Shown here in pieces: positions 1 through 64,000 of a DNA stretch of 64,000 bases. The translations under genes were made by a program, and so were the position numbers. The notes under the pieces were generated by a model that was not told the origin of the DNA, did not search any database, and saw nothing but the letters and a program-made list of their open reading frames with translations. The stretch's first letter is position 1. Each line of letters starts with the position of its first letter. Source of the DNA: Loxodes magnus (lineage: Eukaryota > Ciliophora > Karyorelictea > Loxodida > Loxodidae); contig CAMPDV010000213.1 in assembly GCA_946699065.1 (NCBI GenBank), positions 1 through 64,000 of the forward strand, read 5' to 3'.

Positions 1-306
1 TATTTTATTAAATTTGTTATTAGCATATTTGATGAGCTCAGTTTTGATAACATCTGCTTCATGCTCTTTATTATTTGCCATTTTCTGATTATTTTTTTAG
101 TTTCTTTTGAGTTATAAAATTAAATTCTTACTTATAAGTAATTTTATATTTTTATAAAAAATCAAAATTTTTAAAAATATTTTCAATTTTTAAGTTACAT
201 TCTTCGACTCTTCTTCATCAATTTTATTATTTTTAATAAAAAACATTGTCTTCTCAGTTGTTTATAAATAAGAAAATTAAGATCCAAATACATTTTGCAT
301 TTTCAT

Positions 307-321
307 GGATTTAGGAATTTT
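307..321. repeat. Left target-site duplication of the 322-632 insertion
   Basis: GGATTTAGGAATTTT; its partner at 633-647 differs at one base. The uninterrupted homologue near 27.29 kb has a single equivalent site. Confidence 0.6.
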
Positions 322-632
322 AATTAATTTCAACTTAAAGAGTTTTGGACTGCAACTTCTTGTAGTTTAACGACCCCAACACTCCCTTCATGGGAAAACA
401 GGGATATCCTGTTGCTTTCGAAAGCAGCTGCCAGGGAGCTCCATCGCTATGGGCAGCCAGGCTTCAAGCCCCTACCAGGAGTGGATAATCAAAAGGAAGG
501 CGTTCCCTTGCAAAGGTTGACTTTAACCAGGGACTTTCTCAGCGACAGGAAAGGAACTTGTTCCTAGCCATAAAACCAGAAAGTACGATTCTGAAGTTCA
601 ATCTCAGCTCCCACCATCTTTTTAATTATCAA
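322..632. mobile_element. SINE-like GC-rich structured insertion with 15-bp target-site duplication
   Basis: A GC-rich island in very AT-rich DNA interrupts the LINE ORF2 fragment. The flanks carry a 15-bp direct repeat with one mismatch: GGATTTAGGAATTTT (307-321) and GGATTAAGGAATTTT (633-647), as expected after target-primed insertion. Inside are many short perfect hairpins: AACAGG/CCTGTT (397-413), GCTTTCGAAAGC (414-425), GCTGCC/GGCAGC (427-457), GGCTT/AAGCC (460-470) and AGGAAC/GTTCCT (552-565). The plus strand ends in CATCTTTTT (617-623), which would suit a pol III terminator. No RNA family was recognised. It could be a SINE, a retrocopied structured RNA or another non-autonomous element. 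Confidence 0.6.
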
Positions 633-647
633 GGATTAAGGAATTTT
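633..647. repeat. Right target-site duplication of the 322-632 insertion
   Basis: GGATTAAGGAATTTT, partner of 307-321. Confidence 0.6.
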
Positions 648-877
648 CTTGTCTATAAAACATTTAGAAATGATTAGTTCATTTTTTCTATATCTTTTTT
701 GGTTGTCTTATCTTGTATTTTCAATAATTATATTTATATTTATTAAATTTTCTAGTTTTTCTAATGCTAATTAGATAACTTTCAAGCTAACTTTTTCCAA
801 TCTAAACTAGAGTTTTAATATAAGCTATTGTTCTTATTTGGAAGCATAAAAATTAGATAAGATAAGTCAATTAACGT

Positions 878-1640
878 GATAACGCCTTCAATAAAATGAT
901 CACAGTTGATTAAAAAATTATTGGTAGTTATCTCCATATTCTTGAATTTCTTTGTCAGGATCAATTTCTTCTATTACATACCTTCTGGTGCGATTTAGCC
1001 CTTCTTTACGATTGGAATCTTATTCAAATCTCAGTCTTTGCCAAATATTAGTCTGGTTCTTCTCTCCTATGCATTAGCAATAGCTGGTCTCCATTGTACA
1101 ATTTTCTTCTAAATATTTTTCCATTTTCAGTGCAGTAAATTTTATTCAGTTTTTTCCAAATTTTCCAATTTTTATTTTTATTTAAATTTAAATTGTCTGC
1201 AGTTTTATATAAATGTCATATTTTAAAGCAGTAGAAACATCTTGAATTGCAGTTTTTTGTATCATGTCCTGATTTTTTTAATTTTTTCGCATTTAAATTT
1301 TTTTTCCGATTAGAAAAAAATTTATAATTTTTTATTCCACAATCATAGGATTATTATGAAGGAAAAGAAGTTATTACTAATTATTTTGCCTATTATTTTA
1401 TTTTAGTTTAAACTCCGTTTTTTTCCAGTTCTTCGCTGAGTTGAGAGTTTGAGGCTTTGTTTCTTATTTCTGTTTCAGTCATTGATTTTCACTTTATAAT
1501 TATTGCACAGTAAAAATCAAAAATTCAATCCGTTAATTCAGGGTCAAGTAATGACTATTACATCTTTTTACTTTCCGTTTCTAGGGAGTATATTTCAATG
1601 AGAGAATTTTATTAGTTTATGTTCTTCTAATTATAATATC
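878..1640 (-). pseudogene. LINE ORF1 (zinc-knuckle) pseudogene
   Basis: The reverse strand is similar over most of its length to the ORF1 at 37098-37878, including the ACTCCCTAGAA and ATAATTATAAA stretches. A CCHC zinc knuckle is visible at about 1239-1199: CFYC-FKI-TGA-H-LYK, where TGA replaces the usual Gly codon and a one-base shift precedes the last Cys. A TRRYVIEEIDPDKE stretch near 985 matches the TRNAIEEASSEED stretch of the 37 kb copy. The usual C-terminal end (W-x-x-K-Q-R-stop) is still recognisable at 898-876 but mutated. ORF1 of non-LTR elements binds element RNA. This copy has several frame breaks and cannot be functional. Confidence 0.6.
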
Positions 1641-1690
1641 CTTCAAGGTAGTCAGTTTGGTTTACATTTTTAGCGAATTTTACCTTCTAT

Positions 1691-2404
1691 TTAATGAGCA
1701 TTTGATTTAAAATTAGAAGAATATAATCATAAAAAAGAACTTGGATTATAGAGTGCGTAGAACCTCAATGGTGCGCAGCTCTTTATATTAAACTTCCAAA
1801 ATTTCTTCTTTATTAATTCAAAATTATTTAAGAATCCTTCAAATTTAGTGTTATTTACTTTTTTGTATAGCTAAATTGCAAACCTAATAAGTCTTTAAAT
1901 TTGCACCTAAATTATTAAATCTTTAATCATTTATTATTTGAAAATTATATGCTTCAATGAAATTAATAATTAAAAGCATTATCTTATAATTTATATCTAT
2001 TATTACTTCCATAACCTTATAAAAGAGCATTGGAAACTCCATTAATATAACAGGATAGTTTCCTACTACATTAAGAAAAGATCTAAGTTTAATATGATTA
2101 TTCTTAACTATTATAGGTTTTTCGTCATTGGAATATAGCATGTTATGAAATGAAAATTGCCTATTTTTACTAGTAGAAATTAATCATTTTATTCTTTGAA
2201 ATATATCTTTATTTACATCGAATTGATATTTTTTTAAATAAGCAAGCAGATTCCATCAGCTCTTTGAGTTTCATCACAATTTTTATAATAAGTTCTATAT
2301 TTTTAATTATATAATAAAAAGACTTGATGCTGTTAAATCTTATTGATTTAAAAAGACAAGTATTATAACATAATATAGCATAACATTTTAGATTAATGTG
2401 GCGT
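1691..2404. other. AT-rich stretch without recognised gene
   Basis: Apart from the hairpin motif at 1741-1786, I see only AT-rich sequence. The small frames here under the standard code look like chance. Confidence 0.4.
1741..1786. repeat. Hairpin motif shared with the 28.1 kb insertion
   Basis: GATTATAGAGTGCGTAGAAC followed by CTCAATGGTGCGCAGCTCTTT. The same motif (GAGCGCGTAGCAC ... GGTGCGCAGCTC) opens the insertion at 28119. GAGY pairs with GCTC in both copies, while the inner stem is good only at 28.1 kb. The TAG...TTGG part resembles a tRNA D-arm/A-box, so this may be the head of a tRNA-derived SINE. No B-box was found. Confidence 0.4.
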
Positions 2405-2640
2405 AACCTTTATTGGCTTTTCACAATAAAAAATTTTAATGATAAGTAAAAGCGTTTAACGCATACTTACTTGCTCTTCCTTGTCATGAGTCTTGATGAT
2501 TTAAAATTTTTTTTCGATAGGTAAAATCTCTATCATTGTCTATTGACTTCATTAACTGCTTATTAGTCATAGGAAGCTTCCTTGCTTAGTTTGATTTTTT
2601 TCTATAAAGTAAAGCTTCTTTTGCGCAGTACATTTTAAAA
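2405..2640 (-). pseudogene. LINE ORF1 C-terminal remnant
   Basis: The reverse strand encodes the NDRDFTYRKK stretch found in other ORF1 copies (NENDSDQAYRKK at about 18.97 kb, ECEQTYRK at about 25.6 kb). It then has a degraded version of the ORF1 end at 2428-2400, in which the Trp codon reads TGA and the stop reads TTA. Only the C-terminal third is recognisable. Confidence 0.5.
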
Positions 2641-2989
2641 AGAGCTTAGCATAATATTCTTATTATTCTCTTTTATTTTTATTAAAATTGATAATGATAT
2701 TTTATAAAATTATCAATTTTTAATTTCTGTTTATAAATTTTAAATCAAAAAAACTTTAAAATGTTCTTGTTTTAAGCTTTAAAATTAAAAAGTAAAATCA
2801 AGTGATACAATCTAATATTGGAACTTTTAATTATAATTAAAAAGAATATATAAATTTAAATATGTTAGAAATAGAAAAATAGGTAATTATTCTTAGTATT
2901 TAATCTATGAGAACAAAAAAATATGTATTTATATTTGATATTTGAAAATCAAAAAATTCCTTTCTGATTGTAAGATTTAAGTAATCTTA

Positions 2990-3205
2990 AGCTTATTAAT
3001 AAGTTGATAAGATACTTAAAATCAAATAATGCTTGAAAGCTCTCTACCTCTCCCGTTTTTTTATCGAAGCTAATCTTTGAAAGGTATTTACTGGCTTTCC
3101 ATCCATCATTCATTAGGGCGCATAATTAGATATAAACTTCTTCTATATCAATTGATCTATTGTAATATAATCCTTATATAGTTCTTCATAAGTCTTAATC
3201 TTTTT
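2990..3205 (-). pseudogene. Unrecognised coding fragment
   Basis: With TAA/TAG as Gln, the reverse strand gives an open, protein-like stretch containing MNDGWKASKYLSKISFDKK followed by GEVESFQALF. Base composition is less AT-biased than the flanks. No family recognised. A TGA upstream of the stretch and its short length suggest a remnant. Confidence 0.3.
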
Positions 3206-4004
3206 GCTTCTTTCAACTCAGAAACATCGTATAATTAAATGAGTAATAAATTTGTTTTAAATATTTTTTTAGTATTTAGATATAAATTTATTTTTATCTT
3301 TGATTCTTTAATTAAACGGATCCCTTTTGTTGTTTTATTTGATATTTTGATTAATATTTTAAATAAAATTAGTTATGTTATTACTATACTAGAAATTATA
3401 ATTTGTTAGGATTCTTTTGTTGTAATTATTTGATAAATGTTTAATAATTAATATTTTCTTTTATGTAAAGTATAAAATTAGTTAAAATATGTATATTTAT
3501 TTTACTATTTTTAATCATTTAAAAAATGTATATTTTTAAGTTTAGAATTAATTAGATTCATAAACTTTAAATTTAGTTTTAATATAATTTTCTATATTTC
3601 CTTAATTAAGAAGATTAACTCCAATATTTAGTAGCAAATTCAATAATAATAACTTTTAAATATTTTTACATATTATTAAAGTTGCTATTTATTGGAAAAC
3701 TATAGCTTATTAAAGCATTAAATTAATAATTACAAAGGTTAAGCTTTATAATTAAGATACTTAATCTCTATATTTATAAAATAACTTAATGCAAATTATA
3801 ATGTTCTTCAATTTTCTAAATTATATAGAATAACTAAACTTATAAACTTATTTTACTATCAGTAATTAATCTATTACTACTATAGCCTTTTTTAAAATCT
3901 CTTTTTATACAAAGAAACTATAAAATGTAATATATTATAGAATATCATTAATATAAATAACAATTTTTAATCAAATAACATATCTAACATATCATAACTT
4001 ATTA
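3206..4004. other. AT-rich stretch without recognised gene
   Basis: Very AT-rich; no repeat unit, RNA or coding signal that I can support. Confidence 0.4.
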
Positions 4005-4700
4005 ATGTGGCGGTCGTCTTTATTTTATTTGCCACAAATCAGAAAAGTTTTGATATTTCATAGGAAATCTTGGAGAGATATCATTCTTATTACATTTTCT
4101 TTCGATTTCTTTGCTGTATTGATTATTCTTTCATCAATTCCATTCACTCTTCACTTGAGATATGTGAATCTAATTATTTTTATTACATTTTTTTATATCA
4201 GAAACAATCTACTTTCAATTAGTGTCTTTATTTGCTTTTATATTTTTCTTTACTTGCTGATGAGTCTGTTAATCTTCTTTGAAGATGTCTCAATTTATGC
4301 TCAATATTATTTTAAAATTAATCCAACATTGTCTAGTCTAATTTTTTCAAGTCTTGTTAATTAAATATAGATCTATGTGTGTTATTTTGATTCTGGCTTT
4401 TTAATCTTTTCCAATTGACTTTAGTATGGAAGTATCTTTTATATATCATGCTTCGTTTTTGACAATATACCTTTTATAAAATCTTAATGCCCTTATCAAT
4501 TTCTTCTCTTATCCTTCCTTGTAAAGACCACACTAAGTTTTCAAATATGTGGCTACTTCAGACTATTTCTACCAAACCAAGATTTAGGAATGTGATTTTA
4601 TCCTTTATATTGCTGAGGTTAAGATTATCTAAATTCTGTGTAATTTGTTATTTTCTTAATAAAATTAAAAAATAGAAGGCTTCAAAAAAAGGTTTCTACA
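4005..4700 (-). pseudogene. LINE ORF1 remnant
   Basis: The reverse strand ends with DLWQIKQRR (about 4040-4010), matching the conserved ORF1 terminus W-x-x-K-Q-R, with the stop TGA changed to CGA. A preceding stretch (PRFPMKYQNFS) is open in the same frame. Farther upstream the similarity fades. The 119-codon forward frame over this region under the standard code is probably an artefact of the reverse-strand remnant. Confidence 0.4.
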
Positions 4701-4920
4701 CACCTCCAAGAAGGAGAGAAAACCAAAAACCACTCTCAGCCAGTCTTCTTTTACTTAACACTAAGCTTTTTCTTAATAATCCGGAACATAGGTTCAAGAA
4801 GAACAGAAGTAATCTAAGAAAATTACCCATGCAATCACCCCAACATCTCAGGAGAAACCCAGAAAGCAGACTTCATCTACTTTGCACTAGGAGGTATGAG
4901 AACTTAATCCTTCTGGCCAG

Positions 4921-5400
4921 ATGAGCATGGAATAGCTCATCAAAGTAGTCCTAAATCTCCAGGAAGAGATCAAGAAGCTAAAGAAGGATATTGAGAAGCT
5001 AATGCAACAGTTTACCTAGTTGTTTCGTAACAAGGTTTAACATTAAGCCTCACATAAATACTAGAATCTGCTATATTCTAAAGAAAGAAGTATATAAAGA
5101 TGCTTAATAAGTATACCCAAAATCAAGATTAAGAAAGGTAGAGAATGCGAAAAGAAAAACCAAGATCCAAAAGAGATAAAGTTTTAAGGGAAATGTAAGT
5201 TAAATCTAAAAAAGAAAAAAGTGAATTAAAAATGGAGTAGCTGAGAATGAAGATACGAGATCTCGAACTTGGTGGAAGACTAATTTATATTTAAGAAACC
5301 AAACTGAAGACAAATTTAAAAGTTGATAAGTAGCCCAAGTGTTTATCTTAAGAAGATATTAAAGACGTAGCTATTCAAAGGAAATTGCTTCCTTATAACT
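4921..5400 (+). pseudogene. Family X coiled-coil protein, older copy
   Basis: From ATG 4921, with TAA/TAG as Gln, the frame reads MSMEQLIKVVLNLQEEIKKL, a clear amphipathic coiled coil. After a shift it continues with KRDKVLREMQVKSKKEKSEL and QLRMKIRDLELGGRL. The segment 5025-5400 has a diverged homologue at 50698-51110. Weaker homologues lie at about 40.7 and 43.9 kb, sharing the pattern K-S-E-x5-L-R-x-x-x-x-x-L-E-L-x3-L-Y. The 240 bases upstream (4680-4920) are unusually GC-rich and may be the same gene in another frame. Function unknown; a structural or Gag-like role is only a guess. Confidence 0.4.
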
Positions 5401-7124
5401 TAATTAACTTTCAGTTTATTCTTTATATATACTTAAAAATGTAAAAAAGCATAAATTATCAAAGTTACTTTTAGTTTAAAATTATTCTTTTAAAAGTTGT
5501 TTATTGTGTTCTTAAAATAAAGTAGCTTATTAATTAATAGATTATTCTATTTTATCTATTATATTCTATTTGCTATTTTTTAATTTTCTCTTTACTCTTT
5601 TTATTTTTATAATTATTGATCTTAGTCAGTTAATATTATATTTAGATTTGATAGTTAGTCCTCTATGTTTTTTCTTTAGTTATCTATTTTTTCTTTTTAT
5701 TCTTGAATAACTTGCATCCATATATCTTTTATAAACCATTATAATAGATATATTAACCTACTTAATCTTAAATATTTAAATCCTGCTAATTTAGTTTCTA
5801 GTTAAGTAACTGTGCTATAAACTATCTATTTCCTGCTTATTACTCACATTTATCTATAATAATCTCTTCGAGTTAGACATAGTCATTTTATTTGCTACTA
5901 TTAATTATGTACTTTCGATAAGTTAGAATTAATCTTATCTTTTGATCTATCTAATTAGCTTAAAATTTAATTAAAGTACTATTAGCAAATATGAATAACC
6001 TAGGAAATTATTAGCTCACTTGCTTCTAGTATGGTATTTCTAGTAGCAAGCTTTGATTAGTTTATCTGTTATTAAGCTTTACTAAAAATAGCTATTTTAT
6101 CTTATAAATGCATAGTTTAATTTAATAATAACTGCTTTTTTATTTTACTCCTATAGGACCCTAATTTTTTCCTATATAAGTATATTTTAATGATTGTGAG
6201 TTGATATTAGGCAAGTATTACATGCAAGTTAATTATCTCAAGTACATATGATAGATAATTAAAGCTGATGTTCTTTACACAAGTTCTAGACTTTAATTTC
6301 AATTTATTTAAGCTCATGAACAACTTAGTTTATTTAGAGTTATGAAGATTGCAAGCTTAAGCTTTTCCTACTTCCCTCTTAATCTTTCTACAGTATCATT
6401 TTGTTACTATTGTTTCCTCAACTAGGTATGAGATTTAACTATATTATTAATTTTATTATAGATTAAGTATATTGCTATCTTGACTTCATTTCCCTTCTAA
6501 CATCAATTAAAAATTTGGTTTTTAAGTTAATAAAACTTCTTAAGTAAAATTTTCTGGACTTGACTAGCTTTTTTTAAGCCAATTAGTATCTCTACAATTT
6601 TATTAGATTTCAGTCTCTTTTTACCAAATTCATTTTTAATTAACTATGAGTCACTTAAATTTGCTGTGCTTACTTACTAAAATAATAATCAAATTTTAGA
6701 TTTTTACTTTCATACCAGTTTCTCTTCTAAAAATATTTAACCCTCTACTCTTATTCTTAGTGTTATTTTTTATTTAGTTTGATAATAAGGTTTATCATTT
6801 AATCTTTCTTATAGTTTGCTCATCTTTTCTACCTTGAAATAATATACAGACTTTTATTTTCCGGTTTAGGTTTCTGTCACTTTTATTCAACTAATTTTAT
6901 TATCTAAAAACAAAATTAGGCTTCGAATAATTAGATTTGTTATTTCTTTAAGATCTTTTTTATCTTTTTTATTTGTTCCTTTTGGCTGTATTATAACTTA
7001 ATTGTAATAATATGCTTGTGTAGCAAAATTATTAAATCTTGAATCAACTTTCATTAATACCTGATTCCTCTATAATTTTATTAATTTTAGTAATTTCTTT
7101 CCTTCTTAGCTATTTCTTTAACCT
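5401..7124. other. AT-rich segment absent from the 50.7-52 kb homologue
   Basis: From about 5.5 to 8.14 kb this sequence is missing between the homologous flanks at about 51.15-51.19 kb. I see no recognisable protein in 5401-7124. Strings of TAA/TAG-rich open sequence exist on both strands but are not distinctive. Confidence 0.35.
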
Positions 7125-8150
7125 TCACTTAATAACCTTCAGTTAATTAATTTTATGAAAGAGTTAGAATTTTTCATTTTTCTCTTCTTCTTAAATTAAT
7201 ATTTTTTAAACATGGTTTTTTCCTTCTAGCTGTTGCATTTTTTAGAAGCGTTGTTTGCTTAAAACAATCTAGCTACAGTAATGAATTATTTTTCTTTGAG
7301 AGTCTATTTTAAAACTAAGTAATTTAAGAAGTTTGATTAAAAAATAAGTCAGCAGACTTAACTTATCCTCCATTTGGGTAAGACTTGAATTGTATTGTGA
7401 ATTTGAAATGTTAATAGTTTTTGATGTTTAGGCATAATGATTTGAATAATAGATATTGACTAAAAGTCTTATCTTTATTAATAACTAAATTAATTAAATA
7501 AATATCTTTAATTTACTTTTTAAGCATTACTATTAAACTAAGATATAATTAGTATCTTTTGATAGTTAGATACTTTCTTACTTATTTAAAGTCTTTATTA
7601 ATACTAAGATTTTTAAACTTTAGTATTATAATTTTAATTTAAGGTATTTTAGTTATTAGAGGATTTATTATTTCAGAGTTTAAATTTGTATATTACACTA
7701 ATACCGCCTAAATTTACTGAGCTCCTTTTATAAATCTAAAATCCTTACTCCTCTGTTCTTATCTTTATTTTTATAAAGTACTGCTTTTACTCCTTTCTCA
7801 ATCCAGTAAAATCCTAGTTTTTCTAAGTCAACCTAGCCTCTTAGATTTATTTCTGTTTTTTGCTATAAAATCTAAAAAGCTGAGAGATTTCGAGTTTTGA
7901 ATCCAATTTCTAAAGAAGAAAGTAATTTAAAACTTAAAAATACTACAGCTTATGAATCTTACTTCTCTAGCCCTTCTAAAGAACAATATAACTCTTACAA
8001 GCTACTCATATGATCAAAATCAAAGCCATTCTACTGTTGAGAAATATATTTAACTCTAAGCTGATTTTTCTTTCTATTACTCTCTTTATAAGACCAACAA
8101 TATGAATTATGTGTATGATTACAGAGCAACAAGTAAATTAATGCTCTCAT
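7125..8150 (-). CDS. Unrecognised 341-residue protein (family Y), ciliate code
   Basis: An ATG at 8150 opens a reverse-strand frame of 342 codons that stays free of TGA to 7125. Its N-terminal half is the more protein-like, for example GFDFDHMSSLQELYCSLEGL, then EIGFKTRNLSAFQ, then GFYWIEKGVKAVLYKNKDK. The C-terminal half is rich in Leu, Ile, Lys and Gln. No catalytic motif was recognised. TGA is the only stop, so in this composition a chance frame of this size is unlikely but not impossible. The N-terminal composition is the stronger argument. Related but broken reverse-strand sequence may exist at 45.6-48.3 kb. The frame fills one end of a segment missing from the second copy, so it may have arrived by insertion. 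Confidence 0.45.
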
Positions 8151-8950
8151 TTAGCATACTTACTTTAAGAATCTTGCATAGGGTTTATTATACTATCATT
8201 TAAGCTTATTTTACCTAAGAACTTAAATCTAAGCAAATATAAGTTACACTGCTTATCTTACTATCAAAATACTCTATATAATCATATCAAACTTTAGCAT
8301 AACTAACTATAGCTATATGCTTATTATATCAAAAAGCAAGAGAACCAACATTAATACAGTATTAGCTTACTAAAACTCAAATAGTACCTATTATTTTTAT
8401 GCTAAGAAATAAAAGAAATTGTCTATTCTTTAAATGCAAGAGATTGGTATTATTTCAATAAGAGTGAAATTACTAAGAATTTTTCATCTTTAATAATCTT
8501 AAACTAAAATACTAGTTATTATCATTCTTTCCTATTAGTTATAATGATAAAGCCATTTAAGTATTATGGATATAGTACCAGTTCTCAATAGCTATTTACT
8601 ATACTTTTTATCTATGTGCAAAATATTAAAAATGTAATTTTCTAATTCCCAATTTAAAGAGCATCAAGAATTGTAAGATGCTTGATACTCTTTAGCGTCA
8701 GTCTACTCCTTCCTATACATAGTAATATCTATAACTCTAAATATTAATTTTAAAGTAATCTTTCTTCTAAGCTATCTGTTTCTATATTAGTTATTAGATG
8801 TTACTCCTTTGCTATTAGCAGATTATATATCCATCATACTTAACTTTAAAATATTATTATACTTCTATGGTATCTTTAATATCTTAGATATTCCTAATGA
8901 AACTGAGTATATCGCTAGTGTCTCTTTTTGTATTATAAAATTAAAGAATC
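8151..8950. repeat. Older diverged repeat of 51180-51960
   Basis: Direct-orientation similarity to about 51.18-51.96 kb, with many substitutions and small indels, clearly lower by eye than the identity of blocks A and B downstream. No gene identified. Confidence 0.6.
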
Positions 8951-11900
8951 AATTAGTTTCTACCTAATATAAGCTAAATGATTTGCTTATTGATAAAGAA
9001 TCATATTTTTTAAATATCTAATCTAAAGAATGACAAAGCAAGACTTTGAATTATCTGATTATATCTAATAACTTAGAGAAGCCTCTAGCTGGATTCAAGT
9101 TCTAAAAGGAAAATTTTCAAATAATTATTCTATTTAGGTAGGTTTTTGAAGTATATGAATATCCAGCAAGTATTGATAACATAGTAATCTCTGTTTGAAG
9201 AAGAAAATCGGCAAATCATCCTACCTCTATACAATAAGACACCGTTCTGAATTTATATAAAGTGAGAACTTAGTTGTTTTAAACCATTCAAATTAATTTT
9301 TGAAATATCTATTTATTAGAACACAAGGATTAAATACAAAACTAAGGTTAACACCTTAGCGTAATGATCAAGATGTTTTGTGAAAGTTTAGATTTATTTG
9401 AGTTTTTCTTCAGAAAGTAAATTTTTATAGTTTATTGACACTATCAATTCCTGTTTTAGTCGCTTTACTTAGACAAAATAGTATTTATAGCTTCAATTAT
9501 CTAATATATTTAAGATTCACAAATATTTAATCTTAGATAGAGATTTATCATTCACTTTAATATAGAGATATCTTTAAAGATATTAATTTTGTTACTTTTT
9601 ATTGTATTGTAGTATTAATTTGAATTATCAGAAACTCTTCAATTACCTTTATTTTATATCCTTAAACATTAAAATTGTAATGTTACTTATATCTGACTAG
9701 AGTAAGTATTATATAATAAAATTGAAATTTAAGCGAAAATTGATTTTATTCTTATCCTAAACCTTTGAATTCTCTATTTTTCACCCTTTTCTTTCTATCT
9801 TTTGTTAATATTGATGATGAAATTGAAAGAGCTAGTTTTTAATTATCTAACCTTATAGTTATTTGTATTTATAATTTAATTGGCTAATTATATGACTTAA
9901 GAGGTACTATCATAATTAAGATCTGCTACTTTTAAAAACTTACTTTTACTATTTATTGAATTGCAAAATTTAAAAGAAGGAATTAAAGAGAAACCTAGGA
10001 ATTCAATCAAATTAGACTTTTAGCTTTTTACGAGTGACAAAGGTTGAAGGCTCATTTAATAGAGAAGGACGTACATAAGATGATTATATTTAACCATTTG
10101 AAGAATGAGAAGAAATTAGTGATGATAGGTAAATAAAAGATACAATTAAAAGGAATAAAAGTAGGAAATATTAAAGTTTAAGTTATAGAAGAGAAATAGT
10201 AAGATATAGCTCTAGAAAGCGTCTAGATTAGAAGATTGTTTGATATATAAAGAATATTAATATATCAAGATGGTACTTATTAGAAAAGTATCAGATCGTA
10301 TAAGAGGTTATAACTAGACTGAGTTCTAATAAATCGAAAGATTACCTTAATTCTAAGCGCTATTTAAGTTAAACAAACTGTCAATAGAACTATCCTTTTT
10401 AAAGTATTGGAAAATTTACTACATAAGCTTAATAGTTAAAGGTTAAAAAATATTATCAATAATAGAAGAGCTATAAATAGCAAAGACTGGATCAAGCTCG
10501 AGCAATCAGCATTTCCTGCAATCATTATAATAGCTCTAAGATATTTAACTTTGTAAGCACTAATGATATCCTAAACTTCCTCTGTACTATAATTTGGCAC
10601 TTAAATATTGTAAATATAATAGAAGGATATAAAATAAACTGAAGCCAATTAATTATCTATGAAGTTTGTAAGAAAATACTACGTTAAGTTGCAAAAAAAT
10701 ATTAAAATTTTTATTTGTAAAGTAACTACAAAAGAAACATACAATGAGGCATTAATGTAAGATTCGGATTAAAGATATTAAAGTCGAAGACTAAATCAAA
10801 ATAGCATGTTATGATTAATTAAGAGATGAAGCTATTTGGAATCTGCAAATTATTTTTGAAAAGGAAAAAGTGAAACAAAAAGGAAAAAGTGAAACAAAAA
10901 GGAAAATACTCAATAGTCTTTATTAAGAAGAAAGAGAAAAATAAAACAGAACTTTAAATTTCAACCACTCCTGATTATAAACTTTCAGAAATCTGAATCT
11001 ACAGCTTGGATTGTAGTGATATTAAGAGTTATTATTAAAAAAATAGTAAAAAGAAAAGAGACAACTTAGATGTCAGAATAACTTGATTTTCAATTATTAA
11101 GAATTGATAAATATCTAATACGAAAGCAAAGCTACAAAGCTGAAGAAATATACAAAAACTCATTTAAATAATGATAATGAATTTTCAAATTAAGATTTAT
11201 AAACAGGAGATCATTAGTGAAATAAAAAACAAATCTTAAATTTCTAAACAATTAATTAATCATTTGAGTATAAACCTTAGTTTTAGTTAAATAGATAAAA
11301 TATTCTAATTTTAATGAATATCGTAAATAAGTAATCTTGCATCTTACATAATAGAAGATACTTTCTTAGTTCAATTTTAAATAGATCTTAAAAAAATATT
11401 TTGAGATAGTTGTTAAATTAGTAAGCTATGAACTGAATTAACTACTAGATTTATTATTTTTAAGTTACTTCTTCCTTTTAAAAGTAAAATGGAAGAATTT
11501 TCCCTATCTTTTATAGAATTACGTCTTAATTGTTTTTCTTTCTTTCTATTTTTGCTTTAGTTCAGCTGGATAAGCATTTTATCCTTTTCTCTTAATACTA
11601 TACTTTGATTAGCTCTTGTATAGATCTTAGGTTAATTATTTAAGGAACGGAAACCAGATAGTCTAGTCTTAGGTTTTTCTCATCTTCACATATTCTTTCA
11701 GGTCCCAATGCTTGTAATTTAGTAATTAGGGCTATGAATTTTATTTAACTAACTACAGGATACCTCTCTAAAATACTGTTTCTAGCTTTTTATAATGATA
11801 TGGTATAGAAAAATTTAACTGAATACAACCTTCTGTTTTTTTAGATTTTCGATAACTAAGCATTTCTGCTTTTACTCTGATTAAATGCAAAGTATTAAAA

Positions 11901-12891
11901 TATCAGCTTGTTATTTTAGTTATTTCTTTTCTAATTATTACATGCTTTCCATCAGTTAATTGAACTTGCCTTTAGTTGAATTATTCCTCCTAAAAATCCT
12001 TTTACTTTCTTACTTTTTCTTTATTTTGCTAGATATTCTCCTTCATCTTAGACATGAAATAGTTGAAAAATTAATCAATAGGAATTATTCTTGGCTAATT
12101 TAGTTCCAATTAATATAGTTTAATACTGATTTTATCTAACTTCTGTTAAAAAATAGTATAATGCTTAATATATTTTATTTATCTTACAGAAAGGCTAAGC
12201 TTTTGAGATTAGATTAAGTAAGTAATATAGTTTAAATTTTATATAATTAGTTAGGTAAAAAGAATTAATCTTAAGATCATCAAAGTACTTGCTTTTGAAG
12301 ATACTTCTTTCATTTAAATAAAATCTCTATGTGTTAAATTACTCCATTAAATCTTTACTTTTATCCTTAGTTTATTTAGAAATATTAATAATTGTTTATT
12401 ATTTAATTCAGCTTTACTTTCTCTTCTGCATTAATTAAAATTATAATTCATAATCTATTTTATCTTTTTATCTAAAAATAACAAATTTGCTAAATGTGTT
12501 TACTATAAGTTGAAAAAGCTTTTCATTAAATCAATTTTATATGAGTTTGGTTAGATACCTATTTATATCTATATTTAGTTTATATGATGTTTACTTAATA
12601 AAATTAGAATAATATAGTTATTACTAATTTTAAAACCATCAAATGTTTCTTTTCTGTTTGATCTTTTTATTAGTTAAATCTATTTCTAAGTATTTAGTTT
12701 TATAAGTAATTTATTCTTTTAGAGATTATTTTCTTCCATTTTATGTAATAATTTTAAAAGTAGCTAATTCTTCTATTTAATTTAATAACTATTTTCATTC
12801 AATTAGTTTAGTTTAATTTAATTTCTTAAGTAATTTCTATCCAATCAAATATTAAGTAGCATTTTTATTTTTTACTCAATAAAAAATTAAA
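8951..12891 (+). pseudogene. Decayed coding DNA upstream of the TRIM-like gene (block A)
   Basis: Protein-like stretches under the ciliate code occur on the plus strand. Near 9.03 kb there is TKQDFELSDYIQQLREASSW, and near 10.26-10.65 kb NINISRWYLLEKYQIVQEV followed by a Gln/Lys-rich tail to a TGA. Comparing the latter with block B, I count more amino-acid-changing than silent differences plus a frameshift in B, so it is not under visible constraint. No domain recognised. The 11.4-12.9 kb part is AT-rich, without a coding stretch I can support, and probably holds the promoter of the TRIM-like gene just before its ATG. Confidence 0.35.
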
Positions 12892-15200
12892 ATGTCAGCG
12901 GCCAAGTGTGAATTATGTGAAGAAGATTTCAACTAAGAGCTTAAAAAGCCTAGGTAATTGGACTGTGGATGTATTCTCTGTGAGAAATGCTTGAAAGGCA
13001 TTTATAGGCTACAATAAAAGTTTATATGCAACAAGCATAACATCATCACAACTAGACCAATCGAGTAACTACAAATCCCAGATCTAGTAAGGCAATAGGC
13101 ATAGAACCTTATCAATCCTTAGGACATCTGCCTTATTCATAGATAGTATTCCTTAACTCTATATTGCGTATAGGACAGCATAAGAATATATGTACAATGT
13201 TAGTAGACATCGCATTAAGGACATAGATGTATCGTTACGTAGGATGCAATCTAGCATTTAAAGAGTTACTTGGAATCCACTTTTAGTGCTATCAAGTAGA
13301 GACTGGTTTAATATATATCTACATTGTATTAATGGTATAGTCAGTTAAGTTAATTGTAGATATCCAGAATGGCTAATATGGTTTAGGTATAGCAATCGAT
13401 CAAGTAGAGTATCAAGTAGGCATGTTAGAAGATGGTGAATGATTAATAATACTAAATAAAGAAGTAAATTTAGTTCATTAAAGAAACATCTGATTACTAT
13501 CAGGTGATAGGAAGTTAGGTCGAAGCTATCTCAAATAGTTCTTAGGATAATATCAATCAATGTGAGAATAAAAGGAACTAGTTGAATCAATTTGAGTTAG
13601 CGATCTAGGATAGGTTATAGAGTATCACCTAATCATCCTCTGTTGTATGTCGCGAGAATTTAAGCTTATAGGCTCTCTAGAATTTTATCGTTTCTTATCT
13701 AATGCAGTAGCTTTAGCCTAACCAAGTATACTAGAGTTACATGGCCTAAGCAAGCTAGATCAAGCAACTATAGCTAGCCATAAAGCGTTTATACTAAGAC
13801 TTTCAATAACGGTTCCTCTAGTAAGAAAACAAAGAATAAGACTTTCAACTCTAGTTAAGCAATAAGGACTAATAACTTCAGGCCAAGTAGCTCTAATATG
13901 CTTAAGACATCTAAGAGCTTCGACAATAAAATGCTTAACTTCAATAAGATTTAGCTCTTAATTAGTCTACTATCACTTAATTATAAGACTAGTTACATAA
14001 ATTAGCATAAGAGAATATCAATTACAAAGAGTAGACTAATATCTTACTGAAGGAGTAGGAGAGTATGAAATCTGCATTTAGTTAATTGGAAGCAGATAAT
14101 AAAAATATCAATGACTAGCTTAGATAAAAAGAATAGTAATTAAAAGATTTGCCATATTCTTTGGAATAGTTAAAGTCTTAAGCTAAATAAATTCAAGTCA
14201 GTGAATGGAGTGAGTTGGTGAAGGAGTCTATCTATAAGTATCTAATACTTAAGAGAGTGAATAATTTCTCCACCAAGGATAGCAGTATATAGGAGAGTAT
14301 TATATGGTACCAATAAGATATAATCTTACAAGTTGGACAGTATCAATGGCTCCTGTGTTTACAATGTGGTAGCATCAATGACTCCAATCACTCAAAAATT
14401 GATCCTCGACATATTAGATCTCTGATGAGTTACTAATCTAGGTAGGTGGTTACGATACTAAATCACATCTGGATAAGATCTTATAAATAACTATTGGTAG
14501 TGATTCAGAGATAAAAGCCTAAGCTTCTTTGATCTAGCCAAGAGCAATTTCTTAAATGGGATATGACAATGACAGATTGTTGTATATATTAGGAGGGGTG
14601 GATCCTTAATCTTATTCTGCATCATCTCATGATTATTATAATTACTACAATTCATTGGAGGTGTACGACATGGTTTTGAATAAATCTGTGTCATTGTTGA
14701 GTAATAAGGATTGTATCCACCTTAATGGAATATGGGTATCACATGAGAGAGTATGGATAGTGGGTGGTCGAATATAAAGTTCAGATTTATCTAATAATTT
14801 CCGTAGATCAAGTTTGGTATCATCATATGACGTGATATTGAGTGTGTATTAGTAGTATGGGATGGAGTTACCTAAGCCGGCATTTGGTTTGGCAAGTGTG
14901 TGAGTGAATGAGACTGAGTGTGCTTATATTTGGGACATGAATAATCATCTTTAGTAAACTTGTGTGTTTGACACTAGGTCCATGATAAGGGATGGTAGTT
15001 AATATCCTCATAATACAGTAGCTGGTTTCTGATACAATGGTCAATAAGTGAATAATGTCATATGGATGTGGAGTAGTGATTCTTACATATAGTCAAATGT
15101 GATATATTATTACGACATAAAAGGAGGTAGTTTTTTTAAGTCTAGAGAGTGGAAATCTATGCAATTGAGTGGGTGGGTTTTCTTACTTAATGAGGACAGT
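12892..15200 (+). pseudogene. TRIM-like RING/B-box/coiled-coil/kelch gene, frameshifted copy
   Basis: Same gene as 56484-58493. The N-terminus (MSAAKCELCEEDF, then LDCGCILCEKC and CNKH) and the B-box are intact, as is the long Gln-rich coiled coil. Two one-base insertions relative to block B, near 14.26 kb and 14.38 kb, lie in the hinge between coiled coil and kelch domain and break the frame. The kelch part then continues open in a third frame (YILGGVDPQ, VWIVGG) to a TGA at 14901 and, beyond it, to about 15.2 kb with another in-frame TGA, both TGAs shared with B. Product if translated: coiled-coil protein truncated before the kelch domain. Confidence 0.75.
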
Positions 15201-15545
15201 TATAAGTAATTATATTATAAGTTATTAAGTTATTAAGTTTATTATATTATTAAGTTATTACGTTATTAAGTATATTAAAGTATATTTAAAGTATATTAAA
15301 AGTATTAAAAGTATATTTAAAGTGAATTAAATTATATTTAAGTATATAAAGTATATTAAAGTATGATTAAAGTATTATAAGTATATTAGAGTATTTAAAG
15401 TATATTTAAGTATATAAAGTATTATAAGTATATAAGTATATTAGAGTATATAAAGTATATTAGAGTATTATAAAGTATATAATATAAATTATGTATATAA
15501 ATAGAATATGCTTAGAGTATGTATAGAATATGTATAGAGTATGTA
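15201..15545. repeat. AGTATATTAA-type AT tandem repeat (block A)
   Basis: Irregular tandem array of units such as AAGTATATTA and AAGTATATTTA, directly after the TRIM-like gene. The counterpart in block B (58780-59270) is longer. Confidence 0.8.
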
Positions 15546-15626
15546 TAGAGTATGTATAGAATATGTGTATGGAATATGAATAGAGTATGTGAAGAGTGTA
15601 TGAGGATGTTAGAGTTAAATGAAGTA

Positions 15627-16306
<680 letters not shown>

Positions 16307-16574
16307 AAAAAAAAAAGTAAGAAAAGCAAAAAAATGCAAAAAGAAAAAAAAGTAAAAAAAATTTTTTTTTGTAAGAGAAAAAATGTAAGTAAGAAAGGGA
16401 AAAAATTTTGAAGTAAAAAAGAAAAGAAAAAATAGAAAGGGAAAAAAATTGGAAGAAGGGAGAAGGAGTGTAAAATATATGAAGAAAGAAAGAGTGAGTG
16501 AAGTTAAAGGGAGTAGAAGTATAAAAAGGGTGCAATTAAGTGTGTAGAAGTGGTTGAAATTCATGAAAAATGGA

Positions 16575-16623
16575 AAAGTCTTTTTTTGCTCAGCGTTTTA
16601 CACTACAAGAGATTTTTTTTGAT
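16575..16623 (+). promoter_or_regulatory. Conserved 50-bp block before the 20-bp tandem repeats
   Basis: GTCTTTTTTTGCTCAGCGTT followed by TTACACTACAAGAG and a T-run. The same block occurs at 60062-60116 and again at 60488-60533. It lies at the head of the ORF1 unit, so a role as the element's 5' end or promoter is inferred. A weaker echo (TTTACACTATAGAAG) is at about 17.05 kb. Confidence 0.4.
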
Positions 16624-16722
16624 GGACTAAAAATTTTGGAACGGACTAAAAAATTTTGGGTTGGACTAAAAAACTTTGGAACGGACTAAAAAATTTTGGA
16701 ACGGACTAAAAAATTTTGAAAA
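16624..16722 (+). repeat. Five tandem 19-20 bp units upstream of ORF1
   Basis: Units starting at 16624, 16643, 16663, 16683 and 16703 follow GGACTAAAAAATTTTGGAAC with small changes. Block B has six units. Tandem 5' monomers are known in some LINE promoters, and 19-bp tandem repeats are known in the long inverted repeats of Tetrahymena Tlr elements; which applies here is not decided. Confidence 0.75.
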
Positions 16723-17155
16723 ATTAAGTAAAAGGGGTAAAACGTAAATATATTAAATAAAAAAATAAAAGAATCATGAATGATGAAAAAAATAATTTAG
16801 AAAATAGAATAAAGTAAGTTCCGATATAATAAAAATATTAAAATATTTATAAATTTAATTATTTAGACTTATCGATAAGAAAAACTAAGTTAAAGAAGAA
16901 TTATCTTATAAAACATTTATAGAAGTATAAATAATTTGAATATAAGAATAGATAATGATGAAAAGAGATAACTAACTAAATAAGTAAAAGAAACCAAAAA
17001 AAGAAATATAATTAAGAGAGAAAGGAAAAGTGTAGAGTTATTTTTGGAGATTTACACTATAGAAGAATTTTAAAAATGGACTAATCTTGGATGTTTTGGT
17101 TTTTACTTGATTAAAAAATAATAATAAATTATTATATAATATAATTTAATATAAA

Positions 17156-17880
17156 ATGGCATCTAAGAAATAATAGAATTCTCCAACAAAATCTAATAAT
17201 TAACCAGACTTTGCTAACTATTTCTATTGTTACAATTGGATAATTAGAAGCTTGCAAAAGAAGTTTAAGACTTTAAATTAATAATTTAATCTCTCATGTT
17301 AGCCATTAACTAATTGGTAAATTAATAGGACTCTAAGCAAGAAATTAAATAATAGACTATTTCCTTAGAAATAGATAGAAAGATAAATTGGTCAAATCGA
17401 ATGAAATTTAAGATAAAATTTTTCCCAGAGGATCAGTTAACTGGAGCATATCAAGCTCAGTTAACTATCAAATTCAGAATCATAAGGAGAAGAATCTGAA
17501 TTAAAACTTATTCTATTAGAAAAGAAAAATTAAATGTTGATATTGCTATAAGTATGGACACAAGTTTAATTAGTGTTAACGATTTAAGAAGAAACAATCT
17601 TAAGTAACTGAAAGAGAAATCTAAAATTTATTCATAATCTTATGTTTCCAAACAGAAGACTTTCAAGAAAAAATATTTTAACCACTCTTAGAAACTCCAA
17701 AAATCTAAAATACATTGAGAGATACAATATGGATTCTACTTACAAGAATTAGCAAGAGGAGAAAATAAAAATGTTATAAGAATTTACGATTAAAAAAATC
17801 AAGTATAATACGATCTCGAGACCTATTAATTACTACAAAACTCTATAAACTCTAATTTATGGTAAGCTAAATAAAAGTGA
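17156..17880 (+). pseudogene. LINE ORF1 (zinc knuckle), copy c in block A
   Basis: ATG 17156 gives MASKKQQNSPTKSNN, like the start of the next copy (MVPKKQQTSPTKP) and of the 37.9 kb copy (MAPKKQSTK). A CCHC knuckle lies at 17535-17576 in another frame: C-TGA-YC-YKYG-H-KFNQ-C, with TGA at the aromatic position usually held by Phe, Tyr or Trp. The end, IRIYDQKNQVQYDLETYQLL then NSNLWQAKQK-TGA (17880), is in a third frame. Total length is not a multiple of three, and the block B copy carries the same breaks, so they predate the duplication. Confidence 0.65.
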
Positions 17881-18408
17881 TGCCACATTAATATATTATT
17901 ATATTAATTTAAAATAAAAAAGGAACATAAAAATTTGAAAGACAAGAAGTAAACGTAAATTAAAGTGTAATGTGAAAAGAATAATAGGATTTTTAAGGAG
18001 TTTAAGAGTAAAAGAGAATAAGAGAAATGTAAGAAGACAAGAAGTAATTTAAAATAAAAAAAAATTGCAAAGACAAAAGTATTTAACATTAGCTAAATAA
18101 AAAATTAAATTAAAAATAAAAAAAATTAATCATTAAAATGATATCTTTATGAAAGAGAAGCGATGAAAAGAAGCTGAAAAAAAAATCTTTTAACTCCTCA
18201 ATTTAAAAAATAAAAAATAAAAAAGATAATAAGATAGATTGAAACATCATAAAATGGATTTTAAATAAATAGAAGAGATAATTTAAATAAATTATATAGA
18301 ATATATAAAGAAAAATAAAAGGATGCGCTTCATCTGCATAGAGCATATCAGCTGTACTGCTTGTATACTATTTAAAAACATTTCTTAGATATATTATATA
18401 AAAATAAA
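17881..18408. other. Spacer between the two ORF1 copies (block A)
   Basis: AT-rich and purine-rich on the plus strand. Contains the moderately GC-richer stretch GGATGCGCTTCATCTGCATA (18321-18340), kept unchanged in block B. The reverse-strand frame at 17904-18089 is an unsupported short frame. Confidence 0.4.
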
Positions 18409-19139
18409 ATGGTACCTAAGAAATAACAGACTTCACCAACAAAACCTTATAAAACTTAGTAGGATGTAGTCAATGATCTCTGCTATCTTTAGATAGAGAA
18501 TTAAGAAATAACAAAAGTAATTAAAGATCTTTATAAACTAACTAATGAATTGTAAAATCCTATAGAAATTGTAAAATAGGAAAATTCAACACTACGATAG
18601 GAATTGCTCTAAACCCGCACTTGCAACAAATTTAAGGTGGAATTTTACAGACAGAACAAATAGCAATAGAAATTTAAAATTTGAAAATACTAAACCAGAA
18701 AAAACTTAAAGAAAGTGATTCATTGGAAATAGAATAACAAACTGCAACAAAATATATTCCCTATCGGAAAATAATGATATGTTGACATTGCAAGCTTTCA
18801 TTATATAAAGTAAGAAATTGCTACCAATTTTAATAAAAATAAAAGAGATTAATATAAATCAAATGGTAAGATATGCTTAAAATAAGCAAGACAAGTGAAT
18901 GTTTGCTTAATCTGAAAAAAACTCAAACTAAGCAAAAAAGCTCATTATATCTAAAAGACAGTAAACTATTTCAATGAAAATGATAGCGATTAGGCCTATC
19001 GAAAAAAATAATGGAAACAAATCTTAAAAATATCAAGAAACATGATAATGAAGATGAAGATACAGGCAAATTTAAAGTGATTAATTATTTTTAAACAATA
19101 AATTAACAAACTAATAAGTGGTAAACCAAATAAAGGTGA
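18409..19139 (+). pseudogene. LINE ORF1 (zinc knuckle), copy d in block A
   Basis: ATG 18409: MVPKKQQTSPTKP, then a Gln/Glu-rich, probably helical stretch. The CCHC knuckle at 18780-18821 reads C-TGA-HC-KLSL-Y-KVRN-C: the His codon CAT has become TAT, and TGA sits at the aromatic site. NENDSDQAYRKK near 18.97 kb and the terminus TNKWQTKQR-TGA (19139) follow. A TGA after about 85 codons and frameshifts inactivate it. Two adjacent ORF1 genes of one family, both broken, head to tail. Confidence 0.65.
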
Positions 19140-20160
19140 GACCAGAAATAATAGTGTTATGCTATAATAATATATTAGAATAAAGAAATATCATAAGTTT
19201 TATTTTGATCAAATGAAGATTTATAACATTTATATCTAAGACTAGAACAATCTAATTAAATATGAAAGTATTATTACAAAAGAATTTAGAAAATAACTGA
19301 AAATTTTAACAAATAATTAAGTTAATTAAAGTAACAAGAGGTAAATTCATACAAAAGGAAATCATACAAACGAAGTATCTAATTGATAATAATATTTTAT
19401 ATATCATATATGAAATCTACAAAGAAATTTAAACTGGTAAGTAGCACTTGCGTTAAAAACACAAGAAAATAATTAATTCTCAGCTTAAGAAACATAATTA
19501 AACATTTTCTATAATCTCTATACTCTTACTACTTTTCTCAATTTTTTCTTTTATATCTTCTTTTCATATTTATTTTTTCTTAAAATAAATCTTAATTTGA
19601 AAAGCAAACCTAAATATTTAAAAAATACTATAATCTAGTTATCTGAAGTCACGAAAATTAACCTTTTTAATCTCCTTTTATTTAAAAAAAATTTGTATTC
19701 TTTATAAAATCTAGTATGTTATAGCTTTACCTTGTCTCGTTGTTGATATTCCTTTCTTTTCTAAATTTTTAAAATAAGAAATAATTACCTTATTAAGAAA
19801 ATTTCTGTTGATTCAATATGAAAAAAGATGTAAAGAAGAGTTAAGAGGAAAAACCAATAATATTGAAAAATACAACATTCGAAAAAAAAATTTTAAATCT
19901 TTTTTTTATCTTAGTAAATAGTAAGGAATTTTCATTAAAAATATGATGTACGAATTTAATGAAAAAATACTTTGAGAGATGTTAGTAACAAATTATAAGT
20001 AAAATTCGTGTAACATCAGATAAAAAAGTCAAAAAAGCAAGGCGAAACAAAAGTGAAACTTCTAAATTGATCCGAAATGGATTTAAAAACAAAAAACTGT
20101 AATGAAGAAAACATCACAAATTAAGGAAAAATGACTAGAGAAAAACATCACCTTAAAAAA
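19140..20160. other. 3' flank of the ORF1 pair, still within block A
   Basis: AT-rich, repeated nearly unchanged at 63034-64000. No reading frame recognised. Confidence 0.4.
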
Positions 20161-21530
20161 AAAAAAATTAAATTAAAAAAAGAATCAAATTAAATGCTTA
20201 AAACTTTTGAAATATAACCATTTAACTAATCACTTTGATTAATTAAAAAAAACCAGAAGGTCTTCACAAATAGCAGGTATTGATAAATCTTAACTTTGAA
20301 AAAAAGAATTCTTTGTAGCCTAAAAAAAAGCAACGTGAAGAAGAAAAAAAAACTTATTTTGTAAATGCAGAAAGCTTGAAAGATGTTAAGATATGATAAA
20401 ACTTGTAAAATATTAGATAAAGAAGAATTGCTAAAAAAAATTAAAAGAAAAGAAAGATAAGAAAAAAATTAAACTAAAAAAAATCATAAATAAGTTATTA
20501 AAAAAGTAAAAAACGAAAAAAAACTATAGATAAAAATAACGACATCAAAAAAATGAAATAAAGCAAAAAAATTTAATAAAAAAATTTTTTTATGAAGAAA
20601 ATTTTATAAAAAAAACTTGTGAGAATTTGAGTAATAAAGGAAGTTTGAGTCTGAAAGAGTAATTGAATTTGAGAAGATTAAATCGAAGTTTTTATGAAAT
20701 TTTAAATAAATAAGAATGAAAAAATGTTTATAAGTAAGATAATCTCATTTTGTTTATATGATTTTTAATCTATTTTTTCTAAATTTGAATCCCATCATCG
20801 TTTTTTGAATTTTTCTTAAGTTTTTGCTTTATTAAATTAATTATTAGAGCTGACATTTTTAGTAAAGAATAACTATTAGCAATTTTTTTCTTTATTACAA
20901 AAATTATAAATTAAGCTAAATAAGGTTTTTATTAATTCTATTTCTTTAATCTTAAATTTTTTCGTATAAAAATTGGTAAAATCTGTCTTAAATCTTTTGT
21001 TATAGAATCAAAAAAACGTATTTTTTTTTGGAGAAAAATGGTAAGAGTTACAAATAAAAAAATTCAGGCAAATTATTTTTTGCTTTTTTTTATAAAAAGA
21101 CAATTTTTTTTGATTTTATTATTTAAGTCATTTTTTTTGTAATATAATTTCTTATGTTTTAATTCTTCTCTTCATAAAATAAAGCATTTTTATTACTTTA
21201 TTGATCTTTATAGAAAAGAGCACTTTTTCACCTGAAGACAGCTAAAATTATTCTGCATAAAAAACTGCAATGTTTACAAGAAGAAGCTATATTTCATAAA
21301 AACTAGATAAGACTTAGGTCGAATGTTAATAAATCACATTAAAAAAAGTTTTTAAAATCATTTTTTTTAATTTTATAGATAAAATTAATTTAAGATTTAA
21401 ATAAATCAAACGATTGTAAACTTTTAGTTTTATAATATTTATTTAATTTTTTCATTTTTTACATTAGATAAGAGTTTAAAAATTAGATCATTATTTTAAA
21501 TTTAGAAAGTTTGAGACGGAAACTCTTTTT
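20161..21530. other. Low-complexity A/T-rich region
   Basis: Long A- and T-runs; no gene or repeat unit that I can support. Confidence 0.4.
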
Positions 21531-21559
21531 CTTCCAAATGACCTGATGCTCTCTTTTAG

Positions 21560-21667
21560 GAATGTCAGGTATATTGTGTCGTATTCCCTATACAGATGCC
21601 AATGTGTTCCATAGATATGAACAATATTTCAAGTTTATACCAAGAGCGGATAAAAAATAAACTGATT
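21560..21667 (+). other. Exon-like GC-richer block
   Basis: A 108-bp island bounded by CTCTTTTAG on the left (acceptor-like) and GTGAG plus a T-run on the right (donor-like). One frame is open and protein-like: MSGILCRIPYTDANVF then HRYEQYFKFIPRADKK. No family recognised. It could be a true exon, a remnant of an element gene, or chance. Confidence 0.3.
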
Positions 21668-24480
21668 GTGAGTTTTTTATTTTTTTTTTAATTTAAATCT
21701 TGAAATAATTTTTATCTTTACTTTTCATATGTTATTTCCTAATTCCAATAATAATATTCTTTTCAAATTTCTATTTCTAAATATACCTTATAGTTAATAT
21801 TGCAAAAATTAAATAGCAAAATAAAAATGTTTAGCTATTTATTTTAATTTAAATTATTTTATTTTGCATATGTTTGTTTTTTTATTATAACTATTAGACA
21901 AAAATTTATTTTTGGTTAAAGTTTTAAAACATAATTATTCTAATAATTTTTTAACTGAACAAAAAGCAATTAGTTATTTTTTATAAAAGTAAAGTTGTCA
22001 GAAAAATTTGCTTCCATATATTATATTCAAAAATTAAGCATATTAATTTTAGTATTATCATTTTACTATTTATGATAATCTTAAATCTGTTAAAATTATA
22101 GAATCTTCAAACATTTTAAAATGGAATAATAGTTACATTAATAATTATTTTGTAGCTAACAGTAAAACTAAAAATAAGCAAATATACAAATACATTATAA
22201 ATATAAATAAGTTTACAACCATTTATAGTTATTAATATTTTTTACCATTTTATTTAGATTATTATCACAAATTCTTAAATATTTATGAATAGATACAAAT
22301 AATACTTTTATAAATAATTAATTAAAGATTAAAAGTAAATACTAATCTTTTTAAACTTAGCAATAGTTTATCCAATTGCCTAAATTTAAACTAAGCTAAA
22401 GATTTCTTAATTTTAATTTTAATTTTACTTATACTAAAACTTTTTCTGTATTTCTTTTTTTTTAATTATTGTCTAAATGATTTCGTGCATATTTTTTTTG
22501 TAAATCTTTACACTAAGTTGCAAAGAAGAAATTATTTTTTCGTGTTTGATTTACAAAAACATGTTCGAACTAATTGTCAATTTCCAAAACATTTTTCTTT
22601 TCTTTTTTAACATTCTTAAAATTCTTAATTATTATCTATCTTACAAGCTATAAAGTTTCTTATTTTTTTAGTTATCATTTTTAAAAGAATTAAAGCCATA
22701 AGTATCTTTAATATTTTCAAATTTTTAAACCTTTTATTTTCATATAAAGGTATATTCATCAATAATCCATTAATTTTGGTAGTTTTTTGATAAGTTAAAA
22801 AGTAATATCTTCTACTTATTTTAATTATATTCTTAGTATAATTATTAATTAATAAAACTATTATTTTTGTAAATTTAATTAGATAAACTTTTTATAGCAG
22901 ATACATATTAAATTATCATTATTTGAGGAATAAGCATTACAGTTTTAACATTTAAATTAAGATTTTCAATTCTATTACTATTATCTTTTAGCATTCTTCT
23001 TATATAACTAAGAGAAGTAACTTTTATAAAGGAATTATTCAATTACAAAGTATGTTAAGGCAATATGAATCTATGATGAATAATTAAATTTAGCTGTATT
23101 AATACTATTGGTATAATGATATTACAATATTTTATTATTTTTATAAAAATGTTTATAAACTGGTCATATAAAGCATTAATACTTATAGTATTTATGCTTT
23201 CAATTAACATAATTTAAATGCTATATCTTAATAAATTTTATAGTAATGTAGTTTGATTTTTTATAATAAATATTTTAAACATTTCAATAGAAATAAAATT
23301 TAAAGAAAATTAAATTAAAAATGTAAATTTACTGTTTTAGTATAGTTTAAGTGAATGGGTTAACAAATACAATTTGAAATATAATGCAATTTATGTGAAG
23401 CATGCTTATTAGTAATAATTTTATAAAAAATATTCTTATAAAATATAATGTTTTAATTAGACTATTATTTCTTTTGATTTAAAAATTAAATAATTTACTA
23501 TATATAAGTTAAACATTTACTTACATTCTTTTACATTTCTAATAGTTAATTAAAAAAACTATTTTTGTTTTTATAAATTAAATAGTTTTTTAAAATTATT
23601 AATTTCTTTTAATTTCAATAAGGTATAGTTTAGATCTTACAAACATTTAAAGTTGATTTATGTTTGAAATCTTAGTATTGATAGAATATTTTCGGAAAGA
23701 AACCAGATTTTAGAAATTAAATTTTGTAATTAAAGATAGCTATTTTAAGCCTATAATTTTATCAATATTTACTCAAAGCAAAATTTTTTTTATTTTTATT
23801 TTTCCTTCTTTGTTAAAGTCGTTCAGAAAACACAACACAACTAAAGCCAGGTTGTCCCCAAACTCTAAAAATAAATAATTAATTAAATAGCTCTTTATTT
23901 AATTCTTTAGTATAAAAAAATAATATTTTTGCTAGTTCGCTATTTTTTAATTTTTATAATTGATATGAATCTAAGTGTTTTATTTCTTTCTAATAATTTT
24001 AATATATTTAACTTTTGCAATTATCCTAGCTACTTAATATATATTTTTCAATGTTTTTAAATTATAATAATAAATTTTTAAAAAAGCTCCAAAATTAATC
24101 TCCATCATTTTAATAGTTTATCTTTCAGATTTATGTGTATTGCTATTAAATAATTTAAATTTAAACTTAAAATGATTTTTGACATCTTTAATTATCAGAA
24201 TTTTTCTTTCAATTAAAAACATTTAAATTTAAAAAGTTTCTTAATATCGCTTCCTCCTCGCATTTCTTATCTAAACATCTTCTGATTAATCATTAATATT
24301 TTTTTTAAATAGCTCCATTCATCCATCAAGTATTAATCTGTGAAATATTTTTATTTGTAATTCTACCTATATTTCTTAACTTCTAGGAAACGCGTTTATG
24401 TAGACTCGATCATTAAGAATCAAATTTTTTTATTTAAAAACTCCTAATTTTATATTATAGTCATTTCCTTATATCTAATT
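21668..24480. other. AT-rich region without recognised gene
   Basis: Several kilobases of very AT-rich sequence without distinctive coding stretches on either strand. Slight GC rises, for example near 23.83 kb, do not resolve into a feature. Confidence 0.4.
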
Positions 24481-24610
24481 ACTAATTTCATTCCATTATA
24501 CGGTCGAAAGTATCATAATCTACTCATATGCAAAGGGGGTTATCATATGTTAATATGAGCTTCTCTGCTTAATTCCATTGTTATATTAAAATTGACTATA
24601 ATTCTAAATA
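24481..24610 (-). pseudogene. Possible ORF1 fragment
   Basis: The reverse strand contains CAGAGAAGCTCATATTAACA, similar to AGAGAAGCTCCGCATATTTA in the ORF1 copy at about 25.68 kb, followed by a poor match to its YRK region. Too short and diverged to be sure. Confidence 0.25.
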
Positions 24611-24928
24611 AATAATAAACTAAGGTTTTTATAGTATGATTTAAATGCTTATATTAATCCCAAAGGTAATTTAATTCTTCACAGATAATCTAATAATAGT
24701 ATATTCTCTATGTAATTAAATATTATTTCCAAATATATTAAAATTGATATTAAATTAGATTTATTTAAGATTATTTGGAAAGATATCTATATTTATTAGA
24801 TCACTCATATCTATTAATTGTTTATTAATTTTATATTTCTTTAGATAATTATACCTAATAGAGGATTATTTTAAAAAGAAAATTTACCATAATTGGTATC
24901 TGATCAGTCAATAATCTTATATTAGAAT

Positions 24929-24989
24929 TAAGAGAAATTGTTTTAAACAAGTTTTGATGATTGAAAAATGCCAAAACAATTTTCTCTTA
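24929..24989. repeat. Inverted repeat, 16-bp arms, 28-base loop
   Basis: TAAGAGAAATTGTTTT (24929-24944) pairs with AAAACAATTTTCTCTTA (24973-24989), with one bulged T. It would form a strong hairpin; role unknown. Confidence 0.6.
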
Positions 24990-25489
24990 TAAATATTTCA
25001 ATTAAATATAATTTATTTGCTATTCCATTTATATTGACATGCTCAATCCTAATCTGATTTAAGCTATTTCTTTTATGATAATTTTTACGACTGAGCAAGT
25101 ATTTTTTTCATGTATACTTGAATTTATGTAAATGTGTCATGTTTTACAATTCTTTTTGCTTTAAATATTAAAGATAAAACTAAATATATGTCATAGAAAT
25201 GATAAATCATTTAGTCTCTTAATTATATCTTTGAGTATTGCTTAATCTATAACATTATTAGATTAAAAATAGATTAAACTTAATTTTTTTAGCATGAAGA
25301 TTTTTAATCTAAATGAATATTAAATAAATAATTTTACATGATGATAAATATAATATGTGTAATTTTTAATTTATTTGATGGATAGATTTCATCAATTTTA
25401 CTTTAATAATACAACTAATTTTTCATTTTTTCATTTTACTAAAGTAAAATTTTATAATAATATAATAATAATAATTGATTAACGCGGAG

Positions 25490-26086
25490 TCACCTTTATT
25501 TGGTTTTCCACGAATTAATAGTTTTTTGTTAATAAAAAGAAATTTCGATTTGTCTGGGTCAAGTCTAACATAAGTCCTCATGATTTTCAATTTTTTATTT
25601 TCTAATGGTTTCCGATAAGTCTATTCACATTCATTTCTTATTGAACTCATTAAATTCATGTTAAATATGCGGAGCTTCTCTATTTAGTTGGAGTATTTTC
25701 TTCTATCAAATTTTTATTTCAAAATTGCAGTAGATTCTCATAATTTTCCTTTAGGGAATATAAGTTATTGGGATATGCTATTCTACGTCCATTGGATCAT
25801 TCATCGAAAGCTTTGTTAGAAGTATTCTTCCCGTCAATTCTGCGAATTGATTGAATTTAGTTTCTGATTATTCTATTTTAACATTTTCTTCTTATTTATT
25901 TCCAATTTTTTTATCTTACACATTGATCATCAGAAATTCGGTTTTATTTTCTAGTTCTTATACTTGTCTTAATAAGTTAAAATTTTGTTGTTGCATGACT
26001 CTGAGTTCTTAAAGTATTTTTTAATATTCGTTTCTTGATTAAGATGAAACCTTTTAAGAAAAGACTGATGACAAGAAATTTTCCAT
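25490..26086 (-). pseudogene. LINE ORF1 copy, inverted relative to the adjacent ORF2
   Basis: Reverse-strand ATG at 26086 gives MENFLSSVFSQKVSS, then a coiled-coil-like stretch (QELRVMQQQNFNLLRQVQEL). Internal TGAs and shifts follow. ECEQTYRKPL marks the conserved YRK region, and INSWKTKQR-TGA (25490) is the standard ORF1 end. The zinc knuckle is degraded (only YC and part of the following residues remain). Its 5' end faces the ORF2 that starts at about 26335 on the other strand, so this could be the 5'-inverted part of one LINE insertion. Confidence 0.6.
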
Positions 26087-26330
26087 TTTTTCCTCTTTTT
26101 TATATAATAAAAAATATTCACTAAAAGTATCTAATTTCTATGATTTAATTTTAATTCTTTATACTATTATTTCTATTAGAATAGTAAACAAGAATAAAAA
26201 TAGAAAAAATAAATAAAGAAGATATATTTAAAATTTAGTGTTATTAAAAAAATATATGATAACTATATTTATAAGCTAAAATTATTAATTTAATTAAATT
26301 AAAAGAAAACATAAAAAATAAAATTTAATA

Positions 26331-28118
26331 TGGCTAATCCTAAAGATCAGGTAGTGTTTGCTTTATTGTCAAAGAAGAACTTGATTCGAGACAAATTGAA
26401 ATTGACTTTGGCGATTAAAATAGTCGTTTCTTAGTAATTAAAGTTAATAACATTTATTTTGCAACATATTATTTGCCAACGGAGGAAAAAACTTTATCTG
26501 TCAAAGACTAATCATATTAAAACTTAGAACATATCCTTAATGAAGTAGGAGATTAAGCCCTTATGTTATTGGGAGACTTTAATGCTCTTTTGTAAGAGTA
26601 TTGGAATAATAATTAATAAAATTAAATAAATAAAGCTTTGAAGAATATGATTTATAAATAGCTAATGATACAAGATTTGATGCTTTTAGAAGTAGGGTAA
26701 ATCATAAAACTTATTGCAACAATTATGTTATAGTCAATTATCATATCACCATTGATTAGATTACACTATTTTAAGTTTCATATAACACTTGACTTGATAC
26801 AGATCACTTTTCTATACTGTTTAACTTACTTATCTAAAATATTAATAGAAACGTACCAATTCTAACTCCTAGAATAAATTTTAAAATTAATAAACTTTAA
26901 AATTTAGAAATTAGATCTGAATATAAAGCCTTATTTGAATGATGCTTGATTAATTTTGATACAATTGATTAAAATAATATAGATTAATAATACTATTTTA
27001 TAAGACATTTACTCATTAATAATGCAGATTAAATCTTAGGATAAGTTACATAGAATAATAACTTTAATTTACTTCCAATAAATATTATTAAGAATTTTAA
27101 CGCAGTAAAATAAGCACAAATAGCTTATCAGCAAGCTTTAGAATAATAAGGAAGGGTAAACTTGATAGTTTTGAAGTTGGCTTATTAAAAGATAAAAAGT
27201 AATTACTGGAAATACAATTAAAAATAAGCCAAAAAAATAGAGAATAAATGAATGAATCTCCTACTAAAATATTTAAGTAAACAAAAAGTTTTTGAATCCA
27301 AGAAAGAGAAATAATATGTATTTGGATTCAGAAGGGTTTTCAAATTTCATATACAATTAGGAAAATAATGTTCTTAATAAGCACAAAAACATTGATGAGG
27401 AAGAAATATGAAAGTGTAATTAAAAAATTGATAATATTTATAGAAATTGTGATTTCTTATAAGAGCAGGTACCTATATATAGACAGGAGTTCGATCTATT
27501 TCATTTAAATGAAATTTAAACAATTATAAAGAAGTTAGGAAATAACAAATAAAATGGAGCTGATGGCATTAAAACAGAACTCGTTAAATATGTTAATAAA
27601 GATTTTTATTTTGTGCTTTTGAAATTTATAAATAACATGCTAAGAAATCAAAAAAATCCAAATTAACTTAAGCAAATAATAATACTTCCTATTTACAAAA
27701 AGGATCAAAAAGCGATTGAAGAAATTGGAGACCTATTGCACTTATAAACATCATCCTTAAAATATATGATAAAAAGCTTACTTAAAGATTATATGAATAT
27801 ATTGAATAATGAAAGATTATATATCCTTTACAATTAGGGATTTCTTAAGAAAAAATAAAATTTGCACTAAATATGAACCTTATAATCAATTAATTATTTG
27901 TATAAAAGATTAGGAAAGAAGAAACATTAGCTCTCTACTCTTATTGATGTTGAAAAGATGCTTGATAATATTGATAGACGTCTATTTTTTGATCATTTAA
28001 GAAGAATTAAAATACCTTTAGCACTAATAAATAATATTAAATCATTTCATAAAGATCTAGATGTTAGATTTCTATCAGATGGAAAATTATCAAGAATGTT
28101 ATAAATAAATAAATAAAT
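26331..28118 (+). pseudogene. LINE ORF2, first part: APE-type endonuclease and N-terminal reverse transcriptase
   Basis: Truncated at the start: the first recognisable residues are RSGSVCFIVKEEL, from within the endonuclease. LLGDFNALLQ (about 26.57 kb) is the endonuclease core and LDTDHFSIL (about 26.8 kb) matches the SDH motif. The RT part has NNKQNGADGIKTEL (27.54 kb), LKQIIILPIYKK, NWRPIALINIILKIYDKK (27.73 kb) and LIDVEKMLDNIDRRLFFDHL (27.94 kb). At least two frameshifts and several TGAs break it. The enzyme nicks target DNA and copies element RNA at the nick. Coding stops at 28118, where an insertion begins just before the expected G-x-x-Q-G motif. Confidence 0.85.
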
Positions 28119-28640
28119 TTGATTATAGAGCGCGTAGCACTCTCGTTGGTGCGCAGCTCTTTAAAAAAAATGTTTCATACTGACAAGAATGTTTATTACT
28201 GATAAAATTATCAGATACTGGTGGACCTTGTTCAATACTGGTATAATTATTCAGTACTGATAAAAATGTTCAATACTGATATAATTTTAGAATACTCATA
28301 ATCTTTAATACTTGCTGGAGGTCCAAGGACATGGCAGGATTATGTCTCATTGTATCACCAAAGCAGAGGACGACATGTGTCAATTATGGGTACTTAAATT
28401 CCCCACCTCTGATGAAGCTCGCAATATTATTTCTTTTTCGTTCCAGTATTAAAAATAAACGAAGCCAAGTCAAGCCAGTGTCGAAGGTCTAAGAATCTTA
28501 TTTCTCGAGGTCAAACCAAAACAGAGGAAGACATAAAGTCGATTATGGGTACTTAACTTCCCCAACCTCTGATGAAGATGACCTTGTTGTTCACCTTCGA
28601 ACAACTATGGCGGTATTAAAAATTAATATATATAATATAA
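28119..28640 (+). mobile_element. Structured insertion inside LINE ORF2
   Basis: Interrupts ORF2 between LSRML and GAFQRSSHGP. It opens with the hairpin motif shared with 1741-1786, then has short repeats of AATACTGATA type (28.17-28.30 kb), then two related units of about 150 bases, each ending in RGTATTAAAAATWAA. Each unit keeps CAGAGG paired with CCTCTG (28364-28369/28406-28411 and 28522-28527/28566-28571), enclosing a GAC...GTC hairpin and a GGG...CCC hairpin. Unit 2 ends with a GTTGTTC/GAACAAC hairpin (28586-28605). No clear target-site duplication. Probably a SINE-like element or an inserted structured RNA. Confidence 0.55.
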
Positions 28641-30311
28641 CAATGGTGCATTCTAAAGAAGTTCACATGGACCAGTACTTGCTATAATTTTCTATGATAT
28701 TGTTATTAGATACCTTGAAAATTATCAGAAATAACTTATATTTAAAATTTTGAACCGTTATTTTGTAACTAAAGCATGGGCTGAAGATTTGTTATTGATT
28801 TAAAATGAAGATAATATGAATTCTTTAATAAAAGCTGTTTGAAAATTGTTTAGTTGAGTAAAACTATCAATTAATACAGAAAAATGTGAATATATATGTT
28901 TTCTTAAGAAGAATTAAAAATAGAATGATTAGATTTTAATATTACTTTGAATAATAACATTATCAAAAAGTAAAAAATGTTACATATTTAGGATATAATT
29001 TTAATGAACTATAAAATTATAAAATTCATTTTTTATGAAATTTGCCGAAAGTATAGGGAAATGTGTGAATGGAACTTTGCTATAACTTGCAAAATATAGA
29101 AATATTTCACCATAAAATTTTAAATAAATCTTTCAATCTTTTATATTATCGAAAATTGAATATGGGTCGGAAATAATACCATGATCTATTCTAAAAGGAA
29201 TAAAGAAAATCAAAAAAGATATAAATATTAGTCAGAGAAAAATATCAAGATATGCATTTAAGAGTCCTAGATCCTCTTATAACGAATTTTGCTTCATAGA
29301 TTTGAATTGACTTCCATTTGAATATTATATATCATGAGATACTTTAAATTTTATCTCAAATTACTAGAAGAGAAAGAAACAAATCCTAAGTCTGATATAG
29401 CTTTTCTCTATAATAAAACAAAAAACAGTAATCTTAATTATTTTAAAAAATTATAGAAACTTTCCCTGCATTTTTAATTTGATTATTTGGATGTTAAAGA
29501 AAGCAAAGAATTCCTACGATTAGTTTAAAATAAAATAAGACAAAAATTTTATTTAGATTCAATAATAAGAATGAACTTAATGCCTACAGCATACTTATAT
29601 GTAAATGAAATTGACAATAACACCTCATAATTCCCAATCTACACTTGCTCTAATCTTAACAAACATATGGTAAGAGAAATTGTATCGATTTATAAGCTTA
29701 TAACATTTTCCTATAACTTCTAATATGATTTGCTGTAAAGATATTATAACATTTAAAGCTTTGAAACATGTTCTTGCGGAGACCTTGGTACTTTTAGACA
29801 TATTCCAACATGTGAGGTCTTGAAAGAGTTAATTGAAGAATTTAAAGACTTTAAAAATTATAATTTATTAAATCTCTTAACCTATAACCAAAAATATTTA
29901 AATAAGAACTTTATAAGTATTTAGTAGCTCAAGAAAATTGACCTTAGAATCAAGATTTTTCATAAAAACTGCTCAGAAAAAGAAATGAAATCATTTAGTA
30001 AAAAGATTAATTTGAAAAAGAACTTCTATTTAAAAAAAGGGAAATTAAATAAACACATTAACTGTAAAAAAAGATTTGGAATTAAATTTAATACAAGAGT
30101 AGAAAAGTTGAGAAAGAGTTCCAAAATTCAAACTTTTTTATTACTATAAATAATATAGTATAGACATTTTTAGTAAATTAAAATTTAAATAAGAATTATT
30201 AATATGAAAGAGAAATTTAGTCTTTTAAATGTAAAGAAAGAGCAGAAAAAATACTCAGATTAGCTCTCGAAAGGATTTAAGAATAGGAAAAATTACTTAA
30301 AAAATTCCTGA
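28641..30311 (+). pseudogene. LINE ORF2, second part: RT catalytic motif to C-terminal zinc motif
   Basis: Resumes with GAFQRSSHGPVLAIIF (the G-x-x-Q-G region), then KAWAEDLLLI, the counterpart of the Y/F-A-D-D active site, carrying Glu where the first Asp is usual. LSINTEKCEY and SKIEYGSEI follow. After one shift near 29.33 kb the frame is open for about 330 codons to TGA 30309-30311. It includes CSCGDLGTFRHIPTC (29769-29813), the C-x-C...H...C motif typical of LINE C-termini, and a basic tail. Several TGAs sit where relatives have Trp, for example before LPFEYYI. The Glu in the active site and the insertion mean it is inactive. Confidence 0.85.
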
Positions 30312-32698
30312 CATTGGAACAGATATCAAATAGAAAAAGTTAAAGGATTTTAAAAAAAATGTTAGTAGATAATTATCTGATCTATTCTATCAGCTTGTCT
30401 CCATTTATTTGGTTAAAAATCCTACTAGGCTTAGGTAGGCAGTGTAGCATTTCATTATCGCCCCATCTTTTAATTTTCTGCTTGTAGAGATCATAGATAT
30501 TCTTTTTCCAAGGATTAAAATTTGAATTATATAATTTTTTTATAGATCTACCGCTTTATGTTGGATATATTCTTAATAAAATTTTATAAATATCTTTTTT
30601 TTTCTCAAAATGCTTTTATTTAGTTACATTATTTCATCAGCGCCGTTTACTGTACACGTAACATTTTATTCTTCTTTTGAACTCTTATTCCCATTCCTTT
30701 ATTTAACTTGAATTTTCTGACTATTTTAAAGTTATTTTTACTGTTTATTTTAAATTGAGGCTTCATTTTAAATTTAAATAAGATTTGATTGGTTCTTGAA
30801 AAAAAGAAAATGGCGTTACCTGAATTTATTTAAGATTATAAATAAAATATAATTAAACAATTTTGAAACATCTGCCTAAATTTTGAATTACTATAAGTAT
30901 TTATTTTTTCTAATAAGCATTAGTTCTAAAGAAGCTTAAAATATTTCTAATTAAATTTTAACTAATTAATTAACTTTTTGTTTGGATGCGTTTAGTTATT
31001 GCTATTTACTTTATAAGTAGGATATTAATAGTTATATTTGTAAGTGATAATTCAGATTAATTATAGATGGTTCTGAAGCATTTTCTTTCTAATTTTATAA
31101 AATGTTTACATTTGGATTATTTTAGCGATTATTTAATATTTGTATAATTATTTAATTTGTAATAAACATCCATAATAGGGTGATTATAAAAATAAAATGA
31201 AGCATTCGTTTTAAAGTATACATATAATTTTCTTATTTGATTAATACTGAATTTAGTTGAAAAAATCTATAGATTTGATAAAAATAGATAGTTAAGTAGC
31301 ATTAATGTATATAAAAGGATTATAATTAAATAAATACCTAATAAAATTTAGCTAGTAAATATTTATTGATTTATATGAAAGTTTTTAGTGATATTCATCT
31401 GTATATTATGCTATTACGCTATTTAATTACTTAATCCATTTTACTTTTTAATCTGTTTTATTTAAAGTAGGAAAAGTAAAAATATTGAAATATTATTAAT
31501 TATCTTACTTTTGTAAGTTAATATTCTCTATAATAGTAAATAAGGTTTAAAATTTAAAGAGACTAAAATTTTAAATTTTACTGTCATAGAATATTTAAGA
31601 AGTGATGTCATAAAATCTTTAAAAGTTCAAATTTATAAACATTTACATAAATTTAGATTTATTTAAAGAAAAACACTAAGCTGAAGTAAATGTTTAGATA
31701 TATTTATGAACTACACCCAAATCTAAATAATTTTTAATATTGAATTGGCTTAGTCAAATATCTTATTTCATTAAATGAGAATAAATTATATAAACTGTTG
31801 TAGATTGAAAATAATTTAGGTATTTTAGATAAGTATAAAATATTATATACTTATTTTAAATTAATTAAATCAAAATTAGTTATATTTTAGACACTAATTT
31901 ATATTCTACATTTAAAATTATTAAACATTTACAAAATCTCTAAATTATAGGAATTTTAATTTGTAAAATCATCATTAAAAATTATAAACAGATAGTTAAT
32001 GGAGATTAGGTTACGTATGTTAAAAATAAACAATTTATATTTTTTAAATTTATTTAAAAATTAGAGAACTTTAAAATCATCATTAAAGGAAATAAAATTG
32101 CAAAGCAAAATAAATAATAGAACAAATTATTTAAATCTTTAATTTAAATAAGTGAAAAGCCTTAATTTAAATTTATAAAAATAAGACTTCAAATTTATTT
32201 ATAACGGATAATTAAGTATAATTTTTACAATACTAGATATACTTATAAATAAGTAATTATAATATTCAAATTTAAGTAAAATAGAATTTAAATAAATTCT
32301 ATACAAAGATATTTAAATAAAAATTGCTTTTATTCAATATTTTTTATATTTGCAGCTTTATAAAAAATTAGTTATAATAATAGTCTAGAGACTAATTTAT
32401 TTAATTATTAAACTTAAGCTTTATAACCATTATTGCTTTTAATATCTATTTACTAAAATCATTTATAGATTACTCTATTAATTTTAAAAAGTTTAAAATT
32501 ATATAAATTAAAGACTATTGTATATTGGAGAAATATTTTAGACTAAAAGCTAATTTTTAGTAAAATAAATACAAATTTAATAATTTAAAATTATGCGATT
32601 GTAACAAGATTTACTTTCTATTTTTCATATAATTGATAATATAATTGATAATATAATATAATATACTATTATTATAATATACTTAAAAATTTAAGTTT
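30312..32698. other. AT-rich region downstream of the LINE
   Basis: The first 230 bases are less AT-rich and open in another frame (LFYQLVSIYLVKNP) and could be LINE 3' sequence. The rest is very AT-rich with nothing recognised. TCAGCGCCGTTTACTGTACA near 30.64 kb is a short GC-richer patch. Confidence 0.4.
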
Positions 32699-33430
32699 AG
32701 CTTTCTTTGGGCTTTCAACCAGATACCTGATATAATTTTTTTTAAGTGGAAAGCCTTTTTTTATATGAGTTAGGTTACTGCTCATAATTTTCTTCATTTC
32801 TTAATTAAATTTTTTATTTAAAAACTCTATTTTCAGTTATTCAGAGTTTTTTCATCATCTATCATGTTCTTAATTATTCTTTTAACAAAAAAAGTTATTT
32901 TCAGGAACAGCATTGCCGTAAAACATGATTAATTAAATAGCAGTATCAGCAGTTTTTGGTATATTTTTCTGGATTTGTTTCATAAAACACTTTCATTCCA
33001 ATTTGTCTGTTCTCTTTTGTAAATTAATATCATTTTTTCCTTCTAGTTTCTACTTAATCGATTAATTTAATTAAGTCTCTTTTTATAATCACGTCTTTTT
33101 AATTGAAAACTATCAGTTGTGATTGCTCATAAAGAGACTGTTCTGAAACTAAGTTATTTTAGATTAGCTGACGACTTAGTATTAATAAATCATTATTTTA
33201 GTCGTCAATATGTTCACTAATTCTCTGATTTTTTACTCTTAATTGTAATTATTTTTTCATATTTAGATTAGTTTTTGTATTCAGTCTAGTAAATTTTAGA
33301 ATTTTTTGGTCAATTTAATTTTAAGATTTCCCTATCTCTTAGGTTCCTATACCTTCTGTTGAGATCTTGATTCCTCATATTTCTATTGGTTTTTGTCCAT
33401 TTCTTGAATCGTTTTTCCTCTTAAGTTTCT
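32699..33430 (-). pseudogene. LINE ORF1 remnant
   Basis: Reverse-strand MDKNQQKYEESRSQQKVQEP near 33.40 kb begins a Gln/Lys-rich, probably coiled-coil stretch like other ORF1 N-termini. At 32725-32700 a WLKAQRK stretch resembles the conserved ORF1 end. Multiple TGAs and shifts between. Confidence 0.4.
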
Positions 33431-36119
33431 AAGTAAATTCTTAAAGAGATAATTAGATTAGGTATTTTTTCATAAGATGGTAATATTTAAATATTGTTTT
33501 ATTAAAGATAATTTAAATAAAAAATAGGATTGTTTAAAATACAAATGTATAAAAATTGGAGATCTTTAGAAGAAAGGGTGAAGTATATTCTTAATAAAAG
33601 TAATATAAACTTAATATAAAAGAAATAAATAATTAAATATTATATAAATTTAACTATAGTAAAAGAAATTACTATTTTTAGTTATATAATCAATATAATA
33701 TTATTTTTTAAACTCTGCTTTTGAACAAGTTATTTTATAGATTTGAAGGAATTATATAAAATTATGATTGATTCTTATTAAATCAGAATTCGATTAATTA
33801 AAAATGGATAAAATAAAAGAAAGTGGTAATACTAAGCAAACTGATTATGTTAAGTATAATATTTATTTTTCAGAAATTGTTTTAAAATATGTTTCTTGAA
33901 TATTTTAAGTATCTTAATTTAGATTTGAAACTCTTTACAATATGATGATATTAAAAATTTAGAAAGATTTCTCAAGCATCCGAAATAGGAAGAAGGTTAA
34001 TAGGACACAAAACAAATAAAAATAAATTAGTATTTATAGTAGTAATTAATTTTAAACGAAAGGGATTTTAGCCCATAAATATTTAATAAACTAAAGATTT
34101 TCACTTCAAAATAATAGACTATAAAGCAAATTAGAGACTAATAAAAAATGTACATTTGATCTCGTGATTAATAATAAAATAATATAAATTATTTTAAATT
34201 AATATTAAATATTTAAAGTTTATTTAATATCAAACTATTACAAAATCTTATTCTTTTCCATCATTCTATCTTCAAACTTTTGCTTTTTTACATTATTTAA
34301 ATTAACAACATTTATTTTATAAATTTTCAACTTTAGTCAAAATTGTCATAAGAACTAAAATAATTAAAATAGAAATATTAAAAATAGACACTACAGAATA
34401 TAGTCTAAAAATTAAAAGTTTATTTTCCATATATAGATAAAACTATTAGTAAGATATAAGCTAGATTAGCTAATATATAAATCAAAATACTCAAATATTT
34501 TTAATTTTACTTTTCTTATTTCTAATAGTAAATATAATAAATACAGAAAAAGCAGATATTATAATAAAGAATTATTTAAACAACTAATCAATAATAAGAA
34601 TATAGAAGCATTACCAAAATATATTCTAATCAAATATAAATAACAGATATATATGTTTAAAGCTATATTATTATAAAACATTCTGAAATCATTTATAACT
34701 TTATTTAAATAAACCATTTTTCATTATTTTTTAAACATTTAACCAACATATTAGTCTATAGGAAGAACCTCTAATTTCAAGATTTAATTAACCTAAAAAG
34801 AGTAAAGCACTGGGTACATTTAATAAGCTAATATTAAAAAAAAGGATGGTTGATTATTAAATCCTAAGGAGTCCTTTAGTTTAGGAAAATACAGATACAA
34901 GGTTTGGTAGTTTTCAAGTCTTATCTTAAATCTTGTAGCTTAATTCAAATTTAACTTAACGCTTCGAATTATCACCTTAAAATTAAAGTTGTACGATTTA
35001 TTTATCCCAGACTTTTCGATCCTCGCAATCATTTTACCCGAACACATTTCACACTATTAACTTCATCATATTGCTGAACTAAGTTAGCTAAGTTCTTTTT
35101 ACTAGACTAACTATGTTACTATGTTTTTAATCTCTCTTTAGAAAACATAAATTAGGTTATAAAATGGTATAAAGTTTTTCTATAAGATAATGAAATGACG
35201 ATAATAAGAGCCTAATGATTTGATATGATGATTATAATTGGAATATAATGTGGTAATAATGATAATTTAGTTAAGAATAAATCTAAACTTAATAGATGAT
35301 AAATAATTAATAAATTATAAATACTATCAGAATACTTTAAAATAATTGTATTTAGATATTAATAATTTATAGTTAATACTCATAAATTAGACTTTTATTG
35401 CTTTTAATTGATAGAATTATTTTAGCTTTTTGAATCTACTTATTAGATAATCTAAAATTATAGTTATATGTAGAAAATGCTTAACTTTTTAGAAAATGAT
35501 ATACTTTTATACATCAAAATAAATATAATTAATTTAAAGAAGAAAATATACAAGATTAGTACTATAAATATCAAGAATTTCTTAATATTTATTATTTCTT
35601 ATTATACTTAAAATTAAATTAAAACTCTTATTATTTAAAACTACTGACTAAATCATAAAGCTACAATTATATTAACTAAAAACTATCCAAACTAAAATTT
35701 AGAACTTCTGTTAAGAACATCAAATAGTATTCTAATTAATATCTTCTAAACATCATTAAATTATATGTAATACCTGCTTAATAACTAATCACAATCATGA
35801 GTTTTACCTAATTTAGAAAAAAATAACTACCTTACAGAAGGAAAATAAGATCAAGACTCAATAATTATGTTTCTTCCATAAGTACATTTCCCATGTTTTT
35901 CCTACAATTAATTACTTACTTTTTCTGTTCTATCTACCAAATGTCTGCTAAATTGATCGAATTTGCTAGCAAAATTACTGATATCCTCATTATTTTCTTT
36001 TTCCTTTCTGTTGCTCCTTTGTTCAAGATCCTAGGTATTAAAAAGTAATGAGGTTTTGAATGTACTATCAAAATCTTAAGGCTAATTATCTGACACATTT
36101 TCAAAGCATTTAATACTCT
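33431..36119. other. AT-rich region; weak coding stretch at 34.8-35.2 kb
   Basis: Mostly featureless. At 34.8-35.1 kb the composition is less AT-rich and two plus-strand frames stay open for roughly 90-130 codons, for example GWLIIKSQGVLQF then VVRFIYPRLFDPRNHF. Neither is recognised. Confidence 0.3.
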
Positions 36120-36352
36120 TTTTTCTCTTATAACTCTTCTTAATTAACCAAAGTACTTTACTTAAGACAGAGAAAGCTTTTCTAGATTAGCTGAAGGAAC
36201 AGTAAGAATCTCGATAGGTAGGGATTATTCTAAAGGACTAAGGGTATCTAAAGTCTCAAAGATTATTGGAGAGTTACTAATGCTCATTTAGAACGTGAAT
36301 ATCAAAGAGAGTGATACTAGAGTTATCATAACCCTTGAGTATCGAAATACAT
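36120..36352 (+). pseudogene. Unrecognised coding fragment
   Basis: Open stretch under the ciliate code with protein-like content: ESFSRLAEGTVRISIG then KGLRVSKVSKIIGELLM and RVIITLEYRNTY, ended by TGA. GC content is above its surroundings. It lies upstream of the integrase-like stretch and may belong to the same lost element. Confidence 0.35.
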
Positions 36353-36729
36353 ACTGACTAGTAATTAGAAATAGTTAATCAACGTTAAAAGGAATTTAGG
36401 AGGTTGATTAAGCTATAAGTTTCTGATGGGATTTAAAAATTAGAAATTAGAGTCCAGTAAGTAGAATATCTAACTACTGATTCTTAGAACCTAAAATTTA
36501 TAAGATAAAGATCCAAATATTAGAGGTTCAAGTTTAATACTTTGGAACTGTAATTTTTGACCTAGAGAAAAAGATAAATTTCTATCATAGAGGATAAGTG
36601 GATTTTATCTTTATTAGTTACTTAATTATTTATACTATTTATTATAAGCTTAGGATATTTAATATTTCAAATCATTTTATGTCTTACTATTACTTAAACT
36701 AAAACTATACCATTACGATTCTATGAGAG
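36353..36729. other. No recognised feature
   Basis: AT-rich with scattered open sequence; probably degraded coding DNA linking the fragments on either side. Confidence 0.3.
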
Positions 36730-37015
36730 AAGCTACTTTATATGCTAATTACCTTATTTAAGAAAGCTCTATGAAGAAGGATAAGAATATTTGCGAATGA
36801 GATATAAGCCTATTAATTATAAGTGGAGAGAGGAATACGAAATTGTCTATGTAATGGAAGAAAAGCGTTTTAAAGTCATTAGAGTAACTAGATGATACTA
36901 TCTAATAATTCTAGATCAAAGGAGTAATACATATAGATAAAAAACTTAGTAACATACTCAGATGAAACCATATTGGAAGTCATATTCAGTTAGTTATTTA
37001 TATTGGAATTAAGCA
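36730..37015 (+). pseudogene. Possible integrase C-terminal fragment
   Basis: Plus-strand frame with one TGA: LPYLRKLYEEGQEYL, then YKPINYKWREEYEIVYVMEE, then QQHTQMKPYW. The last motif and the preceding basic, beta-rich stretch resemble the C-terminal region of Ty3/gypsy- or Maverick-type integrases, which often ends in H-x-x-x-L/M-K-P-Y. The catalytic core (D, D, E) was not found nearby. The assignment is tentative. Confidence 0.3.
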
Positions 37016-37097
37016 AAAAAAAGCAATTTTATCTTTAAATTATTTTTTAATATCGTTGAACAATAGCATAACATAACATAATTTATTAAAGTGACTT

Positions 37098-37878
37098 CAC
37101 CTTTATTTGGTTTGCCATTAATTAGTTTATAAATTTTAAGATGTAAATGAATCGTTCAGGTCTTCTTCAGAGCTTGCTTCTTCTATTGCATTTCGTGTTG
37201 TACAGATTTAGCCTTTCTTGATCTTAGGAATTTTCTTCAATCTCAATTAAGTCCCAACATCTTCCTCGTCCTTTTTTTTTGAGCATTTACTATATCCAAT
37301 AGTAATTAATCTCCACCGTATAATTTTTTCTTGTAAAGTCTTCCTTCTGGAGAACAGCATAATTTTTTCATATTATTTCATATCTTTCAATTATTAGATT
37401 CTTGCTTCTTCTGAAAATATCATCATCTTCTAAAGATGTGTCCAATTTTTTAGCAATAAAAACATCTTGTTTTACAATATTTCGAGTTATGTCCTATTTT
37501 TACGCATTTTTGGAATTTTAAAAAATTGACAATTTTTTTCCGATCCGAAAAAGAATTTAAATCTGTTCTTCTATTACCATAGGATCATTATTAAGATTAG
37601 AATTGTATGATTTATTAATTTCTACTATTTTTTGCTCCGTTTTTTCCAGTTTTTTATTACCTTGCAACATCAAGGTTTTAGTGCCGATTTCCGTTTTTAG
37701 CATTAATTTTCATTTTATAATTATTACACAGTAAAAGTTAGAGAATATAATCGTTAAATCAAGTCTAGAAGTGATTGTTGCATTTTTTGTTTTTCTCTTC
37801 TAGGGAGTATATTTCGATTAGAGAGTTTTATTTTTCGATTTCCCGCTAGTTTTTGGTCGATTATTTCTTAGGAGCCAT
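37098..37878 (-). pseudogene. LINE ORF1 (zinc knuckle) pseudogene
   Basis: Reverse-strand ATG 37878: MAPKKQSTKNQREIEK. An internal TGA appears after about 45 codons. The zinc knuckle near 37464-37423 reads CFYC-QKIG-H-IFRR-TGA, so the final Cys codon is lost. TRNAIEEASSEEDLNDSF and TNQWQTKQR-TGA (37098) form the C-terminus. Length is not a multiple of three. Best guide to the family's N-terminus together with the 18.4 kb copy. Confidence 0.65.
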
Positions 37879-38590
37879 TTTATTTTTCATATATATAGTA
37901 AGTAGTTTATTATTTGACTTTGAATAAGCATTTAAATGTATTCTAATAGTTATATTTGATTTAGCTATTCTGCTTTACCTATTTTATAATTTTTTTTTAA
38001 TTTGAAGAGTAATCTTTCCTCAGTGGCTTAAGAATTAGTTCAATCTATTAATTGCTGCTTTTATCTAATCGTAGTTATCTAATATTAATCTTAAACTAAC
38101 CTAACACATTTTAGATTTTCTCCTTAGAATTAAATAAGACAAAGCTTTAAGCGATTGAACATACAGGATATAACTGCTACTAATAAATTAACTATTTAAG
38201 CACGGAAGCAAAAATTTAGTCTTTAAGATGATACTTTCCTAGATCTATTTAGTACAAGGTGTCAAATCAATCGAAAGATAATATTTTTGACAACATTATT
38301 CTTAAAATTTTAACAATCACAAGTAAATCACTTTATCTGCTTATCATGGGCACTTTTTCAACTTCTGCTATATTAAACATTTCTGCCCCAAATTAGACGT
38401 TTTAGCAAAAAATCATCCAAACAAGCAACTCATTACATTTCATATACAAGCTAACTATTCTATTTCAAAATCTAGACTCACTTCAGCTTTTATCTTAATC
38501 ATTATGTGAGCCATTTATTTAAATTCTGATGGGATTTCAATCAAAACCAACCTTATTTAATATATACTATATTTTTTAAAGACCTCTAGA
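37879..38590. other. AT-rich region with an open but unrecognised plus-strand frame
   Basis: From about 37.96 to 38.53 kb a plus-strand frame is free of TGA for about 190 codons, but composition and residues are not convincing. AAACCAACCT (44-53 of the 38.5 kb segment, 38544-38553) resembles the core of the Tetrahymena chromosome breakage sequence but is not a full match. Confidence 0.3.
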
Positions 38591-38591
38591 A

Positions 38592-38895
38592 CAAAATTGG
38601 AGGACTTACTCTCCAGTGGGCTATCGCTAACGCTTTTACGTTGTGATAATTCCAATCACCGAGACGAAGCCCAATGTCGTTATTTTTTGTCACTATCTCT
38701 CTCAGTCAGGATTGGGTAATTTGTGCGCCTACTGCCTTCCTTAGATGTGGTAGCAGTCTCTCAGACTTCCTCTCCAGAATCGAACTCTAATTCTCCGTTA
38801 TCCGTCACTGTCTTGGTAGTCCAATACACTACAATCGAAATGTTAGGACAGAAACTTGAATGACCTGCCATACTCCCCTGCATGGCTCTCGTGTA
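38592..38895 (-). pseudogene. 18S rRNA gene fragment (pseudogene)
   Basis: The reverse strand aligns with the 5' third of nuclear 18S rRNA. It has TTCAAGTTTCTGTCCTA, GTAGTGTATTGGACTACCAA, ACGGAGAATTAGAGTTCGAT, TACCACATCTAAGGAAGGCA and ACAAATTACCCAATCCTGAC in the right order, ending near GAGAGTAAGTCCTCC. The GTGTATTGGACTACC stretch is typical of ciliates. Many differences from the universal sequence are G-to-A or C-to-T (for example AGAG for AGGG, CTGG for CCGG, GGAGAGTAAGT for GGAGGGCAAGT). About 300 bases only, with no rest of the operon nearby, so it is a stray decayed copy. Confidence 0.85.
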
Positions 38896-40689
38896 TTATA
38901 ATTTCCGCATGGACGATATCTAATAAACATCTTTCATGTTTTATATCTTTAAATTAATTATCCTTTTTATAATTATCTATAGTGTAATGAGCTACCCAAT
39001 TTATTACTACTATTTCAGCCAATCAAATATAATAAAACTAATCCTTTTTAAATCATTACCATTATTATTTTAAATCACTCCTATTTATTCAAAACACTAT
39101 TATTCAGTTATGCATCATTCTACACTCACTCATTATTTTAACACTCGATTCACCACTATTATCCACATATCAAATCAATGCTTTCTGGAGTTCTTAACTT
39201 TACCTGCTAAAGAAATCCATACTATCTCTAACTTCCCCTGCTGAGAAGAATTTTCCTCTAGAAGCTAAATTTTAAAACTATAAATGCTGATTTGTTAGTT
39301 ATTTCTTTTTCTTTCCTTACAGAATTGCTATTTATTACTTTACTCTTCTATAATCTAAATCTCTTCAAACTGCATATATATTCCCAATTTTAGGTTTCAG
39401 CAGCATTTCCTCAATAATTAGTCCTTTAAATCTTAAGTAACTTAACTGCTTTTAATCAAAGTAATAGCTACCTCATTCTTATGATACCTTACTAAATTGT
39501 AACGATTAAATCACTTTAAAAATCTTAACTACAAATACTTAATCATAAGGTATAGAACAATCTATTATAACCTCTAGACACATTTAAAGTTCCAGTCTCA
39601 ATGATTACCTTAGACTGTATTAATATAGCTAGGCTTCTCTTATAAACTCAGAGCTTTAATGTTTTATTTGTTTTTTTCTAAGAAATATATAGGAATAGCT
39701 ATAACAATGGTATAACTTAACCTTATTTAGTAAAATATTAAGAATAAAGAAGATAGTAGATAATAGATAATAAAGAGATTAGTTTTAATAAAGGATTATA
39801 TAATAACTATTAAATTGTCTTTATTAGCAATAACTAGTTACTACTTATATATTAGATACTATACTTCTATTATCTTTAATTCTATTAAGCTAATTAATAT
39901 TATTAGTCTTATCTAAATTTTTTAAACTTAAAATTTAACTGTGATAATGCTGTTGTAGTTATATGATATATTATTGCTAGAGTCTCCTTTTTATCTGCAA
40001 GTAATATAATCTGCTTTAGTTATAAATCTAATGCCTTTAAATGTCTATTTTATTAATCTTATTAGTGTTGTTTTTTCATCTAAAACAGATATTTCTCTGC
40101 CAGTCATCTGATGCTATTTATGTTCTAGTTATATACTAGCAATAGATAAAATTATCTATCATGCTCAATCCTTTTTCTTGATTTATATCTATGATATCTT
40201 TAATATCTTAAAGTGATATTAATTAATTAAACGTTTGTTAGTCAAATCTTGTAATAAAAAGTTCTTAAAAATAGTAACTGGATTAAAGGTCTATCGGCAT
40301 AGAAGATAGAACGATGAAGGAGTTAAACTAGGATAAAGAAAAATAAGCTTATAAAGCCAGCAAGAAGCTGATTAAGCTAGTACTAGATTGAATGTGGATA
40401 GATACAAGTGGATAATGATAACTAGGAAATGTGTCTGATTATATAAGAAACTGAACTAGATTTTTATTTAACTTAGTTGAGAAATATTATTGATTAGAAT
40501 GCTGTTTCGGTTTAAGATTCGGGTAGCTGAACTAATCATATCATCCTATTTGGTAAATTTAAACTTAAAGCTTGTAGGTTTTACCCAAGTAACACTGGTA
40601 ATTGATAAAAATTTTAAAGTAGCCAAATCTGGAGATTTAGACAAGAATTATATGAAAGGTAAAGATAAAGCTTAATAGAATGCAAAGCT
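38896..40689. other. AT-rich region without recognised gene
   Basis: No coding stretch or repeat that I can support; the 61-codon frame at 40490 is not convincing. Confidence 0.35.
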
Positions 40690-41760
40690 CGATTTAGAGA
40701 TAAGTTAAAAAGAAAATTAGCTGGTACTGAAAGTGTAAAAGTGAAGTTAATACTGTAAAGCTAAGGGTAGAAAATGAGATCTTAGAACTTATCGTTAGCA
40801 AACTGTATAAAAAAACTACATCACTAAAATTGAACGCTCTATAACAGATTTTGATTATTACTATATCTATTTCTTAACTTCTAGAAACGTGTGCTACAAC
40901 TAATAATTTATTTTCAATGAAGAAGATTAGTATCTAGTAGAGGTAAAATCTCACCAAGTAATTAACTTCAGTAATATTTAGAAAAGCAGCTCAAGGGATA
41001 GATAAGGAAGACTTATAGCGATAAATTATCAAGAAGTAACTTTTCAAAGTTAATAGTCTTACCGACTCCATTAGCTTTAAATTTAAATATTATTAATCCT
41101 AAGAAACTTAAAAAAGCAACAATCATCAAAGTACTTTTATCTTAAAGTTGTTCGATTATATAGCTAGTAATTATTATTTTAGATTTATAGAGTAGCAGTC
41201 TACAGTAGCTCAATAGTCTCTCAATTGAATTTGTATTCCAATCCTATAAAAAGATAGTTTGAAGGAACATTCAACTTAGCGATAATATGGATTCACTTCA
41301 GAAGATCAACTAGAATACTAATCTTAACAGAAGCAGATATAGAAGAATTACCCCCACCACTTTAAAACAGTTAGCTTATAAAGAAAAGATAATTTGCTTG
41401 AGATAATTGGATATTCTAATAATATAGAATGTGGCTATATTGTCAGGAAATACTCTAAATTTTATCTTTAGAAGGGACAGAAAATAAGGTCTAACTGTAG
41501 TTTTATTGCTTCTGACAAAAATCCCTTTAAGAAAAATAGATTTAGAAGCTTGAATCACCCAGATTATTTAGAGCTAAAAAGCGCAAAATTAGAAGAAAGA
41601 CTAAGTAAAAAAACAGGGTTATTTGCATTAATATCTTAAAAGGATATAAAAAGGACTAAACCTTATATAAACCTGCTTTATAAAAGATAAAGAAAATTAT
41701 AAAAGTTTAAGGATGTAATTAATAAGAAGTTCATCTAAAAAGATTAGACTCAATGAAAAC
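40690..41760 (+). pseudogene. Family X gene copy C
   Basis: Plus-strand, ciliate code, with shifts. KSEVNTVKLRVENEILELIV then SKLYKK matches the family X coiled-coil end. Farther on come FLTSRNVCYNQQF, LLEIIGYSNNIECGY (41395-41440) and SFIASDKNPFKKNRF. The IIGYSNN-x-E motif recurs in copy D at about 44.6 kb, so these parts belong to one gene or a fixed gene pair. Function unknown. Several TGAs make it a pseudogene. The short reverse-strand frame at 41376-41558 is its shadow. Confidence 0.45.
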
Positions 41761-42694
41761 ATCAATAGTTTATGGATATAAATGTTTAGCAAATGCAATT
41801 TGATAGTTAAAGACTAAAGGTTTAGAATAAAGAGTTGAATAGTTGTATGATAACTGAATAAAAATGTATTTTTTAGTTTAGACTTATGTTAATAATTTGA
41901 AATTTAAAGATGTTATTAGTAAAGATTTATCTTCTCTCTATATAATTTTTAAGATGATAATTTTGAAATAGATTTGAATCATAAACTATTATATGTTTAG
42001 CAAAATGTAAAAAAGGGAAATATTTTGGTATGGCTGGTAAGATAATGGTAATATTTGAAATTAGATTAGAATGATGAAATATAGTAATTAACTTAAAGCT
42101 ACTCTATTGATTTAAATAATATCTTATCTTTTTGTATTTTATTCTTTGGTAATTATTAGTTATTAATTTAGATTTAAGGTAGCACTTAGGTATTTTAATA
42201 AGGTTTGAATGATGATTGATTAGTGTTATTTGAATAAGAAGCAGAGAGGTATAATAATAAAGATGGTTTAGTTAAATTAATAAATAACTACTTAATAAAG
42301 GGTTGATATTCCTTTCTCTCTTTAAATTAATCTCTCTGAATTCTATAATTTAAATATTTGGCTCTAATCTGCTTAATCTTGTGTAGCTTAATTTCTTAAA
42401 TAAGATTTAAAGTTGTTGTTCTGTAATTGAGCATTTTAGTTTTTCAGCTGTAAGTTTGAGTCTGTTTAGAAGAAATTAGACTTAATTTGTATGTTGACTT
42501 AAAGGTTTGTTGTAAGGTAAATCTGATTGAATAAATAGTTAGGATTTAGATAGATAGTAAGTATGTATTGATGATTAGTACTTTAGGTTTGTATATGATT
42601 AAGCCTGATTATTGATATGATGCTATATGGTGTTTTAGAATGGTATATTTAATTTAGAATTAACTACTAGACAATTTAACTAAAACCTTTATTT
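41761..42694. other. AT-rich region without recognised gene
   Basis: TTAGATTTA-rich sequence; nothing distinctive seen. Confidence 0.35.
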
Positions 42695-43810
42695 TCATAT
42701 AAGTTTAAGTTTATTATTCTAATGTATAAATAGCTCTTTTAGTAATTATGCTTGCTACACATCAACTACAGAGCTAACTTATTATACCATATCTTCCATA
42801 AACCTATCCACAATCTTATGGCCTTCTAAGTTTTTACTTTTAAATTCAAAAAATAAAATGCAACAATTTTCCCTACTATTATACTTATGAAATATATAGG
42901 AATAAATTATCATTTATGAAATATACCTATGGCTAACATAGATACAAAATCATAATAACCTTAATCAAATCCATAAAAGCTAAAACTAATTCATTATTTC
43001 AATTAACACTACATAAGTAGTTAAGATAACACAACTAAAACACAAACAAAAAACCATTATTTAGTAGTAAGTACAACTATTTATCAAAATCAATCCCATA
43101 CATTTCAAAAGTCCTAGTAGAGACGCTTTAATTTAATAGTCATTCAAAAAATTAACATAATTGCTCATAATTAAGCTTAAGATTATTAAAACACTAATTT
43201 TAATCTAAGGCTTACACTATACTAATTCATTTCTCTTTTTTAATCAACATCAACTAGTTATATAGATATCATTATCTAATCTTATTGCCTTCAATTCTCC
43301 TTTTTAATAACTCAATATTCTAAACTATTATATTCATTCCTAACTAAATAATACATAGTCTTCCTATACCAATATTATCTCTTTAATCATCATCAGCTTA
43401 AGTCATCAATCATCATACCACTCCTTATTCTCGCTTCAGTTTAACATACTCCTTATCAGTCATCTGCTAATTGTCATAACCATATCCATCATACTCATTC
43501 ATACTACTATATCATACTATCTTTAATATCTTTAAAATTCTATTCTAGTTTCAACTTTTAGCCAATCCTTTAAAAAACCCATCATAACCTTAAAAACCAA
43601 GCTACAATTAAAGCTTCTACAAATATAAAGTCTTCATTTAAGCTAGTCACTAGATTAGGTGCAAATGTAGATAATCATAATTACCAATAATATAACAAAC
43701 TGTCACTACATTTAAAGGGATATTCTAAATTCAACATATCCAAACTATAACTATCACTAACCAACCCCATTCCACTCTCAACCATTTCATATCATCTAAT
43801 CCTTTAAATA
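42695..43810 (-). pseudogene. Family Z gene remnant, possible PD-(D/E)XK-like end
   Basis: Reverse strand. The last 72 codons (ATG 42913 to TGA 42695) are open and protein-like: NCCILFFEFKSKNLEGHKIV then DRFMEDMVQQVSSVVDVQQA. The hydrophobic run ending in FEFK, followed by a Q-rich helix, resembles the E-x-K half of PD-(D/E)XK nuclease folds, but the first Asp was not located. Upstream pieces include NEYDGYGYDNQQMTDKEYV and NIGIGRLCIIQLGMNI, separated by TGAs and shifts. Confidence 0.3.
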
Positions 43811-43894
43811 TCAAACCTAAACTATTTACTATCTCCACTCTTATATTCACATTATATCAAACCTAAATTATTTAACAGAGACTAAAAGCTAGAC

Positions 43895-44850
43895 ACAAAG
43901 GGAAAAAGCGAAGCTAAAACAGAAAGCTGAAGGAGAAAATTAAATCTTAGGATTTATTGATAATAGACTGTACCAGAAGCTGAATCCACAAAATTAAGAC
44001 TCTTCAACATAGTTTTGTTTATTCATATAACTACTTCTTACCTGCTCTAGAAATGTGTTGCAACTAATTATCTACTGAGGTCTTTTAAAGAAGAACATTA
44101 GTCCCTAATCAGGAGAAAGCAATATCAAGTAATTAAAATAGTAAGACTAAAACAATCAGATAAGCAGTGCAAACGAATAGCTTAAGAAGACTTAAAGAAT
44201 AGCTCTGATCTATAAAGAAGTAGCTTTTCTAAGCTATTTGTCTTACCAACTTCATTATTTTAAAAATTTTTATTTTATTTAATACTAAGAAACATAAATA
44301 ATTCCAATTATCCAATTTCTTTAAACCTAAAATTCCTCTATCACATAATTAGTGAAAACTACTTTAGATTTATACAATATTAGTCTAATAGTAACTTAAT
44401 AATTATATAACTTAGTTCTGCTTTTATCCTATAAAAGATAATTTTATGCAATCCTCAGCTTATTCATTAAAGGCTTACTATATAAGATTGCTTCAAACTT
44501 TATCTTAAAAACAACTTATAATAGATGCCCTATCCCTTCAAAAACAGTTTATTTAGAAGAAAAGACAATTGTCTTTACTATAATTGGATATAGCAATAAC
44601 ACAGAATGGACCTAAATGGTCAGTCAAAGATTACTAGCCTTCTTTAAACGAGAGATAAAAGTAAGATCTTGCAGTAAGTTAACCTCACCTCAAAGACAAA
44701 GTCACTAAAAATGGAACCAAAAGCTTGTATCACCCAGATAGTTCAGATCCAGGAGTATAAGACTAGAGATAGACTAAGAAAAAAAGCAGGCTGGAGAACA
44801 TTTACATTTTTAATAGTTTAAAAAGGATAAATACCTCATGCAACAACTTA
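43895..44850 (+). pseudogene. Family X gene copy D
   Basis: Begins with KAKLKQKAEGENQILGFI then DNRLYQKLN, matching copy C and the older copies. TIIGYSNNTEW at about 44.58 kb repeats the copy C motif and is preceded by nearly the same bases (ACAGTT...AGAAAAGA). Interrupted by TGAs and shifts. Copies C and D lie 3.2 kb apart in direct orientation. Confidence 0.45.
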
Positions 44851-45639
44851 AGCTTAAGAAGCCAAAGAAAAACAGATAATATAATGATCTTATTTTTATT
44901 CCTAAATTGCTAGTTTCAATAACTTCTTTCCCTATTAACTATTTCTTTCTCATAATTTCTTCTGAAATTCCTTTCTACTAATTAATTTTTCTTCAATAAT
45001 TCAAAACTTCATATCTTGCTTCTTACTAAAATAATCTTTTTATTCAAATTGCACTATCCACCTATGCCCAGCTTTTGTTCTTCTTTTATAATAAAAATAG
45101 AGGTATTTGGAGTTTAATTTTTTATATCTTAGATAGTTTACATTTTATTGAAGAAACTTTAAGATTTATATTTGAGCATAACCAAAACAAAAGATTTAAT
45201 TTATCTTCGCTTGATAGGTTTTCTAATTTGATTCTACGTCTAAAAGTAATAAAATTTTACAAATAGAACTAAATGTTGGTATAACACCTTCTTATTACAA
45301 ATAAAGGTAAAACTTAGATACTAATATGATATCATGTTTGATTAGTATGTTTAAGTCCTTAAAGATTGACTTTAAATAAAAGAAGAAAGTATCTTCTGAT
45401 ATGTAAGATATATTCTTACTAATTTATGAAGTTTATAAGATTTAAGACTTTTAAAATTCTTCAGTATGATATTTTAAATAAGATAAGGTTTATACTTAAA
45501 TTATTATTTAAATGCTTAGATGTTTAGCTTATGTTTTTTATAATTTGAATGAACTCCTAAATTTGCTAATCTTTTATTTCAAAATTTAAAATTCTTAATT
45601 ATTAAAATTTGTTGTATTTCTTTAGTAATGCTTTTACAT
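44851..45639. other. No recognised gene
   Basis: AT-rich. A 63-codon standard-code frame at 45075 has no recognisable feature. Confidence 0.3.
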
Positions 45640-48290
45640 TTCATTTTTATCCTTTCCATTTCATATGAAAATATAGATATTCTTTAGTATAAGTAATTTC
45701 CTTTCATTTTATCTATTATTCTATTAGTAATCTTAAATATCTGCAAGATCCAAGCCTTTGATTCAATTTTCTCAGTAAGTTTATCGTCTGAGTAGTTAAA
45801 GCTACAACTCTATTTTATTGTTTCTCTTTTCTTAATAAAGATCTATGGGCTTTTTCTTAGTATTTAGAGTCACTCGCAATTTATCATATCTTACTGCTAA
45901 CAAGTTTCTTTATTTATCTTTAAGAACAACTTTTCAATAACTCTTGATTGTTTCAGATTAATATAAAATAATATCTTCTTGAGATATCTATTTAATAGCT
46001 AAGCTTATAGTGTTAGAAGTGGTAATTTTATAATATCATTATTAGCTAAAAGTATCTTTGCTTTACTTTTATCTTTAACAAACTTATTCTTACCCAAGTT
46101 TGCCTTATGTTTTCTTAAAACTATTTAGAAATTATCACCTTAACAATTCATTTTTCAAGTCTCAGCATTTTCATTTTTTCTTAACTTTTTCCCTTTCAAT
46201 AGTAGCTTACAGATACCAAATAGCTTAATCTCTTAATTAACAGTCTATTTTGATTTAATGTCTGACTTTAATATCTTTTTATTCTAATTCTTTCCTTTTA
46301 TGCGACTTTAAATGTTTCCTTCTTCAATACTTTACAAATAATACTTTAAACTAGCATTTAACTTAATACTTTCTTACACAGCTTTATAGATAGTTAGTTA
46401 AGTTCAGCTTAAGTTACAGGCTTCTATTATATTTACTCTATTTAACATACCAATTCAAGTACAAAACAAACTCAACATACCATTAGTACCAATAAAGGCT
46501 TAATATCTTTAAATTATTGTAGGAAGTGCTCCTAACTTAATAACAGGCTTGCTAATTATCAATCTTTTCTCACCGATAATATTCATTTCCCTTAAGTAAT
46601 TAACCTTCAAATTTCAATCCTTTAAAAAACTTTACTCTATTACCATTTTTCTTAATTGAAATACCGTTTTGAACTAAGTTTATCAGTCAATTTATTTTAA
46701 GCTCAAATCTTACTATATCCCTTTTATGATCTAACAATTTCCCTAATTAGCCAAATCCTCTATATTAACTTTTTTGTATATCAAACAGCCATCTTATCTA
46801 GATACTTTCTTTGAGTTATATCCTACTACTTCCCTTCTACGAACTTCAATTTTGATAATTTCCTACTTTTATTTCCGTTTTAATTGCCTCTATTATTTAC
46901 CAATCTCCTTTAGTTTAAATATCTTTTCTTTTATCATACATTTTATTATTAGGCTAAGCAATTATTTTTAATCTCTTTCAATTAAACTCTGTAAATGATA
47001 GCTTTAATCATATTTTTCACTTTTATAGTTTAGCATTCTTCTTATAATCTCTCTTGAGTTCTATAAAATAAATTAATTTTAGTCTATTATTGCTTTGCTT
47101 TTTATATAGTCTTATTTTGGTCTTTTACATAATGAAATTTATCATAGCAACATAATTATAAAGTTAATTTATATAAATCTTCGTTCTTTTTTCCGAAATA
47201 GTGTTATTCTTTTATCGTCAGTCTGAGTGACTTCTATCTCTATGAGTTAATAATTTAACTTTCTCATTGACATATATTTCAGCTAACTGATACTAGTTTA
47301 AAAGTTTAACTCTGTTAGTCTTCTAAATAAGCTGTATCAGCAGCTTCTCTTTTCTTCTACTCTCTCAACTTTTAATTAATTTTCTTTTTAGTCTAAAATT
47401 TAGGTAGTTTCAGTTACAACTTTAGCATCACAGAGTATCTAGGTCTAAGCGAAGAAATTTGGAGAGTAAAATTTTAAAAAGGGAAAATAGGAAACTTAAT
47501 TTATTGTTTAGTATCTAATTCCTAAATCTATTACACTTCAATAATTATAAATCTGTTTTATCTTAGATATTATTAATCTTTATACCTTCTTACTCACAAT
47601 CATCACATAAATTAGTTATTAAAATTCCTTTTAGCTTCACTCTAATGTGAATAGATATCTTTTGTCATGTTAGACTAGCTCTTATTCATTTATAGCTTTT
47701 TTAATACTAAGAGTTTTAGTTCTTGATAAATCTTCTTTTATTCATTTTTTAAACTTAAGAATTTAGAGAGTTTAGCTGTATTTTTATTGGCTACAGTCTT
47801 AATTTGCTAGTTCTTTTTTATAAGTATTAAATTCAAATCTTCTGCTTTTTTCTTATCTTTTCAAGGTTATATTATTCTAATAGGTATTTTTCCTTTCCAA
47901 GTTAATCTAAACCCTTTTATTTTAAAATTCACCTAATTATCCTTTATCTCTAGTTTATTATTATAAATTCTAAAGTTTATTTGGACGCTCCCAGTTTTTA
48001 ATTAATTTGCTAAGTAAGTTTATCGTCTGAAGTGTAATAAGCCTGAAAACCCTATTTCATACTTTGTCTCTTTTCTAAATATAGATAGGCAAGTTTTGTC
48101 TTAACATATAGAGTTTAGCCTATCTGCTATAACTAGTGATTTAACTTTACTTTCTAAGTTTATTCTCCAAACTGCAATATAGAGTTTTTTATTTCTTATT
48201 TTCAGCTTAGCTTTAATATCCTTTTTTTAGTTACTATTAGATTTAAGTTCCAACAATTATACTTTAGTTTATAGCTATAATAGCAGGTAT
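45640..48290 (-). pseudogene. Two tandem reverse-strand remnants, possibly family Y
   Basis: The plus-strand string GTAAGTTTATCGTCTGA occurs at about 45.78 and 48.02 kb with similar flanks, showing a local duplication of a reverse-strand gene. The second copy encodes LEIKDNQVNFKIKGFRLTW then KGKIPIRIIQP and KDKKKAEDLNLILIKKNQ. This has a loose resemblance to the GFYWIEKGVKAVLYKNKDK part of the 7.1-8.15 kb frame. Both copies are broken. Confidence 0.3.
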
Positions 48291-50697
48291 TAGGAAAGGA
48301 GAAATAACTAATACTTGGAATAAAAATTAGCTTTAGGTTAGTTAAACTTGGTAATTATCTTCCAGTGGTGTTCGAAATGCTATATAGAGCAAACTTGTAA
48401 TGCTATCTATTATTCATAAATCATATTATTCTATAACAATAAAAGGTAGAAGTAAGATACTAGATTTAATAAACTGTTCTGAAAAAGGCTTTTGCTATGA
48501 CTCATAATTAATTTAAAAGCTAAGATATAAAGTAATCTCTTAGATAATAATTATTAATTTTAGCAAACCAGTAAGTATATAACTTATAAACTAAAGATTA
48601 AACTCATTTCTTTAAATCATTCTTTAAATCTATTTTTACAACACTATTCAATTATATTATAATACTAGTATTCAGTTATTTACCAAAATCTATTTACTAC
48701 TATCTCATTATTATTTCCTATCTATATTCTTTCTCTTACTACCTCAGCTTCTATAAACATTCATCTTTTACAATCAACATCCAGTCAATGCTACCATAAA
48801 TATGCCTTTCTCTTTTATTATCTTTCCTTCTGAGCTATCTGCTTCATATCTATTAATAACATCCTTGGCTTATGCTATAACAGACTATGTTGGCTGCTTA
48901 GTCTAATTACTAATTATACTTCTTTGGTATCTTTAATATCTAAGACTTTTACTAATAAACATTTACTAGTTTACTTATTAATGAAAAGATCTAACTTAAC
49001 CATATGATAAAATAGTTAAAATAACTAAAATAAGATTAAGAAAAGAACTAGACCAACCAGATTAAAAATAGAGTCAAGTAAACTATTTCTTTCATGCTAA
49101 TCATAATTACCCAATTTACCTAAACTATTTTCCAGATATTCAATTTAAATAACTTAAATTAAGCTTAGAGATATAAAGTGAAGCTTATGAGAAGATACTA
49201 AACTAAATATATATACTAGTGCAAACTTAAAGTACCGATAGTTAAAGTCTCTAAAATAATTATTTAATTAAGATAATCTTTCTACTTATTTATTAGCTAG
49301 CTAAAGATAAATCAGGTTAATATTGCTATATATTACGACTATTTTAATAAAAATCGTTTAGGAAATATCTTTAGAAACTACTTCTATAATGTTGTTGAAC
49401 TTTATAGGCCATTTAGTCTAAAGACTTTTATAAGATTAAGTTTCAGTAGTATTTTCTATTTAAATCTAATTATTTTTCTTTTTAATTTCCTAGTTAAGTC
49501 AATAAGTTGGGTATTCATAGCTTGACTCTATAGTCTAATGCATGTTCCTATATCTCTTTTTTTATTTTTAATTATATTATGATATTAGAATATTCGATGG
49601 CTTTATTTCTCCCAAATATAAGTTTAAGAAGGCACTAGTTGAAGCAATATTCAATCTTAGAGATATTTAGCATTAGTACATATAATTGACAAGATATCTA
49701 TCAAAGGTCTTTAACATCACAACCTAACTTAAGTTCTTTTAGCATTTAAAACAAAAAGTAATAGATCTAATAAGTTGGTGAATGAAGTTAAATTAATATA
49801 GATATCTTTGATTTTTTAGGATTCTTTATTTAAGTTACTTAAATTATTCTAACTTTTATAATGTTAATACTTAAGATGCTTATCATTTAGATAGTTAGTT
49901 CTTCAATAATACAGCTCTTAGCTTGATGCTAATATCACTCTATTAGCTAAACTAGAAACATAAAAGATTCAATATTACTCTTTTATAGAAGCATGCTTAA
50001 TTATATATCTCTACTACCCTTATTAAGCTAAAATTATTAATTAATCATATTCATTTTAAATGAGAGACAATAAAAAGAAAAGAGATTAAAAGAGAAGGAA
50101 ATAAAATCAAAAGTCAGAGCTGATAAATATTGATATTTGAAATATTAGAAGCAGAAAATTTGGAGGTAACAGGTCGATCCTATAAGAAAGAATACATAGA
50201 AATAATAAATTTAAATCTAACAAAAGAGAAATAACAAAAGGCATTATTAGCTAGTTTAATGATAAGAGAGTTGATTGATTTGAGAAAGATTTGAATGTCT
50301 AAGATAATGCTAGCTAGCAATTGTGTCAGATTATTCAAGAGGTTGTAATAAGATTTAATCTAGGTAATTGAATAAATGTGCTTATTTAAAGAACTGTTTC
50401 AGTATAAGAAAATATTAACAGAACCAATATTTAAAGAAGTTTGACTACTTTTGTCTCAAATTTGCAAGCTAAAATTAAAACAATACATTACTATTGAAAG
50501 TAGAATATGTAACCAAATAGAATAGTTTTGAATAACCAATTCTTCTTACTATAGAAAAACTATTCCTCAGGATATTTAGTATAAAAAGAAACTATTGGAT
50601 TCTTAAACTACTTATTTACAATATTTCAGCAAATTAAGTAGGAAAATAATAATATAAGAACGTAATTTAAGCTGGCGATACCTAAGAGTATAAGAAT
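48291..50697. other. AT-rich region with scattered coding-like debris
   Basis: No motif recognised; short open stretches on both strands only. Confidence 0.3.
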
Positions 50698-51110
50698 TTT
50701 TGTAGCAAGGTTTTATATTAAGCCATACATAATCCTAGAATCTGTTGTATTTAATAAAGAAAGAAGTTTATAAATATGTAAAATAAGTATAACCAGAATC
50801 TAGATTAAGAAAGTCAAAGAATAACAAAATTGAGAGCCAAGATTCAAAAGAAATTATGTTTTAAGGGAAATGTAAGCTAAATTTTAAGAAAGAAAAAGTG
50901 AAGTAAAAATGGAATAGCTGAGAATGAAGAAATGAGATCTTGAACTTAGTGGTAGAAAGCTTTATATTTAAGAAACCAAAATGAAGACGATATTAAAAGC
51001 TAATAAGTATCACAACTAATTAGCTAAAGAAGATATTTAAAGAGCTATTCAAAGGAAATTGTTCCTTATAACTTAATTAGTTTTAATTTATTTTGCATAT
51101 ATACTAAGGA
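50698..51110 (+). pseudogene. Family X coiled-coil gene, copy near block B
   Basis: Diverged homologue of 5025-5400. SEVKMEQLRMKK-TGA-DLELSGRKLYIQETK parallels SELKMEQLRMKIRDLELGG at the first copy. Substitutions and indels are far more frequent than between blocks A and B. Confidence 0.45.
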
Positions 51111-51179
51111 ATTCAAAAAAGTATCAAGTAACAAAGTTACTTTTAGTTAAAATTTATTCTTTTTAAGTTATATTATTTC

Positions 51180-51960
51180 CTCATATAAGCATATTTGGTT
51201 TAAAAATCTTGCTTAGGATTTATTACATTACCATTAAAGCTTATTTTTACCTCAGAACTTAAATATAAGGAAATGTAAATTACACTGGTTTCTTATTTCA
51301 AAATACTCTGTCTTATCATATCAAATTTCAGCATAAATAACTATAACTATACAATTATTATATTTAAAAAAGGGAAGAGAAGGAAGATTAATACTGTATC
51401 AGCTTACTAAAAATAAAAAAAGGAATTCCCAATTATTTTTTATGTTAAAAAATGAAGGTTAATTGACTATTCCTCTAACGCGATAGAAGAGATTGGAATT
51501 ATCTCGATTATTAAAAAGAAAAATGACCTAAGAATCTTCCATCTAGAATAATCTCAAACTAAAATAATAGTTATTATCATTCTTTGATATTAATGATCTT
51601 TAATGATAAAGGCAGATTTAAGAATTTTAGATAGTAACAGTTCTGAATAACTATGGACTATGTAGAAAAGATAAAAAAAGTAATTTTTTAATTCCCAAAC
51701 TAACGAGCATCAAGAATTGTAAAATGCTTGATACTTTCTAGAGTCAGTTCATCCGTTCTTATACATAGTAATATCTTTAACTCAAATACGAATTTTATAG
51801 CAATCTAAAACTATCTGTTTCTATATAAGATGTTACTCATTTGCTATTAGCAGATTATATTATTCATCATAATTAACTTTAATATTTTATTATACTTCTA
51901 TGGAATCTTTAATATCTTAGATATTTGCTAATGAAAAGTGAGTATATAAAGCATTATTGA
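51180..51960. repeat. Older diverged repeat of 8151-8950
   Basis: Same order and orientation as 8151-8950, lower identity. Directly before it the 2.6-kb segment of 5.5-8.14 kb is missing. Confidence 0.6.
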
Positions 51961-52574
51961 AATTATATAACTTAGTTGTTTTAATAAAGTAGATAAGAGA
52001 ATTTAAAAATAGAAATAAGAAAATTAGAGATTAGAGTAATTAGCATAAAAATTAAAGCTTAAACTTAATTTTTATCTACATTGCTTATATAAGTATTTTA
52101 CAGAAACTTACTAAAATTTACTGAAAAGAAAGACTTAGATAATTTAACTTTAGTGTTAGTGTGAGTTTTCTGCAAGAATGTGTAATTAAAAATATACCTA
52201 AAGAATTTCATATTGTTCGCTAACACTTTGTAAGAAGTATTCTTATTTAATTGTTAATCAAAATAAATTATTTAATTAGCTTGCTTTCTTTTTAAAATAA
52301 AATTAGAACATTATTTTTTAATTAAATATTGATAAATGAAATTTTCTTATTAAGTATCTTTAGAAGCATCTTCTATTTAAATATTAAGATTTTATAAACC
52401 TTCTACTCATAAGACTTCACAGAAATTTACTATTATAGTCTTTTTTAAAAAATTTAATTTTTTTCTTTGTCTTAGTTTTAGAGAATGAGTAAGGTAAGCT
52501 CTATCAGAACAATAAAGTTTAACTTTTATGGATGTTACTATTATCTCTTTGTATTTATTTAACTAATGTATCAC
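51961..52574. other. About 600 bases present only in the second copy
   Basis: AT-rich and without counterpart between 8930 and 8960. An insertion here or a deletion at 8.95 kb; no termini or genes recognised. Confidence 0.4.
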
Positions 52575-55500
52575 TTAGTTTCTACCTTATATAAGTTAAA
52601 TGATTTGCTTATTGATAAAGAATCATATTTTTAAAATATCTAATCTAAAGAATGACAAAAGCAAGACTTTTAATTATCTGACTTTATCTATTAACTTAGA
52701 GAAGCCTTTAGGTGTATTCAAGTTCTAAAGGAAAGTTTTCAAATAATTATTCTATTTAGGTAGGTTTTTGAAGTATTTGACTATCAAGCAAACATTCATA
52801 ACATATAGTAATCCATGTTTGAAGAAGAAGATCGGCAAATTATCTTATCTCTATACATTAAGACATCGTTCTGAGTTTTTTAGAACACTCCAATTTAATC
52901 TTTAGAAATATCTTTTTATTAGAATACAAGGACTGAATACAGGACTAAGTGTTAACACTTTAGTGTAATAATCAAACTGTTTTATGAAAGTTTAGATTTT
53001 TTGAGTTTTTCTTCAGAAAGTAAATTTTTATAGTTTATTGACACTATCAATTCCTTTTTTTGTCTCTTTACTTAGATAAAATAGTATTAATAGCTTCAAT
53101 TATCTAATTAAGTTAAGATTTACAAATATTTAATCTTAGATAGAGATTTATAATTCAATTTGATATAGAGATATCCTTAAAGATATTTATTTTGTTACTT
53201 TTTATTGTGTTATTAATTTGAATTATCAGAAACTCTTCAATTACCTTTATTTTATATCCTTAAACATTAAAATTGTAATGTTACTTATATCTGACTAGAG
53301 TAAGTATTAGTTATGATACAGTTGAAGTTTAAGCGAAAAATGATTTTATTCTTATCCTAAACCTTTGAATTCTCTATTTGATACCCTTTTCTTTCTATCT
53401 TTTGCTGATATTGATGATGAAATTGAAAGAGCTAGTTTTTAATTATCTAACCTTATAGTTTATTTGTATTTATAATTTAATTGGCTAATTATATGACTTA
53501 AGAGGTACTATCATAATTAAGATCTGCTACTTTTAAAAACTTACTTTTACTATTTATTGAATTGCAAAACTTAAAAGAAGGAATTTAAAAGAGAAACCTA
53601 GGAATTCAATCAAATTAGACTTTTAGCTTTTTACGAGCGACAAAGGTTGAATGCTCATTTATAATAGAGAAGGACGTACACAAGTTGACTATTAACAATT
53701 TGAAGAATGAGAAGAAATTAGTGATGATAGGTAAATAAAAGATACAATTAAAAAGGAATAAAAGTAGGAAAATATTAAAGTTTAAGTTTATAGAAGAGAA
53801 ATTGTGGGATATAACTCTAGAAAGCGTCTAGATTAGAAGATTGTTTGATATATAAAGAATATTAATATATCAAGATGGTACTTATTAGAAAAGTATCAGA
53901 TCGTATAAGAGGTTATAGCTAGACTGAGTTTTAATAAATTGAAAGATTACCTTAATTCTAAGCGCTATTTAAGTTAAGCAAACTGTCAATAGAACTATCC
54001 TTTTTAAAGCATTGGAAAATTCACTACATAAGCTTAATAGTTAAAGGTTAAAAAATATTATCAATAATAGAAGAGCAATAAATAGCTAAGACTGGATCAA
54101 GCTCGAGCAATCAGCATTTTCTGCAATCATTATAATAACTCTAAGAATATTTACCTTTGTAAGCACTAATGATGTCCTAAACTTCTTCTGTACTATAATT
54201 TGGTACTTAAATATTGTAAGTATAATAGAAGGATATAAAGTAAACTGAAGTTAGTTATTTTCTATGAAGTTTTGTAAGAAAATACTACGTTAAGTTGTAA
54301 AAAAAAATTAAAATTTTTATTTGTAAAGTAACTACAAAAGAAACATACAATGAGGCATTAATGTAAGATTCGGATTAAAGATATTAAAGTCGAAGACTAA
54401 ATCAAAATAGCATGTTATGATTAATTAAGAGATGAAGCTATTTGGAATCTGTAAGTTATTTGGAATATGTTAGTTACTGTGAAGCAAATAGGAAAATATT
54501 CAATAGTCTTTATTAAGAAGAAAGAGAAAAATAAAACAGAACTTTAAATTTCAACGCCTCCAGATTATAAACTTTCAGAGAATTTAATCTACAGCTTGGA
54601 TTGTAGTGATATTAAGAGTTGTTATTAAAAAAATAGTAAAAAGGAAAAGAGACAACTTAGATGTCAGAATAACTTGATTTTCAATTATTAAGAATTGATA
54701 AATATCTAATACGAAAGCAAAGCTACAAAGCTGAAGAAATATACAAAACTCATTTAAATAATGATAATGAATTTTCAAATTAAGATTTATAAACAGGAGA
54801 TCATTAGTGAAATAAAAAACAAATCTTAAATTTCTAAACAATTAATTAATCATTTGAGTATAAACCTTAGTTTTAGTTAAATAGATAAAATATTTTAATA
54901 TTAATGAATATCGTAAATAAGTAATCTTGCATCTTACATAATAGAAGATACTTTCTTAGTTCAATTTTAAATAGATCTTAAAAAAATATTTTGAGATAGT
55001 TGTTAAATTAGTAAGCTATGAACTGAATTAACTACTAGATTTATTATTTTTAAGTTACTTCTTCCTTTTAAAAGTAAAATGGAAGAATTTTCCCTATCTT
55101 TTATAGAATTACGTCTTAATTGTTTTTCTTTCTTTCTATTTTTGCTTTAGCTCAGCTGGATAAGCATTTTCTCCTTTTCTCTTAATACTATACTTTGATT
55201 AGTTCTTGTATAGATCTTAGGTTAATTATTTAAGGAACAGAAACCAGATAGTCTAGTCTTAAGTTTTTCTCATCTTCACATATTCTTTCAGGTCCCAATG
55301 CTTGTAATTTAGTAATTAGGGCTATGAATTTTATTTAACTAACTTCAGGATACCTTTCTAAATACTGCTACTAGCTTTTTATAACGATATGGCATAAAAA
55401 ATTTTTCAGCTGAATATAGTCTTCTATTTTTTAAGATTTTCGATAACTAAGCATTTCTGCTTTTACTCTGATTAAATGCAAAGTATTAAAATATAAGCTT

Positions 55501-56483
55501 GTTATTTTAGTTATTTCTTTTCTAATTATTACATGCTTTCCATCAGTTAATTGAACTTGCCTTTAGTTGAATTATTCCTCCTAAAAATCCTTTTACTTTC
55601 TTATTTTTCTTTATTTTGCTAGATATTCTCCTTCATCTTAGACATGAAATAGTTGAAAAATTAATTAATAGGAATTATTCTTGGCTAATTTAGTTCCAAT
55701 TAATATAGTTTAATACTGATTTTATCTAGCTCCTGCTAAAAAGTTTTATAATGTCTAATATATTTTATTTATCTTACAGAAAGGCTAAGTACTTTAGAAG
55801 AGATTAAGTAATTAATATAGTTTAAATTTTATATAATTAGTTAGGTAAAAAGAATTAATCTTAAGATCATCAAAGTACTTGTTTTTAGAACATAATTCTC
55901 CCATTTAAATAAAATCTCTATGTGTTCAATTACTCCATTAAATCTTTACTTTTATCCTTAGTTTATGTAGAAATATTAATAATTGTTTATTATTTAATTC
56001 AGCTTTACTATCTCTTCTGCTTTAATTAAAATTATAATTCATAATCTATTTTATCTTTTTATCTAAAAATAACAAATTTGCTAAATGTGTTTACTACAAT
56101 TTGAAAAAGCTTTTCATTAAATAAATTTTATATAAGTTTGGTTAGATACCTATTTATATCTATATTTAGTTTATATGATGTTTACTTAATAAAATTATAA
56201 TAATATAGTTATTACTAATTTTAAAACCATCTAATGTTTCTTTTCTGTTTGTTCTTTTTATTAGTTAAATCTATTTCTAAGTATTTAGTTTTATAAGTAA
56301 TTTATTCCTTTTAGAGGTTATTTTCTTCCATTTTATGTAATAATTTTAAAAGTAGTTAATTCTTCTATTTAATTTAATAACTATTTTCATTCAATTAGTT
56401 TAATTTAAATTATTTTCTTAAGTAATTTCAATCCAATCAAATATTAAGTAGCATTTTTATTTTTTACTCAATAAAAAATTAAA
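52575..56483 (+). pseudogene. Decayed coding DNA upstream of the TRIM-like gene (block B)
   Basis: Counterpart of 8951-12891. The protein-like stretch at about 53.85-54.26 kb has amino-acid changes and a frameshift relative to block A, so both copies have drifted. The 84-codon reverse-strand frame at 54584-54841 is not convincing. Confidence 0.35.
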
Positions 56484-58493
56484 ATGTCAGCGGCCAAGTG
56501 TGAAGCATGTGAAGAAAATTTCAACTAAGAGCTTAGAAAGCCTAGGTAGTTGGACTGCGGATGTATTCTATGTGAGAAATGCATAAAAACTGTATACAAC
56601 CTCTATTAGAAATTTACTTGCAACAAGCATAACATCATTACGTAAAGACCAATTGAGTCATTACCAATTATGAACTTAGTAAGGCAATAGGCATAGAACC
56701 TTATCAATCCTTAGGACATCTGCCCTATTCATAGATAGTATTCCTTAACCCTGTATTGCGTATAGGACAGCATAAGAATCTGTGTACAATGTTAGTAGAC
56801 ATCGCATTAAGGACATAGATGTATCGCTACGTAGGATGCAATCTAGCATTTAAAGAGTTACTTGGAATCCACTTTTAGGGCTATCAAGTAGAGACTGGTC
56901 TAATACATATCTACATTGTATTAATGGTATAGTCAGATAAGTTAATTGTAGATATCCAGAATGGCTAATATGGTTTAGGTATAGCAATCGATCAAGTAGA
57001 GTATCAAGTAAGCCTGTTAGAAGATGGTGAATAATTAATAATACTAAATAAAGAAGTAAATGTAGTTACTTAAAGAAGCATCTGATTACTATCAGGTGAT
57101 AGGAAGTTAGGTCGAAGCTATCTCAAATAGTTCCTAGGATAATATCAATCAATGTGAGAATAAAAGGAACTAGTTGAATCAATTTGAGTTAACAATCTAG
57201 GAAAGGTTCTAGAGTATCTCCTAATCATCCTCTGTTGTATGTCGCGAGAATTTAAGTCAATAGGCTCTCTAGAATTTTATCATTTCTTATCTAATGCAGT
57301 AGCTTTAGCCTAACCAAGTTTACTAGAGTTACATGGCCTAAGCAAGCTAGATCAAGCAACTATAGTTAGCCATAAAGCGTTTATACTAAGACTTTCAATA
57401 ACGGTTCCTCTACTAAGAAAACAAAGAATAAGACTTTCAACTCTAGTTAAGCAATAAGGACTAATAACTTCAGGCCAAGTAGCTCTAGTATGCTTAAGAC
57501 ATCTAAGAGCTTCGACAATAAAATGCTTATCTTCAATAGGAATTAGCTCTTAATAAGTCTGCTATCACTTAATTATAAGACTAGTTACATAAATTAGCAT
57601 AAGAGAATCTCAGATACAAAGAGTAGATGAGAATCTTATTGAAGGAGTAGGAGAGTATAAAATCTGCATTTAGTTAGTTGGAAGCCGATAATAAAAATAT
57701 CAATGACTAGCTTAGATAAAAAGAATAGTAATTAAAAGATTTGCCATATTCTTTGGAATAGTTAAAGTCTTAAGCTAGATAAATTCAAGTCAGTGAATGG
57801 AGTGAGTTGGTGAAGGATTCTATCTATAAGTATCTAATACTTAAGAGAGTGAATAATTCTCCACCAAGGATAGCAGTATATAGGAGAGTATTCTATGGTA
57901 CCAATAAGATCTAATCTTTTTAGTTGGACGGTATCAATGGCTCCTGTGTTTACAATGTGGTAGCATCAATGACTCCAATATATACTAATGCCTCATCGAC
58001 ACATTAGATCTCTGATGAGTTACTAATCTAGGTGGGTGGTAACTCAACTAAATCACATCTGGATAAGATCTTATAAATAACTATTGGTAGTGATTCAGTG
58101 ATAAAAGCCTCAGCTTCTTTGATCTAGCCAAGAAGTATAACTTAAATGGGATATGACAATGACAGATTGTTGTATATATTAGGAGGGTTGGATCCATAAT
58201 CAAAGTCTGCATCATCTCATCCTTATTATAATTACTACAATTCATTGGAGGTGTACGACATAGTTTTGAATAAGTCTGTGTCATTGTTGAGTAATAAGGA
58301 TTGTATCCACCGTAATGGAATATGGGTATCATATGAGAGAGTGTGGATAGTGGGTGGTCATATATAAAGTTCAGATTTATCTAATAATTTCCACTGATCA
58401 AGTTTGGTATCATCATATGACGTGATGTTGAGTGTGTATTAGTAGTATGGGATGTAGTTACCTAAGCCGGCATCTGGATTGGCAAGTGTGTGA
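56484..58493 (+). CDS. TRIM-like protein: RING, B-box, coiled coil, kelch (669 residues)
   Basis: ATG 56484 opens a frame of 669 codons, with about 80 TAA/TAG read as Gln, ending at TGA 58491-58493. Residues 6-49 form a RING-like zinc site: C6, C9, C25, C27, C30, C33, C46, H49; the usual His after DCG is Cys. Residues 80-111 are a B-box 2: C80-x2-H83, C92, D95, C100-x2-C103, H108-x2-H111. A Gln-rich coiled coil spans about 115-430. Kelch repeats follow from about 495 (LLYILGGLDPQ, NSLEVYD, ERVWIVGG, SLVSSYD). TRIM-type proteins are usually E3 ubiquitin ligases that bind substrate through the C-terminal beta-propeller; a role here is inferred. Kelch-like sequence continues past the stop to about 58777. 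Confidence 0.85.
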
Positions 58494-58779
58494 GTGAATG
58501 AGACTGAGTGTGCTTATATTTGGGACATGAATAATCATCTTTAGTAAACTTGTGTGTTTGACACTAGGTCCATGATAAGGGATGGTAGTTAATATCCTTA
58601 CGATACAGCATCTAATTTCTGATACAATGGTCAATAAGTGAATAATGTCATATGGATGTGGAGTAGTGAATACCAAACATAGGCAAATGTGATATATTAT
58701 TACGACATAAAAGGAGGTAGTTTTTTTAAGTCTAGAGAGTGGAAATCTATGCAATTGGATGTGAATTGAATCTCTTAAC
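58494..58779 (+). pseudogene. Kelch-like sequence downstream of the TGA
   Basis: In frame with the TRIM-like gene: VNETECAYIWDMNNHLQQ, CVFDTRSMIRDG, then TGA, YNGQQVNNVIWMW and VIYYYDIKGGSFFKSREWK, ending at another TGA. It looks like one or two further kelch blades. Block A has the same extension with the same two TGAs. Either the true protein was longer and Trp codons TGG became TGA, or the stops are read through. Confidence 0.6.
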
Positions 58780-59270
58780 GAGGACAATTATTAAGTTATT
58801 AAGTTATTAAGTTATTATATTATTAAGTATATTAGAGTATATAAAGTATGATTAAAGTATGATTAAAGTATATTAAAGTATATTAAAGTATATTTAAAGT
58901 ATATTAAAAGTATTAAAAGTATATTTAAAGTGAATTAAAGTATATTTAAGTATATTAAAGTATATTAAAGTATATTAGAGTATGATTAAAGTATATTAGA
59001 GTATATTAAAGTATATTTAAGTATATTAAAGTATGATTAAAGTATTATAAGTATATTAGAGTATTTAAAGTATATTTAAGTATATTAAAGTATTATAAGT
59101 ATTATAAGTATATTAGAGTATATAAAGTATATTAGAGTATTATAAAGTATATAATATAAATTATGTATATAAATAGAATATAAATAGAGTATTATAAAGT
59201 ATATAATATAAATTATGTATATAAATAGAATATACTTAGAGTAGATATAGAGTATGTATAGAATATATGT
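58780..59270. repeat. AGTATATTAA-type AT tandem repeat (block B)
   Basis: Same repeat as 15201-15545 but longer, with a duplicated TATAAAGTATATAATATAAA section near 59.14 and 59.20 kb. Confidence 0.8.
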
Positions 59271-59354
59271 ATGGAATATGAATAGAGTATGTGAAAGTGT
59301 ATGAGGATGTTAGAGTTAAATGAAGTAAGAAATATAAAAGAGTAAAGAGTGGTG

Positions 59355-59830
59355 GGAAGTAAAAAAAAGAAAAGAAAGGAAAGAAAGAAAGAAAAGAAAG
59401 AAAGAAAAGAACAAAAAAAAAGAAAATTAAGAAAATTAAGAAAGAAAGAAAAGTAAGAAAGAAAAAAAGAACAAAAGAACAATAAAAATAAGAAAAGAAA
59501 GAAAAAAAGAAAATTAAGAAAATTAAGAAAGAAAGAAAAAAAAGAAAGAAAGAAAGAAAAAAAAGAAAGAAAGAAAGAAAAAAGAAAATTAAGAAAGAAA
59601 GAAAGGAAAGAAAGGAAAGTAAGAAAAAAAAAAGTAAGAAAAAAAGTAAGAAAAAAAGAAAGAAAAGAGCGAAAAGAAAAGAAAGAAAAAAAAAAAAATT
59701 AAGAAAGAAAGGAAAGAAAGGAAAGAAAGAAAGAAAAAAAGAAAAGAAATAAAAAAAGAAAAGAAAGAAAAAAAGAAAGCAAATTAAGAAAAAAAAGTAA
59801 GAAAGAAAAAAAAAAAGTAAGAAAAGCAAA
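59355..59830. repeat. Degenerate GAAA/polypurine tract (block B)
   Basis: Polypurine with GAAA, AAAAGAAAG and AAATTAAG interruptions, in the place of the nearly pure GAAA array of block A. The long Phe/Leu/Ser reverse-strand frames here are repeat artefacts. Confidence 0.9.
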
Positions 59831-60061
59831 AAAGGGAAAAAAAAATTTTTTTAAGAGAAAAAATGTAAGTAAGAAAGGGAAAAAATTTTAAAGTAAAAAA
59901 GAAAAGAAAAAATAGAAAGGGAAAAAAATTGGAAGAAGGGAAAGGAGTGTAAAATAAATGAGTGTGTAGAAAGAGATAGTGGAATTAAAGGAAGTAGATT
60001 AGAAGTATAAAGAGGTGTAAGGAAGTGTAAAGAAGTGGTTGAAAATCATGAAAAATAAAAA

Positions 60062-60116
60062 AGTCTTTTTTTGCTCAGCGTTTTACACTACAAGAGATTT
60101 TTTTTGATGGACTAGA
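60062..60116 (+). promoter_or_regulatory. First copy of the conserved 50-bp block (block B)
   Basis: CTTTTTTTGCTCAGCGTTTT, then ACACTACAAGAG and a T-run, as at 16575. It is followed here by unrelated G-rich sequence instead of 20-bp units. Confidence 0.4.
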
Positions 60117-60487
60117 GGAGGGTTAAAGTGGATAAGGTGTGGGATGGAATGAATTATGGGTAAAAAAAAATAATTGTATAGGATATTTTTTGAAAAAAGG
60201 TGAAAAATTTTAGAAAGGGACAAAAATTTGTTGGTTAAATGAAAATAGAGTTAGGAATAAAAAATTTTGAAATGTATTTTCCTAAAAAGTTTTGTGAATG
60301 AGCGAGAATAAAAATTTTTGAGTGAAAGGAATCGAAAATTTTTTGATTTTTGAAAATGAGTAAAAAGTAATTTGGTGATAAGAGAAGGTGAAAGGAAAGA
60401 TTAATGGAGTGTTTTTGGGATGAATCGTATGTTAGAGGGGAATTTTTTTAGAAAATGAGGAGTGTTATAAAGGGAAAAATGGTGAAA
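60117..60487. other. Extra segment between two conserved blocks, block B only
   Basis: Purine-rich, with repeated AAAATTTT cores (AAAAATTTTAGAAAGGGAC, AAAAATTTTTGAGTG) that look like scrambled or diverged relatives of the 20-bp unit. Absent from block A. Confidence 0.4.
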
Positions 60488-60533
60488 GCCTTTTTTTGCT
60501 CAGCGTTTTACACTGCAAGAGATTTTTTTTGAT
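60488..60533 (+). promoter_or_regulatory. Second copy of the conserved 50-bp block (block B)
   Basis: Same block as at 60062, with CACTGCAAG instead of CACTACAAG, directly before the 20-bp tandem units. Confidence 0.4.
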
Positions 60534-60652
60534 GGACTAAAAATTTTGGAATCGACTAAAAAATTTTGGAACGGACAAAAAATTTTGGGTTGGACTAAAA
60601 AATTTTGGAACGGACTAAAAAATTTTGGAATGGTCTAAAAAATTTTGAAAAA
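60534..60652 (+). repeat. Six tandem 19-20 bp units upstream of ORF1 (block B)
   Basis: Units start near 60534, 60553, 60572, 60592, 60612 and 60632. One more unit than in block A, with single-base variants (TCGACTAAA, GGACAAAA, TGGTCTAAA). Confidence 0.75.
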
Positions 60653-61083
60653 TTAAGTAAAAGGGGTAAAACGTAAATATATTAAATAAAAAAATAAAAG
60701 AATCATGAATGATAAAAAAATAATTTAGAAAATAGAATAAAGTAAGTTCCGATATAATAAAAATATTAAAATATTTATAAATTTAATTATTTAGACTTAT
60801 CGATAAGAAAAACTAAGTTAAAGAAGAATTATCTTATAAACTATTTATAGAAGTATAAATAATTTGAATATAAGGATAGATAATGATGAAAAGAGATAAC
60901 TAACTAAATAAGTAAAAGAAACCAAAAAAAGAAATATAATTAAGAGAGAAAGGAAAAGTGTAGAGTTATTTTTGGAGATTTACACTATAGAAGAATTTTA
61001 AAAATGGACTAATCTTGGATGTTTTGGTTTTTACTTGATTAAAAAATAATAATAAATTATTATATAATATAATTTAATATAAA

Positions 61084-61808
61084 ATGGCATCTAAGAAATA
61101 ATAGAATTCTCCAACAAAATCTAAAAATTAACCAGACTTTGCTAACTATTTCTATTGTTACAATTGGATAATTAGAAGCTAGCAAAAGAAGTTTAAGACT
61201 TTAAATTAATAATTTAATCTCTCATGTTAGCCATTAACTAATTGGTAAATTAATAGGACTCTAAGCAAGAAATTAAATAATAGACTATTTCCTTAGAAAT
61301 AGATAGAAAGATAAATTGGTCAAATCGAATGAAATTTAAGATAAAATTTTTCCCAGAGGATCAGTTAACTGGAGCATATCAAGCTCAGTTAACTATCAAA
61401 TTCAGAATCATAAGGAGAAGAATCTGAATTAAAACTTATTCTATTAGAAAAGAAAAATTAAATGTTGATATTGCTATAAGTATGGACACAAGTTTAATTA
61501 GTGTTAACGATTTAAGAAGAAGCAATCTTAAGTAACTGAAAGAGAAATCTAAAATTTATTCATAATCTTATGCTTCCAAACAGAAGACTTTCAAGAAAAA
61601 ATATTTTAACCATTCTTAGAAACTTCAAAAATCTAAAAGGCATTGAGAGATACAATCTGGATTTGACTTACAAGAATTAGCAAGAGGAGAAAATAAAAAT
61701 GTTATAAGAATTTACGATTAAAAAAATCAAGTATAATACGATCTCGAGACCTATTAATTACTACAAAACTCTATAAACTCTAATTTATGGTAAGCTAAAT
61801 AAAGGTGA
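61084..61808 (+). pseudogene. LINE ORF1, copy c in block B
   Basis: Nearly identical to 17156-17880 and of the same length (725 bases, not a multiple of three), with the same frame breaks and the same TGA in the zinc knuckle. Ends NSNLWQAKQR-TGA. Confidence 0.65.
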
Positions 61809-62329
61809 TGCCACATTAATATATAATTATATTAATTTAAAATAAAAAAGGAACATAAAAATTTGAAAGACAAGAAGTAAACGTAAATTAAAGTGTAATG
61901 TGAAAAGAATAATAGGATTTTTAAGGAGTTTAAGAGTAAAAGAGAATAAGAGAAATGTAAGAAGACAAGAAGTAATTTAAAATAAAAAAAATTGCTAAGA
62001 CAAAAGTATTTAACATTAGCTAAATAAAAAATTAAATAAAAAATAAAAAAAAAATTAATCATTAAAAGATATCTTTATGAAAGAGAAGCGATGAAAAGAA
62101 GCTGAAAAAAAAATCTTTTAACTCTTCAATTTAAAAAATAAAAAAGATAATAAGATAGATTGAAACATCATAAAATGGATTTTAAATAAATAGAAGAGAT
62201 AATTTAAATAAATTATATAGAATATATAAAGAAAAATAAAAGGATGCGCTTCATCTGCATAGAGCATATCAGCTGTACTGCTTGTATACTATTTAAAAAC
62301 ATTTCTTAGATATATTATATAAAAATAAA
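61809..62329. other. Spacer between the two ORF1 copies (block B)
   Basis: Counterpart of 17881-18408; no gene recognised. The 76-codon reverse-strand frame is unsupported. Confidence 0.4.
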
Positions 62330-63033
62330 ATGGTACCTAAGAAATAACAGACTTCACCAACAAAACCTTATAAAACTTAGTAGGATGTAGTCAATGATCT
62401 CTGCTATCTTTAGATAGAGAATTAAGAAATAACAAAAGTAATTAAAGATCTTTATAAACTAACTAATGAATTGTAAAATAGAAAATTCAACACTACGATA
62501 GGAATTGCTCTAAACCCGCACTTGCAACAAATTTAAGGTGGAATTTTACAGACAGAACAAATAGCAATAGAAATTTAAAATTTGAAAATACTAAACCAGA
62601 AAAACTTAAAGAAAGTGATTCATTGGAAATAGAATAACAAACTGCAACAAAATATATTCCCTATCGGAAAATAATGATATGTTGACATTGCAAACTTTCA
62701 TTATATAAAGTAAGAAATTGCTACCAATTTTAATAAAAATAAAAGAGATTAATATAAATCAAATGGTAAGATATGCTTAAAATAAGCAAGACAAGTGAAT
62801 GTTTGCTTAATCTGTAAAAAACTCCAACTAAGCCGAAAAGCTCCTTATATCTAAAAGGAAGTAAACTATTTCAATGAAAATGATAGCGATTAGGCCTATC
62901 GAAAAAAATAATGGAAAAAAATCTTAAAAATATCAAGAAACATGATAATGAAGATACAGGCAAATTTAAAGTGATAAATTATTTTTAAATAATAAATTAA
63001 CAAATTAATAAGTGGTAAACCAAATAAAGGTGA
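62330..63033 (+). pseudogene. LINE ORF1, copy d in block B
   Basis: Counterpart of 18409-19139. About 20 bases between two TTGTAAAAT repeats and 6 bases of a GATGAA repeat are missing, giving a shorter gene. The zinc knuckle with TAT for His and TGA at the aromatic site is the same. Ends NKWQTKQR-TGA at 63033. Confidence 0.65.
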
Positions 63034-64000
63034 GACCAGAAATAATAGTGTTTTGCTATAATAATATGTTAGAATAAAGAAATATCATAAGTTTGATTTT
63101 GATAAAATGAAGATTTATAGCATTTATATCTAAGACTAGAACAATCTAATTAAATATGAAAGTATTATTACAAAAGAATTTAGAAAATAACTGAAAATTT
63201 TAACAAATAATTAAGTTAATTAAAGTAACAAGAGGTAAATTCATACAAAAGGAAATCATACAAACGAAGTATCTAATTGATAATAATATTTTATATATCA
63301 TATATGAAATCTACAAAGAAATTTAAACTGGTAAGTAGCACTTGCGTTAAAAACACAAGAAAACAATTAATTCTCAGTTTAAGAAACATAATTAAACATT
63401 TTCTATGATCTCTATACTCTTACTACTTTTCTCAATTTTTTCTTTTATATCTTCTTTTTTCTTAAAATAAATCTTAATTTGAAAAAAAAACCTAAATATT
63501 TAAAAAATACTATAATCTAATTAACTGAAGTCACGAAAATTAACCTTTTTAATCTCCTTTTATTTAAAATTTTTTTTATTCTTTATAAAATCTAGTATGT
63601 TCTAGCTTTACCTTGTCTCGTTGTTGATATTTCTTTCTTTATAAATTTTAAAAATAAAAAATAATTACCTTATTAAGAAAATTTCTGTTGATTCAATATG
63701 AAAAAAGATGTAAAGAAGAGTTAAGAGGAAAAACCAATAATATTGAAAAATACAACATTCAAAAAAAAATTTTCAAATCTTTTTTTTATCTTATTAAATA
63801 GTAAGGAATTTTCATTAAAAATATGATGTACGAATTTAATGAAAAAATACTTTGAGAGATGTTAGTAACAAATTATAAGTAAAATTCGTGTAACATCAGA
63901 TAAAAAAGTCAAAAAGCAAGGCGAAACAAAAGTGAAACTTCTAAACTGATCCGAAATGGATTTAAAAAAAACTGTAATGAAGAAAACATCACTAATTAAG
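63034..64000. other. 3' flank of the ORF1 pair (block B), to the window edge
   Basis: Nearly identical to 19140-20125. No gene recognised. Confidence 0.4.

Follow-up and report, generated by a model that had tools for sequence, protein, structure and literature searches.

A TRIM-like gene in two related, probably decaying copies within a segmental duplication of the ciliate Loxodes magnus

Introduction

TRIM E3 ligases work as coiled-coil dimers whose RING recruits E2~ubiquitin, and kelch propellers bind substrate. The usual C-terminal classes of TRIM proteins are NHL, PHD-bromo, SPRY, MATH and the like.

One survey found that RBCC proteins outside animals are confined to a TRIM37-like type marked by a MATH domain (PMC3503706). 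It reports these TRIM37-like “Subfamily A” TRIMs, with MATH as their characteristic domain, from alveolates and other non-animals (PMC3503706). Among ciliate proteins, the accessible text on Tetrahymena Zfr1p describes 448 residues, an N-terminal B-box and expression during conjugation (PMC3519685); the words “coiled” and “TRIM” are absent from the main text of that source as accessible (PMC3519685). The word “kelch” is likewise absent from the main texts of PMC3503706 and PMC3137616 in their accessible form. No ciliate RBCC-kelch family is named in the titles or abstract openings consulted, and one may still be in print.

Domain architecture

The gene described here occurs in a 64-kb stretch of Loxodes magnus DNA (the window), in which only two copies of it, A and B, were seen. 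The features of copy B are as follows.

56484..58394, plus strand: TRIM-like frame of copy B, starting with ATG and open for 637 codons up to a TGA, with TAA/TAG as Gln
56499..56630, plus strand: RING-like finger (C6, C9, C25, C27, C30, C33, C46, H49), sub-threshold match to zf-RING_UBOX
56709..56825, plus strand: B-box 2 zinc finger (C80, H83, C92, D95, C100, C103, H108, H111), matching zf-B_box and PDB TRIM3 8amr
56835..57233, plus strand: first coiled-coil segment, residues 118-250, with heptad periodicity; modelled helix 117-247 (low confidence)
57306..57743, plus strand: second coiled-coil segment, residues 275-420, with heptad periodicity; modelled helix 275-418 (low confidence)
57846..58394, plus strand: first part of a kelch-like propeller, Kelch_1 sub-threshold, repeats LLYILGG...VYD and RVWIVGG...SYD by eye
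58395..58766, plus strand: remaining kelch-like frame, cut by TGA at 58395, 58491 and 58620

Copy B contains a B-box and a coiled coil. The B-box, the only one seen in this copy, matches the Pfam model zf-B_box at E 2.2e-9 and 37.8 bits, above the cut-off of 24.1, and that of copy A scores 24.4-25.1 bits against the same cut-off. A sequence search of the PDB up to E 0.01 returned four matches, all of them TRIM proteins (TRIM3, TIF1-beta/TRIM28, TRIM41 and TRIM72), the best being TRIM3 8amr at E 1.6e-4. The matches span the B-box, and those to TRIM3 and TRIM28 reach into the start of the coiled coil. The observed heptad-like hydrophobic periodicity was reached in 0/500 shuffles for residues 118-250 and again in 0/500 for residues 275-420; it is absent from residues 1-115 (288/500) and 455-637 (185/500).

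On either side of this core the Pfam matches are sub-threshold: zf-RING_UBOX gives E 0.0018 and 18.7 bits against a cut-off of 25.2, and Kelch_1 at the C-terminus gives E 0.089, also below its cut-off. We infer a RING and a kelch propeller from these matches, which fall in the right order. Each copy has a residue of the expected type at all eight RING cross-brace positions, seven of them Cys and one His. The B-box metal positions are kept 8/8 in copy B, with ligand C100 replaced by Tyr in copy A; metal ligands in both fingers were assigned from spacing and the consensus. AlphaFold models are of low confidence, with a mean pLDDT of 29.5 for the kelch-like region and 41.6 for the model with the long helices. 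Pfam gave no MATH domain up to E 1 in copy B, read on to 58766, or in copy A, scanned at 12541-14529 and 12892-14277.

A preliminary description of this DNA had placed RING, B-box 2, coiled coil and kelch parts in one frame and proposed a protein search with the ciliate code. That search bears out a TRIM-like architecture in the frame at 56484, with a B-box above its Pfam cut-off, TRIM proteins as PDB matches and heptad-periodic segments behind the B-box; the RING and kelch profile matches stay below cut-off, and the kelch part is cut by TGA.

Reading frame and genetic code

The frame had also been given as 669 codons with no TGA. Codon 638 of copy B is already TGA (58395-58397) and ends the frame at 637 codons, which rules out an intact 669-codon gene; the end previously assigned is the next in-frame TGA (58491-58493). 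A third TGA lies at 58620, and the homologous frame extends as far as 58766. Of the three, only the one at 58395 is restricted to copy B, copy A having AGA there; 58491 and 58620 are TGA in both copies. Given how often TGA occurs locally, a run of 637 TGA-free codons in one given frame would arise with a probability of about 6e-5; this low chance, together with the domains carried, argues that the copy B frame is, or was, a gene. The frame directly upstream (54858-56483), also TGA-free in copy B, was rejected as coding because copy A has TGAs there, in that frame and 5' of its ATG, and because substitutions between the copies are spread evenly over the three phases (19/22/19).

TAA and TAG are read as sense, probably as glutamine. 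Tyrosine is disfavoured, since with it the B-box of copy B scores 31.3 bits instead of 37.8 and that of copy A 17.4 instead of 25.1; the tyrosine translation gave no PDB match up to E 0.01, and it was the only one with which the kelch model PF24681 turned up (E 0.0028, far below its own cut-off). Glutamate, as in the peritrich code, scores equally with glutamine on domains (B-box 37.7 versus 37.8 bits, PDB matches again TRIM proteins), so that the preference for glutamine comes from charge balance, the net charge of copy B being -66 with Glu and +13 with Gln. Codon exchanges between the copies lend glutamine no support: of the 14 codon differences that involve TAA/TAG, six swap TAA and TAG for each other and a single one pairs with GAG, while CAA/CAG is never the partner. 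Reading TGA as Trp did not improve the Pfam kelch score of copy B, whose first 637 codons hold no TGA and four TGG.

The duplication and copy A

Both gene copies and their flanks were duplicated together (8923-20125 with 52544-64000).

8923..20125, plus strand: segmental duplication unit A, pairing with unit B
52544..64000, plus strand: segmental duplication unit B, running off the window end
12892..14262, plus strand: RING/B-box/coiled-coil (RBCC) part of copy A, 457 codons in register with copy B, free of TGA and indels
14263..15170, plus strand: kelch-like region of copy A, interrupted by in-frame TGAs and by two frameshifts of one base each, near 14265 and near 14389
58788..60647, no strand: satellite-like tandem arrays directly 3' of copy B, with AT-rich, AAAG-type and 20-bp units

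Identity between the units ranges from 0.84 to 1.00 per 250 columns outside satellite arrays and falls to 0.58 inside them. Older stretches of 78-81% identity lie towards the left, and identity is mostly 95-100% at the right. The frame of copy A is itself TGA-free for 546 codons, the final part being out of register with copy B, and as far as the frameshifts go its lesions stand under any genetic code.

AT-rich and AAAG-type satellite arrays adjoin both gene copies (58788-60647 and 15198-16718) and have diverged between the units. About 600 bases at 51948-52543 are present in unit B only. No convincing inverted repeats were seen at the ends of this stretch or of the stretch present in unit A only (about 5506-8145).

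Selection between the copies

Selection was assessed pairwise between copies A and B, over the 457 in-register codons (1371 bp) and over the kelch part and tail. The 1371 bp of the RBCC part are free of indels, whereas the upstream flank has 28 events in 3917 bp and the downstream flank 13 in 3299 bp; the chance of none is 5.5e-5 at the upstream rate or 0.0045 at the downstream rate, and low-complexity sequence contributes to these flank rates. By codon position 3/1/2, substitutions number 48/24/17 over codons 1-457 and 47/24/17 over 56484-57800 (P 2e-4), and pN/pS is 0.35 over codons 1-457. It is 0.43 (Fisher P 0.005) over codons 73-457, with a divergent block and the part preceding it left out. 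Purifying selection thus appears to have acted on the RBCC part during at least some of the period after the copies diverged, which does not say that either copy is active now.

The kelch part and tail show three indel events in 966 bp, substitutions of 27/23/20 by position 3/1/2 (P 0.59) and a pN/pS of 0.76 (Fisher P 0.27). No constraint was detected there between the copies by position bias or pN/pS, in a comparison of low power (about 64 changes in all, and about 22 in the tail). NG86 dN/dS by region, from RING to tail, is 0.22, 0.32, 0.42, 0.60 and 1.29.

The divergent block lies within the RING region.

56583..56676, plus strand: divergent block, 94 bp with 33 differences between the copies, spanning the later half of the RING plus the linker that follows

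Of 41 differences counted over the first 250 bp, it accounts for 33. Codons 33-72 have a pS of 0.634 and a pN of 0.178 (pN/pS 0.28), and codons 73-457 a pS of 0.08 and a pN of 0.03. Since high pS goes with low pN/pS in codons 33-72, gene conversion fits better than positive selection, and the pattern suggests conversion from a more distant, constrained paralogue; no donor was seen.

Surroundings

Further relics were recognised elsewhere in the window.

about 26335-28300, plus strand: LINE-like relic in several frames, Exo_endo_phos_2 at E 7e-4 (below cut-off), RT-like motifs by eye
38596-39052, minus strand: SSU rRNA fragment, eukaryotic model, 149.5 bits, model positions 34-595 of 1831
6187-6288, minus strand: second B-box relic, 24.2 bits against a cut-off of 24.1, and 21.3 bits (below cut-off) within a longer stretch

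Relatives of the LINE-like relic lie at 2129-2272 and 119-253, both on the minus strand. One frame of the LINE-like stretch (25.7-31.0 kb) gave no PDB match up to E 0.1, and the matches there to QueF (E 0.0025), YvbH_ext (0.059) and Ins134_P3_kin_N (0.1), all below cut-off, were taken as chance. The rRNA fragment, partial and diverged, is probably an rDNA relic; in a scan of the whole window at gathering thresholds a shorter match to the microsporidian model was listed in place of the eukaryotic one. The second B-box relic sits in a 2.6-kb stretch missing from unit B and has a relative at 35667-35849 (plus strand) for which Pfam returned no hit. The two relics are related to each other and represent another B-box family, different from the first.

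When 1-9, 36-51 and 49-64 kb were scanned with Pfam in all six frames, the B-box of copy B and the second B-box relic were the sole hits; 9-36 kb was scanned in parts, in single frames and, at 25.7-28.3 and 35.4-36.4 kb, in the three plus frames. The repeat-rich, pseudogene-bearing setting previously noted is supported by the duplication, the satellites and the LINE-like, rDNA and B-box relics. That nearly everything around the frame is broken holds for copy A (12892-15170), the LINE-like relics and the rDNA fragment, but much of the scanned DNA contains no recognisable gene at all.

Origin and fate of the copies

Copies A and B are probably related, decaying members of a host RBCC-kelch gene family spread by segmental duplication, and an ordinary host family, not transposon cargo, is the most likely source. 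Such a family would have multiplied by segmental duplication amid satellites and dead LINE-like elements. Its protein would probably be a TRIM-like, ubiquitin-tagging enzyme: by analogy, in a living member the coiled coil would dimerise, the RING would recruit E2~ubiquitin and the kelch propeller would bind substrate. The two TGAs common to both copies suggest that the propeller was lost before the duplication; the RBCC part would have been selected for at least part of the time after the copies split, and the RING block may have been replaced by gene conversion from a more distant paralogue. Domain order, the all-TRIM PDB matches, the heptads, the joint duplication and the lesions of copy A all point to decay within a host family. 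Against it stand RING and kelch scores below curated cut-offs, the fact that only two copies were seen, and the lack of a homologue at E 1e-3 in a protein database, genome contigs and viral contigs, collections in which prokaryotes and viruses predominate.

Constraint on the RBCC part in both copies also counts against decay, since the copies could be alive and expressing truncated proteins. Copy B might then be a functional truncated gene, an RBCC protein lacking the full propeller and selected, for example, as a dimerising regulator or competitor of full-length members. An open, indel-free RBCC part in both copies, 8/8 RING and 8/8 B-box metal positions in copy B, and a pN/pS of 0.35 over codons 1-457 beside a kelch part of no detected constraint would all suit such a gene; yet in copy A one B-box zinc ligand is gone and the tail is out of frame, copy B has an additional private TGA, and the constraint may predate the death of the copies, which makes this reading rather unlikely. 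Its extension to the family, in which the RBCC module would be kept under selection, the propeller shed and the RING reshuffled by conversion, with truncated members acting as dimerising E3 regulators, we regard as less probable still.

Little probability attaches to a product of about 761 residues, a complete RBCC-kelch protein made by reading TGA as Trp or by removing the TGAs with an intron or an excised germline segment. With TGA as a sense codon, copy B would be open to 58766, and two of its TGAs are indeed common to both copies; however, no convincing intron or TA-bounded segment spans them by eye, kelch scores do not rise when TGA is read as Trp, the first 637 codons use four TGG and no TGA, copy A has AGA in place of the TGA at 58395, and the tail looks unconstrained on about 22 changes, a test of low power. 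Equally improbable is the reading as cargo or accessory gene, which the preliminary description had suggested for a large repeat family and under which a large mobile element would spread the gene through the genome. The repeated block, longer than 11 kb, that holds each of the two copies would be in keeping with it, as would the LINE-like and further B-box relics also present in the window, but the proposal finds no backing in the six frames of 36-51 and 49-64 kb, where Pfam gave no transposition domain (degraded genes could be missed), or around unit A (8400-20700), where no inverted repeat brackets the block among the 25 longest of 74 pairs; unit B leaves the window. The patchy identity, 78-81% on the left and mostly 95-100% on the right, is as in segmental duplication with conversion.

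Comparison with known systems

If a kelch end on an RBCC protein from outside the animals proved true, it would widen the known set of C-terminal partners; as the kelch part is weak and broken here, a living family member is needed first. Like copy B, Zfr1p is a ciliate B-box protein, but it has 448 residues. TRIM37-like Subfamily A proteins share RING (RING-like in copy B) and B-box with copy B outside animals, alveolates included, according to the survey, which also gives the MATH domain as the mark of that subfamily (PMC3503706); this domain was not found in copy B. Relative to TRIMs of the TRIM3 and TRIM28 type, copy B differs in its kelch-like C-terminus, its sub-threshold RING and the single B-box seen in it. 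With these E3 ligases it shares the order of RING (RING-like here), B-box 2 and coiled coil, and its residues 79-188 match solved TRIM3 and 79-191 match TRIM28.
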